64,000 bases of DNA, from NCBI GenBank assembly GCA_024640255.1, contig JAHEFI010000001.1, forward strand, positions 248,001-312,000. Reading direction: 5' to 3'. Below the pieces are notes generated by a model. That model was not told the origin of the DNA and made no database searches. It saw only the letters and a list, made by a program, of their open reading frames with translations. How positions within the stretch are numbered: the first letter of the stretch is position 1; each line of letters opens with the position of its first letter. The position numbers were made by a program, and so were the translations under genes. Of the stretch, positions 1 to 64,000 are shown piece after piece. The stretch is from Bacteroidota bacterium (GTDB taxonomy: Bacteria; Bacteroidota; Bacteroidia; Chitinophagales; Chitinophagaceae).

Positions 1-542
1 TAACATCAGTTGGTTTGTTTAACACTGACCGTGGAAATGCATTCAATACTCGTTATACATTAAAGAATGGTGGTAACGCTTTAGCGGGTGTAATTACTTA
101 CTCTAATTCAACAGCTGGTGCAAATGAAATTACAATTGCAGCATCATACGAAGAGAATGAATTGATGAAAGCAGAAGCTTTGATCATGACAGGCTCTATC
201 GATGCAGGTGTTAAATCTATTGACGCTGTAAGAACATACCAAGGTGCTGGCTTAGCAGCTATCGCTACTGGTTTATCTTTAGCTGATGCTTACGAAGAAT
301 TAAGAGCTGAAAGAAGAATTGCTTTAGCCTTTAAAGGTTTATCTTTCTATGATGCTCGTCGTTGGGATATTATTGATCCAAGCAAAGGTCGTTCTAATGC
401 AGTGGTTATTTCTTCTACTGGTGCAGTTAACACTAAAGCGAAGATTGTTTACGGATACTTAGACTATTGGGATGTTCCAGATAATGAGTTAGCTTATAAC
501 CCACCATCTGCAACAGCAGTTCCAACTAAGAATCCTAAGTAA
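1..542 (+). CDS. SusD/RagB-family outer-membrane lipoprotein, C-terminal part (gene starts before the window)
   Basis: Frame is open to the window edge; C-terminal motif ELRAERRIALAFKGLSFYDARRWD is typical of SusD/RagB. Confidence 0.85.
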   Translation, partial: TSVGLFNTDRGNAFNTRYTLKNGGNALAGVITYSNSTAGANEITIAASYEENELMKAEALIMTGSIDAGVKSIDAVRTYQGAGLAAIATGLSLADAYEELRAERRIALAFKGLSFYDARRWDIIDPSKGRSNAVVISSTGAVNTKAKIVYGYLDYWDVPDNELAYNPPSATAVPTKNPK

Positions 543-565
543 TAGTTAAATCACTTAGAATTATA

Positions 566-593
566 AAAACAAGACCCTTTTGGGTCTTGTTTT
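566..593 (+). terminator. rho-independent-like terminator after susD-like gene
   Basis: Perfect hairpin AAAACAAGACCC-TTTT-GGGTCTTGTTTT. Confidence 0.8.
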
Positions 594-631
594 GTTTTAG
601 GGATCTTTATCTTTATATAAAATTCCCCTTT

Positions 632-1339
632 ATGAAAAAGTGTATTCTTGCAGTAGTTGTATTTTTTATTAGCACAGGCATTATACATGCACAAGCCAAT
701 AGTGTCTCCACTACAGGCAAATGGGGTTCTCAAATATTTATAAGCGATGTCAATGGTAGAGCATTTGAAAATAAATATGCAGATGTGAGTGGCTCCGCTT
801 ATTTGTTTCCTGATTTTAAATTTGCAAGTATTATTTTATCTGATGGCAGAAAATATTCCAATGTAAAAGCCAGATTAAATCTTGTGGAGCATGAGGTTAA
901 TTTTATTGCTTCTAATGGAGAAGAAGGCTATATTGGAAAAGGCATGGTAAATGCTATTACCGTTATTGATACCAATAAGCAAGACATCAAAGAGTATACT
1001 TTCCAAACAGGTTTTTCTGCAATAGATAACCAAACCATTATTCATTTTTATCAGGTACTTAGTAAAGGGAAAATAGGCTTATTAAAATCCGTCAATAAAA
1101 ATATTGAGGAACACTTGAACGAGTTATCTGGAGAAAGGTCCAAAGAGTTTGCTGTTAGAGAAAACTTATATATATCTGTTGACGGTGTTTTAAAACGTGT
1201 GAAGAAAGAACCTGCTTTCTTCCTATTGGCCATGTCGGATCAAAAAGAGGCCATTAATCAGTTTATCAGCAACAATAAGCTCAATTTTAAGAGCGAAGAG
1301 CAGCTAAAAAAGTTGGTTGATTTTTACAATACATTGTAA
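632..1339 (+). CDS. secreted hypothetical protein
   Basis: ATG at 632 gives signal peptide MKKCILAVVVFFISTGIIHAQ; the longer ORF start at 587 lies in the terminator. Confidence 0.65.
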   Translation: MKKCILAVVVFFISTGIIHAQANSVSTTGKWGSQIFISDVNGRAFENKYADVSGSAYLFPDFKFASIILSDGRKYSNVKARLNLVEHEVNFIASNGEEGYIGKGMVNAITVIDTNKQDIKEYTFQTGFSAIDNQTIIHFYQVLSKGKIGLLKSVNKNIEEHLNELSGERSKEFAVRENLYISVDGVLKRVKKEPAFFLLAMSDQKEAINQFISNNKLNFKSEEQLKKLVDFYNTL

Positions 1340-1452
1340 ATCAATTATTTAGATAAAATCATTTCTTAACAATTTGGTAATATTGGGACTCTTTTAATTG
1401 TAAGTAAAGGGGGAAATTTGCTATGCATTAAAAAACCAATAAAATAAATTGT

Positions 1453-2100
1453 ATGGATTTCAATTCAATCTTTAAAGTTTTCTTACCAAAGGATCGTGTA
1501 TTTTTTCAATTGTTTGAAGAAGTAGCAGAGCATGTTTATCAAATGGGTGTGAAATTAAAAGAAATGGTAAACGAACCAGATGAAGACAAGAGAGCTAATT
1601 ATTTAGCACAAATTGAAAATCTAGAACATATCAATGACGATTTAACCCATAATATTTTCACTGAATTAGGAAGAAATTTTATTACACCTTTTGATAGAGA
1701 AGATATTCACTACTTAGCAACTTCTTTAGATGATGTGGCAGATTATATTTATGCCTCAGCTAAGAAAATTAATTTCTATAAAATTAATCCTAACGATACT
1801 GGCATTCATAAATTAACTGAATTGATTTTACAAGGCAGTTTGGAAACAAAGACGGCGGTATTGGGTTTGCGCAATATGAAAAATATTAAAGCAATGACCG
1901 ATGCTATGATTAAAGTAAATAGTATTGAAAATCAGGCAGATGATGTTTTTGATATGAGTATTGAAAAATTATTTGAACAAGAAAATGATTTCAAAGTAAT
2001 TATTAAGAAAAGAGAAATTTATCAAGTACTTGAAATAGCTACTGATAAAATTGAAGACGTTTCAAATGTAATTGAAACAATCATTATCAAGTACGCTTAA
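1453..2100 (+). CDS. DUF47/PhoU-like phosphate transport regulator
   Basis: All-helical DUF47-like sequence, directly upstream of a PiT transporter. Confidence 0.85.
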   Translation: MDFNSIFKVFLPKDRVFFQLFEEVAEHVYQMGVKLKEMVNEPDEDKRANYLAQIENLEHINDDLTHNIFTELGRNFITPFDREDIHYLATSLDDVADYIYASAKKINFYKINPNDTGIHKLTELILQGSLETKTAVLGLRNMKNIKAMTDAMIKVNSIENQADDVFDMSIEKLFEQENDFKVIIKKREIYQVLEIATDKIEDVSNVIETIIIKYA

Positions 2101-2111
2101 TTTAATTCACA

Positions 2112-3824
2112 ATGACATTATTAATTGTTATTATCGCGCTTGCGCTAATATTTGACTATATCAATGGATTCCATGATGCGGCAAACTCAATTGCTACTGT
2201 GGTTTCTACAAAGGTATTAACACCCTTTCAAGCGGTTTTATGGGCAGCTTTATTTAATTCAGTAGCCTTCTGGATTTTTAAAGACCATGCTGTTGCCAAT
2301 TCAATCAGCAAAACTGTTTATAAAGATTTCATCACTTTACCTGTTATCTTCTCTGGCTTATTAGCAGCCATATTTTGGAACTTATTAACCTGGTGGTATG
2401 GAATTCCATCTTCTAGCTCTCATACTTTGATTGGAGGCTTTGCAGGTGCTGCTATCACTCATGGATTAATGCAAAAGGGAATAGACTATTCTTGGGCAAA
2501 AATTGTAGATGCTGATACTATTATTAAAACTGTATTATTTATTTTCTTGGCACCACTTATTGGTATTGTAATTTCTGTTTTTATTACAGTAGTTACCATT
2601 ATGCGAAATGTATGGTGGAGATTATTGATTATCTCTTTAGTGACATTTGCTACTATTTTAATGTTTGATCAATTTGAGCATTCTAAAATGACCGAGAATG
2701 TTCAAAAGTTTTATGGAGTAGATAAATATTCAAAAGAAGTTAAAACAATCAGTGCTGAATTAGAAGAAAAGAAAGGTGATACTGTATTGTTAGCAAAATT
2801 GACATTGAATAAAGAGAAATTAGCAAAAGCTACAGAAACTGCTGAAAAAATTCAACCTATTATTGAGCAATACGATGAATTAGGAGCAGATAGAATTGCT
2901 AAAATGGTGAATGATAGTGGTTGGTTGAAAACCCCAGCTGTAAGCAAATTAAAAGATGCAGCAAGAAACGCCAATGATTTCTTGGTATTTGAGGCTAAAG
3001 CACCTGAAAGTAAAGAAGCTAAAGCAATTTATGAGGCTGAAAAAGAAAGAACAGAAGGATATAAAGAACCTTTAAAATTGTATTTAGCAGGTACCATTAC
3101 AGTAGATTCTGCAATGACAGCTATGAATGCTATCTATCCAATTGAAGCAAAAAACTTTGATAAAGTAAAAGCTAAGATTGTAAAATTTGATATTCAAAAA
3201 TCTTTCGCTAGTGAATTAGACAAGGCAGATAATACTATTATTGTAAATGGTATTATTGGAGCATCTATATTATTTATGTTGATTTACTTATACGTAGAGA
3301 AGTTCAAGACACCTACAGCTTATACGGTAGCTAATATGTTTAAGAAATTGCAGTTGTTTAGTTCTGCTGCATTTAGTATTGGACATGGTGGTAATGATGC
3401 GCAAAAAGTAATGGGTATTATTGGTGCTGCTTTAATTGCCAATGGAACAATTCAAGATTTTGGTTCATTACCAGGTTGGGTGCCGGTAGCTTGTTATTTA
3501 GCCATTGGTTTAGGTACTATGAGCGGAGGTTGGAAAATTGTAAAAACAATGGGATCAAAAATTACCAAAGTGACTCCATTAGAAGGGGTGGCTGCGGAAA
3601 CAGCAGGAGCATTTACATTGTTCTTCACTGGCCAAATGGGTATCCCCGTTTCTACTACTCATACTATTACAGGGTCTATTATTGGTGTTGGCGCTACCAA
3701 GCGTTTAAGTGCAGTAAGATGGGGTGTAACCACCAATTTATTATGGGCTTGGGTATTAACCATTCCAGTGAGTGGTGTATTGGCTGCAATAGTTTATGCA
3801 ATTGTACATTATGTTGTAAAATAA
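2112..3824 (+). CDS. PiT family inorganic phosphate transporter
   Basis: FDYINGFHDAANSIATVVSTKVLTP and SIGHGGNDAQKVMGII, the duplicated PiT signatures; long hydrophilic central insertion. Confidence 0.93.
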   Translation: MTLLIVIIALALIFDYINGFHDAANSIATVVSTKVLTPFQAVLWAALFNSVAFWIFKDHAVANSISKTVYKDFITLPVIFSGLLAAIFWNLLTWWYGIPSSSSHTLIGGFAGAAITHGLMQKGIDYSWAKIVDADTIIKTVLFIFLAPLIGIVISVFITVVTIMRNVWWRLLIISLVTFATILMFDQFEHSKMTENVQKFYGVDKYSKEVKTISAELEEKKGDTVLLAKLTLNKEKLAKATETAEKIQPIIEQYDELGADRIAKMVNDSGWLKTPAVSKLKDAARNANDFLVFEAKAPESKEAKAIYEAEKERTEGYKEPLKLYLAGTITVDSAMTAMNAIYPIEAKNFDKVKAKIVKFDIQKSFASELDKADNTIIVNGIIGASILFMLIYLYVEKFKTPTAYTVANMFKKLQLFSSAAFSIGHGGNDAQKVMGIIGAALIANGTIQDFGSLPGWVPVACYLAIGLGTMSGGWKIVKTMGSKITKVTPLEGVAAETAGAFTLFFTGQMGIPVSTTHTITGSIIGVGATKRLSAVRWGVTTNLLWAWVLTIPVSGVLAAIVYAIVHYVVK

Positions 3825-3865
3825 AAAAATGGAGTCCCCGTTGGGAGACTTTGTTTGAAAGATAG

Positions 3866-3908
3866 AAAGGTCCCAGTCGAATCAAATTGACTGGGACTTT
3901 TGCTTTTT
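3866..3908 (+). terminator. rho-independent-like terminator
   Basis: GTCCCAGTC...GACTGGGAC stem followed by T-rich tract. Confidence 0.75.
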
Positions 3909-3944
3909 TACCTTAAATTACATAGGAAACAATTACACCAATAA

Positions 3945-5462
3945 ATGAATAATTATTGTAAGAGTATCTTTTTTTTAAGTTTTATAATATTAATTTCTAC
4001 TAATATTACTGCACAGCTTATTCAGCTTGTTACCATTATAGATGGAACAGGGAAGAAGGGTTTTAAAAGTGCGGTTAGAATTGAAGGTAATAAAATAGTT
4101 TCTGTTGGAAATTTAATACCATATAAAGGAGAAAAGGTTATAGATGGGAAAGGAATGGTGTTGGCTCCTGGTTTTATAGATTCGCATAGTCATCATTTTG
4201 GTGCTTTAATGCAGCATCCTTCAGGTATTCCAAGTGCAAGTCAGGGTGTTACTACAATAGTGATTGGTCAGGATGGAGAAAGTTTTTTAATGGATAGCTT
4301 ACGTGCAATGATAAATAGACAACCTATTGCGATTAATGTAGCAACTTATACGGGGCATTCTACTTTAAGAGAAATGGTTATGGGGGAGCATGATGTTTTA
4401 AGAAAAGCCACAGCTGCTGAAATAGATAAAATGAAACTTCTATTAAATGATGATTTACAAAAAGGCTCTTTGGGATTATCTACAGGCTTAGAATATGAAC
4501 AAGCCTTTTACTCAAGTAAGGAAGAGGTAATTGATTTAGCCAAAATTGCAGCGATGAATCACACTAGGTATATGAGCCATATAAGAAGTGAGGATGTTAC
4601 AATAGATGATGCAATGGATGAAATTATTTCAATTGGAAGAATCACTAAAATGCCTGTTCAAATTTCACATTTAAAAATTGGCATCAAGGATAAATGGAAT
4701 ACAGCTGAGTTGATTTTAAAAAAATTAGAAGCTGCAAGAGCAGAAGGTATAAATATTACTGCAGATGTTTATCCTTATAATTTTTGGAATTCAACATTAA
4801 GGGTTTTATTTGCAAAGCGAGATTATGAAAATCTTGCAAGTGCTCAATTTGCTGTTGATCAGGTTTTTGATGCCGACGAATCATATTTAGTACAGTTTGC
4901 GCCGGAGCCAAGTTATAAGGGGAAGACTATTTCTGTAATTGCAAAAGAAAGAAATGAGAGCCCAGCTAAAACGATCATTGAATTAATTAAATTAGCTACT
5001 GCATTTAAAAAAGCCAATCCAAATTATGAAGGAACCGTGGAGGCCATTGCCGCAAAAGGGATGAATGAGAAAGATGTGGCAAATTTTATTGCTTGGACTC
5101 ATTCCAATATTTGTTCAGATGGAAAAGACGGCGGACACCCAAGAGGCTATGGTTCTTTTACAAAAGTGTTAAGTAAGTACACAAGAGAGGATAAGTTATT
5201 ATTTTTAGAAGAAGCAATCCATAAAATGACAGGTTTGACCGCGGCTAATTTAGGAATAGAGAACAGAGGCACTATTCAAGAAGGTAAAATTGCAGATTTG
5301 GTCTTATTCGATCCCAATACTGTAAAAGACAATTCTACCATCCAAAATAGCAAGGCTTTGTCAGATGGTATACAAATGGTATGGGTAAATGGGCAATTAA
5401 TTTATCAAAAGAAAAAAGCAACTGGTAAATTACCCGGAACTTTAATCACTTCAAAAAATTAG
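3945..5462 (+). CDS. N-acyl-D-amino-acid deacylase (D-aminoacylase, amidohydrolase family)
   Basis: VLAPGFIDSHSHH, HPRGYGSFTKVL, IEDGKIADLVLFDP-like motifs; signal peptide. Confidence 0.85.
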   Translation: MNNYCKSIFFLSFIILISTNITAQLIQLVTIIDGTGKKGFKSAVRIEGNKIVSVGNLIPYKGEKVIDGKGMVLAPGFIDSHSHHFGALMQHPSGIPSASQGVTTIVIGQDGESFLMDSLRAMINRQPIAINVATYTGHSTLREMVMGEHDVLRKATAAEIDKMKLLLNDDLQKGSLGLSTGLEYEQAFYSSKEEVIDLAKIAAMNHTRYMSHIRSEDVTIDDAMDEIISIGRITKMPVQISHLKIGIKDKWNTAELILKKLEAARAEGINITADVYPYNFWNSTLRVLFAKRDYENLASAQFAVDQVFDADESYLVQFAPEPSYKGKTISVIAKERNESPAKTIIELIKLATAFKKANPNYEGTVEAIAAKGMNEKDVANFIAWTHSNICSDGKDGGHPRGYGSFTKVLSKYTREDKLLFLEEAIHKMTGLTAANLGIENRGTIQEGKIADLVLFDPNTVKDNSTIQNSKALSDGIQMVWVNGQLIYQKKKATGKLPGTLITSKN

Positions 5463-5464
5463 AA

Positions 5465-6511
5465 ATGAACAATGCAGTTGTGCTAACCAATGGTTTATTA
5501 AAATCTTCTGATGCAAAAACAGCACATGGTTTAATTAGAGGAACAGAAAGATTTACTATTATTGGAATAATTGATAATGAAGAAACGGCAGGTCAAGATG
5601 CAGGTGTATTACTAGATGGAAAAAATAGAAACATACCTGTATTTGCAAGTTTTAATAAAGCAATTGATGAATTAAATAATATTCATTTTTTAATTATTGG
5701 CGTTGCTACGGTTGGGGGTAGATTGCCAGGTAATATGCTGGAGATAGTTATTGAAGCAATCAAAAAGGGTATCTCTATTGTGAATGGCTTACACGAATAT
5801 CTTTCCGAAAAACCTGCTATTGTTGAATTAGCAATAAGTAATAAAGTTCAACTAATTGATGTAAGAAAACCAAAAAAAAGAGAACAGCTTCATTTCTGGA
5901 CAGGTGAAATATTCAAAGTGCAAGCTCCAATTATTGCAGTTATAGGAATGGATTGCGCAATGGGTAAGAGAACTACAGCCAGAATGTTGAAACAGGCTTG
6001 TGAAGAAGAGGGTATCAATGCACAAATGATATATACAGGTCAAACAGGATGGCTACAAGGAGGAAAGTATGGATTTATTTTTGATTCAACTTTGAATGAT
6101 TTTGTTTCTGGCGAACTAGAACATGCAATTGTTTCATGTGCTAACGAAACAAAGGCTAATATTATTTTTTTAGAAGGACAATCTTCATTAAGAAATCCAA
6201 GTGGCCCATGTGGTATTGAATTATTGATTTCTGGAAATGCAAAACACACTATTTTATTATTTGCACCGAAAAGAAAATACTTTGATAATGACCCACATTG
6301 GGGAATTATTCCAAGTGTAGCTTCTGAAATTGAACTGATTGAAAAATTAGGATCTAAAGTTATTGCTGTTGCTATGAATACCGAAGATTGTACTACAGAA
6401 GAAGCATATATTTTACAAAAAGAATATATTAGCAGTTTGGGTATACCAGTTCTATTGCCCATTCAAGAAGGTGTAACTTCTATCCTTTCAACTTTAAAAA
6501 AATTGATATAA
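5465..6511 (+). CDS. DUF1611-family protein (D-glutamate N-acetyltransferase/DgcN-like)
   Basis: P-loop-like GMDCAMGKRTTARML, GQTGWLQGGKYGFIFDST, LEGQSSLRNPSGPCG typical of DUF1611; next to an enolase-superfamily epimerase. Confidence 0.75.
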   Translation: MNNAVVLTNGLLKSSDAKTAHGLIRGTERFTIIGIIDNEETAGQDAGVLLDGKNRNIPVFASFNKAIDELNNIHFLIIGVATVGGRLPGNMLEIVIEAIKKGISIVNGLHEYLSEKPAIVELAISNKVQLIDVRKPKKREQLHFWTGEIFKVQAPIIAVIGMDCAMGKRTTARMLKQACEEEGINAQMIYTGQTGWLQGGKYGFIFDSTLNDFVSGELEHAIVSCANETKANIIFLEGQSSLRNPSGPCGIELLISGNAKHTILLFAPKRKYFDNDPHWGIIPSVASEIELIEKLGSKVIAVAMNTEDCTTEEAYILQKEYISSLGIPVLLPIQEGVTSILSTLKKLI

Positions 6512-7575
6512 TGAAAATAGTTGCAGTAAGGGCCTTTATTCAACATATGGCTTTGACCAAGCCTTATGTTATTGCGTATAATACTTTTACTGATGTTTCA
6601 ATTGCTTTTTTGGAGGTTGAACTTGCTAATGGTATCATAGGTTATGGTACAGGAAGTCCTGCCGAGGAGGTAGTTGGAGAAACTACTAATACCACATTGG
6701 CTAATTTGGAATCTGATTATGTCCAAACTTTTGTAGGAAAAGATATCAGACATTTTCAACAACTCATTTTTGATGCGAGTGTTCGATTTTCAAACCTGCC
6801 AGGCACATTAGCGGCAATAGATATTGCTTTACATGATGCATTTGGAAAATGGATGGGTATTTCTATTGCACAATTTTATGGACAAAAAATACAATCCTTG
6901 CCTACATCTGTAACAATAGGAATAAAAAATGTAGAGGAGACTATTCAGGATGCCATTGAATATAAAAAATTAGGGTTTACAATTTTAAAAGTAAAAACTG
7001 GTATTGATGTTAAAGAAGATATTGAAAGGATTAGTGCAATTAATAAAACATTTGGAAATTATTTTTCTATAAGAGTAGATGCCAACCAGGGGTATTCTAT
7101 CAATGAATTAGAGACATTTATACAATCAACAAAAAACTGGAAACTAGAATTAATAGAACAACCTTTAAAAGTTGGTACAGAAAAAGAACTACAAAAATTA
7201 GATGAATCCACTAGAAAAATTTTATGTGGAGATGAGTCTTTAAAAAATCCAATATCAGCTTTGCAATTTGCCGCTAATCAAACATTTGGAATTTATAATA
7301 TTAAGCTAATGAAATGCGGGGGGTTGATTAGTGCTAAGGAAATAGCAACAATTGCTAATAATGGCAAGATTGATTTATTTTGGGGATGTAATGATGAAAG
7401 TATTATTAGTATCACTGCTGCATTACATATTGCATATAGCTGTCCTAATACAAAATATTTAGATTTGGATGGAAGTTTGGATTTAGCAGAAGACATTGTA
7501 CAGGATGGATTTATAATAGAAAATGGCCACATGAAAATTAATCCCCAACCTGGATTTGGATTTAATAAAATTTAA
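6511..7575 (+). CDS. enolase-superfamily dipeptide epimerase / N-acetyl-D-glutamate racemase-like (DgcA-like)
   Basis: KVKTG and RVDANQGY motifs, ..IEQPL.., GDES; MLE/mandelate racemase fold pattern. Confidence 0.8.
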   Translation: MKIVAVRAFIQHMALTKPYVIAYNTFTDVSIAFLEVELANGIIGYGTGSPAEEVVGETTNTTLANLESDYVQTFVGKDIRHFQQLIFDASVRFSNLPGTLAAIDIALHDAFGKWMGISIAQFYGQKIQSLPTSVTIGIKNVEETIQDAIEYKKLGFTILKVKTGIDVKEDIERISAINKTFGNYFSIRVDANQGYSINELETFIQSTKNWKLELIEQPLKVGTEKELQKLDESTRKILCGDESLKNPISALQFAANQTFGIYNIKLMKCGGLISAKEIATIANNGKIDLFWGCNDESIISITAALHIAYSCPNTKYLDLDGSLDLAEDIVQDGFIIENGHMKINPQPGFGFNKI

Positions 7576-8975
7576 TGAAAAGCCTACAACCTAAAATCGG
7601 ATTAAGATCTGCTATTTTTTTAGTAGTGAGCGTTATTATTGGATCCGGTGTATTTAAAAAAATGGCCCCAATGGCAGATCAACTAGGCTCTCCTATTTGG
7701 GTTATTATCTGTTGGATTATTGCAGGTTTGATAAGTTTAGCTGGAGCGCTTTGTACTGCAGAAATGAGTAGTCTGTTCCCAAATTCCGGAGGAGAGTATT
7801 TTTATTTTCAAAAAATATACGGCAAGTTTTTTGCTTTTATTTATGGATGGTCAAGCTTCACGGTAATTAAGACTGCAGCTATTTCTGCTTTGGCTTATAT
7901 TTTTGCACAATCTTTTAATAGCTTAATTCCGCTACCGCAATGGGGATCGGATGCTTCTTTTTTAGGAATTGCTTTATTTCAAAATCTTTCAATCAAGTTA
8001 CTCGCTTCTTTTTTAATTATACTATTAACTTTATTGAATTATAGAGGGGTAGAATTTGCAGAAAAATTAAGTAGTATTCTTACTTATTTAATGCTTTTGG
8101 GTATAATTTTTTTTGTACTATTTGGTGTTTTTTCTACCAAAGGAAATGTAGATAATATTACTTCAAATAGTTTAGTGAAGCATGTGCCCTCAGGCATGAA
8201 TTTAGTTAAAGCTTTATTAGTGGCAAGCTTAGGAGCATTTTGGGGGTATGAAGGATGGAATAATATTGCATATATAGGAGAGGAAATTAAAAACCCCAAA
8301 AAGAATTTACCCTTGGCATTAGGTATTGGTACATTAATAGTTATTTTTTCATATGTCTTGCTTAACTTGATTTTTATTTATATTTTACCTATAGATTATT
8401 TTATTGGATTAAATAGCACTCCTAATAAAATTGCAGCAGTTGAAGTAGCTGGACAAATGGGTGGAATTTTAGGAAAAACATTAATAGCCGTTTTAATTTT
8501 AGTAACTACATTAAATTCAACTAATAGCTCCATTTTAATGTCTGCAAGAATTTTATATGCGATGGCTAGAGATAAAATGTTTTTAAATAAGGCTGCTTCA
8601 GTTCATCCAACATTTAATACACCAGATATTGCTTTATTTATTCAAGCAATATGGGCAATAGCATTAGTATTTTCTGGAAGTTTTGATCAGCTAACTGATA
8701 TGCTTATATTCGCAGCATTTTTATTTTACGGCTGTACTGCTTTAGGTGTAATCATTATGAGAATAAAGGAGCCTCAAATGGAGCGTTCCTACAAGGTAAT
8801 TGGTTATCCATTTGTACCCACTTTATTCTTTTTATTCTGTATTGCCTTGTTTATTAGCACTATCCTCAATCAACCTGGGGAAGCTATCTGGGGTATTAGT
8901 CTTATGGCTTCAGGAGTTCCTGTTTATTATTTCTTGAATATAAAAATGGAGTCCCCTTCGGGAGACTCCATTTGA
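7575..8975 (+). CDS. APC-family amino acid permease
   Basis: Many TM segments, VIIGSGVFKKMAPMADQLGSPIWVIICWIIAGLISLAGAL. Confidence 0.9.
   Translation: MKSLQPKIGLRSAIFLVVSVIIGSGVFKKMAPMADQLGSPIWVIICWIIAGLISLAGALCTAEMSSLFPNSGGEYFYFQKIYGKFFAFIYGWSSFTVIKTAAISALAYIFAQSFNSLIPLPQWGSDASFLGIALFQNLSIKLLASFLIILLTLLNYRGVEFAEKLSSILTYLMLLGIIFFVLFGVFSTKGNVDNITSNSLVKHVPSGMNLVKALLVASLGAFWGYEGWNNIAYIGEEIKNPKKNLPLALGIGTLIVIFSYVLLNLIFIYILPIDYFIGLNSTPNKIAAVEVAGQMGGILGKTLIAVLILVTTLNSTNSSILMSARILYAMARDKMFLNKAASVHPTFNTPDIALFIQAIWAIALVFSGSFDQLTDMLIFAAFLFYGCTALGVIIMRIKEPQMERSYKVIGYPFVPTLFFLFCIALFISTILNQPGEAIWGISLMASGVPVYYFLNIKMESPSGDSI
8944..8973 (+). terminator. hairpin overlapping the 3' end of the permease CDS
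   Basis: AAATGGAGTC...GACTCCATTT perfect 10-bp stem; the TGA stop is at 8973-8975. Confidence 0.7.
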
Positions 8976-8983
8976 AATTTCTG

Positions 8984-9009
8984 AAAGAGTCTCCCAACGG
9001 AGACTCTTT
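8984..9009. terminator. bidirectional terminator between convergent genes
   Basis: AAAGAGTCTCC-CAAC-GGAGACTCTTT perfect 11-bp stem. Confidence 0.8.
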
Positions 9010-9013
9010 TTAT

Positions 9014-9991
9014 TTACATTAATACAGACTTTGCGTAAGCAAAACATTTTTTAGTTTCTTCCACTGCATTTGAACCTGCTGGGATATCATATTCTAATTC
9101 AATAGTTGCAGGAATCGCATATTTCTTATCTCTTAATAAACTAAGCACTTCTTTTAATGGAGTATCTCCTTCTCCCCATGGCATATTTTTACCGCCTTTC
9201 GCACCATTCTGTCTATCCTTAATATGCATGCTAGTAATTCTATCGTGATGCTTATTAATAAATGCAATTAAGGTTTCTTTTGTGTTAGCTCCACCAGCAG
9301 CGATATAGTGTCCGCAATCTAAGTTGATAGAGTTGTATGGTGATTGCGCCAATGCAGCATCCCATAATGTATCTGTTGCTTGAGTATGTGCATGGTATCC
9401 AACATATACTTGGTTTTTAGCGCCAAGCTCTCCTAATCTTTTTGAGTGTTCAAGACTTTCAGGAAGTTCTACTGTTACTGATTTCGCTCCCAGCGCTTTT
9501 GCTGCTCGCATAGCAAAATTAATTTCAGCATCTGAACTTTTAGGAGTTAATGCTTGATCAGGTTTATATGCATAGATAGTGATACCTGCGTCGTTAAACA
9601 TTTTTCTTAATTCTACAAACTTGCTAATAGAAGCAGTTTCACGCCAAGCTCTTGCTACTACATTTCTCTCATCCATTAATTTGATAAACTGTTCACGAGA
9701 AGTAATGTTTTTCATATCCATTGGACCTACAGGACTTCCTGCAAAAGTTTCTGCTGGATCACCCATTAACTCAATAGCACTAATGCCTGCATCCTTGCAA
9801 TATTGTAATAGTTCTTGAGCGGAACCAGGCATACTTCTAAAAGAATAAGTGATAACTCCAATTTGTACACCTTTAATTTTAGAGTTAGGATTGTACAAAG
9901 AAAGCATGGAAGAAGCAAAACCGTTTTTAGCGAATAAAATTCCCATACCTGCAAAAGCAGATTGTTGAAGAAAGTGGCGTCTGTTTTTCAT
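9014..9991 (-). CDS. sugar phosphate isomerase/epimerase (xylose isomerase-like TIM barrel), Tat-type signal
   Basis: MKNRRHFLQQSAFAGMGILFA leader; INLDCGHYIAAGG, SMHIKDRQNGAKGGKNMPWGEGDTPLKEVLSLLRD. Confidence 0.85.
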   Translation of the reverse strand: MKNRRHFLQQSAFAGMGILFAKNGFASSMLSLYNPNSKIKGVQIGVITYSFRSMPGSAQELLQYCKDAGISAIELMGDPAETFAGSPVGPMDMKNITSREQFIKLMDERNVVARAWRETASISKFVELRKMFNDAGITIYAYKPDQALTPKSSDAEINFAMRAAKALGAKSVTVELPESLEHSKRLGELGAKNQVYVGYHAHTQATDTLWDAALAQSPYNSINLDCGHYIAAGGANTKETLIAFINKHHDRITSMHIKDRQNGAKGGKNMPWGEGDTPLKEVLSLLRDKKYAIPATIELEYDIPAGSNAVEETKKCFAYAKSVLM

Positions 9992-10000
9992 AAGTGTTTT

Positions 10001-10969
10001 TTATTTAATGGAGATAGGCTGGCCTTGACTAGGAAATTGAAGTTTTAATCCCAATGTATTTTCTTTAATTAGGTCTTCTTTGATGAGTGTCTCGCAATTC
10101 TCGCAGGGTTTCATATGGGTAATCATAATGGCTACGTCTTTTAAATGGTCTCCTGCTAATTGGTGCAGGATTTCCATTTCTTTCATTAACCAATGAGGCG
10201 TTAAGTGACCGTATAAAGAACCATCTGCCACTTTATTGCTAAAAGAGACTTCAATGAAAATGGCTTTTAGTTGATTATGTTGAATTAGAGGTGCTAAATG
10301 ATTCCAAAGGTTTTTTAATTGTGATGATTTCTCTACTTCATCCGGCCCCGTATCTCCAAGGTACACTATATAATCGGATTGATTGCGTACTAAAAATGCG
10401 GTGCTTTCGTATGGCTTAACATGGCTTAATACAAAAGGCGTAACAGATACGCCTACTGCAGGAACTTCCATTTCTTTTTCGGGTACTAAGTATTGGTATT
10501 GATATTTTCCTATAGTTGGCTTATCTCCTTCATTAGCAAAATTAGACCAAGACTTGGCGCTAAATTGACTGCTTTTTAAAACATCAATTACAGAAGGAAT
10601 GGCATAAATATTTTTTTTAAAACTATCTCCTGGAGAATTTAAAACCAAACCTGCAGTATGATCTAAATGTCCGTGAGAAATAAAATAGCTATTAATATAT
10701 TTTTTTTGAATCTCGGTTGCATCTTTTAATGGAGTAAAGATGTTTAAGCTGGCAGCTTTTTGTAGTCCTGCATAGATAGTGCCTGCATCTAAACCAATAA
10801 ATTGTTCTGAACCATTAGCTCTTACTAAATAGGAAGACAAATTAGATTCATCTAATCCGCCTTTCACGCCTAAAGGCAGAATTGTAAAGCCTTTCTGAGT
10901 AGTTTGGCTTTTTACAGAATTGGATAAGCTGACTGTAAGTATGATTAATAGAAGGGAACTGAATTTCAT
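10001..10969 (-). CDS. class II 3',5'-cyclic-nucleotide phosphodiesterase
   Basis: ISHGHLDHTAGLVLNSP close to the class II PDE signature; YLGDTGPD; signal peptide. Confidence 0.85.
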   Translation of the reverse strand: MKFSSLLLIILTVSLSNSVKSQTTQKGFTILPLGVKGGLDESNLSSYLVRANGSEQFIGLDAGTIYAGLQKAASLNIFTPLKDATEIQKKYINSYFISHGHLDHTAGLVLNSPGDSFKKNIYAIPSVIDVLKSSQFSAKSWSNFANEGDKPTIGKYQYQYLVPEKEMEVPAVGVSVTPFVLSHVKPYESTAFLVRNQSDYIVYLGDTGPDEVEKSSQLKNLWNHLAPLIQHNQLKAIFIEVSFSNKVADGSLYGHLTPHWLMKEMEILHQLAGDHLKDVAIMITHMKPCENCETLIKEDLIKENTLGLKLQFPSQGQPISIK

Positions 10970-11017
10970 ATAATTTAAACTGCTTATGTAAATTTAATAG
11001 ATTTACCTTTATGCTGT

Positions 11018-12229
11018 ATGAATCTTATTAAAAAAGCCTTTGTTCTATCTATTCTTATCCTTCAAGTATCAGCCATTGGAGCACAAACTACACCAATAGC
11101 ATTTTCTTGGACAAAATTTCCTCACTCTATTCATGTTCTAGATAGTTTAATTTCAAAGAGTGGTGCTTATGGATTAAATAAAAACGAATATTCAGGCTTG
11201 CCAAAATCCATGATTGGTGATAGTGTAAAGTTGAATTCTTTAATTGACAAAATCGCTATACATTTTTTTAGTGATTTAGCAATTGGCACTAAACCGTCCT
11301 CTATTTTTTATCACGGAGTTCAATTTAAAATAGATAAACAAGCAGTTATTACACAGGTTTATCAATTTGCAAGAGTGGGTAAATTAGCAGATTTAGTGAA
11401 TGTTTATAATAATCAATCCAAAGAGATTACTATTTTAATCAATGAATTAAAAAAATTACAAGACTCCACGCCAAGACCTAATAAAGCTATTCAAATTATT
11501 AGCAAAGCTATTAATGATTATAAATGGCTACTTGCTATAGAAAAGGGTAATAAAATTATTTTGGTGAATTTGCCTTCAACAAAGCTAAGCGTACTAGAAA
11601 ATGGGAACCAAGTAATGCAGATGAAACTTATTGTGGGTAAGCCTGCTACCCCAAGTGGTACATTTACTGCAGTGGTGAATCAGGTTGTCATTAACCCTTA
11701 TTGGAATGTGCCTAAAAGTATTATGGTTAGGGAGATGTTGCCATCTATTCAAAATGATATAGCTTATTTTGAAAGAAATCATTTAGAATTAAGAAATGTA
11801 GATTATAAAAAAGTAGATCCATCTACAATAAATTGGTATGATATTGATACTGTTAATTTCCCCTTTTTTATAAGACAGAGTACTGGTTGTGATAATTCTC
11901 TTGGTATTATAAAATTAGATTTTGATAATCCTTATGGTATTTATTTACACGATACACCACAAAAAGAATTGTTTGCTTTAAATAACCGTTTTTTTAGTCA
12001 TGGTTGTATGAGAATGGAGAAGCCAATTGAAATGGCTAAGTATTTGTTAAAAAATAATCCAAGAGCATTAGATAGTATAGATTTTGAAAATTGTTATAAA
12101 AACCCCCAACCCATTAATATACAAATGACTGAAAAAGTTAATGTTATAGTTTGGTATCATTTGGTGGACTTTGATGAAAAGTTAAAACTGCAGTATTATC
12201 CCAATATCTACCATAAGCCCTTGAATTAG
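11018..12229 (+). CDS. YcbB-like L,D-transpeptidase
   Basis: MKLIVGKPATPSGTF...NPYWNVPKSI and YLHDTPQKELF..FSHGCMRME catalytic motif. Confidence 0.9.
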   Translation: MNLIKKAFVLSILILQVSAIGAQTTPIAFSWTKFPHSIHVLDSLISKSGAYGLNKNEYSGLPKSMIGDSVKLNSLIDKIAIHFFSDLAIGTKPSSIFYHGVQFKIDKQAVITQVYQFARVGKLADLVNVYNNQSKEITILINELKKLQDSTPRPNKAIQIISKAINDYKWLLAIEKGNKIILVNLPSTKLSVLENGNQVMQMKLIVGKPATPSGTFTAVVNQVVINPYWNVPKSIMVREMLPSIQNDIAYFERNHLELRNVDYKKVDPSTINWYDIDTVNFPFFIRQSTGCDNSLGIIKLDFDNPYGIYLHDTPQKELFALNNRFFSHGCMRMEKPIEMAKYLLKNNPRALDSIDFENCYKNPQPINIQMTEKVNVIVWYHLVDFDEKLKLQYYPNIYHKPLN

Positions 12230-12232
12230 TCG

Positions 12233-12240
12233 TACCTTTG
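12233..12240 (+). promoter_or_regulatory. putative Bacteroidota -7 box (TACCTTTG)
   Basis: Matches TAnnTTTG 14 nt before the ATG of the next gene. Confidence 0.45.
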
Positions 12241-12253
12241 CAGCTTCACCCTA

Positions 12254-12925
12254 ATGAAGCAGTTAATATTTATTTTAATTTTTTTAGTGACTGGTGTAAT
12301 GCCAAGTTCTAGCCATAACAGCAATAATAGTTCCAATACTATTGCTGATCAGGCAAGTTATATCTCCACTGCTTATCATATCAATCAAGAAGCGATCGAA
12401 ATTGCCTTAAAGGGGTATCAAAAATTACACAATTTGGGGAAGCTAGCTAATCTACAATATTTAACTATTGCTGATTTTAGTAAACCTAGTAATGAAGAAA
12501 GACTTTTTATTATTGACATGCAACTAATGCAAGTGGTGGTAAAGAGTTTGGTAGCGCATGGCAAGAACTCTGGCTTAAAAGTGGCTAATAATTTTTCTAA
12601 TCAATTATCTTCTTTTCAATCCAGTTTAGGATTTTATATAACTGGTGAAATATACAAAGGTAAGCATGGAGCATCATTAGAATTGAATGGAGTTGAAAAA
12701 GGCATTAACGATCAAGCCAAAGAAAGAGCCATTGTAATTCATGGCGCAGACTATGTAAGCAATAAATATATTCAACAACAAGGATATATAGGAAGAAGCT
12801 TGGGCTGCCCAGCAGTGCCTAATAATCAGGTGTCTACTATTATTAATACGATTAAAGGAGCTTCTTGTTTATTTATTTATGCCCCTAATAGTCAGTATCA
12901 AAAAAAATCTACTTATTTAGATTAA
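12254..12925 (+). CDS. murein L,D-transpeptidase catalytic-domain family protein
   Basis: IVIHGADYVSNKYIQQQGYIGRSLGCPAVPN (H...S.GCPAV) motif. Confidence 0.8.
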   Translation: MKQLIFILIFLVTGVMPSSSHNSNNSSNTIADQASYISTAYHINQEAIEIALKGYQKLHNLGKLANLQYLTIADFSKPSNEERLFIIDMQLMQVVVKSLVAHGKNSGLKVANNFSNQLSSFQSSLGFYITGEIYKGKHGASLELNGVEKGINDQAKERAIVIHGADYVSNKYIQQQGYIGRSLGCPAVPNNQVSTIINTIKGASCLFIYAPNSQYQKKSTYLD

Positions 12926-12928
12926 ATA

Positions 12929-14179
12929 TTATTGAGTAACTATTGACTTAATGAAAGCAGAAGGAGTTACTCCTTTTCTTTCTTTAAAGGCGTCAATAAA
13001 TTTAGACCTTGAAGCGAATCCCGCATTGGTTGCAATTGCTTCGATAGTGAGGTTTTTAGATTCACCTTGTTCAATCATTCTACAAACATGATCGATTCTT
13101 AAATTTTTTCTCCACTCACTAAAAGTGATTTTCAATTCCTTATTAAAATAATTAGATAAAAATCTTTCTGGAATTTTTAAGTCAAATGACATTTGAGAAA
13201 GAGAGAAGTCTCTACTAATGTAGGGGCTAGTAGATAAATATTTTTCTATTATTTTTTCTATATCTTCTGTAACTGAAACATCTTTAATCTTCTTTGGCAG
13301 GTTGGATTTAATATCATCAATGATACTATCCTTACCTTTCTCTATTGTATATGATACGTTACCATACAATATCTTAGGGAATAAGAACAAGAAAATATTT
13401 TGTAAGAAAAATCCTGCACCACAAATTCCGAAATAATATTTTTCTGTAAATATTTGATAGGACGGAATACCGAAGATCGAAAACTTAATATCATACAAAG
13501 TGGACATATGCCCAATACTATTAACCGCTATTACTATTTGAATGCCACATAACAATAACATCCATTTAGTTAATATGCCATGATTTGAAGAACGAGTGCC
13601 ATGTGTTTTATATACATTATGAGCATGTCTAAAAAAGTAGATAATGGAGAATAGAGAATAGGCTAATAAATGTGCCGACCTGGAAAGAAGGATAAACTCA
13701 AAAGACACAAAATTGAAATGCAGGGTATAATTCTCTGTGACATTCACAATTTCATGGGCAATACTTGCTTTTTGATCAAATGGTAAAGTGGTAAAAGGCA
13801 GGCAATTGAAAATAATAAATACTGCAGGTAATAGATGCATCCAATCCCATTTCTCCAACTTATTATTTTCAGACAAGGTACTTTTTACATAGTAGTATAA
13901 AAATGGGCCTAAGAGGTAAGAAAGCGGCAACCAATGAACAAAGCATACTCCCTCCCAGAATAGATCCTTAGTGAAATGCAAGCCATAGTATACCAAAACG
14001 ATCAAATTGCAGCAAAGAAAGAACAGGGCCAGGAATATATTGGATCTATTTAAAGAGCTTAAATAGTAAATCAGAATAAAGGAAGTGAAAATCCCAAATA
14101 ACGGGAAGAAAATTGCCATAAGTGCGTGATTACTAGTTGAATAGACTTCAAGATAATCAAAATCAGCTAAAAATAGCAT
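12929..14179 (-). CDS. membrane-anchored AraC-family transcriptional regulator
   Basis: N-terminal multi-TM region; C-terminal AraC HTH (RIDHVCRMIEQGESKNLTIEAIATNAGFASRSKFIDAFKERKGVTPSAF). Confidence 0.9.
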   Translation of the reverse strand: MLFLADFDYLEVYSTSNHALMAIFFPLFGIFTSFILIYYLSSLNRSNIFLALFFLCCNLIVLVYYGLHFTKDLFWEGVCFVHWLPLSYLLGPFLYYYVKSTLSENNKLEKWDWMHLLPAVFIIFNCLPFTTLPFDQKASIAHEIVNVTENYTLHFNFVSFEFILLSRSAHLLAYSLFSIIYFFRHAHNVYKTHGTRSSNHGILTKWMLLLCGIQIVIAVNSIGHMSTLYDIKFSIFGIPSYQIFTEKYYFGICGAGFFLQNIFLFLFPKILYGNVSYTIEKGKDSIIDDIKSNLPKKIKDVSVTEDIEKIIEKYLSTSPYISRDFSLSQMSFDLKIPERFLSNYFNKELKITFSEWRKNLRIDHVCRMIEQGESKNLTIEAIATNAGFASRSKFIDAFKERKGVTPSAFIKSIVTQ

Positions 14180-14210
14180 TAATTCTAAGCTTCATTGATG
14201 AGTGGATTTT

Positions 14211-14235
14211 TGTTCCAAAATGGCAAAAAGGAACA
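14211..14235. promoter_or_regulatory. dyad TGTTCC-N13-GGAACA, site in the AraC/SpoIIE divergent intergenic region
   Basis: TGTTCCaaaatggcaaaaaGGAACA; same arms and 13-nt spacer as three other intergenic sites. Confidence 0.65.
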
Positions 14236-14344
14236 AATTAGCCCCATCTATATCACTTACTGAATGGGCATAACCGTATTTTGAATATCCGATTGGAATT
14301 CTCCTAACGCTTTCAAAATCAACAAACTAATAACAAAACCTATA

Positions 14345-17300
14345 ATGAGAAGAAGCGCCATTTTCACATTATTTATTTTTATACTATTTGGTTTTTTAAA
14401 GTCAAATGCCCAGTATCCAACAGACTATACTTTTGAGAGTTATAAGATAAAGGAAGGTCTTTCGGAAGGGGGAGCATATACGGTTTTTCAGGATCATTTA
14501 GGGTATATCTGGGTAGGAACTATAGGTTTGGAGCGATTTGATGGGTATGTTTTCAAAAATTATAGATCTAGCGTTTTTGATTCCACTTCCATACCCAGTG
14601 GGCAAAAGAGAGTAATTAAAGAAGATCATCAACACAATTTATGGGTGGGGACACAAAATGTACTTTCCAAATTGAATAGAGCTACTGATTCTTGGGAAAA
14701 TTTTTCCTACGGTAGTAATGCAACCACTTTTAATGATATCTGGTTTAGTAAAGATGATAATGAAATCTTTATCACTACTTATAACGACGGTTTATTTGTA
14801 TATAATAGATTAAATAAAACATGGAAGCAATATAGTTATGGTACTAATATGTTTACTAAAATTGTTGATATCTCAAATAATGAATTGTTAATAGGTACAG
14901 TTGATGGTTTAGTAATCTTCAATAGCAAAACAAAAAAATTTGTACAAAGTTATTTAGAAACAAAATCAATACCAACTGAGACTAATTTCAGAGATTTTGC
15001 ACAAAAAGATACAAATCATTGGTATGCTTCTTCTACTAAAGGTATTTATATTTTTAGCAAACAAGATGGATTAAAACCGGCCTTTCAATATCAAAAGGGG
15101 AATGATAATTCTATTATGGATACAATTGTCACTTCTATTTACTTTAATGCTAAGAAGCAAGAATTATGGGCAAAGATTTCTAAAAAAGGGCTAGACATTA
15201 TTCATCTAAAAACGAATACTGTAACTCATTTAAACAAGGAAACATATCCTGATGAAAATTTTATAAAAAATTCTATAAATGAAATTATAGAAGATCAACA
15301 AGGAAATATTTGGCTAGCTACAAATGATGGCGTATTTAAATATAATCCAACAAGAAGGGAGATAAAAACTATTTCAGATAAAGAACCCTATGCTTTAAAA
15401 TTACCATTTACCAAAACTTGGGGAGCTTATATTGGACCTGACAAGCATTTATGGGTAGCGGGAGGCGAACATAGTGATGATGGGATTATAGAAATTGATT
15501 TAGTTTCAAAAAAATCAACCAGGTATTTCCCTAAAACAAATGGTAAATTAGGTACAGCCTGGATATTAACAGAAGACGCCCAAAAAAATACATGGGCATT
15601 TAATACTAGATTAGTTTCAAATGCAGGATTTGAATTATTCAAAAAAGATAGAAGTGATAAATTGTTTAAATCAATTGGCAATACAAATAATTTATTGAAT
15701 GTACCATTCGATAATAGCTTTGGGCAAAGTTATATAACAGAACATAAAAGCTATATTTTCGGGGGACGCTCAGCAATAGAATTAATTGATAGTAGTGGAA
15801 ATTTTGTAGGTAAGCCCTATGCCCCTTTAACTTCATTAAAGAATGAAAGAATTTATTCTTTCTATAATGTAAGCAAGGGAAAAACATATATTCTAACAGA
15901 AAAGAGACTTTTGTTATGGGATGAAGAAAAAAATTCTTTTAAAAATCTTGCACCTAAAATAGATTTTAAAGATTTTGCATTTAGGTCAGTCTTTAGCATT
16001 TTTAATTTGGTGGTATACAATGATAGTATTGTTTATGTTTCTGGATATGATTATGGTTTAGCAGAAATTAATTTAAAGCAACAAAGTAAAAAAGTTTTTA
16101 CCATTAACGATGGTATGCCAACGCAATTAGTGTATGATTTAAAGATGGATCCAGGAAATAATTTATGGATGTCATCTGATTATGGTTTAATTAGATATAG
16201 TATTCAGAAAAAACAATTTAAAAATATAACACCAAGCGAAGGTGCTCAAGGTTATGAATATAATTCATGGGCAAATTTTTTGACTAAGGATGGAGATTTT
16301 ATTTATTCCGGACAAGGAGGAATTAACTACTTCAATTATAAAGACGTAACAGATAATGAACAAAAGCCAAATATTATTATTCAAAGAGTTACTGTCAAAA
16401 ATAAAATTATACCTATTGAGTCTGTAAAGACAGATGAATCAATTGTTGTGAAATACAATGAAAATGTCTTGGCATTTGATTTTGTAGCTTTTAATTATAA
16501 GAATACTGCACAGAATAAGTACAAGTATATGATGGTCGGCTATGACAATGATTGGAGAGAATCTGGATCCCGTCATTATACTACTTATACCAACCTTCCC
16601 GCGGGAGATTATACATTTAGAGTAATTGCATCCAATAATGATGGACTTTGGAATGAAGAAGGTGCTTATGTTAAAATAAAAATATTACCAGCTCCTTGGT
16701 TTACTTGGTGGGCATATACCATTTACATATTAATCATATTATTGGGTATTTATTTATTTATTCAATACAAGCAAAAGCAACAAAAGAAGCATTTAGAAGA
16801 CGAACGTAAGAACAATGAATTGGCAGAAGCGAAAGCATTACAAGAAAGATTACTGCCAAAGCAAAACCCAGTTATAGATCATCTAGATATTGCTACCTAT
16901 TTAAGAACTTCAACAGAGGTGGGCGGTGATTATTATGATTTCTTCCAACAACCAGATGGATCTTTGTATGCCATCTGTGGGGATGCGACTGGTCATGGTA
17001 CACCCTCTGGAATGTTAGTGTCTATTACAAAAGCTGGTATCATTGGTTTACCACAAATGCCACCTAACAAAATGCTATCAGCTTTAAATACCGTTGTTAA
17101 GAAAGTGGATTTAGGTATTTTAAGAATGAGCTTAAATATTGCTTATTTAAAAGGCAATCAACTAACATTAAGTTCTGCTGGTATGCCTCCATATTTTATC
17201 TATCGTGCTCATAATCAAGCAACTGAAGAAATAATGCTGTCAGGTATACCATTGGGAAGTTTTAATAAAGTAGAATATGATGAGCTGACAACTGAATTTA

Positions 17301-17521
17301 ATAAAGGGGATATTTTGGCTATTATTTCGGATGGTTTGGCAGAAGCACCTAACGCAAAAGGCGAATTATTTGACTATCCTCAAATTCAATCAATTATTAC
17401 AGAAAATAGCCATTTGAATGCTCAGACTTTAATTGACGAGTTAATGAGTCAGGCAGATGTTTGGTTAGATGGGGCCCATAATCCGGATGATATTACCATT
17501 GTTATAATAAAACATAACTAA
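14345..17521 (+). CDS. two-component-regulator propeller/Y_Y_Y sensor with C-terminal PP2C SpoIIE phosphatase
   Basis: Propeller repeats, Y_Y_Y domain, TM, then STEVGGDYYDFF...CGDATGHGTPSGMLVSITKAG. Confidence 0.92.
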   Translation: MRRSAIFTLFIFILFGFLKSNAQYPTDYTFESYKIKEGLSEGGAYTVFQDHLGYIWVGTIGLERFDGYVFKNYRSSVFDSTSIPSGQKRVIKEDHQHNLWVGTQNVLSKLNRATDSWENFSYGSNATTFNDIWFSKDDNEIFITTYNDGLFVYNRLNKTWKQYSYGTNMFTKIVDISNNELLIGTVDGLVIFNSKTKKFVQSYLETKSIPTETNFRDFAQKDTNHWYASSTKGIYIFSKQDGLKPAFQYQKGNDNSIMDTIVTSIYFNAKKQELWAKISKKGLDIIHLKTNTVTHLNKETYPDENFIKNSINEIIEDQQGNIWLATNDGVFKYNPTRREIKTISDKEPYALKLPFTKTWGAYIGPDKHLWVAGGEHSDDGIIEIDLVSKKSTRYFPKTNGKLGTAWILTEDAQKNTWAFNTRLVSNAGFELFKKDRSDKLFKSIGNTNNLLNVPFDNSFGQSYITEHKSYIFGGRSAIELIDSSGNFVGKPYAPLTSLKNERIYSFYNVSKGKTYILTEKRLLLWDEEKNSFKNLAPKIDFKDFAFRSVFSIFNLVVYNDSIVYVSGYDYGLAEINLKQQSKKVFTINDGMPTQLVYDLKMDPGNNLWMSSDYGLIRYSIQKKQFKNITPSEGAQGYEYNSWANFLTKDGDFIYSGQGGINYFNYKDVTDNEQKPNIIIQRVTVKNKIIPIESVKTDESIVVKYNENVLAFDFVAFNYKNTAQNKYKYMMVGYDNDWRESGSRHYTTYTNLPAGDYTFRVIASNNDGLWNEEGAYVKIKILPAPWFTWWAYTIYILIILLGIYLFIQYKQKQQKKHLEDERKNNELAEAKALQERLLPKQNPVIDHLDIATYLRTSTEVGGDYYDFFQQPDGSLYAICGDATGHGTPSGMLVSITKAGIIGLPQMPPNKMLSALNTVVKKVDLGILRMSLNIAYLKGNQLTLSSAGMPPYFIYRAHNQATEEIMLSGIPLGSFNKVEYDELTTEFNKGDILAIISDGLAEAPNAKGELFDYPQIQSIITENSHLNAQTLIDELMSQADVWLDGAHNPDDITIVIIKHN

Positions 17522-17591
17522 TGTTATTCATCATTGAATTTTAATTAAATTTAGTAGCATAAAAATTTTAAAATAGTACAAATTAATAACA

Positions 17592-18008
17592 ATGAAAAAA
17601 CCAAGTGTTGAACTTAAGTTGCCTATTATTCCAAATATGGAATTAATCGCAACACAGACTGCCGAAGTAATCGCTAGGCACATGAATTTGAATGACGATC
17701 AAAGCGGAGAAATTAGCATGGCTTTAATTGAAGCTTGTATTAATGCTTTTGAACATTCAAAATCTGACAGTAATGTATTTATTCACTTTTTAATTGAAGA
17801 AGATTCTTTAGTAGTAAAAGTGATTGATCAAGGAGTAGGCTTTGATAAAACCAAAGTAGAAATTCCAAAGATTGAAAACAAAATTGGTAAAGATGAACGT
17901 AAGCGTGGCTGGGGCTTACAGCTGATTCAAGAGCTAATGGACTCTGTAGAATTTGAATCAAGTAGTGATGGGACAACAGTAACAATGAAAAAAAATATAA
18001 AACATTAA
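17592..18008 (+). CDS. RsbW/anti-sigma-factor-type serine kinase (HATPase_c)
   Basis: EISMALIEACINAFEHSKSD, VIDQGVGFD, RGWGLQLIQELMD ATPase boxes. Confidence 0.88.
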   Translation: MKKPSVELKLPIIPNMELIATQTAEVIARHMNLNDDQSGEISMALIEACINAFEHSKSDSNVFIHFLIEEDSLVVKVIDQGVGFDKTKVEIPKIENKIGKDERKRGWGLQLIQELMDSVEFESSSDGTTVTMKKNIKH

Positions 18009-18021
18009 AAATAAACTAACC

Positions 18022-18363
18022 ATGAGCGGATTTATTAAAAGCACAAAAGAAGCAAATCAAATTGTAATCATTGAAACAGATGGATATTTAAACAACGAAG
18101 GTGGAGAAGCTATATCTGCAATTTGTTATGAGAAAATGAGTTCAGGTCAGAACAAATTTTTGATTAATATGGCTGGAACCAAGGTGGTTAATAGCATTGG
18201 CGTGTCTATCTTAATTGAAATCATTGAGAAATTACAAGAAGTAGATGGAAAAATTGGTTACTATAATTTAGCACCAATTGTTTCTAAGACTTTTAATATT
18301 ATGGGTCTAACTAAGTATTCGACTGTTTTTGAATCAGAAGAAGCAGCAGTTAGTGGCTTATAA
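18022..18363 (+). CDS. STAS-domain anti-sigma factor antagonist
   Basis: INMAGTKVVNSIGVSILIEIIEKLQEVDGKIGYYNLAP STAS pattern. Confidence 0.88.
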   Translation: MSGFIKSTKEANQIVIIETDGYLNNEGGEAISAICYEKMSSGQNKFLINMAGTKVVNSIGVSILIEIIEKLQEVDGKIGYYNLAPIVSKTFNIMGLTKYSTVFESEEAAVSGL

Positions 18364-20480
18364 TGACCAAGCAGTTTAATATAAATGAGCTGCAATTAAA
18401 GTATCTTGAATTAGAGACTTTATTGGATATAACAAACGAGTTAAGCTCTTTTGAAAATGTCTCTGTGTTATTACAAGAGATATTAATCAAGTCTTGTGCT
18501 GTATTAAATGCTTCTTCCGGAATGATATTAATGCAGAATGAAAATTCTGATTTATTTCAAATTGAAGCAGAGTTTAATATAGATCTAGATGCTTTAAAAG
18601 GCGTTATATTCAATAAAAAGCGTGGTTTCTTTAATGAGGTTTACCAAAATAGAAAAGCCATTCATGTTCAAATTTCAGGCGATCCTTTTTTATCCAAAAC
18701 CAAATGCACTTATGGCTTAATTGCCCCTTTATTGGATAAAAAGGAATTAGCAGGCGTAATTGTTTTATTTGATAAGGAATCAAGAGCGGGTATCTCTCCT
18801 TTTGATGAGTCAGATACTAATATGCTCTCCGCTATTGCTACACAGGCAGGAGTTGCCTATAACAATATCAAACTGATTGAAAATATCAAAGAAGCTAAAA
18901 CCTTCAATGATAACGTCATGCAGTCTATTGTTACAGGTGTATTCACTACTAATTTAATGGGCGAAATTAATCATGTTAATAGAGCAGCCGCTTCAATAAT
19001 TAACCTAGAGAGAGAAGCTGTTATTGGTAACCATTATGAGTATGTTTTTGAATCCAACGAAATTATCAATGCCTTAATTTCAAAATGCGAAGAAGTACTT
19101 GAAACAATTTCTGAATCTGAAATTCAAATAGAATGTAATGGCAAATCTACTTCAGTTAATATTTCAGTATCTCCTTTATTGAATGATCAGAATGAGCCTA
19201 TTGGATCGGTTGTGGCTATGGAAGATTTATCCAATTTAGATAAATTAAAATCCACTTTCAAAAAGTATGTCTCTAAACAAATTGTAGACCAGCTTTTAGA
19301 AAATGACGATATGTTGAATTTAGGAGGTCAGGAACAAGAAGCGACCATTCTATTTTCTGATATAAGAGGATTTACATCCATGTCAGAAACCATGGCTCCA
19401 AATGAAGTGGTTGAAACGCTGAATGATTATTTCAATTTAATGATTGAAATAATTTTCAAGTATAACGGTACATTAGATAAAATTATTGGAGATGCCTTAA
19501 TGGTAATTTATGGCGCTCCTAATTCCACAGAAAAAGACACGGAGAATGCGGTATTGACTGCAATTGAAATGCAGGAAAAATTAATTGAGTTTAATCAACA
19601 AAGAATCATACACTCTAAATTACCAATCACTATTGGCATAGGTATCAATAGAGGTAAAGTAATTAGTGGAAATATTGGATCAAGACAACAAATGAACTTT
19701 ACTGTCATTGGCGATTCGGTAAACCTGGCTTCAAGATTATGTTCTGTCGCTAAATCCGACGAGATTATTGTTTCTGATGCTGTTTGGAAGCAAATCAAAA
19801 CCAATAAAGTTTTTAAAAATAGAAAATTAAATCCTGTAAAAGTAAAAGGCAAAGCCAAGCCAATTGAAATTAAAGAGATCTTATACAAGAGACCAGAATT
19901 TAATTATGAAGTTGCATATGGTATGATTGAAGATTTTTTAATTAATCATTTGCCGAAAGAATATACTTATCACACAATAAATCATATTAGAGATGTAGTA
20001 GTGCAATCTGAAAGAATTGCAAAAAAAGAGAAAATTAATAAAGAAGATATTGCTGATTTAAAATTAGCTGCTTGGTTACATGATGTTGGATATATCTGGG
20101 AGCCTTCAAGACATGAAGCTAGAGGTGCAGAGTATGCTACCACTGTATTAAATGCAATGGATTTTCCAGCACAAAAAATAAATAGGATAACGGGGATGAT
20201 TATGGCTACCAAGATTCCTCAAAGCCCTAAAAACCTTTTAGAACAAATAATTTGTGATGCAGACCTAGATTATTTAGGAAGAGAGGGCTACGAAGAAAAT
20301 AGTCTTTTATTATTACAAGAATTGAGGCTTAAAAAAGAAGTTACAGAATTGGATTGGTTAAAAATTCAAGATCAGTTTTTAACCAAACATGCTTATTTCA
20401 CTAAAACATCTAATGCTACAAGAAATAAACTAAAGGCAGATGTTTTAGCAAATATTAAATCTAAACTAAAAAATAAATAG
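18363..20480 (+). CDS. GAF-PAS-adenylate/guanylate cyclase with C-terminal HD phosphohydrolase domain
   Basis: EATILFSDIRGFTSMSE, KIIGDALMVIYGAP (class III cyclase); AAWLHDVGYIWEPSRHE and CDADLDYLGR (HD). Confidence 0.88.
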   Translation: MTKQFNINELQLKYLELETLLDITNELSSFENVSVLLQEILIKSCAVLNASSGMILMQNENSDLFQIEAEFNIDLDALKGVIFNKKRGFFNEVYQNRKAIHVQISGDPFLSKTKCTYGLIAPLLDKKELAGVIVLFDKESRAGISPFDESDTNMLSAIATQAGVAYNNIKLIENIKEAKTFNDNVMQSIVTGVFTTNLMGEINHVNRAAASIINLEREAVIGNHYEYVFESNEIINALISKCEEVLETISESEIQIECNGKSTSVNISVSPLLNDQNEPIGSVVAMEDLSNLDKLKSTFKKYVSKQIVDQLLENDDMLNLGGQEQEATILFSDIRGFTSMSETMAPNEVVETLNDYFNLMIEIIFKYNGTLDKIIGDALMVIYGAPNSTEKDTENAVLTAIEMQEKLIEFNQQRIIHSKLPITIGIGINRGKVISGNIGSRQQMNFTVIGDSVNLASRLCSVAKSDEIIVSDAVWKQIKTNKVFKNRKLNPVKVKGKAKPIEIKEILYKRPEFNYEVAYGMIEDFLINHLPKEYTYHTINHIRDVVVQSERIAKKEKINKEDIADLKLAAWLHDVGYIWEPSRHEARGAEYATTVLNAMDFPAQKINRITGMIMATKIPQSPKNLLEQIICDADLDYLGREGYEENSLLLLQELRLKKEVTELDWLKIQDQFLTKHAYFTKTSNATRNKLKADVLANIKSKLKNK

Positions 20481-20481
20481 T

Positions 20482-21153
20482 ATGGCAGAAGCAGGACATA
20501 GCTCAAACAAGTTACATTTTCAATTAGATAGGATTTCTTTTTTTACTGATGGCGTTTTTGCAATTGCCATCACTTTATTAGTGATAGAATTTAAAGTGCC
20601 TGTTATTGAACATGCTACTGACGAGGCTTTATGGCATTCATTAAAAGAAATGTCATGGAAAATGCTTGGGTTTATAATTAGCTTTTGTATTGTTGGATAT
20701 TATTGGTCTGTTCATCACCGTATTTTTGGATATGTAGAAAAGTATACCACCAGACTTTTATGGCTTAATTTACTTTTCTTATTCTCGGTGGTACTATTGC
20801 CTTTTACCTCAGGCTTATTAGGAGAGTACGCGGCAGATTCTGAATTACACTTGCCGTATGCAGTATATGTTATTAATATTTGCTTAACTGCTACTATGAA
20901 TGCGATTTTATGGTTCTATTTAACCAATCATAATTTAGACTTATTCACTCATAAGATTTCAAGAGAGAGAATTCTGTTAGGATTCTATTTTACGCTAGTT
21001 GTACCTATAATATTTTTAATTTCTCTTGGTGCGGTATTTATTAATCCAACAGTGGGTAGATTAATTCCTTTATTAATACCATTTGTATTAAGATATGGTA
21101 TGGTAGGATTGAGTGCCAGAGCTGCTGCTAATGAAAAAAATAATAAAAGCTAA
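20482..21153 (+). CDS. TMEM175/DUF1211-family channel-like protein
   Basis: RISFFTDGVFAIAITLLVIEFKVP signature. Confidence 0.85.
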   Translation: MAEAGHSSNKLHFQLDRISFFTDGVFAIAITLLVIEFKVPVIEHATDEALWHSLKEMSWKMLGFIISFCIVGYYWSVHHRIFGYVEKYTTRLLWLNLLFLFSVVLLPFTSGLLGEYAADSELHLPYAVYVINICLTATMNAILWFYLTNHNLDLFTHKISRERILLGFYFTLVVPIIFLISLGAVFINPTVGRLIPLLIPFVLRYGMVGLSARAAANEKNNKS

Positions 21154-21185
21154 AATCTCTTCGAAAAATATATTAAACGATTGCT

Positions 21186-23051
21186 ATGAAAAAATTCTTT
21201 ATTTTATGTCTATTCATTGTGCCATTCAATTATTTAAATGCGCAGTATTATAAAGACCTAGAATTCAATTTATCTGATTCTTTGAAATTAGTTGAAAATT
21301 CAAAGTCTTATGAAAAAAAGATTGATATTTTAATGAATATTGGTATGCGATACCAATGGGCAAAAGGAGATACAGCAATTTTATATTTTAATAAAGCAAT
21401 AGATGTTGCAAAACAAAATAATGATCAAATATTAGAGTTCATTGCAATTTCTAATATATCAATGACTTTAAATCAGACAATTGGAAATTATCCTTTAGGC
21501 TTACATTATGCAACAGAGTCAATAAAACTTGCAAATAAAATTTCAAATTTTTCTGACAGTTTAAGGGGATGGTATTATTATAATTTATCTTTTAGTTACG
21601 GTTATTTACATAATAAAGAGCTTGCCACAAAAAATATACTTGGACGTTGGCCAATTAGTAGAAGATTAAAACCAGGTTTTGCAGATGGAAATATAGGTAA
21701 AGCCTATTATATTATTGAAGAATATGATTCTGCGACAAAATACAATAGATCGGTAATAGATTATTATAATGAATTTCCGTATGAAAAAAGATGGAGTGGC
21801 GCATATATAGTTGGTGGAGATATATTTAGAGCATTAAAGCAATATGACTCAGCAATTATATATTACAAATTGGCAATTCCGTTGACATTTATTAGTTCTT
21901 TATATAAAGATTATTTAGAAGCAGCTTCTGGGTTAACTAGTGCTTATGCTGCGACTAATCAATACGATTCTGCAATTTATTATGGAACACAGGTTGTAAA
22001 GTATTCTGAAAAATTCACCTTTACTGAAGGTTTATTGAATGCATATAAGGTATTGTATCAAATGTATAAGAAACAAAATAGACTTGATAGTTCTTTTAAA
22101 TACCTTGAAAAATCACAACAATTAAGCGAACAATTATATAATTCTTCAAAAATAAATGAGGCACAGAATATTGCACTTGGAGAGGAGACAAAAGCAAAAG
22201 AAATGGCAGAACAAGAAGCTATTCAAAGAAGAAAACTAATAATAACTTCAATATGTTTACTACTATTTGCAATTGGCGTGTACTTGAATGGCAAGAGAAA
22301 GCAAAGAGAAAGATTAAGAAAGATAGAAGAAGATAGAAAAAATAATGAATTAGCTGCAGCCCGAGATTTACAACAAAGTATGCTTCCTAAGGAGAACCCT
22401 AAGCGAGTAGATTTAGATATTGCTACTTTTATAAGATCATCAACCGAAGTGGGGGGTGATTATTACGACTTCTTTCCTCAAGCTGATGGATCCATATTTA
22501 GTGTATGTGGAGATGCCACTGGGCATGGAGTTACTTCAGGAATGATGGTATCTGTTACTAAGGCTGGATTAAATGGAATAAGCCCAGTTAAGCCTAATAA
22601 GATATTACAAAGATTAAATGGTGTCGTTAAACGAATCGACCTAGGTACATTAAGAATGAGCTTAAATATTGCCGAAATCACTCAAGATGAGGTTTATTTA
22701 AGTTCAGCTGCAATGCCTCCAATTTATCTTTATAAGGCTTCAACTAAAACAATTGAAGAGTTTATGAATAATGGCTTACCACTTGGAGGATTAAGAGATG
22801 AGGAGTTTATATTAGAAGCAAGAAATTTTGAGTCAGGTGATGTATTGGTTCAATTGTCAGATGGTTTACCAGAGGCGCCTAATTCTAAAGGAGAGATGTA
22901 TGATTATGATAGATTAAGAAGTTTGATATTAGCATCGGTTCATTTATCATCCAAAGAAATCATTGATGTTTTAATGAAATCTGTAGATGAATGGATGGAA
23001 GGCAAACATAATCCGGATGATATAACATTGGTGGTTACAAAGAAAAAATAA
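21186..23051 (+). CDS. TPR-SpoIIE PP2C phosphatase, copy 1
   Basis: TPR-like N-terminus, TM, STEVGGDYYDFFPQADGS...CGDATGHGVTSGMMV. Confidence 0.9.
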   Translation: MKKFFILCLFIVPFNYLNAQYYKDLEFNLSDSLKLVENSKSYEKKIDILMNIGMRYQWAKGDTAILYFNKAIDVAKQNNDQILEFIAISNISMTLNQTIGNYPLGLHYATESIKLANKISNFSDSLRGWYYYNLSFSYGYLHNKELATKNILGRWPISRRLKPGFADGNIGKAYYIIEEYDSATKYNRSVIDYYNEFPYEKRWSGAYIVGGDIFRALKQYDSAIIYYKLAIPLTFISSLYKDYLEAASGLTSAYAATNQYDSAIYYGTQVVKYSEKFTFTEGLLNAYKVLYQMYKKQNRLDSSFKYLEKSQQLSEQLYNSSKINEAQNIALGEETKAKEMAEQEAIQRRKLIITSICLLLFAIGVYLNGKRKQRERLRKIEEDRKNNELAAARDLQQSMLPKENPKRVDLDIATFIRSSTEVGGDYYDFFPQADGSIFSVCGDATGHGVTSGMMVSVTKAGLNGISPVKPNKILQRLNGVVKRIDLGTLRMSLNIAEITQDEVYLSSAAMPPIYLYKASTKTIEEFMNNGLPLGGLRDEEFILEARNFESGDVLVQLSDGLPEAPNSKGEMYDYDRLRSLILASVHLSSKEIIDVLMKSVDEWMEGKHNPDDITLVVTKKK

Positions 23052-23072
23052 ATTATTTTATAAACGATTGCT

Positions 23073-24965
23073 ATGAAAAAAATTATTTTTATTTTATTAG
23101 GTATTACATTTTTATCAACTTGTTTAAATGCACAGTTTGATAATAACTTTCATTTTGGTGATTCTATTAAAATGGCAGAATCGATTCAAGATAGTAAAGC
23201 TAAGACTGATTTATATATTAAAATAGGTAGTAATTATGTTTACTATAAGGGAGATTCTAGTTTATATTACTTAAATATTGCAAAAGATATAGCTCAAAAA
23301 AATAATCTTTATGATAGATTAATATATGCTGATTTCTATATTTCAAATGTATATAAAGGTGTTTTAGGAAACTATCCCCTAGGAATTTTTTACGCTTTTG
23401 AGATGTTAAAAGATTATGATTTGGTTAAAGAACACAATTCAAAAATAGAAAACATTTCTTTCAATAACGTTGCTTCAGCGTATTTTACTATTGCAGATGC
23501 ATATTCATATTTAGGAAATAAAGAAAAAACAAAGGAGTATATTAATAAGTTTTTTTCTACAATTAGATTAGACACTTTGAATACTACTTTACAAGGAAAT
23601 TATATTAGCAATACAAGTAAAATATTTTTTCAAATCAGAGAATTGGATAGTGCTTATAAATATATTCAACAAGGAATTGCAATAAATAATACATTTTCAA
23701 CTAAGTGGAGCTTTCCTTTCATGATGATGGGAGATGTGCTTTTAGCAAAAAAAGAGTATCAAAAAGCTATTTACAATTATAAAGCAGCTATACCATTGGC
23801 TATTCCATGGAAATTTTATAAAGATGTTTTTCAATGTAATTATGGGATTGCTTCTGCATATTTTAATTTAAACAAAATTGACTCTGCGATTTATTATGCA
23901 ACAGAAGTACAAAAAATGTCTAAAACAATAACATTTACTGAGGGTTCATTAAAAAATAGTTTACTTCTTTATTCTTTATATAAAATAAAAAATAATAAAG
24001 ATAGCGCTTTAAAGTATATCGAAATGGCTGAAGATCTTAGAAATAATATTTTTAATAATATTAAGGCTAATGATGCTCAAAATATGGCTATTAATGAAGA
24101 AGTTAAACAAAGAGAATTGAGAGAGCAAAAAGCCAAGCAACAAAAAATATTAATTATAACAGGAATTTGCGCAATTCTTTTGGCTATTGGAATTTATCTA
24201 AATGGTAAACGTAAACAAAAAGAACGTTTAAGACAAATTGAAGAAGAAAGAAAGAACAGTGAACTAAGGGCTGCAAGAGATTTACAACAAAGTATGCTTC
24301 CAAAAGAGAATCCTAAAAGATCAGATTTAGATATTGCTACTTTCATAAGATCATCAACCGAAGTGGGGGGTGATTATTATGACTTCTTCCCACAGGCAGA
24401 TGGCTCTATATTTAGTGTGTGTGGAGATGCCACTGGGCATGGAGTTACATCTGGAATGATGGTATCCGTTGCTAAAGCTGGATTAAACGGAATTAGCCCA
24501 GTGAAACCTAATAAAATTTTACAAAGATTGAACGGTGTTGTTAAGAGAATAGACCTTGGCACACTTAGAATGAGTTTAAATATTGCTGAAATTACACAAG
24601 ATGAGGTTTATTTAAGTTCGGCTGCAATGCCTCCAATTTACCTTTATAAGGCTTCAACGAAATCTATCGAGGAGTTTATGAATAATGGGTTGCCTTTAGG
24701 TGGATTAAGAGATGAAGAGTTTGTATTGGAAGCAAGAAATTTTGAATCAGGTGATGTATTGGTTCAATTGTCAGATGGTTTACCTGAGGCGCCTAATTCT
24801 AAAGGAGAGATGTATGATTATGATAGATTAAGAAGTTTGATATTGGCATCGGTTCATTTATCATCTAAAGAAATCATTGATGTGTTAATGAAATCAGTAG
24901 ATGAGTGGATGGAAGGAAAACATAATCCAGATGATATCACATTGGTTGTAACTAAGAAAAAATAG
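23073..24965 (+). CDS. TPR-SpoIIE PP2C phosphatase, copy 2
   Basis: Catalytic domain nearly identical to copy 1; diverged sensor. Confidence 0.9.
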   Translation: MKKIIFILLGITFLSTCLNAQFDNNFHFGDSIKMAESIQDSKAKTDLYIKIGSNYVYYKGDSSLYYLNIAKDIAQKNNLYDRLIYADFYISNVYKGVLGNYPLGIFYAFEMLKDYDLVKEHNSKIENISFNNVASAYFTIADAYSYLGNKEKTKEYINKFFSTIRLDTLNTTLQGNYISNTSKIFFQIRELDSAYKYIQQGIAINNTFSTKWSFPFMMMGDVLLAKKEYQKAIYNYKAAIPLAIPWKFYKDVFQCNYGIASAYFNLNKIDSAIYYATEVQKMSKTITFTEGSLKNSLLLYSLYKIKNNKDSALKYIEMAEDLRNNIFNNIKANDAQNMAINEEVKQRELREQKAKQQKILIITGICAILLAIGIYLNGKRKQKERLRQIEEERKNSELRAARDLQQSMLPKENPKRSDLDIATFIRSSTEVGGDYYDFFPQADGSIFSVCGDATGHGVTSGMMVSVAKAGLNGISPVKPNKILQRLNGVVKRIDLGTLRMSLNIAEITQDEVYLSSAAMPPIYLYKASTKSIEEFMNNGLPLGGLRDEEFVLEARNFESGDVLVQLSDGLPEAPNSKGEMYDYDRLRSLILASVHLSSKEIIDVLMKSVDEWMEGKHNPDDITLVVTKKK

Positions 24966-24968
24966 AGT

Positions 24969-26867
24969 ATGAAAAAAATTGCATCTTTTTTAATTGTAAC
25001 ATTAATTGTTAGTCCATTATTTTCTCAAGAAAATATTAATGAATATAATAATTTATCATTTACCGAAAAAATTAAGGATAGTATTGGTATTATAAATAGT
25101 ATGTCAAATACAAAAGAAAAAGCACTTTATTTTGACAAATTAGCTACTTATTATTTTTATTCTAATTCAGACTCTTCTTTAAAGTATATGTTAAAGTCGG
25201 AAAGTTTAGCTAAAAAGCTCAACTTGCCAATACTTGCTGCTGACAATCATGTTTATTTAAGTATGTTGTATAGAATGATGAAAAGTAATTATTCTACTTC
25301 TTTATATTATGCAAATTTGGCCAAAAAAGAAGTTGAAGTAGAAAACATTACAGATTCTTCGTTTCAAGCAAATTTATTTATGCAATTTTTAGGTATTTAT
25401 GCAAGTCTTGGTAATTTCTCCAAAGTTAAAAAAATGCTTAATGAAAATGCATATCAAATTATGAATCCTGGTAAAACCTCGGAGTCAATTTGGACAACAA
25501 TAGGTATGATCGGTGTTTATTATAATCAAATAAATGAATTTGATTCTGCTATCAAATATTCTTATTTAGCGCTAGACCTAAATAAAAGCCTCCCTTTAGC
25601 AAAGAAGTGGGGATTCCCTTATTACATTCTCGGAGACAGTTATTTAAAAACTAAACAATATCAAAAGGCAATTGATATACTTAATGAAGGAAAAGAAATT
25701 ATTTTATCAAATAATTTCGAAAAAGATATTGCTGAATCTTATGAAATAATAGCAGATGCAAATTTTCAACTTAATAATATAGATTCCGCTATTTATTATG
25801 CAAATTTATCTTACCAAATGAGCGAAAAAATTGCATATGTTGATGCGATTTTAAAATCAAGTACTTTATTGTCTTCTATTTATAATAAAATAAATAAAGT
25901 TGATAGCGCGTATAAATATTTGTCTATTAGTAACAAAATAAAAGATTTACTAGCAGATAAGTCAAAATTAAATGAAATAGAAAATATCACTTTAAATGAA
26001 GAAGTTAGACAACAACAAAAAGATGAAGAGGATTCAAATAGAAAAAAACTTATCATTGGATTTGGTTTAACCTTCATTATTGGGTTTACTTGGCTAACTG
26101 TATACAATAGAATGAAGCAGAAGAATAAGATTCGACAAATAGAAGAAGATAGAAAAAACAATGAATTAAAAGCAGCGAGAGACCTTCAATTAAGTTTTCT
26201 ACCTAAAAGTCTCCCTAATAGAAATGATTTAGATATAGCAACTTTTATTAGATCTTCTACAGAGGTTGGCGGAGACTATTATGACTTCTTTCCTCAGGAT
26301 AATGGGAATATATACTCCATTTGTGGTGATGCCACTGGTCATGGAGTAACTTCTGGAATGATGGTCTCAATAACTAAGGCAGGTTTGAATGGTATTGATG
26401 CACTAGCTCCCAATATAATACTTCAAAAATTAAATAAGGTTGTCAAAAAGGTAGACCTAGGCACATTAAGAATGAGTTTAAATATTGTTGAAATAAGCAA
26501 TAATGAATTGAATATCAGTTCAGCTGCTATGCCACCTATTTATCTTTATAAGGCTAATTCAAACACCGTAGAGGAAATTATGAATAGCGGCCTTCCTTTA
26601 GGAGGCTTAAGACATGAAGATTTTGATCAATTAACAAGATCTTTTGAACCTGGTGACGTGCTTATTCAGCTTTCTGATGGACTTCCAGAAGCTCCTAATA
26701 AAAGCGGCGAAATGTATGATTATGACAGATTGAGATCTTTAATTCAAACTGCTTGCAGCCAATCAGCACAAGAAATCATAAACACATTAGTTCAATCAGT
26801 TGATTTATGGATGGGTGGTTCTCATAATCCAGACGATATTACCTTGGTGGTGATTAAGAAGAAGTAA
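24969..26867 (+). CDS. TPR-SpoIIE PP2C phosphatase, copy 3
   Basis: Same architecture; STEVGGDYYDFFPQDNGN. Confidence 0.9.
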   Translation: MKKIASFLIVTLIVSPLFSQENINEYNNLSFTEKIKDSIGIINSMSNTKEKALYFDKLATYYFYSNSDSSLKYMLKSESLAKKLNLPILAADNHVYLSMLYRMMKSNYSTSLYYANLAKKEVEVENITDSSFQANLFMQFLGIYASLGNFSKVKKMLNENAYQIMNPGKTSESIWTTIGMIGVYYNQINEFDSAIKYSYLALDLNKSLPLAKKWGFPYYILGDSYLKTKQYQKAIDILNEGKEIILSNNFEKDIAESYEIIADANFQLNNIDSAIYYANLSYQMSEKIAYVDAILKSSTLLSSIYNKINKVDSAYKYLSISNKIKDLLADKSKLNEIENITLNEEVRQQQKDEEDSNRKKLIIGFGLTFIIGFTWLTVYNRMKQKNKIRQIEEDRKNNELKAARDLQLSFLPKSLPNRNDLDIATFIRSSTEVGGDYYDFFPQDNGNIYSICGDATGHGVTSGMMVSITKAGLNGIDALAPNIILQKLNKVVKKVDLGTLRMSLNIVEISNNELNISSAAMPPIYLYKANSNTVEEIMNSGLPLGGLRHEDFDQLTRSFEPGDVLIQLSDGLPEAPNKSGEMYDYDRLRSLIQTACSQSAQEIINTLVQSVDLWMGGSHNPDDITLVVIKKK

Positions 26868-26869
26868 AC

Positions 26870-28738
26870 ATGAAAAAAGCAACAATTTTCTCTTTATTAT
26901 TTTTTTGCTTCATAAGCAATGCAACAGCACAATTTAAAGAAAAAAAAATAATTAATGTTAATGATTCCCTTCAATTGATTGAGAGAAGCACATCATATGT
27001 CAAAAAGCATACGATTTTTATGAATTTGGGGAAGTATTATCAATATTATAAAGGTGATAGTGCCATAGGGTACTTTTTAAAAGCTGTAAATATTGCTAGA
27101 GAAAATAACGACCAAGTAAATTTATACATCTCTCTAAGTTATTTATCCATTACTGCTAGGCAGACTGTAGGAAATTATCCTTTAGCCTTAAGTTCAGCCA
27201 TAGAGTCTTTAAAAGTTGCCAATTCAATAAAAAATAAAGAGGATATTAAGAGAGAGTGGTGCTTGCAAAATTTAGCACAAACTTATGCAAGCTTAAATAA
27301 TAAAAATTTAGCATTAAAATATATTAATGAAACTTGGCCGATTTATGAAAGATCAAATCCGGATTTTAAACCCTTTGAATTAGCAAGAACATATTTTGAG
27401 ATCAATGAATATGACTCTTCCTATATCTACATAAAAAAAGCAGTTGAATTTGAAAATAAAAAACCTTTTGAAAAAAGAATAGGTACAGCATATATTGGAA
27501 TGGCCAATGTTTATAGTGCAAGAAATCACTTTGATTCTGCAATTATCTATTATAAAATATCAATTCCTCATTCTTATATTAAGTCTGTTAGAAAAGATTA
27601 TCTGGAAGCGACTTCTGGAATGGCCAAAGCATATTTTAACCTAAATCAAATTGATTCTGCAATACATTATAGCAATGAGGTTGTAAAAAATTCGATTGAT
27701 TTTACTTATAATGAAGGTCTATTAATTTCATTTAATATATTATACAAGTCATTTAAAATCGGCAATAAAAGTGACAGTGCTTTAAAATATTTAGAAAAGT
27801 ATGAACAGTTAACTGAAAAATTACATAATGCTTCAAAAAACAATGATGCTCAAAATTTAGCTCTATTAGAGGTTGCCAAAATAAAGGAATTAGAAGAAGA
27901 AAAAGCATTACAACAAAAAAAGCTAATTACTGTATCTATTATTTTAATTCTTTCATTGATTTTAGTTTTTATAAATGGAAAAAGAAAACAAAAATTGTTA
28001 ATACAAAAAAATGAAGAAGCACGAAAAAATAAAGAATTACAAGCTGCAAAAGATTTACAATTAAGTTTATTGTCTAAAAAAAATCCACAAAGATCAGATT
28101 TAGATATAGCTACTTATATAAGATCGTCAACTGAGGTAGGTGGTGATTATTATGATTTTACTACTTTATCTGATGGATCTATTATTTCTATTTGTGGAGA
28201 CGCAACTGGTCACGGTGTTGCTTCTGGCATGATGGTATCAGTAACTAAAGCGGGTTTAAAAGGAATTGGGATAGAACAGCTATCTGCAACTTTATATAAA
28301 TTGAATAATGTTGTAAAAGAAATGAATTTAGGAGTATTGCGAATGAGCTTAAATATGGCTAAAATTTCTACAAATTCTATTGAATTATGTTCTGCCGCAA
28401 TGCCACCCATTTATTTATATAACAATACTACTAATTCTGTCGAAGAGATATCGGAACAAGGCCTTCCATTAGGTGGGTTGAAAAATGCTGATTATGAAAC
28501 AATTACAAGATCTTTTGAGCCCGGTGATTTGCTTATTCAGCTTTCTGATGGACTTCCAGAAGCTCCTAATAAAAGCGGAGAAATGTATGATTATGACAGA
28601 TTGAGGTCCTTAATTCAAACTGCTTGCAGCCAATCAGCACAAGAAATCATAAACACATTAGTTCAATCAGTTGATTTATGGATGGGTGGCTCTCATAATC
28701 CAGACGATATTACCTTGGTGGTGATTAAGAAGAAGTAA
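26870..28738 (+). CDS. TPR-SpoIIE PP2C phosphatase, copy 4
   Basis: Same architecture; STEVGGDYYDFTTLSDGS. Confidence 0.9.
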   Translation: MKKATIFSLLFFCFISNATAQFKEKKIINVNDSLQLIERSTSYVKKHTIFMNLGKYYQYYKGDSAIGYFLKAVNIARENNDQVNLYISLSYLSITARQTVGNYPLALSSAIESLKVANSIKNKEDIKREWCLQNLAQTYASLNNKNLALKYINETWPIYERSNPDFKPFELARTYFEINEYDSSYIYIKKAVEFENKKPFEKRIGTAYIGMANVYSARNHFDSAIIYYKISIPHSYIKSVRKDYLEATSGMAKAYFNLNQIDSAIHYSNEVVKNSIDFTYNEGLLISFNILYKSFKIGNKSDSALKYLEKYEQLTEKLHNASKNNDAQNLALLEVAKIKELEEEKALQQKKLITVSIILILSLILVFINGKRKQKLLIQKNEEARKNKELQAAKDLQLSLLSKKNPQRSDLDIATYIRSSTEVGGDYYDFTTLSDGSIISICGDATGHGVASGMMVSVTKAGLKGIGIEQLSATLYKLNNVVKEMNLGVLRMSLNMAKISTNSIELCSAAMPPIYLYNNTTNSVEEISEQGLPLGGLKNADYETITRSFEPGDLLIQLSDGLPEAPNKSGEMYDYDRLRSLIQTACSQSAQEIINTLVQSVDLWMGGSHNPDDITLVVIKKK

Positions 28739-28755
28739 TTAATTAATTAATTAAT
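28736..28755. repeat. (TAAT)5 microsatellite at convergent stop codons
   Basis: taattaattaattaattaat starting at the stop of SpoIIE copy 4. Confidence 0.85.
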
Positions 28756-29506
28756 ACTCTTTATTATTTAATTGTTTAAGTAGCTTGTTATTTAACTCTT
28801 TTGCTATTTGCATTACATATAAGTAATAATCGCATCTTCCCATCATTTTATTAACAGACAGTCGTAGTTCTGGAGCTGTTATTTTACTTCTAAATGATGG
28901 AATTGTTTTAAAATCTTCTAATTGCTCAGCGTTAGATCTTGTTTGAAAAGGTAATTTTGCTGTAGTGTCTAGGATAAAGCCAAATGAAAAGGATTTTCCC
29001 ATAAATTCATTCATATCTTCATCTAATACAGTATTATTTATGGCAAGTTTACCATATAAAGCTTCATAATATTGTGCAATTAACTTTTTAGTCTCATTAT
29101 TTTTTATAAAACTTAAACTCCCAGAAGAGATAGTGTTTTTATAGGAAGCATTATTAATGAATAGTCCAATTCCATATCTGGTGTTTACATATGTCTTAAT
29201 AATAGAGTCTACTAGTTCATTTTCATTTATTTTTTGATGACTATAGGCAAATGAAAAATCTTTAATCTTTTCAAATTGTTTTAATGCACTAGTGTATTCT
29301 TCAATTCTATTGTCAATTTCACTAGAATCTTGTCTTAAATCATCAATCATGGCCACCAAATTTTGATTTTTATGATTCTCAATAACTTGATGCTCTCTAA
29401 TATTTTCAGCAAAAAATCCTAGTGTAACAGCTGCAAAAAGCATAATAAACTCAGTTATATACTCTTTCCACTTCTTAGGATGATGAGAATGATGATGTAC
29501 TTCCAT
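28751..29506 (-). CDS. MEVHH-family single-TM protein (subtype HHHSHHPKKWKEY), array 1 gene 4
   Basis: MEVHHHSHHPKKWKEYITEFIMLFAAVTLGFFAENIREHQV. Confidence 0.75.
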   Translation of the reverse strand: MEVHHHSHHPKKWKEYITEFIMLFAAVTLGFFAENIREHQVIENHKNQNLVAMIDDLRQDSSEIDNRIEEYTSALKQFEKIKDFSFAYSHQKINENELVDSIIKTYVNTRYGIGLFINNASYKNTISSGSLSFIKNNETKKLIAQYYEALYGKLAINNTVLDEDMNEFMGKSFSFGFILDTTAKLPFQTRSNAEQLEDFKTIPSFRSKITAPELRLSVNKMMGRCDYYLYVMQIAKELNNKLLKQLNNKEY

Positions 29507-29507
29507 T

Positions 29508-30281
29508 TTAGTGATTTAATTCTTCTTGTATAATTTTAATTAACTCTATAGCTTTTGCTTTTTGATCAATAGCCATTGCTCTGTATACAAATAATTGTCC
29601 TGTATATATAAAAGTTTTATTTGATAGTTTAAACATGTCAGCAGGATTTTTACTTAAAAACTTACTTCCTGTTTTAACATAAATCTTATTTATTTTATCT
29701 TTTTTTAAAGTTACAATTGATTTGCCATTTAATACATTGCCGGAATAGTCGAAAAGTCTTGCATACATCACATTGCTTCTTTCAGTTAATACATCTTGAA
29801 ATGTGCTATTAAAACCCTCTTCTTGTCCCTTAATTCTGTCTTGCCCTTTTATATAATCCTTGATTTTATCATTTATAACTTTGTTTTTAATTAATCGAAA
29901 TCCTCCAGCATTTTTTAATTGGTCAATTGTTCCATTTGCGTATTGTAAAATCACTTCAGTGTCAACCATGTTTTCTGCCCAAATATATGCACTGTCTGCA
30001 CTTTTTACTTCCCAATTGTCTTCGTAAACTATATCTGATAATTTTCGTCCATAATCATATACCTCTTTCATATTAATTTCTTTACGACTAATATCATCTA
30101 TATCAATTTTCAAGTCTGTTAGCATGCTAACTAAATAGTCATGCTCTTTATGTCTTTCTGCTCTGTATTCAAGATAAGATTCTGCCATAAATCCAGCAAA
30201 AACAGCCATAAATAGCATAAAGAATTCTGAAATATACTCTTTCCATTTCTTAGGATGATGAGAATGATGATGTACTTCCAT
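29508..30281 (-). CDS. MEVHH-family single-TM protein (subtype HHHSHHPKKWKEY), array 1 gene 3
   Basis: MEVHHHSHHPKKWKEYISEFFMLFMAVFAGFMAESYLEYRAE; TAATG overlap with the upstream gene. Confidence 0.75.
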   Translation of the reverse strand: MEVHHHSHHPKKWKEYISEFFMLFMAVFAGFMAESYLEYRAERHKEHDYLVSMLTDLKIDIDDISRKEINMKEVYDYGRKLSDIVYEDNWEVKSADSAYIWAENMVDTEVILQYANGTIDQLKNAGGFRLIKNKVINDKIKDYIKGQDRIKGQEEGFNSTFQDVLTERSNVMYARLFDYSGNVLNGKSIVTLKKDKINKIYVKTGSKFLSKNPADMFKLSNKTFIYTGQLFVYRAMAIDQKAKAIELIKIIQEELNH

Positions 30282-31009
30282 TATTTATATTTTGCATTAA
30301 TCAATTTGACTGCCTTATTACTATATAAGTTTATTGAATCAATATCTCCAAGAAAGCCTATATAGGCCAATTTAAAGTTAGTGATTGTGTAAGCTACTTT
30401 TTTTACAACTAAAGGATTTGGAGGTTTAATTCCCTTTTTATCTGGAATTTCATCCATTTTAAAGGATAATATATCATTATAATATTCATGTTCTGTTAGA
30501 TCTTCTAACTGCTCCTTAAGCTTACTTCTTAAGCGTACAGTTTCGGCTTCAACAGTTTTATAATCAAGAATAAAAAAATTAATTTTTGAAATATAATATG
30601 CTAATTCTGTATTCTCCTCATTTCTAAAATAACCTTTTGCATCAGCCTCGTTTCTGCTTTTATCATTTTGGTTAAAATCCCAATAAGCTAAATGATTAAA
30701 AAGTAATCGATAATATAATTTTTGATTGATTTCGTTTGGATCCATTTTTAATATAGGAAAAACGCTGTCACATGTAGCAAACTTTTTCTCATAATCTTGC
30801 TGATGAAATTCTAATTGTTTTAAATCTCTTTCAATATCCAAGGCAACAATCTTCATTAATTCTGTCTTCTTTTCATTCTCTGCTAGGTGTTCTCTTATAT
30901 TTTCGGCAAAAAAACCAAGAGTTACAGCCGCAAACAACATTACAAATTCAATAATGTATTCAGACCATTTCTTTTTATGAGTAGGATGGTGTGGGTGATG
31001 TACTTCCAT
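30281..31009 (-). CDS. MEVHH-family single-TM protein (subtype HHPHHPTHKKKWSEY), array 1 gene 2
   Basis: MEVHHPHHPTHKKKWSEYIIEFVMLFAAVTLGFFAENIREH; TAATG overlap. Confidence 0.75.
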   Translation of the reverse strand: MEVHHPHHPTHKKKWSEYIIEFVMLFAAVTLGFFAENIREHLAENEKKTELMKIVALDIERDLKQLEFHQQDYEKKFATCDSVFPILKMDPNEINQKLYYRLLFNHLAYWDFNQNDKSRNEADAKGYFRNEENTELAYYISKINFFILDYKTVEAETVRLRSKLKEQLEDLTEHEYYNDILSFKMDEIPDKKGIKPPNPLVVKKVAYTITNFKLAYIGFLGDIDSINLYSNKAVKLINAKYK

Positions 31010-31737
31010 TATTTATATTCTTTATTAATAAGGTCAATCGATTTTTTAGCGTAAACAGACATAGAATCAATATTCATGATATAAACATCACTACATAATT
31101 TAAGCATTGAAAATTGATAATTCATTTTATTAGCTGTTTCGGAGTCTATTTTTTTAATCCCTACTTTATTGGGTATTTCAATAGCTGGAAATCTCCATTG
31201 TTTGTCAAATAATTTATGATCAGTGTATTCAGGGAATAGTGTTAAAATAGTTTTGTCGGCCTCGTTCTCAAAAGCTTCCATATCTTTCAAATCGTTTTTA
31301 AAGAAATTGAATTTAGAGATATAGTAGTTTAATTCAGTATTTTCTTTTTCTGTTAAATAGCCTTTAGCTTCTGCTTCATTTCTACTTTTTTCATTTGGAT
31401 TAAAATGCCACCACCAAATTGTTTTTAATATTAAAGCATAAAATGCTTTTTGATCCACTTTTGATTGATCACCATTATTTAATGCAATCAAACTATCGCA
31501 ATTTTTAATTTTTTCTTGACTAAAGCTTTTATGAAATTCAAATTGTTTAAGATCGGCTTCTAAATCATGCGCTACTGTTTGTAATAGTTCTTTTTTCTTT
31601 TCTTTTTCAGACATGTGTTCTCTTACATTTTCAGCAAAGAAACCTAATGTTACGGCTGTAAATAACATTACAAATTCAATAATGTATTCTGACCATTTTT
31701 TCTTGTGTGTAGGGTGGTGTGGGTGATGTACTTCCAT
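31009..31737 (-). CDS. MEVHH-family single-TM protein (subtype HHPHHPTHKKKWSEY), array 1 gene 1
   Basis: Start trimmed to MEVHHPHHPTHKKKWSEY by comparison with paralogs. Confidence 0.75.
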   Translation of the reverse strand: MEVHHPHHPTHKKKWSEYIIEFVMLFTAVTLGFFAENVREHMSEKEKKKELLQTVAHDLEADLKQFEFHKSFSQEKIKNCDSLIALNNGDQSKVDQKAFYALILKTIWWWHFNPNEKSRNEAEAKGYLTEKENTELNYYISKFNFFKNDLKDMEAFENEADKTILTLFPEYTDHKLFDKQWRFPAIEIPNKVGIKKIDSETANKMNYQFSMLKLCSDVYIMNIDSMSVYAKKSIDLINKEYK

Positions 31738-31806
31738 TTTGTAGATTTTAACAGCACTTAAGATATTGTTAGTTAAGCATTTAGTCAACTATATTTTGCA
31801 CTGTTT

Positions 31807-31831
31807 TGTTCCTAAATTTCAAATTGGAACA
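31807..31831. promoter_or_regulatory. dyad TGTTCC-N13-GGAACA upstream of MEVHH array 1
   Basis: TGTTCCtaaatttcaaattGGAACA, about 70 bp upstream of the first MEVHH start. Confidence 0.7.
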
Positions 31832-31887
31832 TATTTAGGCCTAAAAACAACCAAAAAAGCCCATTTTGGGTTAATTTAGGTAGCAAG

Positions 31888-32244
31888 ATGAACACAAAAC
31901 CTACAACAGTAGAGGAATATATTAAATCATTTCCTAAATCAACACAGGTCTTATTAAAGCAAGTAAGAGCTGTTATTAAAGAAATTGCTCCAGAGGCAGA
32001 AGAGCTTATAGCATATGGTATGCCGGGGTATAAATTGAATAAAAAGCCTTTAGTGTATTTTGCTGGATATGAAAAACATATTGGCTTTTATGCCACACCC
32101 AATGGACACGAAAAATTCGCAAAAGAACTTTCTAAATACAAACAGGGTAAAGGTTCGGTACAATTTCCCATTGAAGAACCAATGCCTTTAGCATTAATTA
32201 AAAAGATAGTTGTCTTTAGGGTCAAAGAAAACTTAAAGAAGTAG
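31888..32244 (+). CDS. DUF1801-family protein
   Basis: TTVEEYIKSFPKSTQVLLKQVRAVIKEIAPEAEELIAYGMPGYKLN. Confidence 0.85.
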   Translation: MNTKPTTVEEYIKSFPKSTQVLLKQVRAVIKEIAPEAEELIAYGMPGYKLNKKPLVYFAGYEKHIGFYATPNGHEKFAKELSKYKQGKGSVQFPIEEPMPLALIKKIVVFRVKENLKK

Positions 32245-32249
32245 TAGCC

Positions 32250-34652
32250 TTAATACTCGGCATTAAATTTATTTTCTAGCATTTTGTCTTTTAAAGTTGA
32301 TTTAAAAGAGTATGCTAGCGTAATCATAAATGCTCTTGTGTCTGATTTGCTTGAACGGAAAACAGAAAAAGTAGATGTTTGCGTATTGTATCCACTCTTT
32401 AATGTATTAAATGCATCTACAATAATAAAGTTCAATTTAAAATTACTCTTACCTAATTTTTCTTGTAATCCAAGATCAACATTATAGTTGGCAAAGCTTT
32501 CACCCTGTGGAGTTGTTTTAGGAGAAATGTAATTAGCTATTATTTGAAGCTTGCTTGAACTATTTAAATTAAAATTATTAATCAATTTACCACTCCAGTT
32601 GGTACCACTTCTAATGCCATCATTCACTAAATTAGAACCATTGATATTTTGCTGAAATAAAGTAGCACTTACGTTATAATCATAAAATCGAAAAGGCTTA
32701 CCATTAATCATTGTTTCTACACCGTAGTTATCTGTATTGCCAATATTCATAGGCATATTTAAAATAGCTCCGTTAGCCAATTGAGTATAATAAGATCTAA
32801 TAGCATTAATAGAATGTCTGAAAAATAAGTTAGTAGTGAAATTAATTTTTGCATTTCCAGTATTGTAAGAAAGCTCGTATGCATCTATGATTTCTGGTTT
32901 CAAATTTGGATTACCACTGTGCGGGCTAAGAATATCAGTAATATCAACAAAAGGATTTAACTGACCCAAACCTGGTCTATTAATTCTTTTACCATAACTT
33001 AGTTTGATACTTTCTTTTTGATTAAAACTATAAGCTACATGTGCAGTGGGGAATAATTTTACATAATCATTTGTAAACCTTGTGCTTTGAGTGTTGGTTT
33101 CACCATTATTAGATACCTGCTCGGCTCTAATTCCTGTAGCATAATTCCAACTCGATTCCTTTCCTTTTATATAATTTGTATTATGATACTGAAAGTAAAG
33201 TGCTTGAACCTGCTCGTTAAAATTAAAAATATTACTTGCTGCTGTATTAGTAATATAGTTTTCGTTTATTTTATCTGCTGTTAAAAAATCCGTTTTGATA
33301 GTTCTAAATAAGCCCTTGTATCCTGTTTCTATAACACCCATTTCTGAAGTGGGAATACTATAATCTATAGCTGCATTAGTAATAACACCATCTTCGTAAT
33401 TATGTGTAAGCTGTGTTTGTCTTGCAGCAATAGCCATGCCGTCAATATTTAATGCCGTTGTGTATATATCTGTATTTTGACGACCTTTCTCCAATGAAGT
33501 GCTCAAACTAGTATTTAAAGACTTACTTGAATTTTCAAATGTTTTTAAATAGTTTAATGCAAATTCACCTTCTTTCACTCTTTCGTATTCATAAGAGTGG
33601 CGATCATTGCTACTAGTAAAGCCAGTATTTTTATTGTAAAGTTTACTAACTAAATCTTCATTATTATCTTGGCCCTCCATATTGCCAATGGCTTCAAAAG
33701 AAAAAGCATTGTACTGGTTTGGGGTGTAGTCAATATTTAATTTTAAATTTTGTAGTGTTTCTAGTCTCTTATCATTTCTATTTTGTCCTACAAAATAATT
33801 ATCTAACAAGTTAAAATTGGTTCGATCACTTTGAATTTTTCTAGATCTTCCTGCAAATCTATTATCGTAGCCAAGTCCTATATTCCATTTACCAACTTTG
33901 TTATTTAAAATAATAGAACTATTCATTCTACCCTTGGCACCCACACCAGCCCCCAATGCTAAAGCACCATTGGTTCCAGCTTGCTTGTTTTTCTTCAATT
34001 TGATATTAATAATTCCACTTTCAGCATTCGCATCATATTTTGAAGAAGCGTTATTAATAATCTCAATACTTTCAATACTACTAGCGGCAATTTGATCAGT
34101 ATTAGCAATTCCTGAATTTCTTCCATTAATTAAAATCAAAGGAGTCTTTCCTCTCAAAGTAATTGCACCCTCATTATCTACCGTAACTGTAGGAGTTGAT
34201 TTTAAAATATCAGTAGCAGTACCACCTATCTGAGTTATATTATTTGCTGTATTTACTACAAAACCCTCAGATGTTTTTTCAATCATCTTTTTCTGTGCCA
34301 CTACAATAACATTACTAAGCTCAGATTTATTTTCTTCAATATTCAAATCTTTTAATTGGTATTCCTTACTATCAGAACTAAGGGTAACATTTTTTGAAAT
34401 AGACAGATATCCTACAAGCTTAACGCTTAGTTTGTATTTTCCAAAAGCAAGGTTATTGAAACTAAATTGACCCAAGCTATCAGATGCTTCATATAAAAGC
34501 ACTTTTGTTGAATCTTGTGCATTGGATAGGGTAACAGTAGCAAATTCTAATGGCTTGCCATTATTGACAATATTTCCGTATATTTTTCCTTGAGCTAAAG
34601 CTATATCTTGAATACCTGCCAAAAGGCATATAATGATTATATATTTTTTCAC
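32250..34652 (-). CDS. TonB-dependent receptor / outer membrane beta-barrel protein with carboxypeptidase-like N-terminal domain
   Basis: KIYGNIVNNGKPLEFATVTL..., plug-like LKSTPTVTVDNEGAITLRGKTPLILINGR, barrel C-terminus. Confidence 0.9.
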   Translation of the reverse strand: MKKYIIIICLLAGIQDIALAQGKIYGNIVNNGKPLEFATVTLSNAQDSTKVLLYEASDSLGQFSFNNLAFGKYKLSVKLVGYLSISKNVTLSSDSKEYQLKDLNIEENKSELSNVIVVAQKKMIEKTSEGFVVNTANNITQIGGTATDILKSTPTVTVDNEGAITLRGKTPLILINGRNSGIANTDQIAASSIESIEIINNASSKYDANAESGIINIKLKKNKQAGTNGALALGAGVGAKGRMNSSIILNNKVGKWNIGLGYDNRFAGRSRKIQSDRTNFNLLDNYFVGQNRNDKRLETLQNLKLNIDYTPNQYNAFSFEAIGNMEGQDNNEDLVSKLYNKNTGFTSSNDRHSYEYERVKEGEFALNYLKTFENSSKSLNTSLSTSLEKGRQNTDIYTTALNIDGMAIAARQTQLTHNYEDGVITNAAIDYSIPTSEMGVIETGYKGLFRTIKTDFLTADKINENYITNTAASNIFNFNEQVQALYFQYHNTNYIKGKESSWNYATGIRAEQVSNNGETNTQSTRFTNDYVKLFPTAHVAYSFNQKESIKLSYGKRINRPGLGQLNPFVDITDILSPHSGNPNLKPEIIDAYELSYNTGNAKINFTTNLFFRHSINAIRSYYTQLANGAILNMPMNIGNTDNYGVETMINGKPFRFYDYNVSATLFQQNINGSNLVNDGIRSGTNWSGKLINNFNLNSSSKLQIIANYISPKTTPQGESFANYNVDLGLQEKLGKSNFKLNFIIVDAFNTLKSGYNTQTSTFSVFRSSKSDTRAFMITLAYSFKSTLKDKMLENKFNAEY

Positions 34653-34778
34653 TGTTCAAAATTATCCAATAAAAAAGGAATGGGCTTGTTAAATTATACG
34701 AATGGAGTCTGTGTTTTGACAAAACTCATTAATTAAGGTTTAAATAGAAATCATTAATTTTATTCAAATTCCTATAAT

Positions 34779-35249
34779 ATGAATGAATTGGTTCAAATAG
34801 TTAATTACAAACCTGAATATAGAGCAGCTTTCGCCGATTTAAATAAAGAGTGGATTTCCAAGTATTTTAAAATGGAAGAGGCCGATCATAAAGCATTAGA
34901 CAATGCAGATTCTTATATCATAAACAATGGCGGTTATATTTTAGTCGCTTTGTATGAAAATGAACCTATAGGGGTATGTGCATTAATCAAAATGGACGAT
35001 CCTGATTATGATTTTGAATTAGCCAAAATGGCTGTCTCACCAAAAGCACAAGGAAAGAAAATTGGTTGGATGATTGGTGAAGCAATAAAAGATAAGGCAA
35101 GAAAGCTAGGAGCTAAAAAACTTTATCTTGAAAGCAATACTATACTCACTCCTGCAATTAATCTATACAGGAAGCTTGGCTTTATTGAAGTTTTTGGACG
35201 CACAACTCCATATGAGCGTTGTAATATACAGATGGAGCTTGTTTTGTAG
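34779..35249 (+). CDS. GNAT family N-acetyltransferase
   Basis: LAKMAVSPKAQGKKIGWMIGEA..LYLESNTILTPAINLYRKLGF. Confidence 0.88.
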   Translation: MNELVQIVNYKPEYRAAFADLNKEWISKYFKMEEADHKALDNADSYIINNGGYILVALYENEPIGVCALIKMDDPDYDFELAKMAVSPKAQGKKIGWMIGEAIKDKARKLGAKKLYLESNTILTPAINLYRKLGFIEVFGRTTPYERCNIQMELVL

Positions 35250-35254
35250 AAGAA

Positions 35255-35881
35255 TTAGTTTTTCTTAAAAAGTAAAGATAATATTCTTGGTATTTGAGAC
35301 CTATCATTGTCATCAAACCATTCTTCAAGCACTAATAAGGAAAAATTATATTTTTTTGAAGCATGAATAAAATCTGAAACATTATGTGTAAAGCAAGTAA
35401 CTTCTTGTTCACCTTCAGGTGTATTGTATCTTGCTTTTGATCCTGCATATTGTTTGAATGGATGAAATTCTCCAATATACATATACCCTCCAGTCTTAAG
35501 AACTTTACTTGTTTTATTAAAGATCTCGTCTATACTTTCAACATGTTCAAGAATTAAACTAAAAGAAATTAAGTCAATTTCATCAGTAGAAAAATTCCAT
35601 GGCTTATTGATATCAGCTATTACAAATTCAACATTGCTAGTGTTAACTTTCTTAGAGGCTTTAGCCATCATTTCTTCTGAAAAATCTGCTGCAATTACTT
35701 TTTGTGCTCTTTGTTCAAACCAAACGGTATTCTTACCTGTACCACAACCAAATTCCAGCACTTTGTGAAAATCAATAGAAGATAGAACAGACCTTAAAGC
35801 CACTGCTTCCAGATCTCTGGTCTTATTCTCATTGGTATCATATTGCTCAGACCACTCTTTGTATGCTTCTTTAATATTCAT
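35255..35881 (-). CDS. class I SAM-dependent methyltransferase
   Basis: VLEFGCGTGKNTVWF; start trimmed to MNIKEAYKEW. Confidence 0.85.
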   Translation of the reverse strand: MNIKEAYKEWSEQYDTNENKTRDLEAVALRSVLSSIDFHKVLEFGCGTGKNTVWFEQRAQKVIAADFSEEMMAKASKKVNTSNVEFVIADINKPWNFSTDEIDLISFSLILEHVESIDEIFNKTSKVLKTGGYMYIGEFHPFKQYAGSKARYNTPEGEQEVTCFTHNVSDFIHASKKYNFSLLVLEEWFDDNDRSQIPRILSLLFKKN

Positions 35882-35946
35882 ATCACAAAATTTGATGTTT
35901 TTTGTGGAATAACCTAATTTCACGGCTACAAACAAACATTAGTTTA

Positions 35947-36894
35947 ATGGGTAAGATTCTAGTCATTGGTGCAGGGGGGCAATTGGGTACAGAATTGACA
36001 AAAGTACTAGCTGACAGATACGGAAACGAAGCGATCATTGCTACAGATTTTCAAGAGGCTGTTAGACCTAAATTCAATTATTGTAGTTTTTATATTTTGA
36101 ATGTTCTGAATAAGACAGAGTTGGAGGCTATCATAAAAACAGAAGGAGTTAGTCAGATTTATCATTTAGCGGCTATTTTGTCTGCAGCTGGTGAAAAAAA
36201 TCCATTACAAGCTTGGGATTTAAATATGGGTGGCTTACTCAATGTATTAGAGGTTTCTAGAGAATATAAAATAGAGAAAGTATTTTGGCCAAGTTCCATT
36301 GCTGTTTTTGGTCCACATTCAGAAAAAGATCAAACACCTCAAAATGCTTTTAAAGATCCAAATACTATTTACGGTATTTCAAAATTAGCAGGAGAACATT
36401 GGTGCGAGTATTATTTTAATAAATATGGAGTGGATGTAAGAAGTATTAGATACCCTGGATTAATTGGATACAAGTCAATGCCAGGTGGAGGTACAACAGA
36501 TTATGCGGTGGATATTTATCACAAAGCATTGAAGGGTGAAAAATTTTCTTGCTTTTTAAATGAACATACTTACTTGCCAATGATGTATATGGATGATGCA
36601 ATTAATGCAACACTTCAATTAATGGATGCACCAAAAGAAAAAATTACTATCAGAACTAGTTACAATATTTCAGGATTAAGTTTTTCTCCTGCGGAAATTT
36701 ATCAAAGCATAGTAAAACACTACCCTAATTTTGAAATTAAGTATCAATCAGATTTTAGACAAGCTATTGCAGACAGCTGGCCTAATAGTATTGACGATAG
36801 CGCTGCAAAAGCAGACTGGGCTTGGCATCCAAAATTTGATCTAGAAGCCATGACCTCGGCTATTATTACTAATTTGCCAAAGTATTTTAATTAA
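35947..36894 (+). CDS. NAD-dependent epimerase/dehydratase, L-threonine 3-dehydrogenase-like
   Basis: ILVIGAGGQLGTELTKVL Rossmann motif, YGISKLAGE; directly upstream of kbl. Confidence 0.8.
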   Translation: MGKILVIGAGGQLGTELTKVLADRYGNEAIIATDFQEAVRPKFNYCSFYILNVLNKTELEAIIKTEGVSQIYHLAAILSAAGEKNPLQAWDLNMGGLLNVLEVSREYKIEKVFWPSSIAVFGPHSEKDQTPQNAFKDPNTIYGISKLAGEHWCEYYFNKYGVDVRSIRYPGLIGYKSMPGGGTTDYAVDIYHKALKGEKFSCFLNEHTYLPMMYMDDAINATLQLMDAPKEKITIRTSYNISGLSFSPAEIYQSIVKHYPNFEIKYQSDFRQAIADSWPNSIDDSAAKADWAWHPKFDLEAMTSAIITNLPKYFN

Positions 36895-36907
36895 TAATTG
36901 AATAGAT

Positions 36908-38107
36908 ATGTACAATCAGTTTAAACCAGTTTTAACAAAAGAGTTGGCTTCAATTAAAGAAGCAGGATTATATAAAAAAGAAAGAATCATTACTTCTCCA
37001 CAAGCTGCAGAGATTACTATTGAAGGAGGTAAAACTGTTTTAAATTTTTGTGCAAACAACTATCTAGGTTTATCATCTCATCCCAAAGTAATAGAAGCTG
37101 CAAAAGCTGCTATAGATTCACACGGTTTTGGCTTGTCTTCTGTTAGATTTATTTGTGGCACACAGGATATTCATAAAATTTTGGAAGAAAAAATCTCTGC
37201 TTTCTTAGGGACAGAAGATACCATTTTATATGCTGCGGCATTTGATGCGAATGGTGGTGTGTTTGAACCATTGTTTGGAGAAAAAGATGCTATCATTTCT
37301 GATTCATTAAATCACGCATCCATTATTGATGGAGTAAGATTAACAAAATCTATGCGTTATAGATATGAGCATAATTCAATGGAAGATTTAGAATCTAAAT
37401 TACAAGAAGCTATTGCAGCAGGTGCTCAACAAAAAATTATTGTAACAGATGGCGCTTTCTCTATGGATGGAACCATTGCACAATTAGATAAAATTGTTGA
37501 ACTAGCTGAAAAATATGAAGCATTGGTGATGAGCGATGAATGTCATTCAACAGGTTTTTTGGGAAAGACAGGAAGAGGTGTCCATGAATTAAAAGGAGTG
37601 ATGGGCAAGATTGATATTATTACTGGCACATTGGGCAAAGCATTAGGTGGCGCATCTGGTGGATTTACTTCAGGCAGAAAAGAAATTATTGATTTATTAA
37701 GACAAAGATCAAGACCATATTTATTCTCTAATACATTAGCACCATCAATTACAGGCGCTTCTATCGCGGTATTTGATTTATTGTCTCAAACAACTGAGTT
37801 AAGAGATCAATTAGAAACTAACACGCAATATTTTAGAGAGAAAATAACTGCTGCTGGATTTGATATTAAACCAGGAACACATCCAATTGTTCCCATCATG
37901 TTATATGATGCGGTTGTATCACAAACAATGGCAGAAAAGTTATTAGAAAAGGGGATTTATGTAATTGGATTTTACTACCCAGTGGTAGCAAAAGGGCAAG
38001 CAAGAATTCGTGTTCAAATTTCTGCTGCTCATACTAAAGAACATCTAGATAAAGCTATACAAGCATTTACTGAAGTGGGCAAGGAATTAGGAGTAATTAA
38101 AGGATAA
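36908..38107 (+). CDS. kbl: glycine C-acetyltransferase (2-amino-3-ketobutyrate CoA ligase)
   Basis: NFCANNYLGLSSHPKVIEAAK, SDSLNHASIIDG, DECHSTGFLG, TLGKALGGASGG. Confidence 0.92.
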   Translation: MYNQFKPVLTKELASIKEAGLYKKERIITSPQAAEITIEGGKTVLNFCANNYLGLSSHPKVIEAAKAAIDSHGFGLSSVRFICGTQDIHKILEEKISAFLGTEDTILYAAAFDANGGVFEPLFGEKDAIISDSLNHASIIDGVRLTKSMRYRYEHNSMEDLESKLQEAIAAGAQQKIIVTDGAFSMDGTIAQLDKIVELAEKYEALVMSDECHSTGFLGKTGRGVHELKGVMGKIDIITGTLGKALGGASGGFTSGRKEIIDLLRQRSRPYLFSNTLAPSITGASIAVFDLLSQTTELRDQLETNTQYFREKITAAGFDIKPGTHPIVPIMLYDAVVSQTMAEKLLEKGIYVIGFYYPVVAKGQARIRVQISAAHTKEHLDKAIQAFTEVGKELGVIKG

Positions 38108-38128
38108 TATTCCTTAAAATATTTATTT

Positions 38129-40195
38129 TTGAGGATGAAAAGTAAATATTTTTTTGCCCTAGTTTTTGTTTCTACCAGCTTGTTTGCACAAAAAAATGAG
38201 TTTCGTTTTAGCGATTTTGAACTAAGTACCTCATTGAATAGTAATAAACAATTTACTTATTCTTTAAATTATCTAGGGAAGCATATAATCAAAGAATCTG
38301 CTATTGGCCTTGATTTAGCAAAGCCTTTACAAAAATTAGTAGCTTTTAATTTACTAGGCTTAGATACTTCAGAAGTTAATACTACTTGGAAGCCTATCTG
38401 GGGAGAGCAAGACGAAATCCGAAATAATTACAAAGAAATTACTTGTCATTTACAATCCATTAATTCTCCTTCCATTTTAATGGACGTACAATTCAGAATT
38501 TTTAAAGATGGGATAGGATTTAGGTATATATTCCCAAAACAAAACAATCTTCAATATTTTATTGTCAAAGACGAATTAACAGAATTTCACTTAAGTGGCG
38601 ATCATAAAGCATTCTGGATTCCAGGCGATTTTGATACAAATGAGTACATGTATAATACTACTAAACTTTCAGAAGTAAACGCAATGGACGCTGCTAGTAA
38701 AGAAAAAGATATTGCAGTAACTTCTTTGATATCTAATCAAAGTGTTCAAACTCCTTTGATGTTAAAATCAGAAGATGGGATTTATATTAATATTCATGAA
38801 GCAGCATTATTGAATTATCCTGCTATGAATTTAAATCTTGATAAAACCAATTATACTTTAACATCAACGCTTGTTCCAGACCCGGTTGGCAATAAAGCCT
38901 ATTTACAAGCACCATTCAACACACCTTGGAGAACCATTATTATTTCTAACAAAGCGAAAAATATTTTAGCATCTAAAACAATTTTAAATTTAAATGAACC
39001 AACCAAACTTGAAAAAACAGATTGGATAAAACCTCAAAAATATATGGGTGTTTGGTGGGAGATGCATATTGGGAAAGCTACATGGCAAAAAGAAGGCGGC
39101 AAACATGGGGCTACAACAGAGAACACTAAAAAATATCTTGACTTTGCAGCTGCACATCATTTTGACGGGGTTTTAGTTGAAGGTTGGAATAAAGGATGGG
39201 AAGAATGGTTTGGTAATTGGAGAGAAGATGTATTTGATTTTGTGACTCCTTATGATGATTATAATATTGACTACTTATCTAAATATGCAAAAGAAAAAGG
39301 CATTAAATTAATTATGCATCATGAAACATCAGGTGCAGTGACAAGTTATGAAAGAAGATTTGATACAGCTTTTAGATTTATGCAACTTTATGGTATTAAT
39401 ACAGTTAAAACTGGTTATGTTGGAAAGATCATTCCAAGAGGAGAACACCATGATGGGCAGTGGATGGTTAATCATTATTTAAGGGTAGCAGAAAAAACTG
39501 GTGAATATAAAATTATGTTGGATGCTCATGAGCCTGTTCATTCTACTGGATTACATAGAACATATCCCAATTGGATGTCTAATGAAGCAGCAAGAGGAAC
39601 TGAATTTAATAATGCGCCAACTTTAGGCATTGTGCCTGAACATCAAACTATTTTACCATTTACAAGGTTAATGGGCGGCCCAATGGACTATACACCTGGT
39701 TTATTTCATTTCAAATTAAATCAATTTGATTCAAGTAGAAAGCAGGTTGTAAAATCAACACTTGCTAAACAGTTAGCCTTATATGTTACTATGTATAGTC
39801 CACTGCAAATGGCAGCTGATTTACCTGAGAACTATTTAAAACATATGGATGCATTTCAATTTATTGAAGATGTTCCAGTAAACTGGTCTGAAACAAATAT
39901 TATAGATGCAGAACCAGGCGATTTTATCACTATTGCAAGAAGAGGCAAAAACACTAAGAATTGGTTTGTTGGTTCTATTACAGATGAAAATGAAAGGATA
40001 TCTACTATCAAATTAGATTTTCTAGAAAAAGGTAAAAAATATTTAGCAACTATTTATAAAGATGGAGCGGATGCCAATTATGATCAATATCCTGAGTCAT
40101 ATAATATTGAAAAAAAGTTTGTTGATGCAAATACATCTTTAAATATAAAAATGGCAAGAGGAGGAGGATTTGCAATATCTCTTATCCAACAATAA
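38129..40195 (+). CDS. glycoside hydrolase family 97 (alpha-glucosidase/galactosidase-like)
   Basis: YMGVWWEMHIGKATW, FDGVLVEGWNKGWE, MLDAHEPVHSTGLHRTYPNWMSNEAARGTEFN. Confidence 0.9.
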   Translation: MRMKSKYFFALVFVSTSLFAQKNEFRFSDFELSTSLNSNKQFTYSLNYLGKHIIKESAIGLDLAKPLQKLVAFNLLGLDTSEVNTTWKPIWGEQDEIRNNYKEITCHLQSINSPSILMDVQFRIFKDGIGFRYIFPKQNNLQYFIVKDELTEFHLSGDHKAFWIPGDFDTNEYMYNTTKLSEVNAMDAASKEKDIAVTSLISNQSVQTPLMLKSEDGIYINIHEAALLNYPAMNLNLDKTNYTLTSTLVPDPVGNKAYLQAPFNTPWRTIIISNKAKNILASKTILNLNEPTKLEKTDWIKPQKYMGVWWEMHIGKATWQKEGGKHGATTENTKKYLDFAAAHHFDGVLVEGWNKGWEEWFGNWREDVFDFVTPYDDYNIDYLSKYAKEKGIKLIMHHETSGAVTSYERRFDTAFRFMQLYGINTVKTGYVGKIIPRGEHHDGQWMVNHYLRVAEKTGEYKIMLDAHEPVHSTGLHRTYPNWMSNEAARGTEFNNAPTLGIVPEHQTILPFTRLMGGPMDYTPGLFHFKLNQFDSSRKQVVKSTLAKQLALYVTMYSPLQMAADLPENYLKHMDAFQFIEDVPVNWSETNIIDAEPGDFITIARRGKNTKNWFVGSITDENERISTIKLDFLEKGKKYLATIYKDGADANYDQYPESYNIEKKFVDANTSLNIKMARGGGFAISLIQQ

Positions 40196-40231
40196 ATGTA
40201 TTATATCTAGAATACAATTTATCTTTGTTTC

Positions 40232-40891
40232 ATGAAAAACAAAGTAGTTATTACTGGATCTACTGGCATGGTAGGAAGTGTTGTTCTTGAGTTATGCTTA
40301 GATAGTAGTGAAGTATCTGAGATTATCTCACTTGTCAGAAAGCCAACCAATATTCAGCACTCGAAATACAAAGAAGTGGTAGTTGCTGATTTTTTACAAT
40401 ATCAAGATCAAGCCGCTTTATTCAATGATGTCAATATTGTTTATTATTGTCTTGGTGCCTATACTGGTTCTGTTCCTGCAGATGAATTTAGAATAATCAA
40501 TTATGATTATCCATTAAACCTAGCTAAAGCCATTCATGAAAAATCGCCGAATGCTAGATTTTGTTTACTTAGTGGTCAAGGGGCTGACAGAACAGAGAAA
40601 AGTACAATGCAATTTGCAAGAGATAAGGGTGCAATAGAAAATGCACTTTCAGCTTTACATTTTGGATCCTTTTATTCATTTAGGCCGGGTTATATTTACC
40701 CCACTAAAAAAAGAAAAGAACCCAATACTTTTTATGTAATTTCAAGAATGGTCTATCCACTTTTAAAGTTATTGGGAAAGTCATTAAGTATTACAGATCA
40801 ACAGTTAGCAAAAGCTATTTTTAATGTTGGTTTGAATGGCTATTCAAAAGAAATATTAGAAAACAAAGACATGAGATTGCTTCAATTATAA
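40232..40891 (+). CDS. NAD(P)H-binding / NAD-dependent epimerase-like protein
   Basis: VVITGSTGMVGSVVLELCL. Confidence 0.8.
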   Translation: MKNKVVITGSTGMVGSVVLELCLDSSEVSEIISLVRKPTNIQHSKYKEVVVADFLQYQDQAALFNDVNIVYYCLGAYTGSVPADEFRIINYDYPLNLAKAIHEKSPNARFCLLSGQGADRTEKSTMQFARDKGAIENALSALHFGSFYSFRPGYIYPTKKRKEPNTFYVISRMVYPLLKLLGKSLSITDQQLAKAIFNVGLNGYSKEILENKDMRLLQL

Positions 40892-40901
40892 TAATAAATT
40901 T

Positions 40902-41303
40902 ATGATTACCATTAAGAATACAGTGAATGCCCCAATTGAAAAGGTTTGGGAATATTGGACAAAAGAAGAGCATGTTAAAAATTGGAATTTTGCAGCAGCT
41001 GATTGGCATTGCCCTAATGCAACAAATAACCTTCAAGTAGGTAGTGAATTTCATTATACAATGGCAGCCAAAGACAATTCCTTTAGTTTTGATTATTGGG
41101 GAACTTATAAAAACATAGAGATAAATAAACAACTTGATTTTGTATTAGGAGATGGAAGAAAGGTGGTGGTTAGTTTTGAATCAACTGAAGATGGAACTAT
41201 AGTTACTGAACATTTTGAACCGGAGCAACAAAATCCATCAGAATTACAACAAACAGGTTGGCAAATGATTTTGGATAATTTTAAGGCTTATGTCGAATGC
41301 TAA
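40902..41303 (+). CDS. SRPBCC/AHSA1-like protein
   Basis: VNAPIEKVWEYWTKEEHVKNWNFAAADWHCPNA...GWQMILDNFKAYVE. Confidence 0.88.
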   Translation: MITIKNTVNAPIEKVWEYWTKEEHVKNWNFAAADWHCPNATNNLQVGSEFHYTMAAKDNSFSFDYWGTYKNIEINKQLDFVLGDGRKVVVSFESTEDGTIVTEHFEPEQQNPSELQQTGWQMILDNFKAYVEC

Positions 41304-41319
41304 ATTTCAATAATTCACT

Positions 41320-41712
41320 ATGAATAAACCTGAAACTAATCTGAATATTCTTTTACAGAATATGAATCCAATATTAAATGAAGGCGATTATGTTTTTTGT
41401 ACTCTCTCCAATAATGAAAAAATAGACTTGAACAAAGTTCTTGGATCTTTCAAAGAAAAAGAAGGCACAACTCTAATTATTACAAAAGAGTATGCAGATT
41501 TAATGGGGTTCTCTTATACTTCTATAATGTCTTGGATTAGTTTAGAGGTTCATTCATCATTAGAAGCGGTTGGTCTAACAGCAGCTTTTTCAAAAGTATT
41601 AGCTGATGCTAATATTTCTTGTAATGTAGTTGCAGGCTATTACCATGACCATATATTTGTTTTAAAGCAAGATGCACTAAGAGCTATTGGATTATTAAAA
41701 GACTATAAATAA
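41320..41712 (+). CDS. ACT-domain-containing protein
   Basis: LEVHSSLEAVGLTAAFSKVLADANISCNVVAGYYHDHIFV. Confidence 0.75.
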   Translation: MNKPETNLNILLQNMNPILNEGDYVFCTLSNNEKIDLNKVLGSFKEKEGTTLIITKEYADLMGFSYTSIMSWISLEVHSSLEAVGLTAAFSKVLADANISCNVVAGYYHDHIFVLKQDALRAIGLLKDYK

Positions 41713-41722
41713 TTTATAGTAA

Positions 41723-42529
41723 TTATTTATTTAAAATCTTTTCAATTTCTTGAAACATTAAATGGATTCCTGGTAGGTACATTGCGCCATGACTGAATCC
41801 TTGTAATTCATATAGAGATATATTTCTATTTCCTGCTAATTTCATCATTCTAACGAAATAAGCATTTTCCTCATATCGTCCTAATAATTCTAATTCTCTA
41901 TCACCTGTTATATCAATGATAGGTGGTGTATTAGATTTTATAAAATTTAACGGCGCATACTCATTAATAACAGGTTGAATGTCTTTGATATTGTTTTCAG
42001 CCCTTATAGTAAAATGAGTTATTACCTGTGGGCTTAATGGAATACATGCCTTAATACTACTATTGGGAATATGGTATTTTAATAACCACGCTTCATCCAT
42101 TGTTAACATCATTGATAAATAACCTCCTGCAGAATGTCCAGATAAAAATATTTTACTAGTATCACCTCCATATTGTTGAATATTATTATATACCCAAGCA
42201 AAAGATGCAGCAGCATCTTCAATATATTTTGGTGCTTTTACTTTAGGGCTTAATCTATATTCAACTGATACAATAATAAATTTATTGCTTTTTAGTTCTT
42301 CGGAAATTTTTTTGGTTCCACCTGTTAATCCACCACCATGAAACCAAATTATAACTGGTAAATCTTTTTTATTTCCTTCTGGAATATAAATATCTAATTT
42401 ACACTGATCTTTTTGGTATGAATCTGTATTTTCTTTTTCATTGTAATAAGATACATTAAACACATCATTCTTTTGTGCATAAATTGCAGTACAAAATAAA
42501 ATATTTATAATTAAAATAATTTTTTTCAT
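41723..42529 (-). CDS. alpha/beta hydrolase (esterase/lipase, BD-FAE-like)
   Basis: VIIWFHGGGLTGGTK, IFLSGHSAGGYLSMM. Confidence 0.85.
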   Translation of the reverse strand: MKKIILIINILFCTAIYAQKNDVFNVSYYNEKENTDSYQKDQCKLDIYIPEGNKKDLPVIIWFHGGGLTGGTKKISEELKSNKFIIVSVEYRLSPKVKAPKYIEDAAASFAWVYNNIQQYGGDTSKIFLSGHSAGGYLSMMLTMDEAWLLKYHIPNSSIKACIPLSPQVITHFTIRAENNIKDIQPVINEYAPLNFIKSNTPPIIDITGDRELELLGRYEENAYFVRMMKLAGNRNISLYELQGFSHGAMYLPGIHLMFQEIEKILNK

Positions 42530-42531
42530 TT

Positions 42532-43335
42532 TTATTCTTTTTCTGAATTGTAATCAAAATGTATTTTTTTAAAATAAATCCTTAATAAATGTAATAATTC
42601 ATGGCATTGTTTTTGGGCTGGCTCAATTCTTAATTCATTTGAACGTTTTATTACATTGTTCATTCCTCCTGTTATATTAATAAAAGACGATTCATTAAAA
42701 TTATTTTCCTCTAGTAATTTTATCTTCTTAGGTAATGCATGTAAGGGTTTTGTAATTATAGAATCTCCTTCAACATATGCATTATCATAATTAAGAATAT
42801 AAAGTATATTTTGATCAAAATATTTAAATCTGATAGGATCTATGAATTGGTTCAAAAAGTTTTCTTCTCTAATTTCTCTAGATTCTAATACTTTAGTGTA
42901 ATGACTATAATTTTGTATTGCATTAATTAATTCATCATCATCAATAAAATTAAGTCTACCTGTATTTTTGACTTCATCAAGTGCCATATTATTTATACTT
43001 GGTATTGAACGGTTGGAGATTTGTCCAAGTAGTACATAGTTTTCAATTAAATGGTTTTTTAATTGGCCACTTTCATAGTATTTTGTAATTATTTCAAATA
43101 AGCTATCTATTTTTTTTCTTTTAGGTAATGCTGTCGAAAATAAAACCGAATCTTTTTGTATATCACGATATAATGTTTTCAAGCTTTTTTCAGTTTTATG
43201 AATTTCTACTTGATGCTCTCTTATATTTTCTGCGAAAAATCCTAAAGTAACGGCTGTAAATAATAGAACAAATTCAATAATATACTCAGACCATTTCTTT
43301 TTATGGTTTGCGTGATGAGGGTGATGTACTTCCAT
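42532..43335 (-). CDS. MEVHH-family single-TM protein, solo copy upstream of the hydrolase
   Basis: MEVHHPHHANHKKKWSEYIIEFVLLFTAVTLGFFAENIREHQV. Confidence 0.75.
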   Translation of the reverse strand: MEVHHPHHANHKKKWSEYIIEFVLLFTAVTLGFFAENIREHQVEIHKTEKSLKTLYRDIQKDSVLFSTALPKRKKIDSLFEIITKYYESGQLKNHLIENYVLLGQISNRSIPSINNMALDEVKNTGRLNFIDDDELINAIQNYSHYTKVLESREIREENFLNQFIDPIRFKYFDQNILYILNYDNAYVEGDSIITKPLHALPKKIKLLEENNFNESSFINITGGMNNVIKRSNELRIEPAQKQCHELLHLLRIYFKKIHFDYNSEKE

Positions 43336-43499
43336 GACTTAATTTTGTAATTGTATATAAGTTAAACTTTCTAAAGAATATGAAAAATTGAATTTCTTGT
43401 TAATTCTAGGGGATAAAAGAATACCTATTATGTTAAAACCAACCTAAATTAATTTCTTTTTAAATAATTTTATATCTAACTTCAAGTAAAATTAATACT

Positions 43500-43718
43500 A
43501 TGAAAAAATTAATCTTTGCTAGCTTATTTAGCTTTAGCTGCATTTTTGCTTTTGCGGCAGATCATTGTACTGCTGATTGTCACAAAAATGAACATAAATG
43601 CACTGCCGCATGTCATAAAAATGGAGCAGGTCATGTTTCCAATCATGGCGAAAAAGGACATATGTGCGCCAAGGAATCATGTAAGCACGATTGCTCGAAA
43701 GAATGCACGAAAAAGTAA
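43500..43718 (+). CDS. small secreted Cys/His-rich protein, putative metal binding
   Basis: Signal peptide then CTADCHKNEHKCTAACHKNGAGHVSNHGEKGHMCAKESCKHDCSKECTKK; followed by a terminator. Confidence 0.6.
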   Translation: MKKLIFASLFSFSCIFAFAADHCTADCHKNEHKCTAACHKNGAGHVSNHGEKGHMCAKESCKHDCSKECTKK

Positions 43719-43739
43719 TCTTTACTTCTAAAAATTTCA

Positions 43740-43766
43740 AAGGGAACCCTAAAAGTTCCCTTTTTT
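43740..43766 (+). terminator. rho-independent-like terminator
   Basis: AAGGGAAC...GTTCCCTT + T tract. Confidence 0.8.
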
Positions 43767-43776
43767 GGCTTTAATA

Positions 43777-43801
43777 TGTTCCCAAATATTATATTGGAAC
43801 A
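43777..43801. promoter_or_regulatory. dyad TGTTCC-N13-GGAACA upstream of ester cyclase-like lipoprotein
   Basis: TGTTCCcaaatattatattGGAACA, about 80 bp upstream of the ATG at 43881. Confidence 0.65.
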
Positions 43802-43880
43802 AATTCCGGCTATTTGAAGCTAGAATTTTGACTTTTTGGATATATTTTGTTCGCTCAATCTAAACCAAATTCAAAAAAAA

Positions 43881-44363
43881 ATGAAAAAGCTATTATCGGT
43901 TCTTTTTGTGTCAACAATGCTATTTGCATGTAATAATGAAGCTGCAAAAAAAGAACAGGTTGAAAATGAGAATGTAAAATTCTATGATCATGTATGGGAT
44001 GTAGTAATTAACCAAGGGAATGTTAATTACCTAGATACAGCCTATGCCGCAGATGTGGTTTTACATACTGTACCTGAAATTAAAGGCAAGGATAGTGCAA
44101 AGGCATACTATGCTAATTATGTTACTGGTTTTAGCAATAGACAATTTATTGTAAAAGAGATCTTTGCAAAAGGAGACAAAGTGGTAAAATACTGGCAGTT
44201 TAAAGGAACTCATACTGGTCCATTCTTTGGTATTCCTGCAACAGGAAAGACAATTGATGTGATTGGATGTACAATTGCAAAAGTGGTAGATGGTAAAATT
44301 ACAGAAGAACAAGACTTCTTTGATAACTACGCTTTCTTACAACAAATTGGACTTATTAAATAA
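43881..44363 (+). CDS. SnoaL-like/ester cyclase-family lipoprotein
   Basis: Lipobox MKKLLSVLFVSTMLFACNNE; GPFFGIPATGKTIDVIGCTIAKVVDGKITEEQDFFDNYAFLQQIGL. Confidence 0.8.
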   Translation: MKKLLSVLFVSTMLFACNNEAAKKEQVENENVKFYDHVWDVVINQGNVNYLDTAYAADVVLHTVPEIKGKDSAKAYYANYVTGFSNRQFIVKEIFAKGDKVVKYWQFKGTHTGPFFGIPATGKTIDVIGCTIAKVVDGKITEEQDFFDNYAFLQQIGLIK

Positions 44364-44379
44364 TTCGTTTTTTTAAGTT

Positions 44380-44417
44380 AAAGGGCCGCTCTCTTTTGAG
44401 ATGCGGCCCTTTTTTTA
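44380..44417 (+). terminator. rho-independent-like terminator
   Basis: AAAGGGCCGC...GCGGCCCTTT + T tract. Confidence 0.85.
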
Positions 44418-44443
44418 TTTCTTCATATTTATTAAATTGTTGC

Positions 44444-45742
44444 ATGATTAAGATCTCCATAACCTTCTTATTTGCAGCCTTATTTAGCTTATCTGTTAAC
44501 GCCGTAGCAGGTAAACAAAGTATTTACCAAATGCATGACGCAAATAAAATGATCGTTCCAATTGGTGGAAATACCTGGACTATTAACGGTGCTAAAGTAT
44601 CTAATAATGGTTTATCTGATTGGACTTCTTCTACAACAAGCGTACAAACCTATATTTATCTTTCGCAAAGCGGCTCACTTCATCTCTCTCTTAATATGAA
44701 TCCGGGAGGGAAGAATATCTTGAAAATTACCATTCAAGGTCTTTCAAAGGAATTGACTGTTGAGGGCGAAAAGGAAAGTGAATATTATGTTGGAAAATGG
44801 GAAAATGTACAACAGGGTTATGTGAAGATTGAAATGCAAGGTGTATCAAGATCTGCCAATAGTTTCGGAACTATCAGTTCACTAGGCATTAGTGGCACTG
44901 CTGTAAACAATGAAACGGCGTTTGTGAAAGATAACAATGACAATTATTTCTATTGGGGAAGAAGGGGTCCATCAGTTCATTTGAAATACGATTTACCATC
45001 TTCTGAAATTACTGACTTTTATAATGAAATAAAAGTGCCTGAAGGGAATGATGTTATTGGCTCTTACTTTATGGCCAACGGTTTTGCAGAAGGCTATTTT
45101 GGTATTCAGGTTAATTCATCAATAGAAAGAAGAATTCTTTTTTCTGTTTGGAGTCCTTATGCTACCGATAATCCTGCAAGCATACCATCTGAATTTAAGA
45201 TCGCTATGCTCAAAAAAGGGAATAATGTTCATGCAGGAGAATTTGGTAATGAGGGATCAGGTGGACAGAGCTATCTGGTGTATCCATGGAAAGCAGGGAT
45301 GACCTATAAGTTTCTTTTGCGCGGGCAACCACAGTCGGATAATTCAACCATCTTTACTGCTTATTTCTTTGCACCTGAAGAAAACAAATGGCTTCTTATT
45401 GCTAGTTTCAAAAGGCCATCTACTAATACTTACCTAAAAAAACTACATTCCTTTTTGGAAAACTTTGTTACTGAAACTGGAAACCAAGCCAGAATGGCCC
45501 TTTATGGCAACCAATGGGTAAGAGATACCAATGGAGTTTGGATAGCACTCAATTCAGCAAAATTCACTGCAGATCAAACTGCCAGAAAGCGATTCAGACT
45601 TGATTATTTCGGTGGAATCAATGGAGGCAGCTTTTTTCTAAAAAATTGCGGGTTCTTTTCCCCATCCACAACTATTGACAGTCAATTCAATATTGAGATG
45701 CCAACTAAAGCTCCAGTTATTTATTTCGAAGATCTACCTTAA
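44444..45742 (+). CDS. DUF3472-domain secreted protein
   Basis: ATG at 44444 gives a signal peptide; the 44396 start lies in the terminator. VKDNNDNYFYWGRRGPSVHLKYDLP, KAGMTYKFLLRGQPQSDNSTIFTAYF. Confidence 0.75.
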   Translation: MIKISITFLFAALFSLSVNAVAGKQSIYQMHDANKMIVPIGGNTWTINGAKVSNNGLSDWTSSTTSVQTYIYLSQSGSLHLSLNMNPGGKNILKITIQGLSKELTVEGEKESEYYVGKWENVQQGYVKIEMQGVSRSANSFGTISSLGISGTAVNNETAFVKDNNDNYFYWGRRGPSVHLKYDLPSSEITDFYNEIKVPEGNDVIGSYFMANGFAEGYFGIQVNSSIERRILFSVWSPYATDNPASIPSEFKIAMLKKGNNVHAGEFGNEGSGGQSYLVYPWKAGMTYKFLLRGQPQSDNSTIFTAYFFAPEENKWLLIASFKRPSTNTYLKKLHSFLENFVTETGNQARMALYGNQWVRDTNGVWIALNSAKFTADQTARKRFRLDYFGGINGGSFFLKNCGFFSPSTTIDSQFNIEMPTKAPVIYFEDLP

Positions 45743-45754
45743 TATAAAAACAAA

Positions 45755-46519
45755 TTACTTTATTTCAGATCTTAAAAGTCTTATAAGGGCGTCGTTACTT
45801 TTTTTAGCTCGCTTCAAATTTGTTCTATATACAAATAGGTAGTTGTAATATTTTTGAACTTCATAAATAAATTCATCAGATCTCAATAAATTTTTTGTTT
45901 TATCTAAGTCGAACATAAAATTTTGAAATCCATCTGGGTCATTTAAAACGTACTCGTTTGAAAAATTTTGTTTTTCTCTTATAAGTTTTCCTATACCAAT
46001 TGGGTAGTAGTTATTAAAAACAGTACCAACTTGATCAAAAAATTCATTAGTAGCTTCAATTGCTTTAAAATCTACTTCATAATATGTAGCCAAAGTGTCT
46101 TTTAAATCACCTTCTTCTAAATTACCTAGTAAGCCACTTGACTGAAGATTTTTAAATGAACTATTGTTCACATATAATGTTGTAGAATAAGCAATAAGCT
46201 TTGGAATTGTTTTGAAAGAGTCAATTAGCTGAGCTTGACTTATTTTATTGGTCTTAGCAAGGTATAAAAGATTATTTATCTTATTGAATCTTAAAATGCA
46301 GCTATCTTCAACTGCAAGCACATGTTCAATTTCTATTGAGTCCGCAAGTAAATCTTTTAAAATAGCTATTTTATTTTGTTCAATCTTATGATTAATTACT
46401 TGATGTTCTCTAAGATTTTCGGCTAGAAATCCTAGCGTTACCGCTGCAAATAACATGATGAATTCTGTAATATATTCTTTCCAGTTTTTTGGTTTGTGAC
46501 TGTGGTGATGTACTTCCAT
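45755..46519 (-). CDS. MEVHH-family single-TM protein, array 2 gene 3
   Basis: MEVHHHSHKPKNWKEYITEFIMLFAAVTLGFLAENLREHQV. Confidence 0.75.
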   Translation of the reverse strand: MEVHHHSHKPKNWKEYITEFIMLFAAVTLGFLAENLREHQVINHKIEQNKIAILKDLLADSIEIEHVLAVEDSCILRFNKINNLLYLAKTNKISQAQLIDSFKTIPKLIAYSTTLYVNNSSFKNLQSSGLLGNLEEGDLKDTLATYYEVDFKAIEATNEFFDQVGTVFNNYYPIGIGKLIREKQNFSNEYVLNDPDGFQNFMFDLDKTKNLLRSDEFIYEVQKYYNYLFVYRTNLKRAKKSNDALIRLLRSEIK

Positions 46520-47304
46520 TATTTATATATTGGTTCAATTAATTTTAATAGTTGTGCGCCTTGATCTCTTAGCTCTATCTGAAATCTTAAACCCACTGTA
46601 GTTCTTTCTTGTCTTAAATGCCATGCTTTGGCTAAAGTTTCAATTTGCTCATTAGTTAGTTTTGTAGTTTCTAAAGATTTTGTAATTCCATCTTTAAATT
46701 TGGAATAATTTTCATAACGAAATTTATGGAAAGTGGAATCTAATTTATTTAACAATTTTAATTCTTCCTCACTATGATATTTAAAAAAAGATATTGGTAA
46801 AATTTTGGTAATTGTAGGTCTAAATTCTGCATTATATTGCTCAAGTTCAACCATTGATCTTGTTTCTGCTTGACTTGCATTTTCTTCATACCTTAATATA
46901 GCATTTAACACCTCCTTATTTTGAATATATCTTAATGATCCTGAATTTTTCATTTCTTCAAATATTGTTTTTTTATTGGAGAAACGATATAACCATAAGT
47001 CAATACTTTCAGATAATTTTTTTAAGTCAACCTTTTGTTTTTCAAAACCATATATTAAAGATAATGAGTCATAATAGTTTACAGTTCTTTGATTGTTAAT
47101 AATTATTGAATCTAATTGTTTTTGATTTTCTTTTACATCCAATATGAAAGATTTAATAAATTCTTCTGATCTTTCACTTTCAGTATGTTTTTCTCTAACA
47201 TTTTCAGCAATAAAACCCATACTGACTGCCAGAAACAACATCAGAAATTCGGTTAAATATTCTTTCCATTTTTTGGGATGATGCGAATGATGATGTACTT
47301 CCAT
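46519..47304 (-). CDS. MEVHH-family single-TM protein, array 2 gene 2
   Basis: MEVHHHSHHPKKWKEYLTEFLMLFLAVSMGFIAENVREKH; TAATG overlap. Confidence 0.75.
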   Translation of the reverse strand: MEVHHHSHHPKKWKEYLTEFLMLFLAVSMGFIAENVREKHTESERSEEFIKSFILDVKENQKQLDSIIINNQRTVNYYDSLSLIYGFEKQKVDLKKLSESIDLWLYRFSNKKTIFEEMKNSGSLRYIQNKEVLNAILRYEENASQAETRSMVELEQYNAEFRPTITKILPISFFKYHSEEELKLLNKLDSTFHKFRYENYSKFKDGITKSLETTKLTNEQIETLAKAWHLRQERTTVGLRFQIELRDQGAQLLKLIEPIYK

Positions 47305-48032
47305 TATTTATTATTTTCTATTAAATTTATTGCTTTGTTTGCATAATATGACATTGAATCCATATCAACTGTAAGTCCATCAAAAACACCCTTGGTTGTT
47401 GCTAAGAAAATAATTGCTTTTTTGCTAGCTTCTGGTTTTATTGTTGTTATCCCCATTTTGCTTTCTAAAGGTGGTGATGGGTATCTCCAAATTTTATAAA
47501 CAATTTCTTCATCTGCAATTTGAGGAAGAATTTCATTGATAAATAATTTTGCCTGTTCTTCTAATATTTTATCTCCTTGGATATAGTCATTCATCCAAAA
47601 ATTATATTTCTTTATGAAATAAGCTAGATCTCTATTTTCTTCTTTAAAGAAATACCCCTTTGATTCAGCATCTTTAATACTTTTATCATTAGGGTAAAAA
47701 AAATAATTTGGAGCATAATTCATTATATCCCTATAATAATCTTTTTGGTCTACTTTGTTTGGATTTGTATTTAATATAATTTTAATACTATCTGAAAACT
47801 TATTTTTTTCTGATGCCAAACCTTTTAGTGTTTGTAATTGCTCTAAATCACTTCTTAAATCTTTAGCAACCACATGTAGTAATTCTTTAGCTTTATTTTC
47901 CTCTGCTAAATGTTCTCTTATATTTTCAGCAAAAAAGCCTAATGTTACAGCAAGGAATAGCATAAAAAATTCCAAGAAATATTCAGACCATTTCTTTTTG
48001 TGTGCGGGATGGTGTGGGTGATGTACTTCCAT
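47304..48032 (-). CDS. MEVHH-family single-TM protein, array 2 gene 1
   Basis: MEVHHPHHPAHKKKWSEYFLEFFMLFLAVTLGFFAENIREH; TAATG overlap. Confidence 0.75.
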   Translation of the reverse strand: MEVHHPHHPAHKKKWSEYFLEFFMLFLAVTLGFFAENIREHLAEENKAKELLHVVAKDLRSDLEQLQTLKGLASEKNKFSDSIKIILNTNPNKVDQKDYYRDIMNYAPNYFFYPNDKSIKDAESKGYFFKEENRDLAYFIKKYNFWMNDYIQGDKILEEQAKLFINEILPQIADEEIVYKIWRYPSPPLESKMGITTIKPEASKKAIIFLATTKGVFDGLTVDMDSMSYYANKAINLIENNK

Positions 48033-48099
48033 TTTTGTATTTATTGTCTAATTAAGAAACGTTTATTTAGCCAATAAAGTCAAATAAACAGTAAGTAAT

Positions 48100-48124
48100 T
48101 GTTCCAATTTAGATAAAAGGAACA
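48100..48124. promoter_or_regulatory. dyad TGTTCC-N13-GGAACA upstream of MEVHH array 2
   Basis: TGTTCCaatttagataaaaGGAACA, about 68 bp upstream of the first MEVHH start. Confidence 0.7.
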
Positions 48125-48138
48125 TATTTGGTTTAAAA

Positions 48139-48176
48139 ATAAAAAAGGGTCTACGCTTTTGACAGCATAAACCCTT
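48139..48176 (-). terminator. duplicated tRNA-Met terminator
   Basis: Minus strand AAGGGTTTATGC-TGTCAAAA-GCGTAGACCCTTTTTT, 12-bp stem with two G-U pairs. Confidence 0.7.
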
Positions 48177-48239
48177 GAAAATCTTGCCTTTCGGCTGTGG
48201 GCCCACCAGGGCATGATCCTGGGACCCCCTGATTATGAG
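48142..48239 (-). repeat. 98-bp direct repeat, copy A: 3' half of tRNA-Met plus its terminator
   Basis: 96/98 identical to 54141-54238; last 78 bp identical. Confidence 0.92.
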
Positions 48240-48360
48240 CGTTTAAAAGCCAGTTCTAGCTATTTTCATTTATTGATATTCAATCACTTCTGTACTCAAA
48301 ATAGATTTAGTTTTCCTATATTTCACCTGCTTTTGAAGTTTTTTATAAGATCTGGCACCA

Positions 48361-50028
48361 TTATTTTGGTTTTATACTATTTGCATAAACATCGTATTTG
48401 TAAAAGTCATCTTCAGTAAATTGACTACCACTTCTAATAAAAACAGATTTTCTTGTTAAAGATTTATTCCAATAGTTATGTGGATCTATGTATGAAAAAT
48501 CTGCTTGTCCGTCACCATTGAAATCATGGAAAATCAACCAAGGCTTCCAAGATGAGCCTGGTGATCCACTATGTCTTGAAGCATTAATTGAATATATGAA
48601 TTTTGAATCATCTAAAGTGAAACTGCCATCTTTATTTTGCATGTAAAGGTGAAAATAGAAATCATCATAATTAGTAGCTCCAGAACAAATTATATCATTT
48701 AAGCCATCACCATCAAAGTCTATTAATCTAAAATCACTATTTAATGAACCTTCTTTGAAGTATGGTAAAAAAGTAATTGAATTATTATCAAACTTTCCAC
48801 CTCCCTTATTGTATACTATCCTACTGCTTAATGTAAACGGAAGATAAGTTGTTGTAACCATGCTATTTTCATTAGTACCCTCAATTATATCTTTCCAACC
48901 ATCTTTATTTACATCGGCAATTTTAATATTATACACACCACCTCCACCTTTATTTAAATTATTATTATCCCAAATATTAAAATATGTAACATTACTACTA
49001 AAGTATGGATAATCTGGAATACCCCAGGCTATATACATGTCACCTGTTGCTACAACCAAATCAGGATAGCCATCATTATTCAAATCAGCAATATCACCAC
49101 TATGATTGTATTTTAATACTGGAGTAATGTTTGTCAAATCTTTTAAATCGTAACCACCTTTGCCATCTGAAAGCACTAACCTAATTGGTTGAAGTGGATT
49201 TGATGTAGTAACATCATCTCCGTGATCAAAAATGACGACATCAGTATAACCATCTTTATTAATATCATATGCAATAGATCTTCTTTGATTACCACCAAAA
49301 TGTTGTAAAGTTTTAACATTGAAAAGTGATTTATTATCAAAAGATTTTGTTGATGGATTCCATATTAACCATTGAGCATTGTCCATTGGTTGTGAATTAT
49401 AAGACCCAGTTCCTGGATTAAATACATCAATCCAACCATCATTATTAAAATCACCCACAATTAATTGAGGCATAAAGCCACTCCATTGTGTTCCATAATT
49501 AGGATTTATTGGTTGTCCAAATTTGAACATTAAAACATCCCACATAACACCACAATCTCTCCAATAATTTATTTCATCTTTTGATTTTAAGTATGAATCT
49601 ACCTTATAACCCATGAACCTACCTAATGGATTATTAACTACCGTAATAGATTTATTTAAAGTATTTGAAGAAGTTACTTTAGAGGTTACATTTATATTAA
49701 TTGAATAATTTCCAGGTTTCTTAAATCCCGGAATTTGAATTAATAAACTTGATTGACTTAAACTTGAGTCTAACTTAAAAATTTGTTTAGAACTATCAAT
49801 CCAAGTGGCAGTTACGGAATATAAGACTCCAGAAGTAGGTAATTTTGAAATAACTGATATTACTAAAGGTAATGTATCGGCTACATTATAAGTTCCTGTA
49901 TCAAGATTTGTAGTGAATTTTATATTCTCTTCTTGAATTGAAATTATAACAGGAGGTGTTGTAGTTTTTTCTGTTTTAGTACAAGAATAAATAAGTATTA
50001 TAAAAAAAATCAAAATATTTTTTTTCAT
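48361..50028 (-). CDS. FG-GAP/VCBS-repeat lipoprotein
   Basis: Lipobox FFIILIYSCTKTE; repeated DFNNDGWIDVF, DLNNDGYPDLVV, DFDGDGLNDI. Confidence 0.85.
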   Translation of the reverse strand: MKKNILIFFIILIYSCTKTEKTTTPPVIISIQEENIKFTTNLDTGTYNVADTLPLVISVISKLPTSGVLYSVTATWIDSSKQIFKLDSSLSQSSLLIQIPGFKKPGNYSININVTSKVTSSNTLNKSITVVNNPLGRFMGYKVDSYLKSKDEINYWRDCGVMWDVLMFKFGQPINPNYGTQWSGFMPQLIVGDFNNDGWIDVFNPGTGSYNSQPMDNAQWLIWNPSTKSFDNKSLFNVKTLQHFGGNQRRSIAYDINKDGYTDVVIFDHGDDVTTSNPLQPIRLVLSDGKGGYDLKDLTNITPVLKYNHSGDIADLNNDGYPDLVVATGDMYIAWGIPDYPYFSSNVTYFNIWDNNNLNKGGGGVYNIKIADVNKDGWKDIIEGTNENSMVTTTYLPFTLSSRIVYNKGGGKFDNNSITFLPYFKEGSLNSDFRLIDFDGDGLNDIICSGATNYDDFYFHLYMQNKDGSFTLDDSKFIYSINASRHSGSPGSSWKPWLIFHDFNGDGQADFSYIDPHNYWNKSLTRKSVFIRSGSQFTEDDFYKYDVYANSIKPK

Positions 50029-50116
50029 TATTTAAAAAGTATATTTATTTGAATAATATTATGATGAATTAATTCCTACTTTAACAATATTAACTACTTC
50101 ATTTTTAAAAGTAATT

Positions 50117-51775
50117 TTAAGGTTTTATTAAGGATTTTAAACTTGCAGCAAAGGGATCAAATTGATAGTAATCTTGTTCTACAAATTGATTCCCTTGACG
50201 AATAAAAACTGATTTATATATAATTTCACCATTATCAGCATCATCAATATATGATAAGTCTTTTTTACCATCTCCATTATAATCAAAATATAATATTCTT
50301 GGTTTATACATGCCTTTTCTTGAATTATTGATTGAATAATTTATTAATGAGTTATCTATAGAAAAAGATTTATCTTTTTGTTGAAGATAAAATACGAAAT
50401 TCCATTTATTATATAAAGTAGTATTTAATGCTACAATATCATTCAGTCCATCGCCATTAATATCGTCAACTATATAATCTTGAATACCAACCATCAAATC
50501 GTTGTTATTAAAATTAGGCAATATAATTAATCCATTTTTATTAAACCTTCCTTTGCCCTGATTGATTAAAACTCTATTTTTTGAAAGATCATTTGAGGCA
50601 ATCAAGATATCTTTTTCACCATCATTATTAACATCAGCAATTGTTGCATTATAAGCATCTCCTGCAGCTTGCGGAAATGATTCACCAAAACTATTATTTC
50701 CGGGAAAATTAATACTATCACTACCGAAATGTGCATAATTTATATCACTAAAATAAGGAGCAGTAGAATTTCCCCAAAATATGAAACTATTTGAATTACA
50801 TGTTATAAATAAATCTACATTCCCATCTGAATTTAAATCACCAACATCACCACCTTCAATTGTAAATTGTGAATATTTTGAGGGAATATTCACTTTATTA
50901 ATATCGTAACCTCCTTTTCCATCACTTAGGCAAATCATCATAGGTTGATTAACACTTGGTTGAAATCCCTCATCAGCATGACCAAAAATCACCAAGTCAA
51001 CATAGTTGTCATTATTTAAATTTAATGAAATCACTTTTACTGGATTTTTTAAATCAAAAGTTCCGTCATTAAATAAATTTTTTTCCTCAAATTTTTTAGT
51101 TGTAGGATTCCAGATTAAAAAAGCTGATTTTGCTTGTATCCCTTTATAGTCTGCCCCACCATTAAAAACATCTATATATCCGTCATTGTTGAAATCACCA
51201 GCTGCTAATGATAGAAGAAAAGTGCCATATTTATTTCTATCGCCATATGGTTTTTGAAATACAATAGTAATTAAGTCTAACATTACACTTGTATTATACC
51301 AATATGATAAACCTTTATCTTTTTGTCTTGTTTTAGCTAATGTTTCTTGATCTATTTTATATCCTGTAAACCTAGCTAAAGGGTTGTTAATAAAAGAAAT
51401 TGACTTATTAATTGTATTTGTAACACTTGATTTAGAAGTGATATTAATTCCAATAGAGTAATTACCTGCTTTTTTGAGACCAGGTATATTCAAGTTTAAT
51501 ATTGAAACTGAAAGACTAGTATCTAATTTAAAAATCTGTTTTGAACTATCTGTCCAATTAATTATAATAGAATAAATAACTCCTGCTGTTGGTAATTTTG
51601 AACTTACTGTAATTACTAAAGGTAATGTATCGGCTACATTATAAGTTCCTGTATCAAGATTGGTTGTGAATTTTATTAACTCTTCTTCAACGACTTTAAC
51701 AGGCAGGGTTCCTTTATCGGTTTTACTACACGCAATAAAAAATAAAATACCCAAAGCAAAGATTACTCTTTTCAT
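50117..51775 (-). CDS. FG-GAP/VCBS-repeat lipoprotein
   Basis: Lipobox LGILFFIACSKTD; DFNNDGYIDVF, DLNSDGNVDLF, DINGDGLNDIVA. Confidence 0.85.
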   Translation of the reverse strand: MKRVIFALGILFFIACSKTDKGTLPVKVVEEELIKFTTNLDTGTYNVADTLPLVITVSSKLPTAGVIYSIIINWTDSSKQIFKLDTSLSVSILNLNIPGLKKAGNYSIGINITSKSSVTNTINKSISFINNPLARFTGYKIDQETLAKTRQKDKGLSYWYNTSVMLDLITIVFQKPYGDRNKYGTFLLSLAAGDFNNDGYIDVFNGGADYKGIQAKSAFLIWNPTTKKFEEKNLFNDGTFDLKNPVKVISLNLNNDNYVDLVIFGHADEGFQPSVNQPMMICLSDGKGGYDINKVNIPSKYSQFTIEGGDVGDLNSDGNVDLFITCNSNSFIFWGNSTAPYFSDINYAHFGSDSINFPGNNSFGESFPQAAGDAYNATIADVNNDGEKDILIASNDLSKNRVLINQGKGRFNKNGLIILPNFNNNDLMVGIQDYIVDDINGDGLNDIVALNTTLYNKWNFVFYLQQKDKSFSIDNSLINYSINNSRKGMYKPRILYFDYNGDGKKDLSYIDDADNGEIIYKSVFIRQGNQFVEQDYYQFDPFAASLKSLIKP

Positions 51776-51787
51776 ATTTTAAGATTT

Positions 51788-51815
51788 AATCTATCCTTTG
51801 GGGTAATCAAATATA
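51788..51815 (-). promoter_or_regulatory. putative promoter/leader: TATATTTG -7 box plus ACCCCAAAGGATAGATT-like leader
   Basis: AATCTATCCTTTGGGG at 51788-51803 identical to 54012-54027; TATATTTG at 51808-51815 (minus). Confidence 0.5.
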
Positions 51816-51823
51816 TGAAAAAA

Positions 51824-53998
51824 TTATAATTTCAACATCTTAAATTGATAAGCTATTTTATTATCGTTTGACATTACTTTTATTATGTAAGTTCCTGTTG
51901 ACAATTGACCAAGATTTATTTGAATTCCCGGTATTAAATTTTGTTTAATAGCAACAATAGTCCCTGTTGCTAAATCAATTACTTCTATATTTAATCTCTG
52001 ATAGCCTTTAACTACAAAATCAAAATTTAATTGGCTAATAAAGGGATTTGGCGCAAGTTTGATATATTCTTCAGAATTTAAATTTATAACATCAGTGACT
52101 AAAAAATAGTACGGTGAACTCGTAGCACTAGTACATCCATTTTGAGTAGTTTTAACTGTATAAGAACCAGGAAGGATTGGTTTAATTTTTTGTGTAGTAT
52201 CTGTAATTAAAGCTCCATCTTTGTACCAAGTATTTCCGATACTAATACTTGATATTAGATAGTTTGCAGTATCTCTAACTATTGAAGGATTTGATGGAAT
52301 AGGAAGTTTAACTAAATTTATTGTATCAGAAGAAATTAAACAACCCAAACTGTCGGTTCTAGTAACAAATAATTTACTACTATCCGTAAATGATTTGCTA
52401 GAAATATTGCTTAAATCAGTTTTTGATCCATAAAACCACCTCAATGAATCTCCTTTATTTATATTGGTTATTGTTAATTTCAATGAATCACCTGTACAAA
52501 ATGAAAATTTATTAGTATTAAATATTGGTTTCTGTAATCTACCTGGTAAACATATTATTCTTTTCTTCAATGTACTTAACAATGATTTTGCAAATAAATC
52601 ATATTGATAATAATCCTTTTCAATAAATCTACTTCCTTCTTTTATAAACACAGTTTTAAATGGCATTATATTACCAGTATTTAAAACCGAATCATACATT
52701 CCACAATCGTCACCCCATGCTGAATTTATATATCCGATATCCATTTTACCATCATTATTATAATCATAACTAAAAAGATGAGTTCCTGAACCTCCTGAAC
52801 CTCCTAGAATTTTAGTCTTAAATGATGATGAAAATTGTATTATTGTAGTATCATAATAAAATGAATGATCGGATTTTTGAATTACAGAATAAATATTATT
52901 ATAAGATCTTTTTCCATTTAAGCCACCTCCCGTAACCGTAATAAAATCATTTAATCCATCACTATTAATATCCATCATCATATAATCACCACCATCACCT
53001 TGTGGTATATATCTTGGAATATTTATTACATTTTTATCATTAAAGCGCCCTAGTCCTTGATTAATAATAATTTTGTCATCTGTAGGATTTGCGCCATAGA
53101 CTATTAAGTCATTTTTACCATCATTATTTACATCAGAAATTACACCACCAAATGAATTGGCGCAACTTGAGCATGCTTCACCAAATCCGTTATTACTCAT
53201 AGTCGGAAAACTATTTAAGTCACTTACAAATAGAGGGTGATTTTTTGAATCAAAAAATGGGAAATTGGATGTACCCCAAAATATATAAGCAAAATTATTT
53301 GCTGAAATATACATATCTGGAAGTCCATCTCCATTTAAGTCATCAATATCTCCTGACCCTTTATAAATAGTCGGCTTTCCATTTGGTGTACCTGGAGGAA
53401 ATACATCATTTTCGTTTGTAATTATTTCAGAATAATCATATCCTCCTTTACCATCACTAATTATTAATTTAATTGGAGCAAAAGCATCATCACCTGGAAA
53501 TATTACAATATCAACATAATTATCTGAATTTAGATAAACTGGAACAGCCTTCATTGCACTAATTAGAACTTCAATTGATTTATCTTTAATTAGATTAGTG
53601 TCTTTAAATACTTTATTTACACTATCCCATAATAAGAAGGAGAATCCAATACCTCGATTTCTATCTTTATAACTAGCAGAGTCAATTCCTCCAGGCGTAA
53701 AAACATCAATCCAGCCATCATTATTGAAATCTCCACATATTGAACCACCCCAACCACCTTGAATACAATTACGTTGAGTTGCAATTTGAGAAAAACTTAA
53801 AGGGTTTTGAAAAGTTTGAACAACTAAATCTTTCATTAAAGGAAAATTTCTTTTCCAAAATGTAGCACCTAATTTTTTTACATCGTTTGGAGCTTTGTAG
53901 CCTTTAAAATTTTTAACTACAGAGTCTAGATTTTGAGTTTGAGCAAAAGTGATTTGAGTTGTAAGTAAAATCCCTAAAGCTAAGATTATTCTTTTCAT
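51824..53998 (-). CDS. FG-GAP/VCBS-repeat secreted protein with T9SS type A sorting domain
   Basis: Start trimmed to MKRIILALGILLTTQITFAQ; VCBS repeats; C-terminal LAPNPFISQLNFDF...GQLSTGTYIIKV. Confidence 0.88.
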   Translation of the reverse strand: MKRIILALGILLTTQITFAQTQNLDSVVKNFKGYKAPNDVKKLGATFWKRNFPLMKDLVVQTFQNPLSFSQIATQRNCIQGGWGGSICGDFNNDGWIDVFTPGGIDSASYKDRNRGIGFSFLLWDSVNKVFKDTNLIKDKSIEVLISAMKAVPVYLNSDNYVDIVIFPGDDAFAPIKLIISDGKGGYDYSEIITNENDVFPPGTPNGKPTIYKGSGDIDDLNGDGLPDMYISANNFAYIFWGTSNFPFFDSKNHPLFVSDLNSFPTMSNNGFGEACSSCANSFGGVISDVNNDGKNDLIVYGANPTDDKIIINQGLGRFNDKNVINIPRYIPQGDGGDYMMMDINSDGLNDFITVTGGGLNGKRSYNNIYSVIQKSDHSFYYDTTIIQFSSSFKTKILGGSGGSGTHLFSYDYNNDGKMDIGYINSAWGDDCGMYDSVLNTGNIMPFKTVFIKEGSRFIEKDYYQYDLFAKSLLSTLKKRIICLPGRLQKPIFNTNKFSFCTGDSLKLTITNINKGDSLRWFYGSKTDLSNISSKSFTDSSKLFVTRTDSLGCLISSDTINLVKLPIPSNPSIVRDTANYLISSISIGNTWYKDGALITDTTQKIKPILPGSYTVKTTQNGCTSATSSPYYFLVTDVINLNSEEYIKLAPNPFISQLNFDFVVKGYQRLNIEVIDLATGTIVAIKQNLIPGIQINLGQLSTGTYIIKVMSNDNKIAYQFKMLKL

Positions 53999-54011
53999 AG
54001 ATAATTTTTTC

Positions 54012-54041
54012 AATCTATCCTTTGGGGGTATTACAAATTTA
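54012..54041 (-). promoter_or_regulatory. putative promoter/leader: TAAATTTG -7 box plus conserved leader
   Basis: Same 16-bp leader as 51788-51803; TAAATTTG at 54034-54041 (minus). Confidence 0.5.
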
Positions 54042-54139
54042 AATAGTTCCAATTAATTCCATCCCTTTACATCGATTTACTCCTGTTTTTCTTCAAAAAA
54101 ACAAAACCTGGTCCAAACTTGGCCGAGAATTACCCCAAA

Positions 54140-54175
54140 CAAAAAGGGTCTACGCATTTAACAGCATAAACCCTT
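54140..54175 (-). terminator. tRNA-Met terminator
   Basis: Minus strand AAGGGTTTATGC-TGTTAAAT-GCGTAGACCCTTTTT. Confidence 0.75.
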
Positions 54176-54238
54176 GAAAATCTTGCCTTTCGGCTGTGGG
54201 CCCACCAGGGCATGATCCTGGGACCCCCTGATTATGAG
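54141..54238 (-). repeat. 98-bp direct repeat, copy B (inside/after the intact tRNA-Met)
   Basis: See copy A at 48142-48239. Confidence 0.92.
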
Positions 54239-54270
54239 TCAGGTGCTCTAACCAACTGAGCTATAGGCCC
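54197..54270 (-). tRNA. tRNA-Met (CAT anticodon)
   Basis: GGGCCTATAGCTCAGTTGGTTAGAGCACCTGACTCATAATCAGGGGGTCCCAGGATCATGCCCTGGTGGGCCCA; all cloverleaf arms pair. Confidence 0.93.
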
Positions 54271-54342
54271 GCATCTTTCGATGTAGGCGGCAAAAATAGG
54301 ATATTTTAACCTTTTTTAAAGCTATCTACCCGATTTTTCAGC

Positions 54343-54350
54343 TATTTTTG
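54343..54350 (+). promoter_or_regulatory. putative -7 box TATTTTTG
   Basis: Matches TAnnTTTG only 5 bp from the ATG at 54355. Confidence 0.4.
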
Positions 54351-54354
54351 CGCC

Positions 54355-55086
54355 ATGAAGAAAGTATTTTTATCTATCGCGGCAGTGTGGTTCTTTGGAG
54401 TAGTTGCAAATGCCCAAACTAAGAGTTCAACAAATGTAGATTTAACCGGCAGAGCCGCAGATCATTTAATGTTCCAATTTGGTACAGATACATGGTTGAA
54501 TACTCCCGATAGTGTAAAATTAGGTGGCGGAACAAGCAGACACTTTAATGTGTACTTCATGTACGACAAGCCTTTTAAGACAAATAAGCATTATAGTTTA
54601 GCTTATGGTGGTGGAATAGGAACATCTAATATCTTTTTTGATAATCATACTAATGTGGATTTAAAATCTACAGCAGCAACTTTGCCATTTAGAAAAATCG
54701 ACGCAGCTGCTAATCACTTTAATAAAGTAAAAGTTGCTACAATCTATTTACAAGCTCCAATTGAAATTAGATATTATAGTAATCCCGAAAATCCAGGAAA
54801 GTCTTGGAAATACGCAGCTGGTGTAAAAGCGGGATTTTTATATAAGTCGTATACTAAATCTAAAAACTGGGTTAACTCAGCTGGAAATTCTATTTATGGA
54901 AAATCTTATGTAGTTAAAGAAGCTAATAAAAGATTCTTTAATGCAACTGATATTAGTTTAACAGGTAGAGCCGGATATGGTATTTTCTCTTTAGATGTAG
55001 GTTACCAAGTAACAGGCGTTTTAAGAGATGGATATGGTCCAGTGATGAACAGATTTTCTGTTGGATTTACAATAAGTGGGTTATAA
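54355..55086 (+). CDS. putative outer-membrane beta-barrel protein
   Basis: Signal peptide; alternating aromatic/Gly strands; final FSVGFTISGL. Confidence 0.65.
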   Translation: MKKVFLSIAAVWFFGVVANAQTKSSTNVDLTGRAADHLMFQFGTDTWLNTPDSVKLGGGTSRHFNVYFMYDKPFKTNKHYSLAYGGGIGTSNIFFDNHTNVDLKSTAATLPFRKIDAAANHFNKVKVATIYLQAPIEIRYYSNPENPGKSWKYAAGVKAGFLYKSYTKSKNWVNSAGNSIYGKSYVVKEANKRFFNATDISLTGRAGYGIFSLDVGYQVTGVLRDGYGPVMNRFSVGFTISGL

Positions 55087-55106
55087 TAAAATCATTATAA
55101 AAAACT

Positions 55107-55132
55107 AAAACCCTCTTTACGGAGGGTTTTTT
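55107..55132 (+). terminator. rho-independent-like terminator
   Basis: AAAACCCTC-TTTACG-GAGGGTTTTTT. Confidence 0.8.
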
Positions 55133-55150
55133 ATTCAAACGAGTTTTAAC

Positions 55151-56338
55151 TTGATCGAGAAAAAACAAATATTACAAGAAGAACAAAGAGCTGTGCTAGT
55201 TGGTGTGATTCAAAAAGATCAAACCGAGGAACAAGTAAATGAATATCTAGATGAATTAGCTTTTTTAGCAGAAACTGCAGGCGCTAGTACAATTAAAATT
55301 TTCAAACAAAGATTACAACATCCGGATAGCAGAACCTTTGTAGGTAAAGGAAAGTTAGAAGAGATAAAGGATTATGTAAGATCTAGAAATATTAATTTGG
55401 TAATTTTTGATGATGAATTAACAGGTTCGCAAATTCAGAATATCGAAAAAGAATTAGGCACTAAGACCATTGATAGAAGTGACCTAATCCTAGACATTTT
55501 TGCTAGTAGAGCAAGAACTGCACAAGCAAAAGTGCAGGTTGAATTAGCGCAATATCAATACTTATTACCAAGATTAAAAGGTATGTGGTCTCACTTGGAA
55601 AGACAGGGAGCGGGTATTGGTTCAAGAGGTCCGGGTGAAACAGAAATAGAAACGGATAGACGTATTGTTAAAGATAAAATCTCTTTATTAAGAAAGCGTT
55701 TACAAGAAATAGATAAGCAAGCGTTCACACAAAGAAAAGATAGAGGTGAGTTTATTCGTGTTGCGTTGGTTGGATACACGAATGTGGGCAAGAGTACAAT
55801 CATGAACTTATTAAGTAAGAGTGAAGTGTTTGCGGAGAATAAATTATTTGCCACTTTAGATACTACTACCAGAAAAGTGGTTTACGAAGCAACCCCTTTT
55901 TTATTAAGTGATACTGTTGGATTCATCAGAAAATTGCCTCACCATTTAGTAGAAAGTTTTAAGAGCACATTAGATGAGGTAAGAGAAGCAGATGTTTTAT
56001 TACATGTTGTAGATATTTCTCATGCACAATATGAAGATCAAATTGCGGTTGTTAATAAAACTTTACAAGAGTTAAAAGCATTTGATAAACCATGTGTTAT
56101 CATATTCAATAAAATGGATTTATACAGAGAGAAATATTTTGATGAATGGATTTCAGACGAAGTAAAACAAGATCTTTTATTTGAATTAAAAGAAAAATGG
56201 AGTTGGGAAACTAATAACAATTGCGTTTTTGTTTCTGCTGTAGAAAAACAAAACATTGAAGAATTAAGAACCATCATTTTACATAAAGTAAGAGATATGT
56301 ATCAAATTAAATATCCTTACAAAACAGTCTTCTTTTAG
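55151..56338 (+). CDS. hflX: ribosome-associated GTPase HflX (TTG start)
   Basis: GAGIGSRGPGETEIETDRRIVKDKISLLRKRL, VGYTNVGKSTIMNLL, DTVGFIRKLPHHLVESFKSTLDEV. Confidence 0.94.
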   Translation: MIEKKQILQEEQRAVLVGVIQKDQTEEQVNEYLDELAFLAETAGASTIKIFKQRLQHPDSRTFVGKGKLEEIKDYVRSRNINLVIFDDELTGSQIQNIEKELGTKTIDRSDLILDIFASRARTAQAKVQVELAQYQYLLPRLKGMWSHLERQGAGIGSRGPGETEIETDRRIVKDKISLLRKRLQEIDKQAFTQRKDRGEFIRVALVGYTNVGKSTIMNLLSKSEVFAENKLFATLDTTTRKVVYEATPFLLSDTVGFIRKLPHHLVESFKSTLDEVREADVLLHVVDISHAQYEDQIAVVNKTLQELKAFDKPCVIIFNKMDLYREKYFDEWISDEVKQDLLFELKEKWSWETNNNCVFVSAVEKQNIEELRTIILHKVRDMYQIKYPYKTVFF

Positions 56339-56347
56339 AATTTCATT

Positions 56348-56680
56348 ATGGAATGGCATTTAATCTCTGACGCTCCTTTAAGTTTAGAATGGTCCGATCA
56401 AAATATGGTAGATCTGGAAGTGGCAGGTAAAAAAATTACATTAGCCAGATGGAAAGAAGGTTTTTATGCCTTTTCCCAAAAATGCCCCCATGCTAGTGGA
56501 AGAATGTCAGCTGGATATATCAACCCCCTTGGACAGGTGGTTTGTCCATTACACCGATATGCTTTTGATATGAAAAATGGCCGAAATACAACGGGAGAGG
56601 GCTATTTTTTAAAGACCTACCCAGTGGAAGAGCGCCCAGAGGGAATTTTTATCGGTTTTAAGCCGAATTCTTTCTTTTAA
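56348..56680 (+). CDS. Rieske [2Fe-2S] domain protein
   Basis: CPHASGRMSAG ... CPLHRYAFD. Confidence 0.88.
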   Translation: MEWHLISDAPLSLEWSDQNMVDLEVAGKKITLARWKEGFYAFSQKCPHASGRMSAGYINPLGQVVCPLHRYAFDMKNGRNTTGEGYFLKTYPVEERPEGIFIGFKPNSFF

Positions 56681-56683
56681 ACT

Positions 56684-56713
56684 TTTGTTCTTTAGTAAAT
56701 TTCATTATTTTTG
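56684..56713 (+). promoter_or_regulatory. putative promoter of tRNA-Asn (TTTG-N18-TATTTTTG)
   Basis: Matches Bacteroidota -33/-7 layout, about 20 bp before the tRNA. Confidence 0.55.
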
Positions 56714-56733
56714 CGACCCATTAAAGGGAACAC

Positions 56734-56810
56734 TCCTCCTTAGCTCAGTTGGTTAGAGCATCTGACTGTTAATCAGAGGGTCTCAGGTTCAAGTCCTGAA
56801 GGGGGAGCCA
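56734..56810 (+). tRNA. tRNA-Asn (GTT anticodon), CCA encoded
   Basis: TCCTCCTTAGCTCAGTTGGTTAGAGCATCTGACTGTTAATCAGAGGGTCTCAGGTTCAAGTCCTGAAGGGGGAGCCA; acceptor stem pairs. Confidence 0.95.
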
Positions 56811-58317
56811 TAATAGACAGGAGGTCATTTTCGACCTCCTTTTTATTTTTAGACACTTCTAACTCTTTGATTATCATAAGTAAAATTGACACTGGTTTAG
56901 AAAAGGGGGTGGTTGCAACTCGTCCATTTTCAATTACCATTTTTTCATCAAAAATACAACCAAGGATTTTCTTCTTGGTACGTCCATCAGCTTTACGAAA
57001 GAACTGCACTAGGTTTTCCAACATAGGTACTTCCTTGGTAATATAGTTCTTATAGGTGCTACCAACCTTCAAAACAGTATTAAGATTTGACTCTGCAATT
57101 ACAATGTCCTTTTCAACCAATGCTTTAAGGTCATGGTATTCTTGTGGATCAATATCGTTGTCTAAAAATCGCTCCTGAAGAGTAGATTTGCGCAACTTAA
57201 ATTTTGCTACTTCCTTCTGTAGCTTTTCTATTTCAACCTTGCGTTGAAAGTCCTCACGATCAAAGATCCTTTCAAGTATTTTACGGTAGAGATTAAGTGA
57301 TTGTGCAGACAGTTGAATCATCTCAAGAATGTCTTCTACAGACTTATGAGCAGCTGAAATTCTATGTCGACTTTTACATTGATTTACAGGACATACATAA
57401 TAGTGGTGAATTGATTTGTTTCTGCTTAAAGCTCCGTATGCAGTTAATGGTTTATTATGAACAGGACATGCTAAAAAGCCCTTCAATGGATATAAGTCAG
57501 ATTTATCGTCATGGAACTTCATCTTTCTTTTACGTCCGTTAAGAACTTCATTAGCTCTGTAATAAATTTCTTCACTGATTAATGGTGGATGAAGTCCTTG
57601 ACTTAATTGCGATGGTTCTTTCTTCCATTCCTTCACGTATATTTTTCCCATGTAAGCGGGGTTGCGTATCAAGTCAAGAAAAGTTTGTTTGTGCATCTTC
57701 ATCCCTCGCTGATTAATCCATCTTCTAATTTCGTCTGCTGCGTAACCTCCACTAGCCATTTTCTCAAATGCTTCAATTATTATTGGTGCGTCGTTATTTG
57801 GTTTCAATGTTGATTTATCGCCATCACGGTAATTTGAATAACCTCTTGGTGCTGAACCTGTCCAACATCCTTCAATTTGAGCACGCCTCATCCCTTCTGT
57901 TGTGCGAATAGAATTCTTATCATTTTCTATCTCGGGTAATGTAAGGTATAAGGATAGCAGAACCTTATTATCGGGATTGCTGAAATCAATATGCTGCTCA
58001 ACTGTACCAACTCCAACTCCTAATTTCTCCAATTCTTTAATGGTAGTTAAAGCATCATACTGATTTCTTGAGAAGCGATCCCATCTAAGACACAGCACTT
58101 GGTCTACTGACTTCTTGTGCTTTTTAATGTAAGCCATTAGCTTTTTCCATTCAGGTCTATCAAAAGTTTTACCTGAATAGTCCTCGGTGTAGGTATCAAT
58201 GATATTGTATCCACGTAGGTTACAGTAGTCGTTTAATACCTTCTCTTGGTGTTGTAAACTAAACCCACGATCTGCTTGATCATCGGTGCTTACTCTCTTG
58301 TATAATATTACGTTCAT
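56773..58317 (-). CDS. large serine recombinase (resolvase + recombinase domains)
   Basis: MNVILYKRVSTDDQADRGFSLQHQ, LRWDRFSRN, recombinase domain, coiled coil; C-terminal MAPPSGLEPETL is antisense tRNA sequence. Confidence 0.9.
   Translation of the reverse strand: MNVILYKRVSTDDQADRGFSLQHQEKVLNDYCNLRGYNIIDTYTEDYSGKTFDRPEWKKLMAYIKKHKKSVDQVLCLRWDRFSRNQYDALTTIKELEKLGVGVGTVEQHIDFSNPDNKVLLSLYLTLPEIENDKNSIRTTEGMRRAQIEGCWTGSAPRGYSNYRDGDKSTLKPNNDAPIIIEAFEKMASGGYAADEIRRWINQRGMKMHKQTFLDLIRNPAYMGKIYVKEWKKEPSQLSQGLHPPLISEEIYYRANEVLNGRKRKMKFHDDKSDLYPLKGFLACPVHNKPLTAYGALSRNKSIHHYYVCPVNQCKSRHRISAAHKSVEDILEMIQLSAQSLNLYRKILERIFDREDFQRKVEIEKLQKEVAKFKLRKSTLQERFLDNDIDPQEYHDLKALVEKDIVIAESNLNTVLKVGSTYKNYITKEVPMLENLVQFFRKADGRTKKKILGCIFDEKMVIENGRVATTPFSKPVSILLMIIKELEVSKNKKEVENDLLSIMAPPSGLEPETL
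56819..56845 (+). terminator. tRNA-Asn terminator, inside the recombinase CDS (antisense)
   Basis: AGGAGGTC-ATTTTC-GACCTCCT + TTTTT. Confidence 0.75.
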
Positions 58318-58556
58318 AGTTTGTAGTATTTTGCGAGAGCTAATTTTTGTAGCACTCGTATTCAATTTGAGCGAGAGACTTCATTAAGTCCTCCACTAAC
58401 TTTAAGTCATGACCAGTGACTCGTTCATTTTTTAAATGGTCTTGGTTTTTGCTGAAATCACTTTCCATAGATTTTAATTTAAGCGTGGCTGGCTGTTGCT
58501 AAAATACTTTACCATCCAACCAGCACACGCTAGCTTAGTTACTTTCATAGATAGTA

Positions 58557-58841
58557 TTATGCTAGTCGGAAAACTCTTTTGAAGTTTCCTCCAACATTTC
58601 TAACTGTAATTTTGTAATGAGGAAATTGTTCTTTAGAGACTTTTCGTACGGCATACTCCAATTTTAATTGAATTGGAAAAGATTGACCTGTGCGTAAACG
58701 TTCTAAGTATCCTTTTACCTTTAATACGTCTTTGTAGTCAAGACCAGCAATAGTGCTAGGCATGTTGTCATCGATAATAAATTCCTCCATGTGATTGATT
58801 GGTCTATTTGTGCCAAACAATCGTTTAAAAATATGTATCAT
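58557..58841 (-). CDS. hypothetical protein of mobile element
   Basis: 94-aa ORF MIHIFKRLFGTNRPINHMEEF...; good codon structure, no family recognised. Confidence 0.5.
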   Translation of the reverse strand: MIHIFKRLFGTNRPINHMEEFIIDDNMPSTIAGLDYKDVLKVKGYLERLRTGQSFPIQLKLEYAVRKVSKEQFPHYKITVRNVGGNFKRVFRLA

Positions 58842-58906
58842 AGCTGTATGATTTTTGCTGTATGGTTTGCCAGTTAATTTTTAAAGCAAACACAATTCAG
58901 TGGTTT

Positions 58907-58940
58907 AAAAAATTAAGCAAGGGGCTGGGTGACCCCTTGC
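58907..58940 (-). terminator. hairpin with T tract after the methyltransferase gene
   Basis: Minus strand GCAAGGGG-TCACCCAG-CCCCTTGC then TTAATTTTTT. Confidence 0.65.
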
Positions 58941-59039
58941 CTGTTCGTATCCGTTCTCCCTAGCCACAGGGAGGGCTGTTTAAAATCAAACCTCGATTCT
59001 GCGTTAAAAATTTCCGGCAGAAATTTTCAGAATATTTGA

Positions 59040-60611
59040 TTATTTGGTAGTTAAACCATCCAAAATTGCAACCTCCTCTTCAATGAATTCTTTTGTCATG
59101 AATGGTATTCTCTTCATGGCAAATTCATGATACTTTTCGTTGACTTCAAATCCAACGTAGTTTCTTCCGAGCATAAGTGCGGCTTCGCCTGTTGATCCGG
59201 ATCCGCTGTAGGGATCTAAAATCAAATCTCCTGGTTGACTTGTTGTAAGTATTGCCAATAGACACAACTTACTGTCATAAGGGGCTGCGTGATCAAATTC
59301 AGGATCAACCTTCTTGAATACAGCGGTATTAGCACCTGCACTTGACATGACATCCTCGTATTCTTGAAGATCAATGAAGTCACGAAAGTTTTTATAGGGT
59401 TTGCGAATAGATTCATTTGAATGAACTGTTCCTTTAGCACCTCTGTTTTTGAAACCTTTATTAACTTTCATGGGTTCATCTCGCCAAATTTTAAGAGGGT
59501 AGTATGAGTAATTTTCATGGTCTTTAACCAAGTGGAAAATCTTTTCATAACTCTTCATCAAATGTCTGTCTGAATTCACTGGCTTCATGTTCTTTTTATG
59601 AAGGATGATTTCATTCACGCACTTGAATAAACCCTCTTGATGCAAACGAAGTATCAACATATTAGATACCAATGGGCTATAACCCATACCGCCATACTCA
59701 CCGAAATTCATAAAGTATGACCCTGTATCTTTTAACACACGATGCACCTCTCTAAAATGAGGCATCAAACTTTCAACGAACTCTTCTGGCTTTTCCTCAT
59801 GACCAATTTCAACTTTTTCTGGTGTTGAATTACCATAGCAACGAGCTTGAAAATATGGTGGTGACGAAACCACCGTTGTCACAATACCACTCTTTACCTT
59901 TTTCATGGATTCGCTGGATTCGTTATATAACTTGAATCTGGTATCCACTTCCTTTGGAATGATCTCCTTATCTTTTTCTTCCGCTCTTTCCTTGGCAAAC
60001 TTGTGATAGTTTTTGATTAAGTTGTCGGCTGATGCTGGTGTGTATTCACCGCTTCGCATCTTTTCTTCAATTTTCATATCCAACAACTCTTTCAATCCAT
60101 CTGCCTTCGCTTGTTTTGTTGCTTGAATTACATTATCAATCCTTCTTACAGTTGATGCAGAGACTGAATGGTCTAATAATTCGGCAGCTTTATCAAAACG
60201 TGTGACCTTCTTTTTATCCTTTGATGTAGCATTTTCATCTACTGCTTTTGGATCTAAGTCATTACGTTTACCTTGTTCAGGTGGAAATAGGCTCAAGTAA
60301 TATTGGGATTCATTAATAATCTCCTCTTGAGTTTTAACTCTTTGAAGATTGTGCATTACTACACACGCTTCAGAAGTCTTTGAGTCTTCAACAACCACTA
60401 CTTCTATGGTCGCCCACTTCAACTATTTAGCCGCCTCCCAGCGTAATACTCCAGATTGTATTACATTTTTATTGTTAATCACTATCGGCTCAAGTTGTCC
60501 GTACTTGTGCATCGAATTAGCAAGCATGTCTACTTTTCTTCTTGAGTAGATCTTGCTGTTTGCTTTGCTTGGAGACAATAAATTAATGTCCAAGCTGGTT
60601 ACATTTTTCAT
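59040..60611 (-). pseudogene. ParB N-terminal domain + N4/N6 DNA methyltransferase fusion, interrupted by in-frame TAG at 60423-60425
   Basis: Minus strand TGG GAG GCG GCT AAA TAG TTG AAG TGG GCG: ParB motif continues in the same frame across the stop; VSSPPYF and LDPYSGSGSTGEAAL methylase motifs. Confidence 0.75.
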
Positions 60612-60875
60612 GTATCTATATTTAAAAATTAAAAAACAGTGGCGATTTTTGCAGCAACACGCACTTTAGTTGCAAGTCATCTGGCTCATTCTATCGAGCC
60701 CTTGTCTCTTGGTATCTCATACCGATGGTTTTATTTATGATTAAAATTTTGGTTCTGATTTGAAGGCGCTACTATGAGGCTCTGATTTGTATTTCTGTCA
60801 TACTTTATTTTTTGCGATTAATTTAATAGTATTAATAGTAAACAAAAAAGCTTTACTAAAAAGTGAGCAAAAAAA

Positions 60876-61478
60876 TTAATCTAGTTCATTAATGCATTTT
60901 TTTAGATTGCTTACTAATTGTTGAAGTGTACCATTTTCGTTCATCCTCCTATCCATTTCTTCGTTTATGATTTTCGCTGATATTTCTTCTGTTTTTGAAC
61001 CTTTGATTGCATACTTCTTTCCCGTTTTTTTATCAATTAGCATATCAGTCTCTTTATCAATAGATCCGATATTCACTCTTATAAACTGGTTTTTGGGCTC
61101 ATTAGTGGGGAATGAAGCTCTTGCAACTAACCATTCTCTTTTTACATCGTTAATTTTATTATTTGCTCTATCTTTTTTTACCTCAACAAGACCTTTGGCG
61201 GTATTCATGATTATATATCTTTCTAAATCTGCAGCTGCTTTAATCATTTTTTTCAAAGAAGGATTATTAATTAATTTAGTATATTCTTTAAGCGCTAATA
61301 GATTCTCATTGATAAGCGATTCAGAATCGAAGTCAGATAATCTTGCATTTTTTAATCTCTCTTGAGATAATGCTGTATGATTCTCAATAAAGTTTAATGC
61401 AGAACCATTTACCTCTTTATCGGCAAGTATGTTGCCAAATGGCTTTGTTAAAATTTTCTTGTATGATTGTTTTTTCAT
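60876..61478 (-). CDS. hypothetical protein of mobile element
   Basis: Start trimmed to MKKQSYKKILTKPFGN; no family recognised. Confidence 0.5.
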   Translation of the reverse strand: MKKQSYKKILTKPFGNILADKEVNGSALNFIENHTALSQERLKNARLSDFDSESLINENLLALKEYTKLINNPSLKKMIKAAADLERYIIMNTAKGLVEVKKDRANNKINDVKREWLVARASFPTNEPKNQFIRVNIGSIDKETDMLIDKKTGKKYAIKGSKTEEISAKIINEEMDRRMNENGTLQQLVSNLKKCINELD

Positions 61479-61677
61479 ACCGCAAAGGTAAGGCAATCTT
61501 ACTCAATTAGCAAAAAATATTTCTTTACTAATATCAAGTTTTATCAAAAAAATATTTTGTATTTGGTATTAATAATTGAATTTCAATTACTTGGATGGGA
61601 ATATTTTTTTTACTTCATTTCAAAAGAATTGATGTTGGTTACCTGAAAAGAGCTTTTTGGTGTGTAAAAGGCACGTA

Positions 61678-61854
61678 TTAATCCACCAAGCATTCAGGGT
61701 ATTTCAATTTGTAAAGCTCAAATAGACCTTCACGAACGATGTCGCTCTTCTGGCGACGAGTCAACGCACAGAGACGATCCAGTCTGTTCTTTTCAATGGT
61801 ATCGATGCGTAATCTTACAAATTCACTTTTTACAATAGCTTTTTGGTTCTTCAT
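61678..61854 (-). CDS. ribbon-helix-helix (CopG/Arc-like) protein
   Basis: VKSEFVRLRIDTIEKNRLDRLCALTRRQKSDIVREGLFELYKLKYP. Confidence 0.65.
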   Translation of the reverse strand: MKNQKAIVKSEFVRLRIDTIEKNRLDRLCALTRRQKSDIVREGLFELYKLKYPECLVD

Positions 61855-61970
61855 AGGTGGTTTATCAATAAATACTGCAGAATTTAAGAAAGACGTGGAA
61901 CTTGCCATCTTTTTTGTGGCAACAATGGATTTTGCTGATTTTGGTTGTATTTATTAGAAACTGGAATACT

Positions 61971-62675
61971 ATGGGATACAAAGAAGAAACAGAATTAGCA
62001 GACGTAGCTAATGTAAATGACAATAATGAAGAGGCACCAATTGGGATGCCACCACAGATACTAATGAAGGTATCATGGGGTAAGCAGTTGAAATTTCTAA
62101 CTGATGAAGATAAAGCTGCTGTTTTTACAAACATCTTTAATTACTACCTTGGTGACGATTTGGTTGAAATGAATCCAGTCGCAGAAATGTTCTTTGCAAC
62201 TGCAGCAGAATTATTTGATTACAACATAAACAAATACGAGGAAACAGTAAAGCTAAATCGGATTAAAGGAAAGAAGGGTGGTCGTCCACCAAAAGAAACC
62301 CGAAATAACCCAACGGGTTTATTGGAAAACCCGAATAACCTAAAAGAAAAAGTAAAAGATAAAGCAAAAGAAATAGTAAAAGAAAAAGAAATTGTAATAG
62401 ATAGTTCTAGTATAAAGCAATATCAAAATAAAATCAGAAAAATAATTGAAATAGATTTTCGTTCTTTGCCAGACCAGCAATCTAAATTCTTTTGTTACGA
62501 TGTAATTGAACTAGTAGAAAAGCTGGGGTGGTCTAGATTTGATTTAATTGTGTTTGGAACTCCAGCTAAAGATATTACCAGTGTTTTATCTGCATATAAT
62601 TTAATTGAGCTGGAACAGCAGGTAAAGAACACCAGGAGAAATTACTCTTATTTTCTTGATAAGTTAATTGAATAA
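61971..62675 (+). CDS. DUF6291-like mobile-element protein
   Basis: PPQILMKVSWGKQLKFLTDEDKAAVFTNIFNYYLGDD...KGKKGGRPPKETRNNPTG. Confidence 0.6.
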   Translation: MGYKEETELADVANVNDNNEEAPIGMPPQILMKVSWGKQLKFLTDEDKAAVFTNIFNYYLGDDLVEMNPVAEMFFATAAELFDYNINKYEETVKLNRIKGKKGGRPPKETRNNPTGLLENPNNLKEKVKDKAKEIVKEKEIVIDSSSIKQYQNKIRKIIEIDFRSLPDQQSKFFCYDVIELVEKLGWSRFDLIVFGTPAKDITSVLSAYNLIELEQQVKNTRRNYSYFLDKLIE

Positions 62676-62687
62676 ACTATCCTCAAC

Positions 62688-62765
62688 GAAGAGGTGAGTG
62701 GAACGAACCATGACGAAGTCTTCGACTTCAAACCCCATCACCCCAATTCCGCTCGACCCCTCTTC
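62688..62765. other. compound hairpin / candidate structured RNA or DNA site
   Basis: GAAGAGG/CCTCTTC outer stem, GAGTGGAA/TTCCGCTC second stem, inner GAAGTC-TTC-GACTTC. Confidence 0.5.
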
Positions 62766-62782
62766 CCCATGAAAAAAACACA

Positions 62783-62998
62783 ATGAATTTTTGCAACTTT
62801 TTGCCGTATAACTTTAATGATAGATACAACTATTCAGTGGAATACCCCAAATATTCTTTGTATTTCATTGGTATCGATGAATGTATCGGAAACGAAAAGA
62901 TGATCAAAATTTGGGGACATAAAACTGGTCTGTGGGGATTCTTCAATATCTATCCTATTCGTGAATTAAGACCAATAAAAAATATTTTTTCAAATTGA
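62783..62998 (+). CDS. small hypothetical protein
   Basis: 71-aa ORF MNFCNFLPYNFNDRYNYSVEYPKYSLYFIGIDECIG. Confidence 0.4.
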   Translation: MNFCNFLPYNFNDRYNYSVEYPKYSLYFIGIDECIGNEKMIKIWGHKTGLWGFFNIYPIRELRPIKNIFSN

Positions 62999-63041
62999 GT
63001 GCGAATGTATCACATCGTACTATTTATATTAAACAACAACT

Positions 63042-63209
63042 ATGAAATTAGAACCACTAGCAAACGTTAAGAAAGCAAATCGATTGAAAATGATTATAAC
63101 AACAGAACAATTTCACAGGCTCGCACAAAATGTCATCAACGAACAGGAATTAGATACCATAAAGAAGACCTATTTAGTTAAACAACCAAACAATGGCAAG
63201 AAGAAATAG
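63042..63209 (+). CDS. small hypothetical protein (not in ORF track)
   Basis: ATG at 63042: MKLEPLANVKKANRLKMIITTEQFHRLAQNVINEQELDTIKKTYLVKQPNNGKKK, overlaps the next ORF by 17 nt. Confidence 0.5.
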   Translation: MKLEPLANVKKANRLKMIITTEQFHRLAQNVINEQELDTIKKTYLVKQPNNGKKK

Positions 63210-63507
63210 AAAAAGAATTGAAATCAAGTATCCTGAAATTGCAGTGTTTGCATTATCCAAAGGATCGCAAATGAATGAACTTGTGCATAAGGGACAAAGT
63301 TATTATTACATGTTAAACATGATTGAAACACTTATGAGAAAGAGTAATGTTGTAAGTGGCAAGGTTGGAATATCAGGATATAAGGAAGACGTTGCAGCAT
63401 ACTTGGCAGCCTTATTAGAGGTCTATTTTTACAAAGACATGGAAATAGACTTGATGGAAGACATCAACGAATATGACCCTGATATTATGCCAAACAAGTT
63501 TTACTAG
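63193..63507 (+). CDS. hypothetical protein of mobile element
   Basis: 104-aa ORF, overlapping start with the previous small ORF. Confidence 0.5.
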   Translation: MARRNRKRIEIKYPEIAVFALSKGSQMNELVHKGQSYYYMLNMIETLMRKSNVVSGKVGISGYKEDVAAYLAALLEVYFYKDMEIDLMEDINEYDPDIMPNKFY

Positions 63508-63664
63508 GGATCATGAAGCAATTGAATTTCATAATAGCAAGATTTGCAATTCTTTGCGCTTTGCCAGTATACTTTCACCGCAGATCAACTTGCTGAATTT
63601 GTTTGGCATGAGATAAAATCAACTTGTTTTCAAATGGAATCAAGTCAAATTTTATTTTTGGAAT

Positions 63665-63686
63665 AATGTAAAGTATACTTTACATT
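63665..63686. promoter_or_regulatory. 22-bp perfect palindrome, probable operator
   Basis: AATGTAAAGTATACTTTACATT, 23 bp upstream of the next ATG. Confidence 0.7.
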
Positions 63687-63708
63687 TGGGTTCACTAAAT
63701 AATAATTT

Positions 63709-64000
63709 ATGAAACCTTCATTTCTATTACCAAATCGTTTTAAGAAAGCAGGGATTTTTTTCTTCCCAATTGGAATAATTGTATGGGTGCTAATTCATCG
63801 AGGATTATTTAGCACTGATTTAAACCACCAGATGAAAGTATTAATACTTACCCTATCATTCCTTAGTTTCTTATTTGGACTTTATTTTATTACTTTCTCA
63901 AAAGAACCAATTGAAGATGAATATATTAATAGTGTAAGGTTGAAGTCCTTTCAAATCAGCTCCATTACTCAAATGGCATTTTTCTTAATATCATTCATCA
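63709..64000 (+). CDS. membrane protein, truncated by window end
   Basis: Open frame MKPSFLLPNRFKKAGIFFFPIGIIVWVLIH...FSKEPIEDEYINSVRLKSFQISSITQMAFFLISFI. Confidence 0.65.
   Translation, partial: MKPSFLLPNRFKKAGIFFFPIGIIVWVLIHRGLFSTDLNHQMKVLILTLSFLSFLFGLYFITFSKEPIEDEYINSVRLKSFQISSITQMAFFLISFI

Follow-up and report, generated by a model that had tools for sequence, protein, structure and literature searches.

The window, by which we mean the whole 64,000-nucleotide stretch of DNA that was analysed, contains four copies of the inverted repeat TGTTCC-N13-GGAACA, which lie beside a gene for a membrane-embedded AraC-family protein, a gene for a SpoIIE phosphatase, a gene for a secreted lipoprotein and two arrays of paralogous membrane proteins. 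The features are listed below in the order in which they occur, with the -7 boxes as predicted from their position and sequence.

12929..14119, minus strand: proposed regulator, a membrane-embedded AraC-family protein of 396 aa with 7-8 TM helices followed by an HTH_18/AraC DNA-binding domain
14148..14155, minus strand: -7 box TATCTTGA of the AraC gene, 55 bp from dyad 1
14211..14235, no strand: dyad 1, candidate operator between the AraC gene and the propeller-SpoIIE gene, its position upstream of the AraC gene being kept at the orthologs of many relatives
14277..14284, plus strand: -7 box TATTTTGA of the propeller-SpoIIE gene, 41 bp from dyad 1
14345..17521, plus strand: putative target, a two-component-propeller, Y_Y_Y and SpoIIE phosphatase protein, first gene of a partner-switching cluster
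28751..31737, minus strand: putative target, MEVHH array 1, four paralogous single-TM helical proteins
31758..31765, minus strand: -7 box TATCTTAA of MEVHH array 1, 41 bp from dyad 2
31807..31831, no strand: dyad 2, candidate operator upstream of MEVHH array 1 (minus strand), with the DUF1801 gene on its other flank
31888..32244, plus strand: possible target, DUF1801 protein on the other flank of dyad 2, with TAATTTAG at 40 bp
43777..43801, no strand: dyad 3, candidate operator upstream of the SnoaL-like lipoprotein gene; orthologous SnoaL genes carry the dyad in many relatives
43843..43850, plus strand: -7 box TATTTTGT of the SnoaL gene, 41 bp from dyad 3
43881..44363, plus strand: putative target and core regulon gene, a secreted SnoaL-like (NTF2 fold) lipoprotein (Pfam SnoaL 1e-31)
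45755..48032, minus strand: putative target, MEVHH array 2, three paralogs
48052..48059, minus strand: -7 box TTTCTTAA of MEVHH array 2, 40 bp from dyad 4, with one mismatch to TAnnTT
48100..48124, no strand: dyad 4, candidate operator upstream of MEVHH array 2 (minus strand)

The original prediction described four sites with perfect 6-bp arms and a spacer of exactly 13 nt, and these were found at the coordinates claimed and are all intergenic. The distances of about 68-70 bp that it gave to the MEVHH arrays were measured as 70 bp (start codon at 31737) and 68 bp (start codon at 48032), the placement of one dyad before the secreted SnoaL-like lipoprotein gene and of another between the AraC and propeller-SpoIIE genes was likewise correct, and the extended form AAT(A/T)TGTTCC...GGAACA(A) is borne out once the better strand is chosen for each site. 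The four perfect dyads of the window compare with none in 100 dinucleotide shuffles, and no perfect arm pair with any spacer of 0-40 other than N13 was found in the window. The draft genome from which the window comes, that of a freshwater Bacteroidota bacterium (2.19 Mb, 86.6% complete), has one more perfect match, which lies in a multicopper-oxidase ORF and has an unrelated spacer. Given that this single extra match is coding, the signal is local in this genome, with the four sites lying within 34 kb. When the dyads of relatives were aligned, the full motif read AAWW-TGTTCC-WWWWT-N3-AWWWW-GGAACA-WWTT, in which the middle favours G or C. Two related loci (L133 and L134) have two perfect dyads 32 bp apart (positions 1129 and 1161) between a SnoaL gene and the next gene, an arrangement that has the form of a tandem operator.

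The AraC gene had been described only as the neighbour of one dyad; the adjacency stands, and the protein is now regarded as the likely regulator. Its start codon, formerly placed at 14179, was moved to 14119 (MAIFFPLFG...) since in several relatives the reading frame ahead of that methionine is interrupted by stop codons and the alignment supports this position; the distance between the gene and dyad 1 is thereby 92 bp. An AraC-type double HTH is present at the C-terminus (Pfam HTH_18 1.1e-15, HTH_AraC 1e-10), the DNA-binding domain covering about residues 284-396, and the best structural matches obtained with Foldseek were AraC-type DNA-binding domains (YesN, AraT, AraC and MarA). The N-terminal part has six clear hydrophobic segments and was modelled by AF2 with 7-8 long helices (mean pLDDT 73). 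Foldseek gave weak hits of GPCR-like topology for this TM bundle (E above 0.02, query-normalised TM-score at most 0.40), which were not counted as evidence of homology. In the ortholog alignment the HTH stretch GFxSRSKFIDAFKE is nearly invariant from Flavobacterium to Chitinophagaceae, as would be expected if the recognised sequence is conserved. These genomes encode many membrane-embedded AraC proteins, with as many as nine homologs in one assembly, and a TGTTCC dyad was found upstream of none of 18 paralogous membrane-AraC genes (24-34% identity).

The original prediction had called for the N13 spacer to be compared with other spacers and for the dyad to be followed to orthologous loci. In a first genus sample of 60 further genomes, counted as 20 with and 41 without an ortholog of the AraC gene, N13 sites were present in 20/20 and 14/41 genomes, respectively. 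The genomes with the ortholog had 74 N13 sites versus 29 sites summed over ten other spacers in the range N8-18, and those without it 16 versus 98, so that N13 dominated only where the regulator was present (Fisher's Exact Test, p = 1e-18, a value that overstates independence because related genomes share ancestry; the distant loci described below do not depend on it). The dyad was also searched for together with a TAnnTT box 40-42 bp downstream, a promoter element described below, in the whole genus (147 genomes), and the combination was found in 33 of the 40 genomes with an AraC ortholog and in 3 of the 107 without. Among hold-out genomes that had not been used in forming the idea the corresponding numbers were 16/20 and 2/66. 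Seven genomes of the genus have the ortholog and lack the strict N13-plus-box signature, and the four of these that were looked at show N14 spacing, a dyad at AraC, a dyad with one mismatch, or a target whose box departs from the strict pattern. In 398 further Bacteroidota genomes no AraC ortholog was detected at E 1e-60, and the same genomes gave 6 single dyad hits only, most of them coding-like.

Orthologs of the AraC gene occur in Sediminibacterium-like and other Chitinophagaceae MAGs, in Aquirufa antheringensis, Sandaracinomonas limnophila and other Cytophagaceae, and in Flavobacterium MAGs. The 49 AraC loci of relatives contained 59 perfect N13 dyads and 9 N14 dyads, and no other spacer below 38. 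In many of these loci, including those of Aquirufa and other Cytophagaceae, the AraC gene is immediately preceded by the dyad, and the same arrangement is found in four Flavobacteriaceae loci (Flavobacterium, 45-48% identity). Sites were present in 12/12 distant genomes with the ortholog that were tested. The dyad is kept at orthologous AraC and SnoaL loci in three orders, whereas the genes around AraC change completely between lineages, secreted NTF2-like proteins being the most constant neighbours. Taken together with the spacer comparison, this supports the proposal that one dimeric regulator links the genes, and on the sequence evidence the four dyads are real control sites and members of a conserved regulon. 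The regulator is most probably the AraC-type protein beside the site at 14211, as judged from its co-occurrence with the dyad.

A different DNA-binding protein might read the dyad, with araC merely one of its targets, given that an operator adjoining a regulator gene is no proof of binding by that regulator, and that in three genomes (G009, G538 and G588; dyad loci L253, L254 and L255) the dyad adjoins NTF2/SnoaL-like genes and no AraC ortholog was detected. These three cases may result from missing assembly, from loss of the gene or from another regulator. We consider such a protein improbable: it would need to have the same patchy distribution as AraC (33/40 versus 3/107) across three orders, no other regulator gene was found as a conserved neighbour of the AraC loci, and in three of the four Flavobacteriaceae genomes the sole perfect N13 site is the one at AraC, the fourth having two more, both within ORFs. 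The SnoaL ORF of G588 is short (102 aa) and perhaps decaying.

Around the loci with the ortholog 119 unique perfect N13/N14 sites were collected, of which 9 fall within predicted ORFs; two or three of these are probably over-extended ORFs at real promoters. Where a gene points away from the dyad, its start is in most cases 65-85 bp from the dyad edge, the commonest distance being 75 bp. After reduction of redundancy 81 gene-side instances remained, and TAnnTT began 40-42 bp below the dyad in 54 of them (rotation null mean 2.7, maximum 9) and at exactly 41 bp in 39, 40 bp being less frequent. The standard deviation of the position relative to the dyad was 0.6 bp for the box and 6.1 bp for the start codon, which indicates that the position of the box is tied to the dyad rather than to the gene. 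The box is the sole conserved downstream element in the dyad-aligned promoters, in which no conserved -33 element was found. One relative (G032, locus L176) has a box identical to TATCTTAA at 41 bp, before an MEVHH gene. The sigma-A -7 element of Flavobacteriia is located at -12 to -5 (PMC9723704). With the box 41 bp below the dyad, the dyad would thus span about -78 to -54, which is the expected position of an activator, fixed and upstream of -33. By the same placement (PMC9723704), transcription is predicted to start about 53 bp below the dyad, at about 43855 for the SnoaL gene, 31753 for MEVHH array 1, 48047 for MEVHH array 2 and 14289 for the propeller-SpoIIE gene.

The AraC promoters of relatives differ from those of the targets in that the dyad lies at variable distance from the -7 box, at about 8, 22, 55 or 76 bp. 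Where this distance is about 8-22 bp the dyad would overlap the -33 region, which could be taken to mean that the same AraC protein uses the dyad as a repressor operator. For the regulon as a whole this is unlikely: at the target promoters the -7 box follows the dyad at a fixed 40-41 bp, which leaves the dyad upstream of the -33 region, and this geometry, with no conserved -33 element, is what activation and not occlusion predicts. Given that the AraC gene itself carries a dyad at variable distance from its own promoter, autoregulation is likely and may be of either sign. The original prediction also offered an ECF or other alternative sigma factor, on the grounds that GGAAC resembles ECF -35 elements. 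This was rejected and is now barely conceivable, since the arms form a perfect two-sided dyad and the only element conserved downstream is the TAnnTT -7 box of sigma-A type, at a distance of 41 bp where a -35/-10 pair would be 16-18 bp apart, so that GGAAC cannot be a -35 element. A dispersed repeat, an RNA element or chance, which four near-identical copies within 34 kb might suggest, is hardly credible given that the spacers and flanks differ and only arms and geometry are conserved, that the shuffles gave no copy and the 398 genomes without the ortholog only 6 single hits, that the dyads are consistently placed 41 bp above -7 boxes, and that no Rfam match was found at the dyads (the window holds two tRNAs only).

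The dyad is thus, very probably, the operator of the membrane-embedded AraC-family one-component regulator encoded at 12929-14119, which would activate genes for exported proteins. When 67 distinct target proteins were scanned, SnoaL_2 was found in 30, SnoaL in 20 and DUF4440 in 17 (the sets overlap), and many of the SnoaL/NTF2-like targets have a lipoprotein signal. The other targets include a 263-aa lipoprotein, TPR proteins, MFS transporters, sulfatases, a PhyH dioxygenase, alpha/beta hydrolases, propeller-SpoIIE phosphatases and MEVHH proteins. The predicted core of the regulon is the small secreted NTF2/SnoaL-like proteins, and the MEVHH arrays and propeller-SpoIIE phosphatases appear as lineage-specific additions. 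The dyad precedes MEVHH genes in G000 (twice), G034, G032 and G505, and in G024 at 217 bp; since this is seen in several genomes, the MEVHH genes are repeated but lineage-restricted members of the regulon. It also precedes propeller-SpoIIE homologs at three loci (L095, L139 and L140). The DUF1801 gene is a weak case because its leader would be only about 4 nt; a homolog adjoins a dyad in G538, but is only 47 bp away.

The window encodes eight MEVHH paralogs (28751-31737, 42532-43335 and 45755-48032) with an invariant MEVH N-terminus and one long TM helix followed by a helical bundle (AF2 pLDDT 88). None matched a Pfam family above the cut-off, one had a weak match to DUF6090, and the model had no meaningful PDB match. 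The genes that follow the propeller-SpoIIE gene (17592-28738) encode a kinase-like ATPase, a STAS protein, an adenylate-cyclase/HD protein, a small membrane protein and four TPR-SpoIIE paralogs; the region looks like a partner-switching cluster and is possibly co-transcribed from dyad 1. Beside MEVHH array 2 (48361-54052) lie three tandem FG-GAP-type repeat proteins, two of which have closely related N-terminal halves.

In the proposed mechanism a signal would presumably be sensed by the 7-8 TM domain, and two AraC-type DNA-binding domains would bind the halves of the dyad head to head, the half-site AAWWTGTTCCWWWWT of roughly 17 bp being of a suitable size for a single AraC monomer. From the dyad, at about -78 to -54 and centred near -66, the AraC dimer would recruit sigma-A RNA polymerase to promoters with a conserved -7 box and no visible -33 element, which would correspond to class I-type activation. 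The output would be exported NTF2/SnoaL/DUF4440-like lipoproteins as the core and, in some lineages, the MEVHH arrays and the propeller-SpoIIE partner-switching cluster.

Several features are shared with known systems. As in the AraC/XylS family (AraC, MelR, RhaR and ToxT), there is a C-terminal double HTH, an operator beside the regulator gene and a promoter-proximal site, but where those proteins have a cupin or another soluble domain at the N-terminus, this one has a bundle of 7-8 TM helices. Many sites of the AraC family consist of direct repeats or of one asymmetric element, whereas the halves of the 25-bp dyad proposed here as operator face each other head to head across a constant N13 spacer. 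The combination of a membrane protein and a DNA-binding domain in one chain, likely acting from the membrane, resembles ToxR, TcpP and CadC. Those proteins combine one TM helix with a winged-helix domain of the OmpR type, unlike the multi-TM domain and AraC-type domain found here. The geometry, with a dyad centre near -66, upstream of RNA polymerase, and a weak or absent -33 element, is that of CRP-type class I promoters, although the sigma factor is the Bacteroidota sigma-A with its own -7 consensus and the DNA-binding protein is unrelated. In the open-access literature (subscription journals may differ) no described operator or regulon was found for a membrane-embedded AraC protein, and nothing was found there on SnoaL with AraC in Bacteroidetes, on TGTTCC/GGAACA with AraC, on DUF6090 or on Aquirufa with AraC.

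These results give one membrane AraC regulator a candidate 25-bp operator, a promoter architecture that is precise to one base pair and a list of putative targets, and link the MEVHH, secreted SnoaL and DUF4440-like proteins, all families of unknown function, in a single control circuit. Aquirufa antheringensis and Sandaracinomonas limnophila are cultured hosts in which the regulator could be tested. As a more speculative suggestion, which we regard as possible though doubtful, a seven-helix membrane receptor fused to an AraC domain may sense a hydrophobic extracellular compound and activate transcription directly from the membrane, with the secreted NTF2/SnoaL-like output handling the same compound. 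If true, this would be a one-chain receptor-to-promoter signalling system of freshwater Bacteroidota.

Follow-up and report, generated by a model that had tools for sequence, protein, structure and literature searches.

A putative gene cassette without an integrase gene at a tRNA-Met gene of a Chitinophagaceae bacterium, probably mobilized in trans

A tRNA repeat and the DNA it brackets

How did three genes of FG-GAP proteins come to lie between an intact tRNA-Met gene and a copy of the 3' half of that gene, and what recombinase could have placed them there? The question arises in a stretch of 64,000 nucleotides, the window, which was analysed together with the genomes of relatives. The answer that we prefer, with a probability of about 0.8, is drawn from sequence comparison: positions 48240-54238 would represent an integrated cassette devoid of an integrase gene that was moved in trans by a tyrosine integrase acting at tRNA-Met.

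A first-pass annotation had described a direct repeat of 98 bp at 48142-48239 and 54141-54238 with 96 identical positions. Comparison of the window sequence with itself reproduced the coordinates, the direct orientation and the location of the two mismatches (48157 and 48161 versus 54156 and 54160) inside the loop of the terminator hairpin. The 98% identity over 98 nt rules out a chance match, and across the whole assembly just two places match the repeat. The repeat takes in the whole 7-nt anticodon loop (54232-54238), starting at its 5' edge, runs to the 3' end of the tRNA, with all 43 nucleotides of the 3' half identical, and continues for 55 nt that include the terminator hairpin, as the annotation had read it. 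ARAGORN and Rfam call a single intact tRNA, anticodon cat, and none at the left copy of the repeat. The intact tRNA possesses a GGGCC acceptor stem and an unusual T-loop (ATCATGC) that is common in the genus. It may be a tRNA-Ile2 (lysidine) instead of a tRNA-Met; ARAGORN reads the anticodon alone.

The earlier statement that the bracketed DNA consists of three FG-GAP genes and lacks a recombinase agrees with the ORFs and the domain searches, which revealed three FG-GAP ORFs and no recombinase between the repeats. The ORFs are intact, the genes are tandem paralogs, and two of the three proteins have lipoprotein-like N-termini, as judged by eye. A search of named genomes with the FG-GAP proteins matched only two lake MAG contigs, both without the cassette ends described below. 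An assignment of the bacterium to Bacteroidota is supported by these lake matches and by T9SS, TonB and SusG-type genes. A comparison of base composition had been suggested as a check; the G+C content is 0.286 inside the cassette, 0.301 to its left and 0.338 to its right, so it says little.

Conserved ends and unrelated cargoes

A search of relatives with the tRNA region yielded many more 3' fragments, often several per contig. Nearly all of the approximately 50 copies inspected share one end point, the base at the border of the anticodon loop. In 27 copies besides that of the window, the fragment edge is followed by the same sequence of about 139 nt, designated the L-end, which in most copies contains ATTGATAATCAAT 32 nt from the fragment and, at its inner edge, two direct repeats AACCTGGCCGGG. 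Over the first 120 nt, the L-ends have mean pairwise identities of 0.76-0.97, mostly 0.87-0.97; the value falls to 0.66 over the next 20 nt and to 0.35 beyond, where the cargo starts. On the opposite side, a conserved R-end of about 150 nt separates the cargo from the tRNA half; it has arm-like repeats AACYTGGCC followed by the terminator hairpin. We propose that the integrase binds to the arm-type direct repeats that each end carries. The L-end occurs in 41 of the 147 species of the genus, and of 40 L-ends whose outer border is intact, 30 directly adjoin the tRNA half, with the register exact in nearly every case; the loci examined closely were picked by similarity to the tRNA and the L-end, and their counts are therefore not those of a random sample.

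In five species, the tRNA half just outside a cassette L-end is remodelled (L030:10728-10756, L037:8897-8925, L085:1695-1723, L090:8154-8182 and L139:1374-1402). The acceptor, variable and loop parts are retained, and the T-arm is replaced by the perfect palindrome TCCCGAGNACTCGGGA. The palindrome-bearing half is present in a single copy in each of these five genomes and in none of the other 142.

Thirteen cassettes, including that of the window, are bracketed by both ends; they range from 1.0 to 8.4 kb. None of the 12 others contains a full-length integrase gene, and an integrase-like ORF was found in just one of the 13, encoding a catalytic domain of 192 aa without the arm-binding part. Their cargoes comprise FG-GAP proteins, MEVHH proteins, a LytTR two-component system, a HigB/HigA-like toxin-antitoxin pair, amylases, a TonB receptor, Fic and an enzyme with a metallo-beta-lactamase fold. 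A profile search also revealed degenerate end remnants inside some cassettes. Locus L058 (G083:C3) contains a nearly cargo-free cassette, with the ends, two tRNA halves and about 516 nt between the two fragments.

FG-GAP genes also adjoin tRNA-Asp in G000, G014, G065 and G087, and a second tRNA-Met in G000. In G014 and G065, copies of the last 13-14 nt of tRNA-Asp plus the terminator enclose them, and these units carry a conserved end of their own (GAGTTCTCACTTAACTCAAA...), unlike the L-end of tRNA-Met. A second cassette family with its own ends at tRNA-Asp seems to behave likewise.

Both ends were recognized in the window (Table 1). An L-end profile built without the window copy matched 48251-48356 with an E value of 2e-4. 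In a global alignment, 86 of 139 positions agreed with the consensus, and the alignment score was 100, compared with a maximum of 69 among 1500 random segments of the window; the identity to other L-ends is about 57%. The R-end was found with a profile built from other genomes. The proposed cassette would be composed of an L-end of about 139 nt, a cargo of three FG-GAP surface proteins and an R-end of about 150 nt.

Table 1. Features of the putative cassette and its surroundings in the window, and loci of cassettes at tRNA-Asp
Feature	Position	Strand	Basis or remark
Three MEVHH-family genes	45755..48032	-	Probably an adjacent, older cassette
Terminator region in the displaced copy	48142..48196	-	Matches R-end profile positions 100-155 only
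Displaced tRNA 3' half, anticodon loop to 3' end	48197..48239	-	43/43 identical
L-end of the window cassette, divergent	48240..48378		ATTGATATTCAAT at precisely 32 nt from the fragment; the second arm repeat has been lost
FG-GAP repeat lipoprotein, 555 aa, cargo	48361..50028	-	ORF and domain search
FG-GAP repeat lipoprotein, 552 aa, cargo	50117..51775	-	ORF and domain search
FG-GAP protein, cargo, weak match to T9SS sorting domain	51824..53998	-	Start is an internal ATG; listed ORF extends to 54052
R-end of the window cassette	54049..54195		Arm-type direct repeats (CCTGGTCCAAACTTGGCCGAGAATTACCCCAAAC) and terminator hairpin; E 1.6e-39
Intact tRNA-Met(cat), target	54196..54270	-	ARAGORN and Rfam; 3' half (54196-54238) presumably supplied by the cassette
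Conserved right chromosomal flank: outer-membrane protein, hflX, Rieske gene	54355..56680	+	ORFs, domains, comparison with relatives
tRNA-Asp cassette loci	L127:3089 and 564, L128:8123		Numbered on the reverse complement of the respective locus

To the left of the window fragment, 45755-48140 is probably an older, eroded cassette, because genes of the MEVHH family are the cargo between cassette ends in L021, L025 and L032. In G154, the left neighbour of the MEVHH genes (DUF3472) has its ortholog almost next to a tRNA fragment. The left fragment of the window has kept the terminator part alone of an R-end, and a search to its left for a degenerate L-end that would close the older MEVHH cassette found none, even with the filters off.

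Further recombinases lie to the right of the cassette. The gene of a large serine recombinase (56773-58365) ends inside tRNA-Asn (56734-56810), and the C-terminus of the protein reads MAPPSGLEPETL. Past it follows a further element with a DNA methylase-like gene and a tyrosine recombinase of 189 aa just beyond the window. No second copy of tRNA-Asn was found.

Movement of the cassettes and a candidate helper integrase

Excision in silico of a 984-nt cassette (L072:5615-6598) from G075 leaves a sequence that aligns through the junction with G072 over 5.5 kb at 95.4% identity; to the left of the junction, the alignment continues for only about 95 nt until another difference. This clean empty site, of the kind that the first-pass annotation had recommended looking for, belongs to a sister cassette and not to that of the window. 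Nor do all relatives hold FG-GAP genes at the window's locus, an arrangement that the annotation had set against integration: in G154 (hflX 89%), both flanks of the window's own site are shared, other elements are present, including three full-length integrase genes, and the second FG-GAP protein of the window has no match. Locus L059 (G154:C2) displays three tyrosine integrase genes of different islands within 8.2 kb in the same tRNA array.

Transfer between species is indicated by the gene in this 984-nt cassette: G107 shares it at 95.6% identity with G075 and G120, compared with 76-77% for nusA; in G107, the tRNA is located in a different gene neighbourhood. The L-end also occurs in other genera of the family, with identities of up to 96%, and in G386 it abuts the host's own tRNA half, which matches that of this genus at 37 of 43 positions only. 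It follows that the L-end travels, that the adjoining half is that of the host and that the crossover lies between them. The LytTR cassette was likewise considered as a test of horizontal transfer, but its 96.5% identity between G012 and G130, versus 95% for hflX, says nothing on transfer, the two hosts being closely related. Exact L-end and core patterns were not found in viral contigs, nor was the L-end in phage and plasmid records.

Integration targeted to the tRNA, as the first-pass annotation had suggested, is supported by the conserved ends, the crossover in the anticodon loop, the varied cargo and the empty site of a relative. According to the model that we favour, a tyrosine integrase acting in trans would catalyse recombination between the tRNA-Met anticodon loop and its counterpart at the end of a circular cassette. 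The tRNA would be restored by the 3' half and the terminator borne by the cassette, and the original 3' half would be displaced by 6 kb along with the old flank. Both ends, the crossover interval, the varied cargoes, a relative's empty site and the transfer across species and genera are seen in the sequences; the identity of the acting integrase, the circular intermediate and the vehicle that carries the cassettes between cells are inferred.

Tyrosine integrases of several families adjoin tRNA fragments in relatives. The best candidate for the helper of the cassettes is Int419, a tyrosine integrase of 419 aa with SAM-like and catalytic domains, which might supply the integrase activity from larger islands that share the L-end. 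It is intact in three of the 147 genomes (G163, G157 and G034; 82-87% identity) and in all three its gene is found at the side of a cassette L-end that faces the cargo, at a distance of 1.1 to about 11.5 kb. In G163 and G034, it is accompanied by an excisionase-like HTH_17 gene and a DNA methylase. Int419 has no match in the window's assembly, which is 86.6% complete, and none was found in viral contigs. As noticed post hoc, the three Int419 elements have arms of the GGCAG type, in common with about three other L-ends, versus the GGCC type of most cassettes, so that the cognate integrase of most cassettes may be another. Either one enzyme accepts both GGCAG and GGCC arms or the main helper is still unseen. 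In the window's assembly, two FG-GAP genes are positioned between another tRNA-Met and the gene of a 423-aa tyrosine integrase (L114:2592-7727, G000 C40); relatives of this integrase directly adjoin the tRNA in L115 and L117.

The strongest competing explanation posits that an island with its own integrase inserted at the tRNA and then lost the integrase and most of its genes, with the FG-GAP genes as fixed leftovers. The eroded L-end of the window, the failure to find the candidate helper in the assembly and the use of the same site and L-end by integrase-bearing islands would all fit such a decay. Decay is nevertheless the less likely reading: it is common to find sister cassettes (1-8 kb) that share both ends, hold unrelated cargo and show no trace of an integrase, and at least one of them has moved recently without an integrase gene. 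Moreover, the window has intact FG-GAP ORFs and a 98-nt repeat with just two changes. The annotation had left the choice between a relic and a passenger mobilized in trans. A passenger is supported for the cassette family, whose cargo and ends are common to species and genera. For the window copy, a relic is possible because its L-end is divergent and the assembly is without an Int419 match.

A less probable explanation, and a rather doubtful one, is that homologous recombination among repeated tRNA fragments exchanges cargo in a pre-existing array without any integrase. The repeats and R-ends (98-200 nt) are long enough for RecA-dependent exchange, and the degenerate end remnants within cassettes suggest fusions and deletions, but an array cannot begin at an empty site in this way, and such exchange would explain neither why L-ends with arm repeats are conserved nor why the crossover falls in the loop in other genera. 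Homologous recombination may add to later cassette turnover. Slippage or unequal exchange might instead have duplicated the tRNA 3' half locally, next to ancestral FG-GAP genes. Apart from the existence of the repeat, and the fact that the FG-GAP genes are tandem paralogs, nothing speaks for this already disfavoured explanation, which is highly improbable in view of the cassette-specific ends, the exact anticodon-loop register across species, the differing cargo of relatives and the empty site.

Putative passenger cassettes compared with known systems

Mobilization in trans of an integrase-less cassette thus being the preferred reading for the window, a broader one can be put forward tentatively, at somewhat less than even odds: an integron-like cassette economy based on a tRNA, in which adaptive genes travel in minimal units that bear just two ends of about 140-150 nt and a tRNA half, depend on a rare integrase acting in trans and form arrays that regenerate the tRNA with each insertion, across a family of lake bacteria, with a separate tRNA-Asp family that would do likewise. 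Islands without an integrase are commonly dismissed as relics; the defined ends, the unrelated cargoes and the recent transfer argue for a working route of gene exchange. This route would let genome-streamlined bacteria gain and lose genes for surface proteins, transport, signalling, polysaccharide use and toxin-antitoxin pairs. The cassette ends can serve as a search key with which cargo and helper integrases are listed from sequence alone, and they make it testable whether one integrase serves many passengers.

A literature search for islands and tRNA in Sediminibacterium, the presumed genus, yielded no paper. Among the closest known systems are the cis-mobilizable elements (CIMEs), which are described as decayed ICEs or IMEs and undergo tandem accretion (PMC5704250). 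Like CIMEs, which are flanked by att sites at a tRNA, lack integrase and transfer genes and stack in tandem with other elements (PMC5704250), the window cassette has attL and attR with a common core, and three FG-GAP ORFs only between them. Its ends are common to integrase-bearing islands, and no remnants of ICE or IME genes were found in the cassette. The difference is that here the integrase-less form is common, the ends are shared in 41 of 147 species and the cargo is swapped.

The ssrA islands of Dehalococcoides, also among the closest systems, are likewise in tandem and bounded by repeats of the 3' end of a tRNA-like gene, and 15 of 31 are without an integration module (PMC3146451). Their recombinase is a serine enzyme of the CcrB family (PMC3146451), whereas a tyrosine integrase with arm-type repeats in the two cassette ends is implied here; the integrases beside the fragments of relatives are of the tyrosine type. 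The additive flexible genomic island fGI-2 of Methylopumilus, a streamlined lake bacterium, contains 20-nt repeats of tRNA-Lys, and in it, as here, recurrent 3'-end repeats of one tRNA bound variable cargo; the excerpt of that source describes neither conserved cassette ends nor a helper integrase (PMC10872708). Tycheposons, as outlined in the same excerpt, resemble the cassettes as cargo elements at tRNA genes but bear their own tyrosine recombinase (PMC10872708), which is absent from the window cassette. Gene cassettes of integrons are also small cargo units without an integrase that stack at one site and are moved in trans; they employ attC and IntI, neither of which was noticed here, whereas the boundaries here are att sites of the tRNA type, with two long ends and a tRNA half. 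What distinguishes the present cassettes from the known systems is that the integrase-less form is the commonest and that two defined ends enclose unrelated cargo and are shared across genera.
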